Both the position numbers and the translations under genes were made by a program. DNA of 32,631 bases, from the IMG/VR virus record IMGVR_UViG_3300034064_001329, positions 1 through 32,631 of that record. One strand, 5' to 3'. Origin of the DNA: a virus. How positions within the stretch are numbered: the stretch's first letter is position 1; the number at the start of each line of letters is the position of its first letter. Of this stretch, positions 1-32,631 are shown one piece after another. The notes under the pieces were generated by a model. It saw only the letters and a program-made list of their open reading frames with translations. It had not been told where the DNA came from and searched no databases.

Positions 1-39
1 CACGATAAGGGCGATCTGGTACTGCGACACAGATGCCAT
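1..39 (-). CDS. Partial tail-region gene (start only)
   Basis: An ATG at 39 reading leftward shares one base with the TGA stop of the 313-residue gene (TGATG junction). The 13 codons present read MASVSQYQIALIV and run off the window. Translational coupling and the position after the tape-measure gene suggest another distal tail gene, but no family can be assigned from so little sequence. Confidence 0.6.
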   Translation of the reverse strand, partial: MASVSQYQIALIV

Positions 40-980
40 CAGGCACCCTCGTACAAGAATGCCAGGTGCAGGTCACGACGACCGCCTGTTGCGCTCGTTC
101 TGGTGATCGTTGGAGAGCGAAGGCCGCGGATAGGGTCCATACCTTCTGGGCATTCACCGCTCGCGTGTATCCGCAACGGGCCGACGACCTCGTCGTTGAC
201 CGCCTGGTCTCCGATGACGAAGCGAGTGCCACGAACAGCGTAACTCCACCATCCACCTGGATAGTCCAGAGGGCAATACGGCGCATCCGTTGCTACGCCG
301 ATAGCAGCAGCCCAGGCTGCCTTCGCAGTACGATACCGCTGCATCCTCGCGCCGTGTACTCCAAGCTTCCCATCGAGATACAGGGTCCACCACTTCGGCA
401 ACGAAGTAGGGTCGCCACTCATGTCAACGACTGCAACGGAGCCATCGGCGGTCATGGACGAGTACGATACTTGTGCGGGAGATGGCAGCATACCGAGGTC
501 GTTCGCTCGCACCTGGGGGAACCAGCTTCCAGCAGGGAAGGTCGTCGTGACAAGTGTCGGGTCACCCGTGAGCGGAGGGATGGTGGAGGCCGTATTGAGC
601 GGTAGGCCGAGCCATCGCCAATCGAAGTCAGCGGAGGTCGAGAACAGCAGAATGAAGTTCGTCGCGGAACTGCACGAAAGGTTCCCGTTGAAGCCTGTCG
701 CAGTGACGGCCGAAGTCGTCGTGTACGACCAGGTGCCGAACGCTGCTGCGAATCCAGCGGGGAAGCCAGGTGCAGTCGTATTGTTCAAGGTGTCAACGAT
801 GAACTTGGCGAGTGCATCTGAACCTGCACCGTTCCGTATAAAGAACAGGTCGTTGGCAGGCCAGGTGACAGGTACCGCGTAGCCTGCTCCAGCAGGTGCA
901 GCCTGTATGCGAAGCGTCGTGACGGCATTCGGATACGCACTCGCGAAGTAGGGAACGAACACTTGCGCCGAGATCGCCAT
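39..980 (-). CDS. Putative distal tail protein, 313 aa, function unknown
   Basis: The product is rich in Ala, Thr, Gly and aromatic residues and looks beta-rich, with no visible signal peptide, membrane segment or catalytic motif. The ATG at 980 follows a GGAG site and lies one base after the tape-measure stop, so it belongs to the same late operon. In siphoviruses the gene after the tape measure usually encodes a distal tail or baseplate part, and that is the basis of the call. I did not recognise the family. A Trp-rich segment (WWTLYLDG, then GGWWSYAVRGTRF) in the C-terminal half could be a folded domain. It could also be a minor tail or receptor-binding component. Confidence 0.55.
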   Translation of the reverse strand: MAISAQVFVPYFASAYPNAVTTLRIQAAPAGAGYAVPVTWPANDLFFIRNGAGSDALAKFIVDTLNNTTAPGFPAGFAAAFGTWSYTTTSAVTATGFNGNLSCSSATNFILLFSTSADFDWRWLGLPLNTASTIPPLTGDPTLVTTTFPAGSWFPQVRANDLGMLPSPAQVSYSSMTADGSVAVVDMSGDPTSLPKWWTLYLDGKLGVHGARMQRYRTAKAAWAAAIGVATDAPYCPLDYPGGWWSYAVRGTRFVIGDQAVNDEVVGPLRIHASGECPEGMDPIRGLRSPTITRTSATGGRRDLHLAFLYEGA

Positions 981-981
981 A

Positions 982-3183
982 CTACACTCCAGATCCGCCG
1001 CGAGCAGCGACGAAGTTCAGACGGTTCTGCATCGTCCTAATGGAAGCTGCATCGTTCGTCACGATAGTAACAGGCGACCGACCGCCTTCAAAGTATCCGT
1101 ACGAAGCTTCTGGTCGTGCAGCGGTGGTCGTCGTGGCAGAGGCCTGTACGCCACTAGCCCCAGACGACCCCTGGTCACCTGTTGTGTCTCCACCCGACAT
1201 GAAGCCCGACAGAGCCTTCAAGCCGATGCCTGCTGCGAGCAGGCCTGCACCTGCGACAGGATCTAAGAACATGAGGCCGATTCCCTGCTTCAAGAACAGG
1301 TCACCCCACTGTCCTGCGATCTGTCCGACCAGGGCCTCCATCGTTGCGCCAATCGCGTCTCCGAAGTCCTCTCCGGAGCGAGCAGCGGAGCCGAGCGTGG
1401 TGCCGATTCCAGAGAGCGCGTCTTGCAGATTCTGGAGGCCGAGAGCGTCCATCGACTTTCCAAGTTCTGACTTGAAGTCCGCGATCTTCTTCTTCAACTC
1501 CTCGGCTTTCTTGAGCGTTCGCTCCTCTTCGGCGACTTCGGCATTGTGAAGTTCTTCGCGGGCTAGTCTGCCGCCTTCGGCATAGTGAGCAGCCCGCTCC
1601 GCTGCACGAGTCGCATCGTTGTCCGCGAGTTTCTGCGCGAGGTCGTCCATCTGCGTGAACTCCTCTCGGCTCATTTCGATGATTCGGCTCGACGAGCCTC
1701 CGAGCATTTCCTCGGAAGCGAGAAGCGTATCGGCCTGGGCCTTCGTCAGTTCGGCATATCCTCCCTTCGCGAGCGCGAACGCATAGACGATATCTGCAGC
1801 TTCCTTCTTCGGGTCTGCTCCTCCGAATACGCCTCCTCCCGTTTTCGGGGTCGTGATCGGAGGGGGGGATATCGGAGGGAGTTGGAGTTCTTCGGCTTGT
1901 TGAATCATGTTCTCGCGAACATCGAGTAGCCGATTGACTTCTGCCTTTTGGATATCGCCCATCTCGCCATACTTGAGCAGCGCGAATTCACGGGCCTCAC
2001 GAACTGAAAGTTCGCGATAGCGGTGGAACTCGACATCGGCCGCAAGAATCTCATCAAAGACTTGTGCAGTCGTTTTTGCGATTCCGCTCTTGATGTCTTC
2101 TGGATCTTGCGACAGCACGAATGCAGCAGCTTCTTCTCTCGCTGCCTTGATTCTAGGTGCGGTGATCTCTGCGTATTTCGTGGCAGCGGCTAACTGAGCT
2201 TCGGAGTTCGCTCGATGCGCGGACTGCTCCTGCTCGAGCAGGATAAGGTTGTCGATCTTCTGGATGTTCTCCTTCAGTTCAAGCGCGGCTAGTTCCTTCT
2301 TCGTGAAGATAAGGTTCTTATTGGACGCGATGACCTGGTTGTAGACCTCCGTAATCTGCCTAGATACATCGAGATCGGCTTGTACAGCCTTCGCATAGAT
2401 GTTGGTCGCTTCCCCTGCATCTGTCGCATTCTCGGCAGTCAGTGAGAACAGATCGACAATCGAACCGAGGCGTTCTCCTAGAAGGCGGAGCGGAGTGAGC
2501 AGCGCATCGACGACGATCTTCGTTCCATCGAGAATAGCATTCATTCTCTTTGCATTCTCTTCGAGGTCGTCTCCTGCGAGGACAGCAGCAGCGAACGCTC
2601 CCTTGATCGCAAAGATCTTCTTCTCTGTCTGATCCCAGACCGCCTGGCCTTCTGGTCCATAACTTCTGAAGAGCTGTTCGGAGGAATCTAGGAATGCCTC
2701 AGCACCTGCCTTGATACCGGCGAAAGCGATTCCAGCTCCTGCGAGGCCGCTAACGAGGGCAGGCCCTCCGATGCCATCAATGATGCTGCCGAATGCGGAA
2801 TCGGCCTGGTCTCCAGCCTCACGAAGCATATCGGTGAACTTCTTTCCTCCAGTCGTGGCGGAGCCCATCTTGTCGCCTGCCTTCGCAGCCTCGGTTCCTG
2901 CATCTCCGAACTTTGCCGCAGCAGTTCCTGCATCTTTCGCAGCATCGCCCAGGCCATCTGCGAAGTCGTCCGCCGACTTGCCTGCATCGCCAAGCTTCTT
3001 GTCAGCAGCAGCAGCAGCAGCACCGACATCGCCCACCGCCTCAGCAGCATCGTCAGCAGCCTGTGATACGCCTTTCTCGGCGTCCTCCAACTCTTGAGCA
3101 GCCTTCGCCAGCTTCGCCAGGCCGCTCTCGGCATTCGCTGTATCCGCCCTGGCCTCAATGACTAACTCTTCTTTGATCGCCAT
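982..3183 (-). CDS. Tail tape measure protein, 733 aa
   Basis: This protein would set tail length and occupy the tail lumen. The N-terminal 150 residues are a long Ala/Asp/Lys/Glu-rich helical segment with repeated AA(A/D)DA-like stretches. Hydrophobic Gly/Ala patches follow near residues 140-165 (LVSGLAGAGIAFAGIKAG) and 665-695, then more coiled-coil-like charged sequence and a Gly/Ser/Thr-rich C-terminus. This layout, and the position directly downstream of the frameshifting chaperone genes, are typical of tape measures. Using the usual rule of about 0.15 nm per residue, the tail would be about 110 nm long. The start at 3183 has a GAGGT site five bases upstream. A CAG/GCA-rich run near 3003-3020 encodes the Ala repeats. 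Confidence 0.85.
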   Translation of the reverse strand: MAIKEELVIEARADTANAESGLAKLAKAAQELEDAEKGVSQAADDAAEAVGDVGAAAAAADKKLGDAGKSADDFADGLGDAAKDAGTAAAKFGDAGTEAAKAGDKMGSATTGGKKFTDMLREAGDQADSAFGSIIDGIGGPALVSGLAGAGIAFAGIKAGAEAFLDSSEQLFRSYGPEGQAVWDQTEKKIFAIKGAFAAAVLAGDDLEENAKRMNAILDGTKIVVDALLTPLRLLGERLGSIVDLFSLTAENATDAGEATNIYAKAVQADLDVSRQITEVYNQVIASNKNLIFTKKELAALELKENIQKIDNLILLEQEQSAHRANSEAQLAAATKYAEITAPRIKAAREEAAAFVLSQDPEDIKSGIAKTTAQVFDEILAADVEFHRYRELSVREAREFALLKYGEMGDIQKAEVNRLLDVRENMIQQAEELQLPPISPPPITTPKTGGGVFGGADPKKEAADIVYAFALAKGGYAELTKAQADTLLASEEMLGGSSSRIIEMSREEFTQMDDLAQKLADNDATRAAERAAHYAEGGRLAREELHNAEVAEEERTLKKAEELKKKIADFKSELGKSMDALGLQNLQDALSGIGTTLGSAARSGEDFGDAIGATMEALVGQIAGQWGDLFLKQGIGLMFLDPVAGAGLLAAGIGLKALSGFMSGGDTTGDQGSSGASGVQASATTTTAARPEASYGYFEGGRSPVTIVTNDAASIRTMQNRLNFVAARGGSGV

Positions 3184-3186
3184 CGG

Positions 3187-3606
3187 TTACCTCGCTCGCT
3201 GTTGCGCCTGCATCGCCCTCTCAATCATCCGCTTCTCTATTCGTAGAGAACGGTGGATGTCTCGGAATGCCGGACTCCAGAGGTCACGGGAGAGGACTGC
3301 CCCTGCCTCTGCATCTGCGAATACCATAACATACTCGACAGCTTCAGAATCGGCATCCATCGCAGGACACCTTTGGATCGGATCGGGTGACAGGTCTGTT
3401 CGCTCAGCGAAGCCCAGGTGCAAGAAAGACCACATCGGAGACTGCCATCCAAGCGGGAATGCAGGTGCAGTGACCGTAAGAGGGTTCCTCTTCGGCAATC
3501 CAGAACAGCTCATTGAGAAGTTCCGTCCGTCCCTCGTACAAGAGGTGCAGTCAAACTCCGCACCGCCTTCGGCGCGAATGATCGCCAGACGGTATGTCGT
3601 TAGGAC
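3187..3606 (-). CDS. Tail assembly chaperone, T-like part made by -1 frameshift
   Basis: This frame has no start of its own with a good ribosome site. It stays open from the slippery heptamer at 3612-3606 down to TAA at 3187-3189. A -1 shift after codon 118 of the upstream chaperone adds 139 residues and gives a fusion of about 257 aa, close to the lambda gpGT size. The added segment begins VLTTYRLAIIRAEGGAEFDC and has Cys residues in a CTSC and CSG arrangement. In lambda the GT fusion binds tape measure and tail tube before tail polymerisation, and the gene sits in the same place here, just before the tape measure. An ATG at 3513 could give a shorter 108-residue product, but it splits the conserved-looking segment, so the frameshift model is preferred. 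Confidence 0.8.
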   Translation of the reverse strand, partial: VLTTYRLAIIRAEGGAEFDCTSCTRDGRNFSMSCSGLPKRNPLTVTAPAFPLGWQSPMWSFLHLGFAERTDLSPDPIQRCPAMDADSEAVEYVMVFADAEAGAVLSRDLWSPAFRDIHRSLRIEKRMIERAMQAQQRAR

Positions 3607-3959
3607 TTTCCCACGAGGCCTGTGTCGTATGCACCTGCTACGATGGCTCCGCAGATCTCACCGACCAGGCGCGAGGGGAGGTTATCTTCGAACCATTTCC
3701 GCCGCTCGTCCTTGGCTGTCGGGATGCGGTACACCTGCAGATCCTGTCCAGAAGGGCGAACTTCAATCCTGTCAATCAGCAGCGACAACGGGTCTTCGAC
3801 TGCATCCAGCCATCCAGTGTAATCGGTCGCAGTCGTGCTGTTGAGTGCAGCACGAAGCTCCTCTCTCGCCACCAGGTTCCATCGGTAGTAGATCACCACC
3901 GAATCATCTGACGACTTGAACAGGCTCGGAGAGTATGGCAGCGGCGGGAGTATTGACAC
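3600..3959 (-). CDS. Tail assembly chaperone, G-like, 119 aa
   Basis: The gene lies between the tail tube and tape measure genes, where long-tailed phages place the gpG-type chaperone. It starts with GTG at 3959, six bases after an AAGGA site, and ends at TAA 3602-3600. The protein is an acidic-to-neutral alpha/beta polypeptide with no enzyme motif. Its last codons hold the heptamer GGGAAAG directly before TCC TAA, so most ribosomes would stop and make the short form while some shift into the T-like frame. A hairpin just upstream (3962-3987) covers part of its ribosome site. Sequence similarity to known G proteins is not visible by eye, so the call rests on position, size and the frameshift. 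Confidence 0.75.
   Translation of the reverse strand: MSILPPLPYSPSLFKSSDDSVVIYYRWNLVAREELRAALNSTTATDYTGWLDAVEDPLSLLIDRIEVRPSGQDLQVYRIPTAKDERRKWFEDNLPSRLVGEICGAIVAGAYDTGLVGKS
3606..3612 (-). promoter_or_regulatory. Programmed -1 frameshift site GGGAAAG
   Basis: Read on the minus strand the context is GTG GGA AAG TCC TAA. Slipping back one base re-pairs the two codons as GGG AAA and continues GTC CTA ACG in an open frame. GGGAAAG is the same heptamer used by lambda for G-GT. The zero-frame stop lies only one codon downstream. Confidence 0.85.
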
Positions 3960-3961
3960 CT

Positions 3962-3987
3962 GGGGTCCTTACGGTTGAGGGAACCCC
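3962..3987 (-). other. Hairpin over the chaperone ribosome site
   Basis: On the minus strand GGGGTTCC and GGACCCC pair around an 11-base loop, with one unpaired T. The right arm overlaps the AAGGA Shine-Dalgarno of the GTG start at 3959. It follows the tail-tube stop and has no U-run, so it looks more like a translational control or mRNA-end structure than an intrinsic terminator. Confidence 0.45.
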
Positions 3988-3996
3988 ATTGTAACG

Positions 3997-5115
3997 CTAC
4001 TCCGAGCCGAGCGTCAAGGTCAGCGGTTCATCGTTCTCGCTGTTCTTGACCGATACGCCATCCAGCTTCATTCGGGTCGCGGTCGCACGATTCGGGGTCG
4101 TGTTCGCAAACTGCACCTTCGGGAGTGTGAACTTGAACCCGCGACCCTTTGCAGCAGTGCCGCTAGAATAGGCCGAGGGGTAGGCGAAGGCAGAGGTCAC
4201 ATTGAAGTATCCGCCTGCCCTGGCGACAGAGAAGATGCTCCACACCGAAGCTTCTACCCAGATAGGGTCAATCGAGATGGCTACATCGCGCTTCGTGAGG
4301 CCGATTGCACCGACACCGAGCGTCGTCAGAGCACCATCGCTCATGATGGCCTCCGCGCCGAAGTCAACCGAGACCTCAGTCATCGTTGCGTTGGCGACAT
4401 ACTCATCTCCCGCTGCATTCACCTGTAGGCGAACAGCCTGTCCCATACCACGGATGAACTCCTGGGCGACTGCATCCCAATTCGCACCCGAAAGGTCGAT
4501 GTCGGTATCGCTCCAGTCAGACTGGTAGATGCCGAGGCCTTCCAGTTTGATGCGGTGCAGGCCATCCGACTTGATTGAGACGGTCGCCTTCGAGATACGG
4601 CAGCCGACCAGGTAGGCCGACAGCATCGCATTCGGAGGACTTGCTCCGCCACCTGGCGAACCCTTGATCGCGAAGAACCCCTGCATCGAGAAGCTGTCGT
4701 TGACGCCATCCGAGTTCGCAGTCGGGGTTAGGTCGAGCGTAGGGTTCGCTACATTGTTCGTCGCAGTCACCGTGAAGGCAGTCTGCAGGACCTCTGTCAC
4801 GAACCGAGGCACAAGGATGTTGTACAGGCCTGGACCTGTCCCTGCAGAGGTACCTAGGCCGTAGAGCGGTGCCTCAAACGACCAGGTGCATTTCGCCGAG
4901 GTAACCTGTCCGAGATACGAAGTGCCATACGGATCTTCCAGAGCAGGCTGCTCCATCGCGAAGCCGAGGTCCATCGCCATCGTCTGTGCGAATACAGGGA
5001 TGGCATCGGCCTTCGTCAGTGCTTCTCCCGTCTGCTGCACCGCTTCCTTCGCGACCAGGAGAGCGCCGAATACGCCATTGTAGGGATTGATCGCTGTCGG
5101 GTTTACGATTGCCAT
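3997..5115 (-). CDS. Major tail (tube) protein, 372 aa
   Basis: The call rests on gene order: it lies between the tail-terminator-like gene and the G/GT chaperones, the place of the tail tube gene in siphoviruses. The protein is soluble-looking, Gly/Ala/Thr-rich and predicted mostly beta, with no signal peptide or membrane segment. Features are an N-terminal MAIVNPTAINPYNGVFGALL and a C-terminal part ending in KNSENDEPLTLTLGSE. At 372 residues it is longer than the lambda tube protein V (246 aa), so it may carry an extra surface domain. The ATG at 5115 is preceded by GGAG and lies four bases after the previous stop. A hairpin follows its stop. Confidence 0.65.
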   Translation of the reverse strand: MAIVNPTAINPYNGVFGALLVAKEAVQQTGEALTKADAIPVFAQTMAMDLGFAMEQPALEDPYGTSYLGQVTSAKCTWSFEAPLYGLGTSAGTGPGLYNILVPRFVTEVLQTAFTVTATNNVANPTLDLTPTANSDGVNDSFSMQGFFAIKGSPGGGASPPNAMLSAYLVGCRISKATVSIKSDGLHRIKLEGLGIYQSDWSDTDIDLSGANWDAVAQEFIRGMGQAVRLQVNAAGDEYVANATMTEVSVDFGAEAIMSDGALTTLGVGAIGLTKRDVAISIDPIWVEASVWSIFSVARAGGYFNVTSAFAYPSAYSSGTAAKGRGFKFTLPKVQFANTTPNRATATRMKLDGVSVKNSENDEPLTLTLGSE

Positions 5116-5118
5116 ATC

Positions 5119-5793
5119 TTATACTCCGGTATTTGCGGGATCGTTACGAAGCTGCACTACGGTCAGACTAGCCGTTGCGTCTGCGAAGGTGTCTCCATCT
5201 GCTCCGTAGTTCGGAGTGATGGTCGGTGATTCAGTTTGAAGGGAATACACTACGCCGAATCCGCCGTTCGCATCAAGAGTGCGACAGGTTCGGGCTAGGT
5301 CTCTCGCGAGAAGATACACTACTCCGCGACACAAGTTCAACGCCTGTCGACGGGCGAACTCTCTGGCGACTGACACTCCGTATGCTCCGGCCGTGTAAGC
5401 AGCATCTTCGTTGCGCCGCGTCCGAACCAGAACGATCAGCCGCTGTTCGAAGAAGGTCGCCTGCGAATCCATCCTCTCTGCGATCTGTGCCGATTCTGTC
5501 CAGAGGTACACGAAGGGAGCCTGCTGCTCGTCGACGAGCTCTGTGTCGGGTTGGCGGTCCGAGAACGCACCATCAAGAGGGAATCCATTCGTATCGAATA
5601 CAGTCGCCACCTGGGGGAGTTCAGCAGGCGCGAGATACGGAGGGCAGGTATAGAAGTCACCTGTCGCTGAGTACAGCTCCGCCAGAGTGCCGCTAGCCGT
5701 AGCACCGCTGCCATCGGTTCCAGCGGTGAGTTGATACAGCGCGGCTAGGGAGACAGCATCTGCTCCCCACCAGGCGATCGCAGGCCCACTCAC
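5119..5793 (-). CDS. Putative tail terminator / minor tail protein, 224 aa
   Basis: The gene sits between a tail-completion-like gene and the tail tube gene, where lambda gpU-type tail terminators are found. It begins with GTG at 5793, overlaps the previous TGA (GTGA), and has a GGAGAG site four bases upstream. The sequence includes a segment PFVYLWTESAQIAERMDSQATFFEQRLIVLVRTRR that alternates polar and hydrophobic residues like a beta-alpha-beta fold, followed by a helical AREFARRQALN region. No family motif was recognised with certainty. A head-tail stopper is the main alternative. Confidence 0.45.
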   Translation of the reverse strand: MSGPAIAWWGADAVSLAALYQLTAGTDGSGATASGTLAELYSATGDFYTCPPYLAPAELPQVATVFDTNGFPLDGAFSDRQPDTELVDEQQAPFVYLWTESAQIAERMDSQATFFEQRLIVLVRTRRNEDAAYTAGAYGVSVAREFARRQALNLCRGVVYLLARDLARTCRTLDANGGFGVVYSLQTESPTITPNYGADGDTFADATASLTVVQLRNDPANTGV

Positions 5794-6386
5794 GGCTCTC
5801 TCCGAGCAGCGCGGAACCCTTCTCTGCCGAGGCGACCACGAAGGATGCGCTGCATACCGCGAGCGACCTCGAGGCCCATCTGCTCAGTGACACGAATGAT
5901 CGGTCGTGCAGGCGTAGAGCTTGTCTTATCCCACGGCTGATAGAAGCCTCCATCTGCCAGGCGGCGAGCGATTGCACCTTTCTCGCCCTTCGCGCCCCAG
6001 ATCATAGACTTGCCTCGCACAGCTTCCAGATGATCTGGATGCCCGTTTCGGAATGCTCCACGGAGCGGATTCTTGGACCCCTTCCAAACGAGGACGCTGG
6101 TACCGCCACCTTGTCGCTCCTTCATCTTCGCATACTTCGGCTCCGAGCCATACGCCGACCAGGTCCCTGCATAGGCATTCGATCCAGAGTTATCGAAGGC
6201 ATCTTCAGTGCTGCCCTCCAGCGTGAACCGCTTATCCACCACACTGATTGACAGGCCAGGTGTCGGTGTCGGCCGGATGAATCCCTGCCAGAGAAGCTTC
6301 CAATCGTTACGGATGGTCTTATCCATCAGTTGGAGCATCAGAGGCAGCGACTTCGCGCCTGGTATCTTTACCCGAAGGTTCCCCAT
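5790..6386 (-). CDS. Phage virion morphogenesis / tail completion-like protein, 198 aa
   Basis: The start is taken at the ATG at 6386, giving MGNLRVKIPG, because it lies four bases after the previous stop. A longer open frame reaching back to 6623 would overlap the upstream gene by more than 200 bases. The protein is basic and its C-terminal part has the layout of the Mu gpG/HK97 gp10-like morphogenesis family: a Lys-rich core (KYAKMKERQGGG), a PARPIIRVTEQ segment near residue 165, then an Arg-rich helix. Such proteins join at the head-tail neck or complete the tail. The family match is by eye only. Confidence 0.55.
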   Translation of the reverse strand: MGNLRVKIPGAKSLPLMLQLMDKTIRNDWKLLWQGFIRPTPTPGLSISVVDKRFTLEGSTEDAFDNSGSNAYAGTWSAYGSEPKYAKMKERQGGGTSVLVWKGSKNPLRGAFRNGHPDHLEAVRGKSMIWGAKGEKGAIARRLADGGFYQPWDKTSSTPARPIIRVTEQMGLEVARGMQRILRGRLGREGFRAARREP

Positions 6387-6390
6387 CTTG

Positions 6391-6864
6391 CTACCTCGTC
6401 CACGAACCGATGCGATTGAGCGGGTTCCAGAAGATGCCTCTTGAGGCCTGCAGATCCGACTGCGACAGGCCTTCGGTATGCGACCGCACTGTGTTGACGC
6501 CATCGACTTGAGCGTAGGCCTGCAGGTACTCAGCAGGGTTGAGCCGTATCTCTGCCAGGCGGCGACGATACTCTTCCCGCCAGGCGTTAGCCTGCTCCCT
6601 GTTGGAAGCTGTTGCCAAGCCATACTGACCGAGCGACCCGATCGACACCAGGTTGCCGAGGTTGACGAAGTCGTTCGGGAAGTCGTTCTGCGTCACACTT
6701 GTCGGCAAGATGCCGATGGCAGTGAGCATCCTGCAGATGTCACCCGCGACAACATCAATCGCATTCTCGAGGACCACCTGGTCGGCCGTCTTGAGCCATG
6801 CCATGTAGTTCGCCTGCATCGAAGCGACCGTGATGCCGAACTGATTTGTTGAAACGAATGGCAT
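6391..6864 (-). CDS. Putative head-tail connector protein, 157 aa
   Basis: This is the first gene after the capsid gene and its terminator, and the one before the morphogenesis-like gene, which is the usual place of a gp6-like adaptor. The sequence is largely helical, with an N-terminal SMQANYMAWLKTADQVV segment and a charged helix (REEYRRRLAEIRLNPAEYLQAY). No catalytic or metal motif is visible. Separation from the capsid gene by 86 bases containing a terminator suggests lower expression than the capsid protein. The function is inferred from order alone. Confidence 0.45.
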   Translation of the reverse strand: MPFVSTNQFGITVASMQANYMAWLKTADQVVLENAIDVVAGDICRMLTAIGILPTSVTQNDFPNDFVNLGNLVSIGSLGQYGLATASNREQANAWREEYRRRLAEIRLNPAEYLQAYAQVDGVNTVRSHTEGLSQSDLQASRGIFWNPLNRIGSWTR

Positions 6865-6884
6865 CGCCGTCCTCCTTGCCTGCT

Positions 6885-6922
6885 AAACAGAAAGGGCGAG
6901 CCGATCGCCCGACTCGCCCCTT
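6885..6922 (-). terminator. Intrinsic terminator after the capsid gene
   Basis: Read on the minus strand, AAGGGGCGAG pairs with CTCGCCCTTT (ten pairs, one G-U) around a 12-base loop that itself contains CGATCG. The 3' arm runs into TTTCTGTTT. It lies 29 bases after the major capsid stop. It would reduce transcription into the connector and tail genes, a common way of keeping capsid mRNA highest. Confidence 0.7.
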
Positions 6923-6950
6923 CTCCGGACTACATGACCGAGGGAGGGGC

Positions 6951-7955
6951 TCAGCCGCCGTAGTTCGACGGGGTCTGGACAGGGTTGTCGAAGCAGAAGC
7001 CGAGGTTCCCTTCAACGACCGTCACCTGAGCAGCCTGGTACGCCGTGTAGGAGTACTCGTTCGTCTGCGGGATGATATCCTCGCGGAGAGCGAACGGCTG
7101 AGCCTCGAAGGTGTAGAGGGCCGAACGAGTGTAAAGGCTCGCGTCCTCCTGCGGAGCGACATGACCGACCCAGGCAAAGTTTGAATCGATGAACGAGTTC
7201 GATGCAGCCTGGCCGAGCTCGGCAGTGTTCTGGGAGGCCGAAAGGATCAGCACTTCCACCTTGTCGACGACCGAGCCCAGGTTGAGCGAGATCAGCTCCG
7301 AGATCAGTTCCGCTGCCTTCGCGGGAGTGAAACCAGTCGGGATGTCACCGCCGAGCTGCTTGAAGTACGGGTTCTGCTTGAGAGCGAAGAACGAGGCCCA
7401 TCCGAGGACGATCTTGTTCGCCTTCTTACCGTACTTGAGCGGCTGAGCACAGGCCTTCGCCAGAGCCTGCACGACATCGTAGGACGGGTCATCCCAATAC
7501 AGGCCTGCTGCACCAGTCGTGGATCCACCCCAGTTTGTGGTCGTACCGAGCAGGCTCGCAAGACGCTGTTCGTGCTCCAGCATCACGGCATTCGTGAGAG
7601 CAGGTGCAGCGATCTGACCCTCGAAACTCTGGATACCCTTCGCGTCCATGCGGTCGCGGAGAGCAACCGAGATCGTCGTCTGGGCCTCACGAAGCGGGAT
7701 CGTGATGGTCTGGTCCTGCAGGCCGACATTGACCTGTTTGATGGACGAGCCAGGAGCCTTCACAAGCGACCGACCCGCGACCGACATACCCTGCCAATCG
7801 GTGCGGAAGAAGGTCCCCTTGAATGCCGTACCGCTGACATCGGTGCCGATGGTGTCGGGCCGAACAGTCGGTGCAGCCATACGGCTGATGAACAGCGACG
7901 GGTCATTCGCGATGGCCTCCATCGCCTGGGGGATTGTAACTGTTGCGGTAGACAT
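6951..7955 (-). CDS. Major capsid protein, 334 aa
   Basis: The size, the place after a protease-scaffold gene and a small decoration-type gene, and the terminator immediately downstream all fit the shell protein. The ATG at 7955 has an AAGGA site seven bases upstream. The sequence is alpha/beta and free of membrane segments. An N-terminal helical arm (PQAMEAIANDPSLFISRM) precedes a beta-rich middle with QTITIPLREAQTTISVALRD, and the C-terminal region has VAPQEDASLYTRSALYTFEAQPF and EYSYTAYQAAQVTVVEG, like the C-terminal axial domain of HK97-fold coats of the Mu T/lambda E type. The exact family was not confirmed. Confidence 0.8.
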   Translation of the reverse strand: MSTATVTIPQAMEAIANDPSLFISRMAAPTVRPDTIGTDVSGTAFKGTFFRTDWQGMSVAGRSLVKAPGSSIKQVNVGLQDQTITIPLREAQTTISVALRDRMDAKGIQSFEGQIAAPALTNAVMLEHEQRLASLLGTTTNWGGSTTGAAGLYWDDPSYDVVQALAKACAQPLKYGKKANKIVLGWASFFALKQNPYFKQLGGDIPTGFTPAKAAELISELISLNLGSVVDKVEVLILSASQNTAELGQAASNSFIDSNFAWVGHVAPQEDASLYTRSALYTFEAQPFALREDIIPQTNEYSYTAYQAAQVTVVEGNLGFCFDNPVQTPSNYGG

Positions 7956-8001
7956 AGCGGGTTCCTTCGAGAGGGGTCAGAGAAGAACAGGTACAGACAG
8001 G

Positions 8002-8424
8002 TTAGTCGACCAGAATCGACGGGATAACGATGCCAGTCCGGAGATCGCCAGCGGCGGTCGAGAGGGTACCGCCGCCAGGCTCGGAGCCGTAGCCGATGAT
8101 CGCTCCGCACTGACGACGAGAGCCAGCGGCAGTCCACGGAACGAAGGTTCCGCCAGTCGCACAGGTGACCAGAGGCGTCGTGTACGGAATCGCGGTCGCT
8201 CCGCAGAGGAACAGGGCAGGACCACTGACAACGATCGAGACAGGCTCGCCGCTCGCGGCCGAATCGCTCTGAACGACGCCAACGAAGACATCGGTAGCAG
8301 CGGTGCAGGCGATGACGGTGCCGAGCGCCGACAGCTTCACTCCCTGGCCGACAGTGAGTGCTGCTCCGGCCGTGTAGGTCTGAGCGAAGGAACCAGGAAT
8401 CGCAAACTGAAGTGAGGTAGCCAT
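8002..8424 (-). CDS. DUF2190-like capsid decoration protein, 140 aa
   Basis: The product is a small Ala/Gly/Val/Thr-rich beta protein with an opening of the DUF2190 type: a polar N-terminus, then AGAALTVGQGVKLSALGTVIACTA, with GVVQSDSAASGEPVSIVVSG following. DUF2190 members sit directly beside phage capsid genes and are thought to decorate or stabilise the shell, as lambda gpD does. Here the gene is between the protease-scaffold and the capsid gene. The ATG at 8424 follows a GGGAGA site. Four Cys residues (CTAATD, LCGATA, TCATGG, QCGAII) are unusual for such a small structural protein. Confidence 0.65.
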   Translation of the reverse strand: MATSLQFAIPGSFAQTYTAGAALTVGQGVKLSALGTVIACTAATDVFVGVVQSDSAASGEPVSIVVSGPALFLCGATAIPYTTPLVTCATGGTFVPWTAAGSRRQCGAIIGYGSEPGGGTLSTAAGDLRTGIVIPSILVD

Positions 8425-8450
8425 GACTTGTCTCCCAAAGGAAGGTTGAT

Positions 8451-9104
8451 TTAGACGAGGATTCCGCTCTCGCGAGCCTTGTTGATGCGGCGATACATCT
8501 CAGTAACGAACGGCTGCGTACCCTTGCGAAGCTTGCCCTCCGCCTCGATGTCCGAGATGATATCGGCAGCAGACTTCTTCGTGTTCACGCTGCGGACTTC
8601 CACCTGGGGAGCGATACCCGAACCGCTGCGGAATGCCAGGCCGGTGAAGTCACCGAGCATCGCATCGGCAGAGACGACATCGCCCTTCGCCAGAGCCATC
8701 GCATACGAGCGAACATTCGCGGGGAGCAGGCGACCGCACTCGATGTGAGCCTGCACGACCTCGGCAATCTTCGCCTCGGCGTGAGGCGCAACCTTCGACG
8801 CGATACGCGCTGCGAGTGCTTCTGGTGCAGCAGAGTTCATCGTCGTGGTAGCGGTCGCTGCCTTCTGGCCCGAACCCTTACCAGACAGGCCTGCCTCGGC
8901 CTCGGCAGCTTCGTGCTCCACCAGGTTCTCGAGCGCATCGGTCATACCCTCATGATCCGCCAGATCTTCCTTCTGGAGTTCCATCAGTGCTGCGAGCTGC
9001 GTCTCGATCGCAGACAGGCGGTCAGCATACGGAGCCATCGATTCAACGATGAGGCCCTTCATCTGCTCCAACATCACATCATCCATCCGAAGCTTCACTT
9101 CCAT
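8451..9104 (-). CDS. Nested scaffold protein, in-frame internal start, 217 aa
   Basis: At 9104, codon 241 of the protease gene, an ATG is preceded by GAGGGAAACA, a good ribosome site at normal spacing. Translation from here gives MEVKLRMDDVMLEQMKG and the whole helical C-terminal domain without the protease. Lambda C/Nu3 and Mu I/Z use the same nested arrangement to make excess scaffold. This product is predicted from the start site and the domain border only. Confidence 0.5.
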   Translation of the reverse strand: MEVKLRMDDVMLEQMKGLIVESMAPYADRLSAIETQLAALMELQKEDLADHEGMTDALENLVEHEAAEAEAGLSGKGSGQKAATATTTMNSAAPEALAARIASKVAPHAEAKIAEVVQAHIECGRLLPANVRSYAMALAKGDVVSADAMLGDFTGLAFRSGSGIAPQVEVRSVNTKKSAADIISDIEAEGKLRKGTQPFVTEMYRRINKARESGILV

Positions 9105-9824
9105 TGTTTCCCTCGCGTAGAATCGGCGCTGCAAAGAACGCCTGTACATGGATACCACTTCAGCCGCGAGAGATCCAGAGAATGCCTCCGCGGGTAGGCC
9201 ATCTCTTGCAGACGGGATGGCCTCAAAGAACCCGATGTCCACCAGGGCAGCAGCGAACATACATTCGCCGTTGACAATCGTTCCATCGGCCAACCGATAT
9301 CCGCTAGCCAGGGCAATCGACAGGTCGAGCCATTCGCCGCTCTCAATCTGCGCGAATGCCTTCGGCGTCCATTCGATCATCGCATACAGGCCTGCCGGAT
9401 ATCCTTCCGCGCCCTCGCAAACATGGACATCGTAGATCGTTCCAGAACGCTCCAGAGTGCCCTTCGGCGCTGCACCTTGGATACGCATCTCGATCTCATG
9501 CATGTACGATACGGGGAGACCTTTCGCCTTCGCACCTTTCGCTTCTTGTGCGATGAACAGTTCAAGCGTAGCCTTCTCGATCTCTCGCAGCTTCGCCAGG
9601 TCGTAGACCCGTTCTTCCTGCTGCATCGTGAACGACAGGCCATACTCGTCGCTCTTCACAAGAGGCGATTCGGTCAGTTCCTTCTGATCCATCGGGAGCA
9701 GAAGATGCCACCTGGTCCGATCTTCGGAACCAGATCGCGGAACTGCTGCCCTGGCGAATAGGCTCCCGTCAACCCCATTGTTCTGGAGTTGAGCGAATGC
9801 GTATGCGGTAGGGCCGACAGACAT
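8451..9824 (-). CDS. Mu I-like prohead protease with scaffold domain, 457 aa
   Basis: The first 220 residues resemble the phage Mu gpI-type maturation protease: a segment reading YPAGLYAMIEWTPKAFAQIESG, then LDLSIALASGYRLADGTIVNGE and an AALVDIGFFEAIPS stretch. The rest is a helical, acidic scaffold-like region with coiled-coil potential (residues 245-310) and an Ala-rich part ending with LLPANVRSYAMALAKGD, a C-terminal motif seen in Mu I proteins. The enzyme would assemble inside the procapsid and cleave scaffold and possibly coat. The start ATG at 9824 overlaps the preceding stop (TAATG). An internal start at 9104 could give scaffold alone. Catalytic residues cannot be assigned with confidence. 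Confidence 0.75.
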   Translation of the reverse strand: MSVGPTAYAFAQLQNNGVDGSLFARAAVPRSGSEDRTRWHLLLPMDQKELTESPLVKSDEYGLSFTMQQEERVYDLAKLREIEKATLELFIAQEAKGAKAKGLPVSYMHEIEMRIQGAAPKGTLERSGTIYDVHVCEGAEGYPAGLYAMIEWTPKAFAQIESGEWLDLSIALASGYRLADGTIVNGECMFAAALVDIGFFEAIPSARDGLPAEAFSGSLAAEVVSMYRRSLQRRFYARETMEVKLRMDDVMLEQMKGLIVESMAPYADRLSAIETQLAALMELQKEDLADHEGMTDALENLVEHEAAEAEAGLSGKGSGQKAATATTTMNSAAPEALAARIASKVAPHAEAKIAEVVQAHIECGRLLPANVRSYAMALAKGDVVSADAMLGDFTGLAFRSGSGIAPQVEVRSVNTKKSAADIISDIEAEGKLRKGTQPFVTEMYRRINKARESGILV

Positions 9825-10297
9825 TACTGGAACAGCGTGCAGAGTGCGACGACATCAGTGGCACTCACTCGGAGCAGCGTGATCACGCCACAATGGGCCG
9901 GAGCAATCGTGGCATCGCCTGTGTCTTGCACAAGGACGGTGACATTCGTGGTCCCCGTGATCACCAGATTGTTCGACGCTCCCGCATTGTAAGCCGAGAA
10001 CGAAAAGCGATCGCCGATGCCCTTCAACAGGCCGCTCGTCGCATTCGTGATGTTCGCGAAGCTGGGAAGGGTGAGCGTGCGATTGGAGCCACCTGCATCG
10101 GCAGTGTAGAACCCCGTGAGCAGTTCGTCGACAGTGAGCACGACATTACCCGCCAGGGCTCCGCCGTCCGTACCTGCACCGTTACCGACAGTGAACGGAG
10201 GGAAGGCAACGGATCCGCCGCCATTCGCGTTCTCTCCACGGCCTGCGAAGATGGGATCAACGATTACGACTGCTGCTAATGGACCACGATTCGCCAT
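9824..10297 (-). CDS. Small Gly/Asn/Thr-rich structural protein, 157 aa, unknown
   Basis: The protein is beta-rich with low-complexity Gly/Ala/Asn stretches (RGENANGGGS, GNGAGTDGGALAGN) and a repeated TLTLPS/VITGTTNVTV strand pattern. Its core reads GDRFSFSAYNAGASNNLVITG. Similar Gly/Thr-rich proteins near capsid genes are head fibers or decoration proteins, and that is an inference here. It is the first gene after the small divergent region at 10298-10408, so it may head its own head-gene transcript. The ATG at 10297 has an AGAGGTG site. Its stop overlaps the protease start. Confidence 0.55.
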   Translation of the reverse strand: MANRGPLAAVVIVDPIFAGRGENANGGGSVAFPPFTVGNGAGTDGGALAGNVVLTVDELLTGFYTADAGGSNRTLTLPSFANITNATSGLLKGIGDRFSFSAYNAGASNNLVITGTTNVTVLVQDTGDATIAPAHCGVITLLRVSATDVVALCTLFQ

Positions 10298-10358
10298 ACG
10301 ACACCTCTTTGGAATGGCCTATCGCTACAGATGCAGCGGTAGGGTAGTCAATCGGACA

Positions 10359-10385
10359 TTTCTAGGTTACGGTCGGTTCTGTCAA
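10359..10385 (-). promoter_or_regulatory. Candidate promoter for head genes
   Basis: On the minus strand TTGACA (10385-10380) matches the sigma70 -35 consensus. A weak -10, TAGAAA, lies 15 bases on, with AGAAAT at 16. It would start transcription about 55 bases before the gene at 10297. The short spacing and poor -10 keep confidence low. Confidence 0.35.
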
Positions 10386-10388
10386 CCG
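10374..10388. promoter_or_regulatory. Inverted repeat over the -35, possible operator
   Basis: CGGTT and AACCG flank CTGTC, a perfect 5-5-5 dyad that covers the minus-strand TTGACA and lies 20 bases before the divergent winged-helix gene. It is a plausible binding site for that regulator, by position only. Confidence 0.35.
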
Positions 10389-10408
10389 TTCTCGATGCGG
10401 AGTTATCG

Positions 10409-10744
10409 ATGCTAACTAGGCGCGACAAAGAAGTCTTGAAGGCGATCCTGCTGCTCAGCAGTGCTCATGTCAACCCTGGTGTAAGGAGGATCGGCAAACT
10501 CACTTCTCCGCCGCTGTCTCACGCTCAAGTAGCGAAGGATGTTGAACGGTTGATCGAGAGAGGGTTCGTTCTGCGTGAGCCGAGAGATCGGGGCGAAGGC
10601 AGTTCGTTCAGACTGTCGCGGGAAGCTGTTGTACTGCTCAACGCCTATACCACCGAGCACAAGAAACCGCATATCTCCGAACTCGTATCGCGTCTGGAAG
10701 ATGCACCTGGCGACACCATCCCCATACGGTTCCGAGATCGGTGA
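10409..10744 (+). CDS. Winged-helix DNA-binding protein, 111 aa
   Basis: The sequence has the order expected of a winged helix: a first helix RRDKEVLKAILLLSSA, a turn, a recognition-type helix LSHAQVAKDVERLIERGFVL (residues 38-57), and a charged wing REPRDRGEGSSFRLSREA, followed by a short C-terminal helix. This resembles MarR/PadR-type regulators in miniature. It is the only plus-strand gene in the structural block, with its own leader and a GGAG site ten bases before ATG. It converges with the portal gene, whose stop lies eight bases past its own. It may control the divergent head-gene promoter. A moron-like acquired gene is an alternative view. Confidence 0.65.
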   Translation: MLTRRDKEVLKAILLLSSAHVNPGVRRIGKLTSPPLSHAQVAKDVERLIERGFVLREPRDRGEGSSFRLSREAVVLLNAYTTEHKKPHISELVSRLEDAPGDTIPIRFRDR

Positions 10745-10752
10745 GGCCAGGC

Positions 10753-13700
10753 TCAGATCGGTGCAGCAGTGTCCTCGTCCTCGACAGCTTCTGCGAACGA
10801 GTAGACATAGATGCATCGGCAGGCATTCCCATACGGGCCGAGTGTGCTCTTGCAGTCGAAGAGCGGAGGCCTGTACTTGATGTACTCTGGCGAGCCGTAA
10901 TCGAAATCACTCCCGTCGAGAGCGGAGCAGTTTGAGCAGGTGGCTCGGTCCATGATGGCTGAGTAGGTCACCTTCTTGATCTTCGGTGCAAAGTCGCGAG
11001 CCGTCTGCTCCCGAACCAGATTGTTCACAGTGTTGACTGTTGCCATCGTGTATCGGCCGTAGGTCTCCTTCGGGATCGCCAGGGCAGCGACTTCGGCTAC
11101 GGATCTGGTACCGAGTGCCGCTGTTGTCGCAGCCTGCAAGAGCCGAGTGTTCCAGTCGTCGTTGAGCCGCTTCGCGAGGATGGCAGCATTCGTCTCGATG
11201 ACGTCCTCAACCGCTGCTGCATACACAGCTTCTTCCTTGTCGGGGATGAACTTTGATCCCACTTGATTCCGCACTTCTTCCATCATCTGCCGACGAGACA
11301 TCTTCGCCCACTGCGACAAGCGGTGCAGCAGGATCGCTTCGTATGCGTCTGGAGTGAAATCGTACACGATGCCGGCCTCGGGAACCTTGCCTGCCTTGAT
11401 CGATGCCGATGCCCTGTTAGCAAACTCCGCAGAGTGCTTCTTCATCTGCTTCTGCAGCTCGCGCATCAGATCGGTGTTCTCTGCATCTGTGAGCAGGTAG
11501 AGCGTAGCCCAGGCAACGGACTGTTCAATCGGCAGAAGCGGTCGATGCGTCTGGAACTTCGCGCCATCTCTGCCGATGATGGTGATGTCGGGCTTCTTGG
11601 CAGCAGTCGTGATGCCTGCTGCAGATGCCAGACTCTTGGACTTGCCTCGGATGCTGTTGAACTCCGCAACCTTGCGCTCAGACCATCCTCTCGCTGCATC
11701 GCCTCCCCATAGGTCCCAGGCGACGCGTCCGTTCGACGGGAAGCCATCTTCACCCGCTTCGAACCCCTCGGCCTTAGCATCGCCCTGGTGTCTGTCGAAG
11801 TAGGCCTTCATGCGCCGCACAGTCTCTTCGGACAGGTTCTTGCGGTTCGCGATGTCTCTCGCCCTGGCGACGCCGACAGCGGTTCCGCCACGACCGTACT
11901 CTCGACGCCATTCCAGAGCTCGCTTGGCAACCTTCGCCATCCCTGTCGTCGGCTTCGTGTCAACATCGCCTAGGTTCTTTGCCCTGTTCTTCTGCTGCAC
12001 CATACCTTCCGATGGTGCAGGGAGGTCGTCAAACGGGGCCTCGGCAGCAGACTCGTCCATGCCAGATTCGACAACATCGTTCGCGACCTGCTCCAGTGCG
12101 ACAGACTGCACCTGCGAAGCTTCGGACTTGGCATCGTCGATAGCGATGGCGTCTTTCGCCTGCACATCGGAGGTGAACGGAACGCCGACTGTGTCGCACA
12201 GTGTCTGGATCTCGCTGTCAGTGTAGACGAGTTCACCTGTTGCCCTGGTCATCGTTCTGATCTCGGCAACCTGCTTCCAGACATCAATCACTTCGCTGTC
12301 GGATCGCGTCATGATGCCATCGATACGAAGTTCGGGCAGCACTGCTAGGTCGCCGACGAGCATCTGGCAGGCTGCTTCAATCCACGGCCTGCGACTGCTC
12401 TTGATCTGCGATGCGTACCCTTGAAGCTGTCGGAGCCGTTCCTGCTGCTGCACCTCCATCAGATTGTACGAGCCTCCGCTCTGCCCGATTTCTGTGGCGA
12501 GTGCGCCGAGTGAGCGGAGCAGCTCCTTGTCGAAGTATTCCATCGCAGCGATGAAGCCTGTGTCGGAATCAAACTCCATCATCTCCATCGTTACGCCAGG
12601 TGGCAGACCCATGTAGGCCTGTCCGGAGTAGAAGAAGTCCTTCGCCGCCTGGGCGATTGAATCCGATACGCCTTTCGCCTTCGCGCTGTCGGCATCCATT
12701 CGGAATACGGGGAAGCCGTTACCCCACTTGCGGCGATGCATCAGAGCCGAGACGAACCACTCTGTCTTACCCTGCGATGCGTACCACGCTGCACGAAGGT
12801 CGGAGAGGCCTTCCAGATTGAGGCCGATGCGCTGATTCGTGACGAGAAGCAGCTTCCGCGAATCGATGACAGGCATACCCTGCACCGTTACTCCAGTGAT
12901 CGGGATGTCTGCGAGCAGGCCAGGCGATCCAGAGGCATTCTGCACGATACCGCACCATCTTTCTTTCTGATCCCAGAGCCATCGCAGGACCGACGACTGA
13001 GCGCGATGCTCGACGAAGGTTGTCCGACGACGACCCTGCAGACGAGGGTCGATGCCGAACTCGTGCAGTACGAAGCCTGGTACCATCGCGTAGGCCTGTT
13101 CACGGATGATCTGCGAAGGATCGACGTCTGGATTGTGATACCACTCCAAGTTCAAGATCTCTGCTGCACGAACCGTCGATTCCTTCGCCTTCTGCGACAG
13201 TACCGCTCTCGTCGTCGCGTCGAGGCCAGGTGCATACACCAGAGCATCCCAGTCAACATCTGGTGCAGCATAGTACTCGGAAGCTTGTGCGACCCGTTCC
13301 ACTGTCGCTCGGATGGCGTTACGCGCAACAGGGTTGGAGCGAGCCATCCGTTCAAACTCGCCCTGGTCGTAGGTGAGGCCTCGAGCGAGCAGAGGCTTCA
13401 ACTGTTGTTTGTTCTCGACCTGGGGGAGACCTCCGGCCGTAACGGTTCCCGACAGACCCTGCTTCACATCGTACTCGGCAACATCTGCGACGACAGTGAG
13501 GTATCGGCCCATCGAGCCAGGCATCCTGTTCCGTAGCGAGACAGGGCTACCAGACGACTGCACCAGAAGCACTTCTGACTTGACGGAATCTTCGCTCTTG
13601 CGCGAACTGTCTCGGTACATTCTGGAATCATCGACCATCGTGCGATACATCGTCGGATCCCACCCGTTGAGCCTGGCCGACTGAGCAGGTGCAGGTTGGG

Positions 13701-13788
13701 AAGGTGCAGGTGCAGGCGGATCGCCTGCGATGGCCTTCCACAGCTTCGTTTCAGTCACGATCTTTCGGGCACGATCTTTCAAGGACAT
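10753..13788 (-). CDS. Portal protein fused to MuF-type minor head protein, 1011 aa
   Basis: The start is set at ATG 13788 (MSLKDRARK), four bases after GGAGG. A TTG further up lacks a ribosome site. Residues about 130-545 look like a DUF935/Mu gp29-type portal, including RSLGALATEIGQSGGSYNLM. Residues about 605-715 form an extra domain with GGTAVGVARARD, LSEETVRRMKAYFDRH and GRVAWDLWGGDAARGW. Residues about 740-1011 are MuF-like, ending with DRATCSNCSALDG (near 950) and NACRCIYVY (near 992), the Cys motif of SPP1 gp7/Mu F proteins. Portal forms the 12-subunit DNA gate, and MuF proteins enter the head in few copies. Fusion would place a MuF domain on every portal subunit unless it is cleaved, perhaps by the Mu I-like protease. 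Confidence 0.85.
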   Translation of the reverse strand: MSLKDRARKIVTETKLWKAIAGDPPAPAPSQPAPAQSARLNGWDPTMYRTMVDDSRMYRDSSRKSEDSVKSEVLLVQSSGSPVSLRNRMPGSMGRYLTVVADVAEYDVKQGLSGTVTAGGLPQVENKQQLKPLLARGLTYDQGEFERMARSNPVARNAIRATVERVAQASEYYAAPDVDWDALVYAPGLDATTRAVLSQKAKESTVRAAEILNLEWYHNPDVDPSQIIREQAYAMVPGFVLHEFGIDPRLQGRRRTTFVEHRAQSSVLRWLWDQKERWCGIVQNASGSPGLLADIPITGVTVQGMPVIDSRKLLLVTNQRIGLNLEGLSDLRAAWYASQGKTEWFVSALMHRRKWGNGFPVFRMDADSAKAKGVSDSIAQAAKDFFYSGQAYMGLPPGVTMEMMEFDSDTGFIAAMEYFDKELLRSLGALATEIGQSGGSYNLMEVQQQERLRQLQGYASQIKSSRRPWIEAACQMLVGDLAVLPELRIDGIMTRSDSEVIDVWKQVAEIRTMTRATGELVYTDSEIQTLCDTVGVPFTSDVQAKDAIAIDDAKSEASQVQSVALEQVANDVVESGMDESAAEAPFDDLPAPSEGMVQQKNRAKNLGDVDTKPTTGMAKVAKRALEWRREYGRGGTAVGVARARDIANRKNLSEETVRRMKAYFDRHQGDAKAEGFEAGEDGFPSNGRVAWDLWGGDAARGWSERKVAEFNSIRGKSKSLASAAGITTAAKKPDITIIGRDGAKFQTHRPLLPIEQSVAWATLYLLTDAENTDLMRELQKQMKKHSAEFANRASASIKAGKVPEAGIVYDFTPDAYEAILLHRLSQWAKMSRRQMMEEVRNQVGSKFIPDKEEAVYAAAVEDVIETNAAILAKRLNDDWNTRLLQAATTAALGTRSVAEVAALAIPKETYGRYTMATVNTVNNLVREQTARDFAPKIKKVTYSAIMDRATCSNCSALDGSDFDYGSPEYIKYRPPLFDCKSTLGPYGNACRCIYVYSFAEAVEDEDTAAPI

Positions 13789-13850
13789 ACGGCCTCCAGA
13801 GGCTGTCGGTATGGTCAACAGCCATCCTCCTAGCAAGTGGACACTCCGCG

Positions 13851-13883
13851 GTCACTTGGAAACAGCCTGTTCTGTCAAGTGAC
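13851..13883. repeat. Inverted repeat between terminase and portal genes
   Basis: GTCACTTG (13851-13858) and CAAGTGAC (13876-13883) are perfect arms around a 17-base loop in which CTGT and ACAG (or AACAG and CTGTT) can pair further. There is no T-run on either strand, so it is not a standard terminator. It lies in the 110-base gap after the large terminase gene. It may be an mRNA processing hairpin, a protein-binding site or part of a packaging signal. Confidence 0.5.
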
Positions 13884-13898
13884 TTGAGTGCCAGGCCG

Positions 13899-15296
13899 TC
13901 ACAGGCCGTTCGTTGCCTTCCATGACCGCTGCATCTGCATCAACAGGTCTGCTGACTTCTCCACGAACCGCTCGACGCCTCCAGAGATCAATGGCTCGTC
14001 TCGGATATCTACTCCCAGAAGGTGCGGAAGGACGAACCGAGCTCCGTGGACCAGAGCGTCGATACGGCCTGGCGACCATCTCTTCTGTCCAGAAGGTGGA
14101 TCGGGGTTCCAGGTTGTCATCTCGTCCTCGAGTGATTCCAGCCTGCCTACATGATGGAACAGGCCTCGTCGGTACAGTGCTGCGACTGGAACCGCTCTCG
14201 ATGCCTTGTCGCCGACTGCACGAACCAGAGTTACGGGAACCCTGGGGTCAACCGATGCGATGGTGAGGCGGACCATCTCGCCACCTTGATTCGCCTCGGC
14301 GACGATGTTGCCTGCACCGAGCCTCCAATACAGGTCAACAGCCTTCCTCGCCCACTCGTTCGGAGCCATACGGCCGGAGGCATCCTCTACGACATAGGCC
14401 TCGGAGTGCGATGCACCTATCGCAACGATACCAGCTTCGTCGCTCGTTTCTTGACCAGACAGCGACGGATCAATCGAGATGCAGAACCTGTCAAGACGCG
14501 GTGCCTCCAATACACGGTTCCTGTCGATCTCTTCGAAAGACCAGAGCGATCCAGAGGAATCGTCGACATACTCGCCGAGCAAGAACCTGGCTCGCCGCCT
14601 GCTGTCCATCGATTCCAGTTCTGCGATGTAGTCTGCAGGCAACAGCGGATTGTCCTTCGGGTTGACCTGCTCAGCCAGATACCACTCTGGACGCAACAGC
14701 GGTCCTCCCGAAGGGTTCTTGCCGCGAAGAAACTCCTCGGCTGTCCAGTGCTTCGTTCCAGAGGGATTGAGGTCATAGAACATACGAACAGGCATCGGCC
14801 GACCGTTCGCATACTTGGACACCTGCGATAGCCGTGACCGAACCAGGGGAACCACCGACCAGGGGATTTGACTGCACTCGTTGAGGTAGATGGAGGTGAA
14901 CTCCAGTCCGAGCAGCTTCTCGACCCGCTGTTCGTTGTCGAGGCCGGAGAAGATGATCTCAGAGCCGTTCGGGAAGCGAGCCACCTGGTCCGAGTGATTT
15001 ACGATGGCTTTGATCTGCGGGAAGCGATGCCGCATCACATCGGCAAAGGTCGTGAGCAGGATGGTCATCCGCACTGCGTTATGATGCAGCCGAGCCACCA
15101 GGTGAGCCGACCTCGGCGCGAGCAGTGCTCTCAAGATCAGCGAGTAGATGATCATGTATGTCTTGCCAGATCGGGAGCCTCCGTAGATCAATACATGCCG
15201 AGGGTTCTTCTCGGCGATCTTGTCCCAGACCATCATCTGTCGGCGGTTCCAGTCTGGCGCGGCTGCACCTTCGTCGACGCCTGGCGAAGCTGTCAT
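13899..15296 (-). CDS. terL: Terminase large subunit, 465 aa
   Basis: The ATPase/nuclease motor that cuts and packages DNA. The N-terminal ATPase has Walker A GGSRSGKT (39-46), Walker B SIYLNE (135-140) and the coupling segment YDLNPSG (174-180). The C-terminal RNase H-like nuclease has acidic residues in ISIDPSLSG (D276), IVAEANQGGE (E334) and GRIDALVHG (D413). All main motifs are intact and the length is normal for the family (about 450-550 aa). The ATG at 15296 overlaps the stop of the small subunit (ATGA), so the two are co-translated. It is followed by the 13851-13883 inverted repeat and the portal gene. Confidence 0.95.
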   Translation of the reverse strand: MTASPGVDEGAAAPDWNRRQMMVWDKIAEKNPRHVLIYGGSRSGKTYMIIYSLILRALLAPRSAHLVARLHHNAVRMTILLTTFADVMRHRFPQIKAIVNHSDQVARFPNGSEIIFSGLDNEQRVEKLLGLEFTSIYLNECSQIPWSVVPLVRSRLSQVSKYANGRPMPVRMFYDLNPSGTKHWTAEEFLRGKNPSGGPLLRPEWYLAEQVNPKDNPLLPADYIAELESMDSRRRARFLLGEYVDDSSGSLWSFEEIDRNRVLEAPRLDRFCISIDPSLSGQETSDEAGIVAIGASHSEAYVVEDASGRMAPNEWARKAVDLYWRLGAGNIVAEANQGGEMVRLTIASVDPRVPVTLVRAVGDKASRAVPVAALYRRGLFHHVGRLESLEDEMTTWNPDPPSGQKRWSPGRIDALVHGARFVLPHLLGVDIRDEPLISGGVERFVEKSADLLMQMQRSWKATNGL

Positions 15297-15841
15297 GTCT
15301 GCGACTGGGAGAAGGTGATCACGATGGGAGTTTCCTTCTCACCGTTGCCTGCTGCCATCCCGCCGAGTTGAACCTTCTTGGCAGGTGTCTCGTCGTACTC
15401 TTCGCGAAGCTGCTTCGTGAGGACTTCCAACAGTCTCGCTACTTCCCCTGGCGAGGCCTGGGCGAAGTCGATGTTCATCATCTCGGTTCCTGCCTTCCGC
15501 AGTGTGTTCGCGAGGACTGCTCTGCGAAGCTTCCTGCTCTTGACCCGTTCTTCCAGTTCAGCCTCGAGGTCGCGCCGCTCGATGTAGGTATCGAGAGCGA
15601 GTGCTCGCTCCTTCCAGCGATGCTTCTGCGAGACCGTGTACCATTGACCAGGGGCTCCATCGGGCTTCTTTTTGCCTGTGAAGCGAGCGTGAGCCTCTCG
15701 GACGGTTCTGTCTACGGGCGGGATGTCTCGATAGCACTGGAACCATACGTAGTGTCGATCTGGCTCAGCCTTCTGCCGCTCCCACGGACGACCCTCATCG
15801 AACAGGCCATCGTCGTCTTTCTGCTTCTTCTTGCGGAACAT
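15293..15841 (-). CDS. terS: Terminase small subunit, 182 aa
   Basis: The DNA-recognition part of the packaging motor. The start is placed at ATG 15841 (MFRKKKQKDDDG), just after GGAGG. A longer frame to 16030 would run through the control region. An N-terminal Lys/Asp-rich tail precedes a helix-turn-helix-like segment WFQCYRDIPPVDRTVREAHARF, then WKERALALDTYIERRDLE. The YRD...R.....A and W..RA...D pattern is typical of many phage small terminases. A long charged coiled-coil-like helix (residues 95-130) fits the oligomerisation domain. It is the first gene of the leftward operon and is translationally coupled to the large subunit. Confidence 0.75.
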   Translation of the reverse strand: MFRKKKQKDDDGLFDEGRPWERQKAEPDRHYVWFQCYRDIPPVDRTVREAHARFTGKKKPDGAPGQWYTVSQKHRWKERALALDTYIERRDLEAELEERVKSRKLRRAVLANTLRKAGTEMMNIDFAQASPGEVARLLEVLTKQLREEYDETPAKKVQLGGMAAGNGEKETPIVITFSQSQT

Positions 15842-15946
15842 GATCCTCCGGAGTGCTGCTGCTGACAGTGCAACGGTAGAAGATGCTGCCAGAAGTGTCC
15901 AGAGGTGCAGCCTGCACCGATGCCAGGTGCAGCTTCTGCTGGGATG

Positions 15947-16067
15947 CAAAAGAATACTGAGCATCGGGCCTGGCAAGAAAGTTCCCGACTTCACGAGTTT
16001 TGGAGGAGATAGAGGGTGAAGATTCATCAATGAAACGCTTGCATTGTAAAGCGTGGCGGTTTATCAT
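15947..16067 (+). repeat. Duplicated control block, copy 1
   Basis: This stretch shares ordered identical pieces with 19617-19736: CAAAAGAATACT, AGAAAGTTCCCGAC (14 of 14), GTTTTGGAG, and GAAAC followed by the promoter core. The spacers between the pieces differ. It lies between the divergent terminase and early operons. The shared order suggests a copied regulatory module with several protein-binding sites, not just a promoter. Confidence 0.6.
16039..16067 (+). promoter_or_regulatory. Early promoter A
   Basis: TTGCAT (-35), a 17-base spacer TGTAAAGCGTGGCGGTT and TATCAT (-10), 43 bases before the first early gene. The spacer is nearly the same as in promoters B and C and holds an imperfect inverted repeat TAAAGCG/CGGTTTA. 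Confidence 0.75.
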
Positions 16068-16109
16068 GCTCTCACGGAAAGGTTCCGCTCGCCACGAAAG
16101 GACAGCACA

Positions 16110-16322
16110 ATGACCACTTACACTCGCACCGATGTTCTCGCCCTCCGCGCTGCTTCTGAGGAAGCTTCCAATAACTACCGCTCGGTCTGGAAGTTCAACA
16201 CCGACCCTGCTCGCCGCGCCGACCTGCCTCGCCTGGAGGCCATCGCTGACGCTGCATACGCCGAGCTCTGCCGCGTCCGCGACATTGTCGCTGCTGCCGA
16301 GCTTGCTGAGTTCTCCAAGTAA
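16110..16322 (+). CDS. Small early protein, 70 aa, unknown
   Basis: First gene of the rightward operon. The ATG at 16110 gives MTTYTRTDVLALRAASEE and is preceded by AAAGGACAGCACA. An in-frame start further up at 16053 would lie inside the promoter region and is rejected. The product is an Ala/Glu/Arg-rich helical protein with no Cys motif and ends with AELAEFSK, like the SFSK end of the 106-residue product. No family recognised. Size, promoter and place suggest an immediate-early host-interaction protein, which is inference. Confidence 0.65.
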   Translation: MTTYTRTDVLALRAASEEASNNYRSVWKFNTDPARRADLPRLEAIADAAYAELCRVRDIVAAAELAEFSK

Positions 16323-16356
16323 CCTGCCTTTCCCCGCTGTCACACAAGGACACAAG

Positions 16357-16734
16357 ATGAACACTCCCGACGCCATCGACTTCGCCATCGCAGAAATCAC
16401 CGCACTCGCCCTCGCCAAGTTCTGCGAGCAGGAGAGGCCCATCATGCAGGACATCGAGCAGTTCGTGTCCGACATCAACGACGACCGCTTCCAGTTCAAT
16501 CACACTTTCGTCGTTGAGATCTCTGGGACTGTCTGGCGCAAGACTCGCCCCGATTCGTACTTCCGCCAGGTGGCGAAGCAGGCCTTCACCGATCTGCAGG
16601 CCAATACCGAGGCCTTCTACGGAGGCCTCGACTACAAGACCTTCTCGCTTCAGAACCGCGCCATCTGGGATCGCGCAGAAGAGGCTGGATGCAGTGCGCT
16701 CGTTCGTTACTTCATCCGCACTTCGCCCCGCTAG
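16357..16734 (+). CDS. Early protein, 125 aa, unknown
   Basis: The ATG at 16357 (MNTPDAIDFAIAEITALAL) follows CACAAGGACACAAG, the leader shared by this cluster. A longer frame beginning at 16132 overlaps the previous gene and is discarded. The N-terminal half looks helical. The C-terminal half has a mixed pattern with FNHTFVVEISGTVWRKTRPDSYFRQV and several aromatic residues. No known family or active-site motif recognised. It belongs to the promoter A transcript. Confidence 0.65.
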   Translation: MNTPDAIDFAIAEITALALAKFCEQERPIMQDIEQFVSDINDDRFQFNHTFVVEISGTVWRKTRPDSYFRQVAKQAFTDLQANTEAFYGGLDYKTFSLQNRAIWDRAEEAGCSALVRYFIRTSPR

Positions 16735-16834
16735 GCCACCTGGCATCGGTGCTCTGCACCTGCCCTACCCTGCCCTGCTGCCCCACCCTGCCTCACCCAT
16801 GCCTCGCCGAGAGGCGCAACGACAAGGACAACCG

Positions 16835-17125
16835 ATGAACAGTCCGTTCCCTTACAATCTCGACCAGGTTCTTCTCTTGGAGGCAGAAGCTGCAAGATGC
16901 CTCTGCGAAGTGATCGCGTCCGTCCGTGGCGAGCGACGCCTTCCGCCCGACTTCGGCGAGCGAGCGAGGCGCGTCATCAACGCACTGCCCGATGATGGTG
17001 CCTACGACACTACGGCGGATGTTTTGGCATCGTGCCAGGCCCTCGCCTCGACGATCGGCCGCATGACGCATCTGATGGCCTGGCGTATGACGGGAGGCAA
17101 GGTTCCTCGCGAGCCTGCAAACTAA
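16835..17125 (+). CDS. Early protein, 96 aa, unknown
   Basis: The ATG at 16835 (MNSPFPYNLDQVLLLEAEA) follows GACAAGGACAACCG. The 100 bases before it are a C-rich tract with almost no A or T. The sequence is mostly helical, with VINALPDDGAYDTTADVLASC in the middle and MTHLMAWRMTGGK near the end. No family recognised. It is the last gene before the 313-base gap. Confidence 0.6.
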   Translation: MNSPFPYNLDQVLLLEAEAARCLCEVIASVRGERRLPPDFGERARRVINALPDDGAYDTTADVLASCQALASTIGRMTHLMAWRMTGGKVPREPAN

Positions 17126-17192
17126 CTCCAGAACTCGGGGCGGAAGTTAGCCTGCCTTATGTTATGTTCTATACATGTAGTACATGTAGAAC
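17122..17192 (+). other. Two dyads in the 17126-17438 gap
   Basis: CTAACT (17122-17127, overlapping the stop) pairs with AGTTAG (17145-17150), a weak hairpin without a T-run. Further on, GTTCTA-TA-CATGTA and TACATGTAGAAC (17166-17192) form a long A/T-rich dyad with two TACATGTA palindromes, in marked contrast to the GC-rich surroundings. The rest of the gap (17193-17345) shows no supported gene. Promoter B ends the gap. Confidence 0.5.
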
Positions 17193-17364
17193 AATGCGCC
17201 TCAACCTCCTGGCGTCGCCATACCCAGACTTCGGGAACCGCGCAAGAGCAAAATCGGCGTCGAGGCCTGGGCGATGCCGGCCTACGATGCAGCACTGTCA
17301 ACCGACGAGGCCAGGTGCAGCTTCCCGACACTTGAACTTTCTTCGGTGAAGGTAAGAATAGACC

Positions 17365-17393
17365 TTGCATTGTAAAGCGGTGCAGTTTATTCT
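17365..17393 (+). promoter_or_regulatory. Early promoter B
   Basis: TTGCAT, 17-base spacer TGTAAAGCGGTGCAGTT, then TATTCT, 46 bases before ATG 17439. The element TTCCCGAC, also present upstream of promoters A and C, lies at 17322-17329. Confidence 0.75.
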
Positions 17394-17438
17394 ATCATCC
17401 ATCAACCCCTGGCTCCGGCCACAGACAAGGACCCCGTC

Positions 17439-17759
17439 ATGCACTCCACAGCCGCCATCACCGACACCATCATCGAGGTTTACACTCCTGCCGAGGCCAT
17501 CGCGAAGGCAGCAGTCAAGGCGCATCGCATCGCGATGGCAGCAGCCGAGATTGACTTCGCTCGCAAACTGATCCGCCAGGTGTCGCTCTCGCGGTGGACG
17601 CTGCTCCAGTCTGGCATGTCGGAGCAGGCTGCTGACGCACTGCTCAGCACCATCCGCGACCTCGAGCGCAACATCACTGACGCTGCCTACGCTGCCGACA
17701 ACACTGCTCGCGACGCCGAGAGCTCGATGCTCGACCTGGCCGACAGCTTCTCGAAGTAA
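17439..17759 (+). CDS. Early protein, 106 aa, unknown
   Basis: First gene after promoter B. The ATG at 17439 is preceded by AGACAAGGACCCCGTC. The product is almost wholly helical and Ala-rich (PAEAIAKAAVKAHRIAMAAAE), with a second helical part LLSTIRDLERNITDAAYAADNTARDAE that could form a coiled coil. It ends with DLADSFSK, similar to the end of the 70-residue protein. No family recognised. Confidence 0.65.
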   Translation: MHSTAAITDTIIEVYTPAEAIAKAAVKAHRIAMAAAEIDFARKLIRQVSLSRWTLLQSGMSEQAADALLSTIRDLERNITDAAYAADNTARDAESSMLDLADSFSK

Positions 17760-17787
17760 CCTTCCCCCTGCTCGCAAAGGACACCAG

Positions 17788-18159
17788 ATGAACGACAAGA
17801 AGTCTACCGCTGCTGCCAATCGCTTCGTTCGCCTCAAGAGCAAGCGAGACAATCACGGCTACTACAACCCGACCACAGGGTTCTCTCTGGACATCAACGC
17901 CTATCTCGACTTCGCCGCTGCTGCTGACGAAGCTTGGCAGCACTACGAGCACTTCCGCCACCTGGCATCCATCGCTGTCATCCAGACGCTCCCCTCGCAC
18001 CTGGCCGACCTCGTCAAGACTGACATCGATGCAGCCTACCGCACTGCGAAGGCAGAGCGGGATGAGGCTCACAAGAACTTCATCCGTAACAGCGATGCAG
18101 ATGCTCACTTCGAGGCCATCGCGCACTATCGTTTCAACCTGTCTGCACAGGCCCACTAG
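17788..18159 (+). CDS. Early protein, 123 aa, unknown
   Basis: The ATG at 17788 follows GCAAAGGACACCAG and a short CCTTCCCCC tract. The N-terminal half carries basic residues (RFVRLKSKRDNHGYYNPTTG). The rest is helical with many Ala, His and aromatic residues, and the C-terminus reads AHYRFNLSAQAH. No known domain. It is in line with the next, much larger gene, with a 43-base spacer between them that contains a TCGGC/GCCGA hairpin. Confidence 0.65.
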   Translation: MNDKKSTAAANRFVRLKSKRDNHGYYNPTTGFSLDINAYLDFAAAADEAWQHYEHFRHLASIAVIQTLPSHLADLVKTDIDAAYRTAKAERDEAHKNFIRNSDADAHFEAIAHYRFNLSAQAH

Positions 18160-18202
18160 AACCCTCCCCTTCGGCTACGGCCGAGCACCGCAAGGACAAG
18201 AA

Positions 18203-19615
18203 ATGGTCAGTCACAACGAGCGTATCACTTCCCTCGCCAACATCGTCATCGCTCCAGAGCAGACGGTCGGCGCTTCCCTCAACTGGAGCATCCCCGAAGG
18301 TGTCAAACTCCCCGCTGCCCTGGTGAAGCAGGCGGTGACCGACAACAGTCTGCCCGAGAATGTCTTCGGACAGCCGACTGAACCGCTCTGGCAGTTCAAG
18401 TTCTGGCACTACCGAGCCAGGGTTCCAGGTCGTCGTCGCAACGAGCGCGAGATCATCAGTGCTCCTGCTCGGCACCAGTCCAACGACCTGGTGTCGTTCG
18501 TCTACTCGGTGAACATCGACAGCACCGAGGACGAGAAGGGTCGCTTGATCCCTGTCGGCAGCGTCACCTTCAACATCGCCGACGAGCAGTTCTGGTGGAG
18601 ATTCGATGTCGGTGCGATGCAGCCTGGCGAGACCGACAGCGACTACCTCGATCGCGCTCTGGCAGCTCACGACCCTGCTCACGGCATCGAGGACAAGGAC
18701 TTGGCATCCTTCCGCTCGTACGCCATCCATACGCTGAACGATGTCGCGATCTTCGCACAAGAGCCGTACTACAATGGCAACAGCATTCGCGATGGAGTGA
18801 GCCACTACTTCCGCAAGGTAGGCGGCTACTCCATGAGTGCTCGCGGAGGCTTCTGGTACCTGCCTCGCATCGAGGGTCAGCCCGACAAGTGTCCGTTGAC
18901 CAGGGCCGAGGCGATGATGGCTGCTGTCGAGACAGCTTCAGAGAAGAAGTGCAGATTCTTCCGCCTCACGATGCCGAAGGATGCCTCTACGACTGAGATG
19001 GCGTCCGAGTTCGTGTCGTCGGGACTGGCTGAGCGGATCAACGACATCCGCGAGAAGGTTGCCAAGATTGAAGAGGTCACTCGCAAAGGGCAGCACTCCA
19101 CCAGGTTGGAGGAGCTTGCCTCCATCCGACAGGACATCGCACTGTACCGCGACATCCTCGGCCTGTTGGATACCGACCTGCTGCAGAGTGCCGACGAGGT
19201 CACCACGATGATCCAAGAGCAGGTCAGTCGCTTTGAACTGCCGAGCGGTGACTTGCCTGCACCTGAGAAGCCTGCCCGAACTTCCACCAGGGGCGACCGC
19301 ACTGCGAGGCCGGCCTCCGAAGCACCTGGCGAAGCACCTGTCGCCGATGCAGCCTGCACCATCTTCACCGCCGAAGAAGTGGAACAGGCTGCAGACACGA
19401 TGGCAGGCTTCGCGATGGACATCGCAGCAGGCGAGATCATCACCTACGAGTTCCCTGGTAAGGGAGCGATCTCGCTCGAAGAGGACTTCTCGTTCGGCTA
19501 CCTCTGGACCCTGTCTTTGACAGCTTCTGGCTCGGAGGTCGTCACAGGGTTCTCGGACAGCATCGGCGATGCGATCCGCGATGCAGCGCAACAGGCCTCG
19601 GCCGCTGCCAAGTAG
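18203..19615 (+). CDS. Large early protein, 470 aa, unknown
   Basis: The start is ATG 18203 (MVSHNERITSLANIVIAPEQ) after GCAAGGACAAGAA. A longer frame from 18029 lies inside the previous gene. The N-terminal 200 residues are mixed alpha/beta with RRNEREIISAPARHQSND. A central segment has GNSIRDGVSHYFRKVGGYSMSARGGFWYLP, resembling the GG-(F/V)-(W/Y)-(F/L)-(V/L)-P motif of some uncharacterised phage proteins such as DUF6744, a tentative match. A coiled-coil-like region (about 295-400) follows, then a Pro/Ala linker and a C-terminal domain with FAMDIAAGEIITYEFPGKGAISL. No enzyme motif seen. It is the largest unknown in the early cluster and precedes the second copy of the control block. Confidence 0.7.
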   Translation: MVSHNERITSLANIVIAPEQTVGASLNWSIPEGVKLPAALVKQAVTDNSLPENVFGQPTEPLWQFKFWHYRARVPGRRRNEREIISAPARHQSNDLVSFVYSVNIDSTEDEKGRLIPVGSVTFNIADEQFWWRFDVGAMQPGETDSDYLDRALAAHDPAHGIEDKDLASFRSYAIHTLNDVAIFAQEPYYNGNSIRDGVSHYFRKVGGYSMSARGGFWYLPRIEGQPDKCPLTRAEAMMAAVETASEKKCRFFRLTMPKDASTTEMASEFVSSGLAERINDIREKVAKIEEVTRKGQHSTRLEELASIRQDIALYRDILGLLDTDLLQSADEVTTMIQEQVSRFELPSGDLPAPEKPARTSTRGDRTARPASEAPGEAPVADAACTIFTAEEVEQAADTMAGFAMDIAAGEIITYEFPGKGAISLEEDFSFGYLWTLSLTASGSEVVTGFSDSIGDAIRDAAQQASAAAK

Positions 19616-19616
19616 C

Positions 19617-19736
19617 CAAAAGAATACTTCAAGAGAAAGTTCCCGACGATCTCGTTTGCTCCTCTGTTTTGGAGAGCTACGCGCCTACCATCCTGCCGAA
19701 GAAACACTTGCATAGTAAAGCGGTGCGCTTTATAAT
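19617..19736 (+). repeat. Duplicated control block, copy 2
   Basis: This stretch starts two bases after the 470-residue gene's stop and repeats the ordered pieces of 15947-16067. It fills the space up to promoter C. No terminator with a clear stem and T-run was found here, so readthrough from the upstream transcript is likely. Confidence 0.6.
19708..19736 (+). promoter_or_regulatory. Early promoter C with operator-like palindrome
   Basis: TTGCAT, 17-base spacer AGTAAAGCGGTGCGCTT, then a perfect TATAAT. TAAAGCG-GTG-CGCTTTA is a perfect 7-3-7 inverted repeat filling the spacer and touching the -10, so a protein bound there would block RNA polymerase. It is the best match of the three copies. 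The next start codon is 57 bases on. Confidence 0.8.
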
Positions 19737-19792
19737 GCTTCTATCAGGCAGTCACGGTGACCACCTGGTCAACATCGCACAAGGACAAGACA

Positions 19793-19996
19793 ATGAACAG
19801 CATCAACGAAACCGCCAACCTTCCCGCCACTCTGCTCGCCACGATCGCCCGTCTCGAGAAGGCAGTCGAGAATCACTCAGCCGCTGCTGCTGCTGCTACT
19901 CACGCCGAGGACCGCGCCTGGCATTCGTTCTGCGAACTTGAGGCACTTCGCCTCCTTGACCTTCGCCGCCGCTTCTACCTCACCGTCACGCTCTAA
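19793..19996 (+). CDS. Small early protein, 67 aa, unknown
   Basis: The ATG at 19793 (MNSINETANLPATLLATIAR) follows GCACAAGGACAAGACA. A start at 19757 in the same frame lacks a ribosome site. The protein is helical, with an Ala run (AAAAAATHAED) and an Arg/Leu-rich C-terminus LRLLDLRRRFYLTVTL. No family recognised. It is the first gene under promoter C. Confidence 0.65.
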   Translation: MNSINETANLPATLLATIARLEKAVENHSAAAAAATHAEDRAWHSFCELEALRLLDLRRRFYLTVTL

Positions 19997-20031
19997 TCCA
20001 ACTCCCCCCCCTGTCACGCAAGGACAAGACA

Positions 20032-20508
20032 ATGGATACCGTCAACGACACCGTCAACATCGCCAACATCGAATCCAACAGCTTCTCGGCAGAGCAGCTC
20101 GCTTACATCGCAGAGGAGAAGGAAAGGGCCGACCGCTGGAACCATCCCGATGCTGTCGCCGCTCGCCAGGCCGAGCAGGATGCTGAGAAGGCAAAGGATG
20201 AGGCAGAGCGCAAGGCAAAGCGTAAGGAGGCTCGCGCCGCTCGCAAGGCTCGCAATCGCGGCGATGATGGCCGTTACCAGAAGCCGACCGCACTCGAGCA
20301 GTTTCACATCAAGATGATGGCAGCATACTACAACGACAGCCTTCCTACCTGGGTCGACACTCGCGCCGCTGTTCGCGTGGATGTCGTCCACCTGGTGGAC
20401 TGCACCTTCACGATGTCGAGGGAGTGTGAGCCTGTCAGCCTCGACAGCATCGAGATCATCACGAACGCCATCTGTGCAAAGTACGGCATCTCCCTCGCAC
20501 TCGCCTAG
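20032..20508 (+). CDS. Early protein with charged helix, 158 aa, unknown
   Basis: The ATG at 20032 is preceded by GCAAGGACAAGACA and a run of seven Cs. Residues 45-80 are an extremely charged Lys/Arg/Glu/Ala helix (AEKAKDEAERKAKRKEARAA) that may bind nucleic acid or form a coiled coil. The C-terminal part (residues 95-158) looks like a small alpha/beta domain, with VRVDVVHLVDCTFTMSRECE and SIEIITNAICAKYGI. No known family. It is co-transcribed with the 67-residue gene. Confidence 0.65.
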   Translation: MDTVNDTVNIANIESNSFSAEQLAYIAEEKERADRWNHPDAVAARQAEQDAEKAKDEAERKAKRKEARAARKARNRGDDGRYQKPTALEQFHIKMMAAYYNDSLPTWVDTRAAVRVDVVHLVDCTFTMSRECEPVSLDSIEIITNAICAKYGISLALA

Positions 20509-20520
20509 CCGAGCGCAACA

Positions 20521-20564
20521 GTCGCAGGGTCCGGCCTGCATCTGGCTCGCAACCAGACTGCGAC
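20521..20564 (+). other. Structured RNA element in a C-rich spacer
   Basis: GTCGCAG (20521-20527) pairs with CTGCGAC (20558-20564). Inside and directly next to the right arm, TCTGG and CCAGA close a CTCGCAA loop. A 13-base bulge lies on the left. No T-run follows, only a tract of seven Cs, so it is not a typical terminator. The spacer 20509-20612 has no gene. Confidence 0.45.
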
Positions 20565-20612
20565 ACTCTCCCCCCCGCTGCCTCAGCAGCACAACCGACA
20601 GGATAGAAGCTC

Positions 20613-21014
20613 ATGACCTACCGCGACCCCCTTTCCCTGCAGTCCCTTCTGTTCACCGCCGTCCGCGCACTCGGAGGCACCTGGCATCCTGCTCCCTCTG
20701 CCATCGGCGACATCGCCATCGCTGCTGACGAGAGCCAGTCGCTCGATGATGGCAACGAGATGAAGCTTCGCATCGTGATCACCGCTGTCGGCATCGACAC
20801 TGACAGCCCGAAGCTGCACCTTTCTCACTTCGTCAGCGTGAGGATGCCCACTCACCGTGAATCCATTGCCCCGTCGATGGCCTGCTGCTCCGTCTGGCCT
20901 TGTGCATTCGACAGCGTAGACAGCATCATCGAGGCCTACGATGCGGCGGCTGAGTATGTCAACGACAGGAAGGCAACGATGATCCTCGCTGTCGAGGCCA
21001 GTCGCGGCATCTAA
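20613..21014 (+). CDS. Early protein, 133 aa, unknown
   Basis: The ATG at 20613 follows an AGGATAG site, slightly unlike the leader of its neighbours. The product is mixed alpha/beta: an N-terminal LQSLLFTAVRALGGTWHPAPS, a beta-rich centre (MKLRIVITAVGIDTDSPKLHLSHFVSVRM), and a C-terminal helix SIIEAYDAAAEYVNDRKATM. Two Cys in ACCSVWPC form a CC...C pattern but no clear metal site. No family recognised. It directly precedes the MoxR-VWA pair and might be a substrate or partner. Confidence 0.65.
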   Translation: MTYRDPLSLQSLLFTAVRALGGTWHPAPSAIGDIAIAADESQSLDDGNEMKLRIVITAVGIDTDSPKLHLSHFVSVRMPTHRESIAPSMACCSVWPCAFDSVDSIIEAYDAAAEYVNDRKATMILAVEASRGI

Positions 21015-21043
21015 CCTGGCTGAACCCTTCCCTCACCCTCCCC

Positions 21044-21071
21044 GCCTGGCGAACTTCCCCATACGCCAGGC
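21044..21071 (+). other. Strong hairpin in the leader of the AAA+ gene
   Basis: GCCTGGCG (21044-21051) and CGCCAGGC (21064-21071) form a perfect 8-bp stem with a 12-base loop AACTTCCCCATA. The hairpin ends six bases before ACAAGGA, the ribosome site of the MoxR gene. Without a T-run it is better read as a leader structure that may set translation or mRNA stability. Confidence 0.5.
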
Positions 21072-21089
21072 CCGACACAAGGACACCCG

Positions 21090-22355
21090 ATGAAGACAGC
21101 ACTCGAAAGACTCCGCGAAATCTCAGCCGACCTCAACCGCCGCTTCCCCTGTCGCAAAGACGAGATCATGGGGACGATGCTCTGCCTGCTCACCGGCGAA
21201 CTCAAGATCGATATCGGCACCAGAGGCGATGGCAAGACCGCTCTTGCTAGGGCACTCAACGACTACTTCACCGATGCCTCGTTCTTCATGGCACCGATGT
21301 CCAAGAGCACGACTGTCGAGGACCTGTTCGGCGGACCCGACCTCGTTGCGCTGCAGAACAACGAGTTCCGCCGAGCGACGAAAGGTCGCGCCGCTGCTAC
21401 TCACATCGTGTTCTTTGACGAGATGTTCAAAGGTTCGGAAGCTGTCGCCCAGTCGCTGCTCAACCCGCTGTCGGAGCGCATCTTCGAAGGTGTCGAGATG
21501 CCGCTCATCATCGCCACCTGTGCGAGTAACGAACTGCCCTACGAGATCCGTGGACAGAAGGATGGCAAGGTTCTCCCTCCGAGGCCTGGCGAGGACAGCC
21601 TGATGCCGCTCATGGATCGGTTCATCCTCAAGTATGTCGTTCAGACGATTGAGCCTGGTACCCCAGAGTGGAAGCAGGTTGTCCATCAGCGCGTCAACCG
21701 CACCATCGGCACCGATGCCCGTATCAGCGTGGAAGAGATCGCACCGCTTCGCCAGGCCATCTGGAGTGTGAAGCTGTCCGAGGCTGTCGAGGACAAGGTT
21801 GACGAGCTTGCCATCAACCTCAAGAGTGGTGTCGGGCCGAGCAATCGCAAGGTGGATGTCTCCGTCCGCACCTTCGGAAAGGTGGGAACCTTGCTCCGAG
21901 CGTATGCAGCCTGGCTCGGCGACACCGAGGTCTCCAAGAAGCACTTCGAGGTCTTGGAGCATGCTCTGTGGAACACTCCCGATCAGCGGGAAGTCGTGCG
22001 CGAGGCCATCATCAACATCGGGAGTGTTGTCGAGCGGGATTGCGCGTCGACGGTTCGCTCCGTTCTTGACCTGGTCGTCGCCCTCGAATCGAACAGGCTC
22101 AGCCTCAAAGATGGGAAGCTGGAGCAGTCGCCGACAGAGGTCGCACCTGCACTCCGCATCGGCTGTCACGAAGCTGTTATCAAGCGGATCGACAGCGAGG
22201 TCTTTGAACTTCAGTCTGGCCTGCCTCCCCAGATGGACGCCGACGACTACGCTTGCCTGCAGGTTGCGCTCACCACGATGCGCGACACCAGGGCAGTCGT
22301 CCTGCGGAACATGACGATGCGCGTCACTGCTGCACCTGGCCGAATTCTGCGATAG
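21090..22355 (+). CDS. MoxR/RavA-type AAA+ ATPase, 421 aa
   Basis: Members act as hexameric chaperone-like ATPases working with VWA partners. Visible motifs are a Walker A GTRGDGKT (43-50), Walker B IVFFDE (106-111), sensor 1 in ATCASNE (Asn147), an arginine-finger-like MDRF (175-178), and a sensor-2-like region SVRTFGKVGTLLRAYAAW near residue 260. The SLLNPLSERIFEG stretch after Walker B matches the MoxR consensus. The Walker A loop has Thr-Arg in place of the usual Pro-Pro. After the AAA+ core a long helical C-terminal part (290-421) is unlike standard RavA domains to my eye. The start at 21090 follows ACACAAGGACACCCG. The next gene, 48 bases on, encodes the VWA protein. Confidence 0.9.
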   Translation: MKTALERLREISADLNRRFPCRKDEIMGTMLCLLTGELKIDIGTRGDGKTALARALNDYFTDASFFMAPMSKSTTVEDLFGGPDLVALQNNEFRRATKGRAAATHIVFFDEMFKGSEAVAQSLLNPLSERIFEGVEMPLIIATCASNELPYEIRGQKDGKVLPPRPGEDSLMPLMDRFILKYVVQTIEPGTPEWKQVVHQRVNRTIGTDARISVEEIAPLRQAIWSVKLSEAVEDKVDELAINLKSGVGPSNRKVDVSVRTFGKVGTLLRAYAAWLGDTEVSKKHFEVLEHALWNTPDQREVVREAIINIGSVVERDCASTVRSVLDLVVALESNRLSLKDGKLEQSPTEVAPALRIGCHEAVIKRIDSEVFELQSGLPPQMDADDYACLQVALTTMRDTRAVVLRNMTMRVTAAPGRILR

Positions 22356-22365
22356 ACCGCTTTAC
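22356..22365 (-). promoter_or_regulatory. Lone copy of the operator half-site
   Basis: The minus strand reads GTAAAGCGGT, identical to the spacer core of promoters B and C. It lies right after the AAA+ gene's stop and 39 bases before the VWA start codon. No convincing -10 is in phase with a -35 here, so it may be a regulator site without a promoter. Confidence 0.35.
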
Positions 22366-22403
22366 ATACACGGCGCAACAGTTTAGAAGGAAGGCAAGGA
22401 CGC

Positions 22404-23969
22404 ATGAAACTCAAAGATCACAACATACGGCTCGACCTGTCGGCCATCACCCGCAACCGCTACGGACGAGCTCGCGACACAATGGCTCCGCTCCAGGCGG
22501 CGGAGCAGGCTGTCACGGACCTGCTCGGCAGCGGAGGCCCATACCTCACCCGCGATCTGTGGTCGTCGTTCTACGCTCCAGAGAGCAAGGTTGACAGCAG
22601 CACTGACGGTTCCAACCTGCACCGCCTGGCGGACTACCTGCTCCAAACTGTGAACGAGGCCGGCATCCTCGCTGATGTCCACGACAAGACCCAGGGCAGC
22701 ACGATGTCCAGCGTTGAGGCCTGCCTCGCAGCGATGGAAGTTCTCAAGGAGATGCCGCTGCCAGAGCCTCCGCAAGAAGAGGCACAAGTCACGATGCAGC
22801 GCGACAACGGTGATACCCAGGTGATCACCGCAAGCGACGACAAGGTGTCTGTCTCGATGACCACAGCTTCTGGAAGCACTGTCACCAAGACAGTCGCCGC
22901 GAAGGATGGCGAGTCTGGCCGCTCGATGATGGACAAGATCATCGAGAAGCAGCGCGACAAGGGCTACCGCGTCACCGAAATGAAGTCGGTTGACGAGGCC
23001 TTCGACGCTCGGCTCGGTAATGCTCTGGATGCCATCGAGAAGGACCAGGCTCTGTCCGCTAGGCTCCGCCAGGTTGCCTCTGACAGCTTCGCCGAAGCAC
23101 TCGAGGACATCGCATCGCAGGATGCAGCATTCGTGATGGCTTACGGCAAGGATGCAGGCAAGGAAGCAAGCCGAGACCCCTCGACTGAGGACCTTGCTCT
23201 GGTGCAGCAGTTGAGCACTCCGAACCTTCGGAGTTTCATCGCCAAGATCGGTCGGTTCTTGGACGCATTCGGCTCGTCAAGCATCCCCGACAAGGTTCGG
23301 GGAGCCTTCGCCGTGGACGGCATCGAGCTCACCGACCAGGTCAGCCGCCTTACGCCGACAGAGGTGGCGATGTTCACTGTCCCAGGCCTGCGAGCGTATC
23401 AAACTGTTCGCCTCGTTACGCGCCAGACATTCGGCTACCGCAAGACACAGCTCGGCACGAAGCAGTCTGGACCCTTCCTCGTCTCGCTCGACACAAGCGA
23501 ATCGATGTCGTGGCCCGACCGCGACTGGCCGACACCTGCTGCCTATGCAGCAGCAGCAGCACTCGCAGCAGCAGAAGAGGGTCGCAAGGTGTCGGTAGTC
23601 ACATTCTCGACCGCGACGCACGACCTGCAGGCCGATCTTGAGACACCTGGCGGAAGGGTCGCTTTCATCAAGCGCATGATGAGCATTCGGCCTGCTCACG
23701 GAACAGACTTCAACGGAACGGTGGATGCAGCAGCGAAGCTGGATGCCGATGCTGATGTCCTGCTGATCTCGGATGGCGATGGGCCTCTTGATCAAGACCA
23801 GGCTCGCTCGGTGTTCGCCTCTCGCAGACTGCACTACCTTGTCGTCGGAGCAGGCTCTGGCAAGAACTCGACACTCATGGACCTCGCTGGAGAGCGAGCA
23901 GTGTCGGTGACTTCACTCAACGATGAGCAGGCTGCAATCCTCGCAGCTTCGTCCATCATCACCCGATAG
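22404..23969 (+). CDS. VWA-domain (MIDAS) protein, ViaA-like, 521 aa
   Basis: The C-terminal VWA domain (about 355-521) carries all metal-ion-dependent adhesion site residues: DTSESMS (D363, S365, S367), T434 in GTDF, and D457 in LISDGDG. The N-terminal 340 residues are helical, with a beta-rich linker at about 125-170 that includes SGSTVTKTV. This architecture, with the VWA at the C-terminus, is that of ViaA/CoxE/CbbO-type partners of MoxR ATPases, and the MoxR gene is immediately upstream. The MIDAS would bind Mg2+ and a target acidic residue, linking the ATPase to a substrate. The ATG at 22404 follows GGCAAGGACGC. The target is not apparent from the sequence. Confidence 0.9.
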   Translation: MKLKDHNIRLDLSAITRNRYGRARDTMAPLQAAEQAVTDLLGSGGPYLTRDLWSSFYAPESKVDSSTDGSNLHRLADYLLQTVNEAGILADVHDKTQGSTMSSVEACLAAMEVLKEMPLPEPPQEEAQVTMQRDNGDTQVITASDDKVSVSMTTASGSTVTKTVAAKDGESGRSMMDKIIEKQRDKGYRVTEMKSVDEAFDARLGNALDAIEKDQALSARLRQVASDSFAEALEDIASQDAAFVMAYGKDAGKEASRDPSTEDLALVQQLSTPNLRSFIAKIGRFLDAFGSSSIPDKVRGAFAVDGIELTDQVSRLTPTEVAMFTVPGLRAYQTVRLVTRQTFGYRKTQLGTKQSGPFLVSLDTSESMSWPDRDWPTPAAYAAAAALAAAEEGRKVSVVTFSTATHDLQADLETPGGRVAFIKRMMSIRPAHGTDFNGTVDAAAKLDADADVLLISDGDGPLDQDQARSVFASRRLHYLVVGAGSGKNSTLMDLAGERAVSVTSLNDEQAAILAASSIITR

Positions 23970-23977
23970 GAGACAAG

Positions 23978-24382
23978 ATGAATACGCCAGAAGCTTCCAA
24001 CAGTTCCAAGAGATACGGAGACACCTTTCAACCGACACGAGCTCTGGCGATGCGCCGCGCTCAACTCGGCGTCACGATCACATCGCTTGGCAAGGCATCG
24101 GGAATGTCAAAACAGCATCTCGCCCAGGTGATCTCGGAGCGGAGGCCTGTCAGCCTTCCAATGATTCGACGGATGGCGATGCTGTTGCACTGCCCTCCCG
24201 AACTGCTGATATCTGAGGACCCGACAGGTGTCATCGGGTTCCCGACACCTCCGGCCGCCTGGCTCGATGTGATCGAGGCCAATCGCGGAACGCTCGGCTT
24301 CAACGACATCACCAGAGTTCCCGCCTGGTCGTTCTACGAAGCACTGCTGCACGAAACACTCTCACAACAGAACACGAAGTAA
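23978..24382 (+). CDS. XRE/Cro-CI-type HTH regulator, 134 aa
   Basis: Residues 25-75 form a typical XRE helix-turn-helix: ALAMRRAQLGVTITSLGKAS, with the turn and recognition helix GMSKQHLAQVISERRPVSLP, then MIRRMAMLLHCPPELL. The C-terminal 50 residues (PTGVIGFPTPPAAWLD onward) are not a LexA-like protease domain, so self-cleavage is not expected. The ATG at 23978 follows AGGAGACAAG, eight bases after the VWA stop. A role as repressor of the promoter A-C set is plausible, because these promoters carry operator-like repeats and few other DNA-binding genes lie in the early block, but it is unproven. Confidence 0.8.
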   Translation: MNTPEASNSSKRYGDTFQPTRALAMRRAQLGVTITSLGKASGMSKQHLAQVISERRPVSLPMIRRMAMLLHCPPELLISEDPTGVIGFPTPPAAWLDVIEANRGTLGFNDITRVPAWSFYEALLHETLSQQNTK

Positions 24383-24427
24383 CGAGCCGAGAACTTCCCC
24401 TCCTCGGTTGCACAAGAAGGACGCATC

Positions 24428-25621
24428 ATGAAGAAACTACCTTCCCTCACGAACAGTGAGCGGTCGTCGGCAGCCTGCCCTCAAAGATGGCTGCTGCGAT
24501 ACGGCCTCGGCCTCCGCAGCACTGTTACCTCGCCTGCCATCCATGTCGGCTCGTTCGTTCACGCTGCTATCGAGCGGCTGAACAATGTCGGGCCTCGGCT
24601 CTGGACCAGGCATTCCGCACGACTGGCGATTGAGCAGGCGAAGCAGCAGGCCATCACAGATGCTCAGGCAATCTTGGCAGCTTCTTCTTCGATGGTAGCA
24701 GGCCTATCCGATGCGGAGCAGTCTGCTATCGATTGCGCTGCCATCGCCTGCACCATCATGGACGGATACATCGCCAGGTGGAGGTCCGACGAGGACTGGG
24801 TCGTACACGCCAACGAGAAGGCATTCGAGTACAGGCTCCGAGACCCGCGAACAGGCAAACTCGCGCCGACACTCGCAGCAGGCAAGATCGACCGCATCAT
24901 CGAGAAGAACGGTCAGTTCTGGATCGTTGAGACAAAGACGACCGCTCTGCCTGTTGCCGAATGGGTGGAGCGCAATCGCCGTAGTCCGCAAGTTCTGACA
25001 TACGCTGCTGCTGCACGACACCTCGGCTTCCCTGTGGTCGGCGTGATCTTCGACCTGGTCAACTCCAAGCCTAGTCGCCGTGGAAGCGAGCTCGCAGTGT
25101 TGAAGGATGGCAGCAGGCTCGCCAAGCCATCGGGCCTACCGTACTGCACCGCTACTGAGTTTCGCGCCGCTGTCATGAGCGTCCACGGAAGCTTGGAGAA
25201 TGGCCTGGCTACGGTGGACTGGTACCGAGAGACGCTGCTCTCTCTGGAGCACCGCGACGAGAGCGGATTCTGGTATCACCGAGAGGCCTGCTACTTCGGC
25301 CCTGGCGAGATCGACCGAGTTCGGGAAGAAATCTTTGCAGCTTCCAAACGGGTCGCCGCCTGGCGGAAACGCATCGAGAAGGAAGATGCCAAGTACGACG
25401 ACCCCAGGTCTCCGGATGCCATCATCGGCATACTGAGCGCAACAGTCGCAGACTTCCCGCGAGAAGCTTCCCTCTGTTGGCAATACAACAGGCTATGCAG
25501 TTACGCTCCCATCTGCTCGACGCACCATCCCGCAGACTTGATCCCATACGGCCGGAGCACTTCTGCTTACGGTCACGACGAACTCCACTCTGCGGAAGAT
25601 GCTTCCGCGCTCGATAAGTAA
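24428..25621 (+). CDS. PD-(D/E)XK nuclease, Cas4/RecB-like, likely Fe-S, 397 aa
   Basis: The exonuclease core has H45 in VGSFVHAAIE, D155 in AGKIDRII, the E-x-K pair E168/K170 in IVETKTT, and Q188/Y192 in SPQVLTYAAAARH, matching RecB-family motifs. C17 near the N-terminus and C350, C357 and C363 near the C-terminus match the layout of a 4Fe-4S cluster in AddB/Cas4-type nucleases, although the Cys spacing (x6, x5) is unusual. It would process DNA ends in phage recombination. It precedes a RecA-like ATPase and an SSB-like gene, so the three probably act together. The ATG at 24428 follows AAGAAGGACGCATC. Confidence 0.85.
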   Translation: MKKLPSLTNSERSSAACPQRWLLRYGLGLRSTVTSPAIHVGSFVHAAIERLNNVGPRLWTRHSARLAIEQAKQQAITDAQAILAASSSMVAGLSDAEQSAIDCAAIACTIMDGYIARWRSDEDWVVHANEKAFEYRLRDPRTGKLAPTLAAGKIDRIIEKNGQFWIVETKTTALPVAEWVERNRRSPQVLTYAAAARHLGFPVVGVIFDLVNSKPSRRGSELAVLKDGSRLAKPSGLPYCTATEFRAAVMSVHGSLENGLATVDWYRETLLSLEHRDESGFWYHREACYFGPGEIDRVREEIFAASKRVAAWRKRIEKEDAKYDDPRSPDAIIGILSATVADFPREASLCWQYNRLCSYAPICSTHHPADLIPYGRSTSAYGHDELHSAEDASALDK

Positions 25622-25630
25622 GGCAATACC

Positions 25631-26623
25631 ATGAGGTTACTGACAGCACGACAGACATACGAGAAGAAGCCGTTCTTGAAGGTTGCGGTGATGGGTCAGT
25701 CTGGTGCAGGCAAGACGCACTTCGCCGCTCGTTCGCCCAGGCCGCTGATCCTGCTCACCGAGGTGCAGGCTCTGCCGAGCATCATGATGGCGAACCCAGA
25801 AGCCATCGTCCTGCCGATCACCAGGTGGAACGACTTTCGGGAGGCCTTCAACGCCATCAAGATGGGTCGGCCGACCACGATCACCGTCAACGGAGAGGAA
25901 CAGCCTGCTCTGGAGGTCACCCTCGGCGGTGATACGGTTGCGGTGCAGACGCTCGTTCTCGACACGATGACCGACCTCCAGCGACTGGCCTTCGACAGCA
26001 TGATCAAGGCAGACGGCCCGAACGGGATGGACAGGTTCGACTTCCAGACAGCTTCGCTGAACCTGTCGATTGACAAGCATGGAGTACTCCACTCCGCCGC
26101 CGAGGAGATCTGGCGACAGCAGCGAGCACTCCAGATCAACACAGTGTTCCTGTTTCTCACCCGCGATGTTCAAGACGATGCAGGCATCAAACAGACCCTG
26201 CCGATGCTGACGGGTAGCAAGCTCCCGTACTCGATGGGGCAATACTTCAACGCATCTGGTCTCGCCCAGGTTCGCCGCTCGGATGGCGGTTCTCTGCAGC
26301 ACTTGATTCGATGGAGCACTCCGTCCGCTGCTGCCATCACGAAGCCTGGTCCTGGATGGCCGAATGTGACCGTGAACAGTGCGACACCTGGCGAGACTTC
26401 GCTTGGCTCCCTGCTTCTGTTCACCTTCCCCGATCTGTCGGTGGCTCATGAGCCTCACGACAGTGCCGAGTTCGTTTCCCGCGCTGTTGTCGCGCCTGCA
26501 TCTTCCGCTTCCGCTGCTGCTCCACAGGCTGCTGCTCACGCTGCTGCACCTGTCGCCCAGGCCGCACCTACCTCCACCATCATCGCTGGATCCTCCAGCA
26601 ACATCACCCGCCGTCGGCGGTAA
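25631..26623 (+). CDS. Sak4-like RecA-family ATPase, 330 aa
   Basis: The N-terminal part has Walker A GQSGAGKT (22-29) and Walker B TLVLDTMTDL (D111), followed by a helical region and FLFLTRDVQDDAG, as in phage Sak4/AAA_24 single-strand annealing proteins. The C-terminal 60 residues are a flexible Ala/Pro/Ser tail ending in RRRR. Sak4 proteins bind ssDNA and promote annealing, usually beside a single-strand binding protein and a nuclease, as here. The ATG at 25631 lies nine bases after the nuclease stop. An anti-sense frame covering the gene is an artefact of base composition. Confidence 0.75.
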   Translation: MRLLTARQTYEKKPFLKVAVMGQSGAGKTHFAARSPRPLILLTEVQALPSIMMANPEAIVLPITRWNDFREAFNAIKMGRPTTITVNGEEQPALEVTLGGDTVAVQTLVLDTMTDLQRLAFDSMIKADGPNGMDRFDFQTASLNLSIDKHGVLHSAAEEIWRQQRALQINTVFLFLTRDVQDDAGIKQTLPMLTGSKLPYSMGQYFNASGLAQVRRSDGGSLQHLIRWSTPSAAAITKPGPGWPNVTVNSATPGETSLGSLLLFTFPDLSVAHEPHDSAEFVSRAVVAPASSASAAAPQAAAHAAAPVAQAAPTSTIIAGSSSNITRRRR

Positions 26624-26632
26624 GGCAAAGTC

Positions 26633-27211
26633 ATGTTCAACCCTTTCGATAACTCCTACGACAAGCTCAATCTGGACTCGTCTCCGTTCCCTGAGGGGAG
26701 GCACCTGGTCTTCATCAGCGAAGCTGGCCTCCACATCTCGAAGAACGGTAAGCCTGCCATCGAGGTGACCTTCGATGTCCTCGACCCGAACAGCGCGAGC
26801 CACGGGAAGCGGCTTCGCTGGGTGAAGTACTGGACGAGCACTCCCTCGCTCTGGCGTCTCGCGAACCTTTGCCGCGCTTGCCACACGAAGATCGGCCCGT
26901 TCGACATGAGCAGCGAGGTCTCGATCAAAGAGGCCCTGCTCGACCAGATCCTCGCCATCACGGTCACTCACAAGAAGGAGGACTACAATGGCAAGGAGAA
27001 GCTTCGCATCGAGCCAGAGAAGCACGAGCAGATCACGCCCGACGAGGCTGCTCGGCTCCGCGAAGAGTACGGCGACACGATGCTTCCGCCGCTGTCCGAG
27101 GCCGACGACGATGCACCTGCTCACGATGCCGGCCCTGGCTACGGCGGAGTGACGAGCAAGTCTGCTGCACCTGGTAACGGTTTCAGCGATGACGATGGGA
27201 TCCCGTTCTAA
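26633..27211 (+). CDS. SSB-like protein (DUF669-type), 192 aa
   Basis: The first 130 residues look like an OB-fold-type beta protein in the style of DUF669: PEGRHLVFISEAGLHISKNG, then AIEVTFDVLDPNSASHGKRL. The C-terminal tail is acidic and Gly-rich and ends with FSDDDGIPF, closely like the DDDIPF tail of bacterial SSBs that recruits partner proteins. It would coat single-stranded DNA during phage replication and recombination. It follows the Sak4-like gene by nine bases, and its stop overlaps the next start (TAATG). Confidence 0.75.
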   Translation: MFNPFDNSYDKLNLDSSPFPEGRHLVFISEAGLHISKNGKPAIEVTFDVLDPNSASHGKRLRWVKYWTSTPSLWRLANLCRACHTKIGPFDMSSEVSIKEALLDQILAITVTHKKEDYNGKEKLRIEPEKHEQITPDEAARLREEYGDTMLPPLSEADDDAPAHDAGPGYGGVTSKSAAPGNGFSDDDGIPF

Positions 27212-27777
27212 TGACGACTGACCCTCGCATCAATCGCATCCGAGCCAGGCTTCTCTGGATGATGGCGAAGTCCGCATTGTCGGACGATGGCGCAACAGCC
27301 ATCATCGCTGTCAAGAGTTGCTATGCAGCACTCGAGATCGGGAGCGAGGCGGAACTGTGCGAGGTCACCCGATGCCTGCCATCGGGGATCTCTGTCGAGA
27401 GCGAAGCTGGTAACCTGCTCGTAAGGTTCGCTCTGGATAGAGATGATGTCACGGAGGTTGCCATCTACTGGAGGGCAAAGACAGGCCGCGACAAGAGGAC
27501 GCAGTTCACGGTGAAGAGGCTGTCGTTGATCCGAGCCAGGTTGCGCGAAGGTTGGACAGTGCAAGACTGCAAGAAGGCGGTCGACGCCTGCACCGCTTCG
27601 GACTTCCACAATGGCAAGAACGACAACGGCGTCCGATACAACGACATCGCTCACATCTTCAGTCCAGAACGGTTCGAAAGATGGATGTCGGCAAAGAAAC
27701 CGCTGTCGGTAACAGACACCACCGATGTGACTGAGCAGACGATTCGCAGGCGGTCGCAAGAAAGGAACGGACGATGA
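27211..27777 (+). CDS. Replication organiser-like protein, 188 aa
   Basis: The C-terminal part (about 100-150) has LSLIRARLREGWTVQDCKKA and SPERFERWM, resembling the conserved C-terminus of phage replication proteins of the Phg_2220_C type. The N-terminal part is helical (RARLLWMMAKSAL). Such proteins bind the origin or load the helicase. It is translationally coupled to both neighbours: it starts on the SSB stop (TAATG) and its stop overlaps the primase-helicase start (ATGA). No origin repeats were recognised in the gene. The family match is by eye. Confidence 0.6.
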   Translation: MTTDPRINRIRARLLWMMAKSALSDDGATAIIAVKSCYAALEIGSEAELCEVTRCLPSGISVESEAGNLLVRFALDRDDVTEVAIYWRAKTGRDKRTQFTVKRLSLIRARLREGWTVQDCKKAVDACTASDFHNGKNDNGVRYNDIAHIFSPERFERWMSAKKPLSVTDTTDVTEQTIRRRSQERNGR

Positions 27778-29762
27778 GGGAAACGCCGACACAATTCCTG
27801 TCGAGGAATGGCATCAAATACGACGAGAGCGGTGCAGGCCGAGAGATAGTGATGGACTGCCCTTCTTGCGGGAAGAAGGGTCACTGCTTCGTCAACTCGG
27901 CCACTTGGCTATGGAACTGCAAACGATGCGATGCTCGCGGTAACGAAGCTTCGTTGAAGGTGTCGCTCGGCCTGCAATACGATGTCTCAGCCGTTTCGGA
28001 TAAAGGTTCCGTGACAAGGGTCGCGGATGATGCCTTCGCGAGACAGCTTCTGGATGCCAGGGGCAAGAGCAGCGTCGAGACCTGGGCGAACAATCTGATG
28101 CACCATCCATCGGCGGCGAGGGCGCGAAAGTATCTGCAGGACAGAGGCCTGTCGGCAGACTTGTGTCACAAGTTCTGCGTAGGATGGTGCGCGAACCCAG
28201 ACGGAACGACCCAGACACAATCACGAAGGGTCGTGGCAGGTGCAGCACCAGAAGATCTCGGACCAGGTTGGATCACGCTGCCATCGTTTGCTCAGCATCA
28301 GAACGGGAAGCCTGTCGTGTCGTCGGTGTCGGTTGTCAAACTTCGCAGCGTACCTCCGAGCGACCGAGCCTTCCGCCGATTGGAAGGTGGCAAGAGCATC
28401 CTCTTCGCCCCTTGTGGCATCGACCCCACATCGACGCTGCTGATCGTTGGAGGCGAGATAGATGCCTTGTCGTGCGTAGCAGCAGGTTGGAACAATGTCG
28501 CATCGTCAACAGTCGGAGAGCCGAACTGGAACGAGGAATCGACAGAAGCTGTGGAGGCCTGTGAGGACATCGTTATCGTCTACGACAACGATGATGCAGG
28601 TCGCAAAGGTGCAGCCTCACTCGCAGAACGGCTCGGCTCGCACCGCTGTCGCATCGGCACCTGGCCGAACAGCGTCAAAGACGCGAACGAGGCACTTGTC
28701 GCACTCGGGGCAGCATTCTCGCCAGGCATCATCGTTGAGAGTGCGAAGCATTCGGGCGGCGATGCTGTCGTCAAAGTCGACGACTTACGGAGTGAGTATC
28801 TTTCTGAGTTGAGGGGTTCATCGCCGAGAGGTGTCTCGTCTGGATGGCCGGACCTAGACAGCCTGGTCGGTGGCATTCGGTTCGGTGAAGTGACGCTCGT
28901 AACAGGCGATACGGCGAGCGGTAAGAGCACCTTCGCATCGCAGTTCGCTCTGAACATGGCGAAGTACGGTCATCGCACGCTGTTCTGCCCGTTTGAACTT
29001 GGAGCTCGCCGTCAACTCGCGAAATGGGTCCGCCAAGAGGGAGGATGCCCTCCAGATACGATGGACGACCAGGCCGTCAACGCAGTCATCGACAGGTTGC
29101 AACGGCTCCCACTGTTCATGCTTCGCAGGTACGGCTCAATCCGACTGGAGGCGATGCGGAACACGATGACGCACTGCATACGGAGGCTCGGCGTGAAGTT
29201 CATCGTTCTCGACCACCTTCACTTCATGATTCAAGAAGGTCCAGAAGAACGGATGGAGCTGGATTCGATGATGAAGATGATCGCCGAGACCGCTGTTGAC
29301 CACAAGGTTCACATCGTCGTTGTCGCTCACCCCAGGCAGCATCATTCGTCCAACGATACGCATCGCGACAACCGCATCATCCAGGCCAGCGATCTCAAGG
29401 GTTCGGCAGGATTGAAGCAGCTCAGCGACAACATCTGGTCGGTCTGGAGGCCTCGCAAGGCAGACAGAAGCGACCTGGCCGAAGGTTCGGAGAGCGGTCG
29501 ATCTGTCGTGTATGTCCTCAAGAACCGCGACGACTACGGCAACGAAGGTTCGGTCGCATTCAAGTTCGGGCTACGGAGTGCTCGGTTTGAGCCACCCGAC
29601 GAAGAGAGGCAAGCTTCTGTCAGCACTGCACCGCCAGAAGCGAAGCAGGCCTCCAGAGAACCTGCAGAGCGGAGGCTCAGAAGGGTCCGCGCTGCCGAAC
29701 CCGTTAGCAGCAGCACAGTACCCAACCCTCGTCACTGGACAGAGGTAGCAAAGGAGGATTGA
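27774..29762 (+). CDS. Primase-helicase (T7 gp4/Twinkle-like), 662 aa
   Basis: A full replicative primase-helicase. The zinc finger has C29, C32, C49 and C52 (CPSC...CKRC). The Toprim primase core has GGEID (E228) and YDNDDAG (D271, D273), then a KDANE motif at 302-306. After a linker the DnaB-type helicase has Walker A GDTASGKS (378-385), Walker B VLDHLHF (D480) and the LKGSAGLKQLSDN segment (541-553). The C-terminal 70 residues are a disordered Pro/Ser/Arg tail. All catalytic motifs are present. The ATG at 27774 overlaps the previous stop. It would unwind DNA and make primers at the phage fork. Confidence 0.92.
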   Translation: MRETPTQFLSRNGIKYDESGAGREIVMDCPSCGKKGHCFVNSATWLWNCKRCDARGNEASLKVSLGLQYDVSAVSDKGSVTRVADDAFARQLLDARGKSSVETWANNLMHHPSAARARKYLQDRGLSADLCHKFCVGWCANPDGTTQTQSRRVVAGAAPEDLGPGWITLPSFAQHQNGKPVVSSVSVVKLRSVPPSDRAFRRLEGGKSILFAPCGIDPTSTLLIVGGEIDALSCVAAGWNNVASSTVGEPNWNEESTEAVEACEDIVIVYDNDDAGRKGAASLAERLGSHRCRIGTWPNSVKDANEALVALGAAFSPGIIVESAKHSGGDAVVKVDDLRSEYLSELRGSSPRGVSSGWPDLDSLVGGIRFGEVTLVTGDTASGKSTFASQFALNMAKYGHRTLFCPFELGARRQLAKWVRQEGGCPPDTMDDQAVNAVIDRLQRLPLFMLRRYGSIRLEAMRNTMTHCIRRLGVKFIVLDHLHFMIQEGPEERMELDSMMKMIAETAVDHKVHIVVVAHPRQHHSSNDTHRDNRIIQASDLKGSAGLKQLSDNIWSVWRPRKADRSDLAEGSESGRSVVYVLKNRDDYGNEGSVAFKFGLRSARFEPPDEERQASVSTAPPEAKQASREPAERRLRRVRAAEPVSSSTVPNPRHWTEVAKED

Positions 29763-29763
29763 G

Positions 29764-29982
29764 ATGGCACGACCTACTGAGAACTTGGCAGCGCAACCGA
29801 AGCATCGAGAAGCACCTGGCGGAAGAAGAATGTTCCCGACGATGGTGCAGCTTCTGCTTCTGGCAGCATTCATCGGCAACCGCATCCGACCTATCGGTTA
29901 CGACAGCCTGTTGCTCCCTGCCCTGGCTACGATCTGCATCGCGGAGACGCTGCACCTGTGGATCAAGCGGGGGAGCGAATGA
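29764..29982 (+). CDS. Small membrane protein, 72 aa
   Basis: Two hydrophobic stretches, about residues 24-41 (FPTMVQLLLLAAFIG) and 46-66 (YDSLLLPALATICIAETLHL), with a positively charged N-terminus and C-terminus (WIKRGSE), suggest two membrane passes. Holins can look like this, but it sits among replication genes, away from any endolysin, so a superinfection or host-takeover role is as likely. AGGAGG ends six bases before ATG 29764. The stop overlaps the next start (ATGA). Confidence 0.6.
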   Translation: MARPTENLAAQPKHREAPGGRRMFPTMVQLLLLAAFIGNRIRPIGYDSLLLPALATICIAETLHLWIKRGSE

Positions 29983-30305
29983 GGCTGTTCGAACGAGCAA
30001 AGACAGTCGAGACAAGGGATGGCAGGGTTCTCACCCGATCGATGTTCCTGCAGAATGCAGTCGGCGAGCCATCGGAACGGCTCGTAGTGATGACGATGTC
30101 GTTCGGTGGATGGCTCGAGACGAAGGACGAACCGCTGTACTTCGAGACATCGGTATTCGACACCGACCATACGCAACAGCCTCGCGCATTCGTGAGGGTC
30201 GTGGAGCGTTACCAGACCGCTGCAGAAGCTTTCGACGGTCACAACAGATGGTGCATCCTGCTAGATCAGCCGAGGCCGGCGAACTTCCAAGAGGATGACT
30301 TATGA
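29979..30305 (+). CDS. Small early protein, 108 aa, unknown
   Basis: ATG 29979 (MRLFERAKTVETRDGRVLT) is chosen because it lies after GGGAG and overlaps the previous stop. Another start at 29958 lies inside the upstream gene. The protein is beta-rich, with RLVVMTMSFGGWLETKD and LYFETSVFDTDH, then a charged C-terminus (PRPANFQEDDL). No known family. Its stop overlaps the next gene's start. Confidence 0.6.
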   Translation: MRLFERAKTVETRDGRVLTRSMFLQNAVGEPSERLVVMTMSFGGWLETKDEPLYFETSVFDTDHTQQPRAFVRVVERYQTAAEAFDGHNRWCILLDQPRPANFQEDDL

Positions 30306-30847
30306 TGACAAGGGTCGGGCCGAAGATACATATCAGAACGATAGAACTGTCAGAGGCGAACCGTTTCATCGCATCGTATCATCGGCATCATAAGCCAGTC
30401 CAAGGACATCGATTCAGTATCTGTGCTGTCGCCGAGGGCAAGATAGTCGGTGTCGCTACTATCGGCAGGCCTGTCGCAAGACACACCGACTATCGTGTCA
30501 CGCTAGAAGTCACACGATGCTGCACCGATGGAACGCCGAATGCCTGCTCTGCTCTGTATGCAGCAGCGGCTCGAGCAGGGATCGCTTTAGGCTTCGAACG
30601 AATCCAGACATTCATTCTTGAAGACGAGACAGGTCACAGCCTTCTAGCTTCTGGATGGACCTTCGACGGCATCGGAGGAGGTAAACCGTGGAATCATGCA
30701 TCACGACCTAACAGGAGAACGGATCAACCTGGTGGGAAGAAGGGCAGATGGGTTCGCGAGCTCGCTGCTCACATAGAATTCAGCAGAGAAATCATCGACC
30801 AGGTTGGAAGCGATCAAGCTTCTCTTTTTGATACGGAGGTTCCATGA
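30302..30847 (+). CDS. XF1762-type GNAT-like acetyltransferase, 181 aa
   Basis: The sequence follows the XF1762 family pattern: ASYHRHHKPVQGHRFSICAV, VGVATIGRPVARHTDY, LEVTRCCTDGTPNACSALYA, and LEDETGHSLLASGW, followed by a C-terminal charged tail. These phage and prophage proteins are GNAT-fold and may acetylate a small molecule or protein, but the substrate is not known. The region is visibly lower in GC than its neighbours, consistent with a later arrival. There are two possible ATGs, at 30302 and 30305, after GAGG. Confidence 0.75.
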   Translation: MMTRVGPKIHIRTIELSEANRFIASYHRHHKPVQGHRFSICAVAEGKIVGVATIGRPVARHTDYRVTLEVTRCCTDGTPNACSALYAAAARAGIALGFERIQTFILEDETGHSLLASGWTFDGIGGGKPWNHASRPNRRTDQPGGKKGRWVRELAAHIEFSREIIDQVGSDQASLFDTEVP

Positions 30848-31215
30848 TTGATAACTACGAAGCACTCGCTCGGAGAGCCGTTGCCTGTAGGCGGTGGAGA
30901 TGGATGCCAGGGATGCGATACTGCACGAAGCGACAGGCATACCGCCTTACCGAAGATCACTTTCTGGGAGGACTTTCACTCGTCGCTGACTGCCTCCCAG
31001 ACTTCTCGGACACTGCTACGCTCGGATGCCTGCTGCACCTGGTTCGGGAGGCCTGGGGGTCAACCGCAAGCGTATCTGTGAACATGAGCGGATTCTGGGC
31101 AGTCGGAGGCGCAACGGTTCTGTCTGGTAAGGGTAAAGGTTCCAGCATCAACTTGGGTATCTGGAAGGGCAGTGAACTGGACGCGCTAGTCAGCGCACTG
31201 GAGGTCGCTCCATGA
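30844..31215 (+). CDS. Phage conserved-type protein, 123 aa, unknown
   Basis: ATG 30844 follows GGAGG and overlaps the previous stop (ATGA). The sequence begins with ARRAVACRRWRWMPGM, a basic, Trp-rich motif seen in a small family of phage proteins of unknown role, and has an alpha/beta body with LGCLLHLVREAWG and VNMSGFWAVGGATVL. No enzyme motif is clear. Its stop overlaps the next start. Confidence 0.65.
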   Translation: MIDNYEALARRAVACRRWRWMPGMRYCTKRQAYRLTEDHFLGGLSLVADCLPDFSDTATLGCLLHLVREAWGSTASVSVNMSGFWAVGGATVLSGKGKGSSINLGIWKGSELDALVSALEVAP

Positions 31216-31694
31216 CCAAGATGCACGACAAGCGAGCAGAGGCCATCGCTCGTATCTTGGCAGTCATGGAGGCCAAGAGGGTCGAGGATGAAGCTTTCTG
31301 CCAGGTGGCCGATAAGGTGACTGAGGCCAAGACAGCAGCACGACGAGCAGCCTGTAAGGAGTACGCTAAGCGATGGAGGGGCAAGTTCAATGCCGAGCTC
31401 GCTGCTGACCCTGCCAAGCGTGAAGCCTACCGAGAGCAGATGCGTATCAAAGAGCGAGCCTACTATCACCGAAGGAAAGAAAGGACACAGATGGAAATCA
31501 CTTACGAAGTAGCGTTACAGGCCATCGCTGTCGCTCGCGCCTCTGGTCGGCCTGCCTTCTGCAAGAGAAGCCTGCAGAACGGGATCGTGCTGCTCGACCT
31601 GGCCTCGGAAGCTTGGACCGAGGATGGCATCGAGTACTGCACCTGCACCGACAAGGGTGACGAGTGGACGGTCAAGATGCAGGTGCAGCCGTGA
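31212..31694 (+). CDS. Protein of unknown function, 160 aa
   Basis: ATG 31212 overlaps the previous stop and follows GGAGGT. The first 90 residues are a highly charged helix (KTAARRAACKEYAKRWRGKF) that could bind nucleic acid. The rest, from MEITYEVALQ, is a small alpha/beta domain ending in ECTC-like YCTCTDKGDEWTVKM. An internal in-frame ATG at 31491 has its own good ribosome site, so a second product is likely. The stop overlaps the methyltransferase start (GTGA). Confidence 0.65.
   Translation: MTKMHDKRAEAIARILAVMEAKRVEDEAFCQVADKVTEAKTAARRAACKEYAKRWRGKFNAELAADPAKREAYREQMRIKERAYYHRRKERTQMEITYEVALQAIAVARASGRPAFCKRSLQNGIVLLDLASEAWTEDGIEYCTCTDKGDEWTVKMQVQP
31491..31694 (+). CDS. Possible nested product, 67 aa
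   Basis: An ATG at codon 94 of the 160-residue gene is preceded by AAAGGACACAG, which matches the leader of the early cluster. Translation gives MEITYEVALQAIAVARAS and the complete C-terminal domain, without the charged helix. Evidence is the ribosome site and the domain border only. It could instead be the single true start of a separate ancestral gene fused to the upstream one. Confidence 0.4.
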   Translation: MEITYEVALQAIAVARASGRPAFCKRSLQNGIVLLDLASEAWTEDGIEYCTCTDKGDEWTVKMQVQP

Positions 31695-32631
31695 GATACC
31701 TTTCACTCTGCTCCGGCATCGAGGCAGCTTCGGTCGCCTGGCATCCGCTCGGCTGGACGCCTGTTGCCTTCTCCGAGATTGACCCGTTTCCCTCGGCAGT
31801 GCTGCTACACCGCTTCCCCTCCGTTCCGAACCTTGGAGACATGACGAAACATGAACAGTGGAACATCGAATCTGGATCAGTTGACATTGTGGTCGGGGGA
31901 ACCCCTTGCCAATCCTTCTCCCTCGCTGGCCTCCGAGCTGGAATGGCTGACCCTCGTGGAAACCTCGCCCTCACATACTTGGCTATCGTTGACCGACTTC
32001 GGCCAGAATGGGTTGTCTTTGAGAACGTCCCAGGCCTCTTGTCTTCGAACGGAGGAAGGGATTTTGGCACCTTCCTCGGGGCGATGGCTGAACTCGGGTA
32101 TGGGTTCGCCTACAGGGTTCTCGACGCACAATACTTCGGAGTTCCCCAGCGTCGTCGCCGAGTGTTCGTTGTCGCAAATCGTACAGACTGGCGTCGAGCA
32201 GCAGCCGTACTTTTTGAGCCGGAAAGCCTGCGAGGGAATCCTCAGAAGAGTGGAGCGAAAGGAAGTTCAGTTACCAGAGATGGTGCAGCAGATGATCAAG
32301 TTCCGTGTGACGGAGGCGGATTCTGGTGGGATGGACGACGAGTGAGCCAGACTTTGGACGCTGTTCTGCACAAGAAGCAGGCGATGCCAGAGAAGAACAG
32401 GTTCCCCGTCTTGCAGGTTCCCGCCTGGGTACAGTGTCCAGACTGCGACGAGTGCATCTGCCAGCTTCACGGAGTTCATGTCGAAGAGTGCGACTGCCCT
32501 CCGATTGACGCCTGGGCAGAAAGCGACCTCTGGCCTTACGAGCCGAGTGTTCTGCGATACATCACGCCGACAGAGGCCGAACGGTTACAAGGGTTCCCCG
32601 ACGACTGGACTGCTGTACCGCATCGGGGGAA
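31691..32631 (+). CDS. C5-cytosine DNA methyltransferase, truncated by window end
   Basis: The frame starts with GTG at 31691, overlapping the preceding TGA (GTGA), and is open to the end of the window, so the C-terminus is missing. It reads MRYLSLCSGIEAASVAWHPL (motif I), FSEIDPFPSAVL, VGGTPCQSFS with the catalytic Cys (motif IV), FENVPGLLSS (motif VI), QRRRRVFVVA (motif VIII) and, after the target-recognition region, TPTEAERLQGFP (motif IX region). The target-recognition region contains a Cys/His cluster (CPDCDECICQLHG then EECDCPP), plausibly Zn-binding. It would methylate cytosine in phage DNA to evade host restriction. No cognate endonuclease is visible. Confidence 0.92.
   Translation, partial: MRYLSLCSGIEAASVAWHPLGWTPVAFSEIDPFPSAVLLHRFPSVPNLGDMTKHEQWNIESGSVDIVVGGTPCQSFSLAGLRAGMADPRGNLALTYLAIVDRLRPEWVVFENVPGLLSSNGGRDFGTFLGAMAELGYGFAYRVLDAQYFGVPQRRRRVFVVANRTDWRRAAAVLFEPESLRGNPQKSGAKGSSVTRDGAADDQVPCDGGGFWWDGRRVSQTLDAVLHKKQAMPEKNRFPVLQVPAWVQCPDCDECICQLHGVHVEECDCPPIDAWAESDLWPYEPSVLRYITPTEAERLQGFPDDWTAVPHRG

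Follow-up and report, generated by a model that had tools for sequence, protein, structure and literature searches.

Introduction

Pairs of a MoxR ATPase and a VWA protein are AAA+ chaperones of wide distribution; few of their targets are known, and the viral pairs have been read as metalloprotein chaperones or virion chaperones. The window analysed here, an IMG/VR viral contig of 32,631 bases, encodes such a pair, and the question is what a phage does with it. The initial annotation described the two genes as a RavA/ViaA-like pair with no obvious substrate gene nearby, and proposed that the pair remodels a host complex, counters a defence or helps assembly. Two unknown genes of 133 and 470 residues were named as candidate partners. 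In this paper, the pair and its surroundings are compared with those of related phages, plasmids and bacterial genomes. The comparison makes it very probable that a DUF6744-like protein, a RavA-type MoxR and a VWA protein form a ternary module of phages, plasmids and other mobile replicons.

Arrangement of the locus

The head, tail and terminase genes of the window (39–16030) run leftward, and the early genes run rightward from about 17.4 kb (Table 1). A complete MoxR gene and a complete VWA gene are adjacent in this early/replication operon, and the XRE regulator follows them. The open reading frames are located exactly where the initial annotation had placed them, with the exception of the 470-residue gene, which actually starts at 18203. 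The DUF6744-like, MoxR and VWA genes lie close together at 18203–23969, all on the + strand, and small genes separate the DUF6744-like gene from MoxR. The three genes are likewise grouped in the related contig G005. A purine-rich Shine-Dalgarno-like sequence precedes the ATG of both the MoxR gene and the VWA gene.

Table 1. Features of the early region of the window
Feature	Position	Strand	Remarks
470-aa DUF6744-like protein, proposed third component	18203..19615	+	profile matches; kept in G005, L008 and L009
158-aa gene, charged residues abundant	20032..20508	+	without counterpart in relative G005
133-aa gene 5' of MoxR	20613..21014	+	no family match; without counterpart in G005
MoxR-family AAA+ ATPase, RavA-like AAA module and lid, 421 aa	21090..22355	+	
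VWA protein, intact MIDAS, putative co-chaperone, 521 aa	22404..23969	+	
XRE/HTH_3 regulator directly 3' of VWA	23978..24382	+	53% identity in G005
PD-(D/E)XK exonuclease	24428..25621	+	PF12705, phrog_1218
Sak4-like recombinase ATPase	25631..26623	+	phrog_124
Phage single-strand binding protein (SSB)	26633..27211	+	phrog_378
DNA primase/helicase	27774..29762	+	Toprim and DnaB_C

The sequence CAAGGACA is found 4–5 bases 5' of early-gene ATGs (window 18191, 19780, 20019 and 21078, also 16345 and 16823). It occurs eight times in the window against 1.1 expected, and none of 100 shuffles reaches as many. It looks like an extended ribosome-binding leader common to the early genes.

The MoxR and VWA proteins

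According to the profile search, the MoxR protein matches bpMoxR (PF20030, E=1.7e-18), AAA_5 (E=4.4e-12) and AAA_lid_8 (E=5.2e-8), all above the cut-offs. RavA is its only strong match among solved structures (profile E=1.9e-21). In the alignment, Walker A (GTRGDGKT), Walker B (VFFDE), the sensor-1 Asn and the arginine finger (DRF) are intact. Both the AAA+ core and the MoxR-type profile by which MoxR AAA+ ATPases are recognized are therefore present, and the bpMoxR match removes the doubt, raised in the initial annotation, that the first protein might not be of the MoxR class. The protein is not RavA proper. Its score of 70.8 bits does not reach the curated NCBIfam equivalog cut-off of 681, no LARA or other C-terminal RavA domain was detected in it, there is no Pfam match after residue 307 of 421, and in the tree described below it is placed away from the chromosomal RavA-like pairs. 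The label RavA/ViaA-like holds, as does the MoxR class, and RavA proper was dropped. An insert of 15–16 aa (RGQxxGKxLPxRxGEDSL) is located at residues ~153–168, between sensor 1 and the arginine finger; among 24 aligned MoxR proteins it is limited to the window lineage (the window and L011, the locus of G005). Among annotated phage genomes, the MoxR of Moorella phage MTATph1 is the closest by E-value (1e-21).

The VWA protein matches VWA_2 with E=7.7e-6 and 26.9 bits, just under the cut-off of 27. The ViaA model (E=3e-8, 33.3 bits) covers only residues 303–457, and its score is below the curated equivalog cut-off of 500. The VWA domain is located at the C-terminal end (residues ~355–460), with a long N-terminal region ahead of it. 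It is recognized by its MIDAS site (DTSES ... T ... SDGD), which is intact and shared with the L011 homologue, so that the motifs of both proteins are complete, as first described. A PDB sequence search with the VWA profile and a tblastn search of the VWA protein against phages gave no match. As to a beta-propeller fused to VWA, only a sub-threshold match outside the VWA part was observed (PF25292, 14.4 of 26.8 bits).

Conservation in related phages

A search with the terminase gave seven contigs at 65–79% identity, and only G005 (46,122 bases) is long. G005 keeps, in the order of the window, the 470-aa gene, MoxR, VWA, XRE, exonuclease, Sak4, SSB, primase-helicase and Dcm methylase. The identities to the window proteins are 40% for MoxR, 39% for VWA, 53% for XRE, 48% for the exonuclease, 76% for Sak4, 48% for SSB and 63% for the primase-helicase. 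Absence of joint conservation had been named in the initial annotation as a ground for refutation, and the neighbourhood comparison does not show it: the pair and its surroundings are syntenic in the sole related phage with enough sequence. The 470-aa gene is also retained near the terminase in the short contigs L008 and L009. G005 lacks counterparts of the 133-aa and 158-aa genes, and neither of these two is considered further as a partner; the suggestion that the 133-residue gene is one is not borne out. Scans of viral contigs with single MoxR, VWA and Moorella DUF6744 sequences and with alignments gave nothing beyond G005, and therefore the lineage of the window phage is sparsely sampled.

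The tape-measure-like gene of the window (982–3183) matches both ends of the G005 contig, so that G005 probably represents an entire genome that closes into a circle. About 14 kb of G005 is missing from the window.

The 470-aa protein is DUF6744-like

The 470-aa protein matches PF20529 (DUF6744) with E=1.3e-4 and 21.5 bits. As this is below the gathering score of 27 bits, the protein is named DUF6744-like and not a member of PF20529. An independent DUF6744 HMM was built from bacterial and Moorella proteins, with the window phage family left out. It matches the window protein and two relatives with E=1.6e-6, 5e-7 and 3e-7, and the window protein scores 27.9 bits against at most 3.7 bits in 1000 shuffles. 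This multi-member profile took over from an hhalign comparison of the 470-aa alignment with the single Moorella DUF6744 sequence, which was not significant (probability 1%). In the alignment of DUF6744 and 470-aa proteins, a motif of the type SGG-(V/F)-(Y/W)-(F/Y)-(V/I/L)-P is preserved, at an identity of the window protein to DUF6744 proteins of about 11–17%. The predicted models of a bacterial DUF6744 protein (pLDDT 90) and the window protein (pLDDT 75) have an identical order of secondary-structure elements, an agreement in topology that is not independent, as the alignment used for the window model contained DUF6744 rows. According to the profile match, the motif and the order of predicted elements, the 470-aa protein is a distant DUF6744 homologue. 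It has an extra C-terminal domain (residues ~390–470), which is absent from bacterial DUF6744 proteins. A fold search of the PDB with both models gave nothing at E<=0.001.

The three genes in other phages, plasmids and genomes

DUF6744 was detected in 6 of the 83 genomes of one class. In the same six genomes, and only there, bpMoxR scores 178–194 bits, at a distance of 0.2–1.9 kb from DUF6744 and in the same orientation; no other bpMoxR hit among the 83 exceeds 53 bits. DUF6744 is present in nine of 298 Paenibacillales genomes, and MoxR and VWA adjoin it in eight of the nine. At the ninth locus a different AAA+ protein is located in place of MoxR. The family is rare, with one case among 398 genomes of the phylum of G020, that one being the centre genome. 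Fourteen PLSDB plasmids have DUF6744, and in all seven that were inspected (from Brevibacillus, Alicyclobacillus, Pseudanabaena, Streptomyces and Nocardia) an AAA ATPase and a VWA-position gene adjoin it, the latter being annotated as 'hypothetical' in plasmids L213 and L215. In phage MTATph1, a DUF6744 protein (E=5.6e-61) is encoded just upstream of the MoxR–VWA pair. These comparisons show the three genes grouped repeatedly, in several phyla and also in a phage unrelated to that of the window. The 470-residue gene, kept with the pair in G005 and distantly related to a family that recurs beside MoxR–VWA, is thus upheld as a candidate partner, and is a better one than the 133-residue gene.

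In a tree of 56 MoxR proteins, the window and L011 group together (100/100). They are located within a group that contains all 18 trio loci, with support of 92/65, which is not strong, and the window branch is long. This group is apart from the chromosomal Bacteroidota and Paenibacillaceae pairs. It also contains seven loci scored as pairs, in one of which DUF6744 is cut by the contig end.

At the locus L201 (G795:C34, 8347–10951), DUF6744 is found without MoxR or VWA; its neighbours encode a classical AAA+ protein of 513 aa, SSB, a CHC2 primase-like protein and a Rep3 initiator. From this locus, the partner motor of DUF6744 may be exchangeable.

Neighbouring genes and the possible target

The neighbours of 18 trio clusters were compared with those of 37 clusters with MoxR and VWA only. 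In the stretches examined, SSB is present in 4/18 against 0/37, PD-(D/E)XK in 5/18 against 0/37 (two of the five being the window phage and L011), RadC in 4/18 against 1/37 and the clamp in 3/18 against 1/37. CHC2 primase is also commoner near the trio. No such replication neighbour is seen in the stretch examined for about half of the 18 clusters with the trio. The dnaN gene is near the trio in Fervidicola, in a gammaproteobacterial MAG and on Alicyclobacillus and Brevibacillus plasmids; on both Alicyclobacillus plasmids it immediately precedes DUF6744, and on one Brevibacillus plasmid it is located close by. Plasmids seldom have this gene, as just 203 of 72,556 records contain a dnaN homologue. 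In the window, the exonuclease, Sak4, SSB and primase-helicase genes follow the module, and a sliding clamp was not found. The exonuclease of the window shares only the PDDEXK_1 family with that of L204, and the sequences are not close.

The statement that no obvious substrate gene lies nearby needs correction, as the loci repeatedly have a DUF6744-like protein as third component and replication and recombination genes as neighbours. Judged from the neighbours, the target of the trio could be the DNA-replication/recombination apparatus of the element itself, to which we give somewhat less than an even chance. This target assignment is confounded, because any mobile replicon has replication genes as neighbours.

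Possible function of the module

Taken as a whole, we regard it as about an even bet that the trio is a ternary AAA+ system with which mobile replicons remodel protein complexes, probably those of their own replication and recombination. By analogy with the MoxR family, MoxR would form a hexamer and remodel a protein complex with ATP, and the VWA protein would dock the target via its MIDAS site and stimulate the MoxR ATPase. The constancy of the DUF6744-like protein suggests a dedicated adaptor or the primary client. As suggested by the neighbours, clamp, SSB, nuclease and primase-helicase assemblies may be put together, cleared or switched in the early phase of infection. A more specific proposal is tentative and somewhat unlikely: the trio would add a fifth, previously unreported member to the MoxR–vWA ternary systems, one confined to phages and large plasmids, whose motor and new-fold adaptor load, unload or clear clamp, SSB and nuclease complexes, favouring DNA replication of the element over that of the host.

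Three other explanations have to be weighed. The pair may be a captured cellular RavA–ViaA that remodels a metabolic or respiratory complex of the host (Ldc, Frd or complex I), with the 470-aa gene unrelated. The closest curated and solved relatives are indeed RavA and ViaA. We consider this explanation very improbable, in view of the equivalog scores (70.8 against 681 for RavA, 33 against 500 for ViaA), the undetected LARA domain, the grouping of the window with trio-type MoxRs in the tree, apart from the chromosomal pairs, and the 470-aa gene kept together with the pair in G005. A chaperone for virion assembly is suggested by Acidianus two-tailed virus (ATV), the only experimentally studied viral MoxR–VWA pair found. 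Its p618 is present in virions, is an ATPase, strongly binds the VWA protein p892 and is stimulated by it (PMC4124505), and assembly was suggested for the group 2.2 jumbo phages too (PMC7824862). However, the trio is present on plasmids, from which, phage-plasmids aside, no virions arise, and therefore virion assembly is unlikely as its general function. In the window the trio belongs to the early/replication operon, which diverges from the genes for head and tail, and p618 matches the window MoxR over just 33% of its length. The role in assembly put forward at first thus loses ground, and we hold it to be quite unlikely.

A role in counter-defence or conflict, in which a host system would be disarmed or regulated by the module, or the module would be a thresholding switch like the MoxR–vWA ternary conflict systems of multicellular bacteria, is also unlikely, if less so than assembly. 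Four predicted conflict systems are built around a MoxR–vWA core (PMC7159879), the trio has a patchy distribution and is mobile, and GmrSD-like or methylase genes are located at several trio loci. On the other hand, no meaningful PADLOC-DB match was obtained for MoxR, VWA, DUF6744 or the 470-aa protein, the third protein is one constant family and not a hypervariable effector, and VMAP, iSTAND, FtsH and a fused beta-propeller were not detected in the window proteins. The early suggestion of counter-defence therefore keeps only a small chance.

Comparison with known systems

Phage and viral MoxR–VWA pairs are already known, in ATV, 0305phi8-36, Hardycor1, CL131 and group 2.2 jumbo phages (PMC2147016, PMC7911831, PMC7824862, PMC4124505), and a phage MoxR has been described as well (PMC9964418). 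The new part is the third gene. The four MoxR–vWA ternary systems described have VMAP, iSTAND, FtsH or a beta-propeller, and none has DUF6744 (PMC7159879). In the literature search, no mention of DUF6744 was found, and such a three-protein machine of mobile DNA is apparently undescribed.

The closest counterparts are the plasmid or mobile DUF6744 loci (Alicyclobacillus NZ_CP066785, Brevibacillus NZ_CP034542) and MTATph1. As in the window, the three components are co-oriented and close together, the MoxR is of RavA type (360–430 aa), and replication genes are near several of the loci. The window differs in its very divergent DUF6744-like protein with the extra C-terminal domain, in the MoxR insert of 15–16 aa and in the small genes between the DUF6744-like gene and MoxR. 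E. coli RavA–ViaA shares the AAA+ MoxR module with AAA_lid_8 and the adjacent MIDAS VWA protein; the window pair, in contrast, has no detected LARA domain, scores below the curated cut-offs, and has the third gene and a replicative context. The conflict systems likewise combine a MoxR and vWA core with a dedicated third component, and their bpMoxR profile PF20030 matches the window MoxR, whereas in the window the third component is DUF6744-like, no effector modules are seen and the location is on a phage, as on plasmids for its relatives. ATV also encodes MoxR and VWA proteins, but p618 is a long-branch relative of 618 aa, the p618 and p892 genes are a few kb apart, and the role is in the tail; a DUF6744 search of the ATV record found none. 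In Aphanizomenon phage CL131 (L003, 758–5785), gp147–gp145 run from a RavA-like MoxR through a VWA-like protein to DNA polymerase III beta, which directly follows the pair. Upstream of the MoxR and VWA-like genes lies one for an LPD29 protein, of polyvalent-protein type, and no DUF6744 was found in the record.

The constant third protein gives a handle on MoxR–VWA, as a common function is predicted for replicons that need no virion. It belongs to a protein family with no detectable fold match in the PDB. If the target is the replisome, the module would be an overlooked AAA+ factor of mobile-element replication.

Two further cases were met in the searches. Records MT837553 and MT839075 (L004 and L005; 'Bacteriophage sp.' from human faeces) have RavA/ViaA-like genes beside housekeeping-like genes, as judged from the translations, and appear to be pieces of bacterial chromosomes. 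The haloarchaeal tailed virus HVTV-1 (L217) was not counted as a trio, as its CobS-like AAA protein, with a vWA gene, is ~15 kb away and is not RavA-like. Its gp25 (9815–10966) is an unannotated but clear DUF6744 protein (E=1.5e-24), and a structure match of DUF6744 to a 383-aa HVTV-1 protein (E=5e-16) fits gp25 by length. All eight records with a gp25-type DUF6744 also have a CobS-like AAA protein, distant in the genome.
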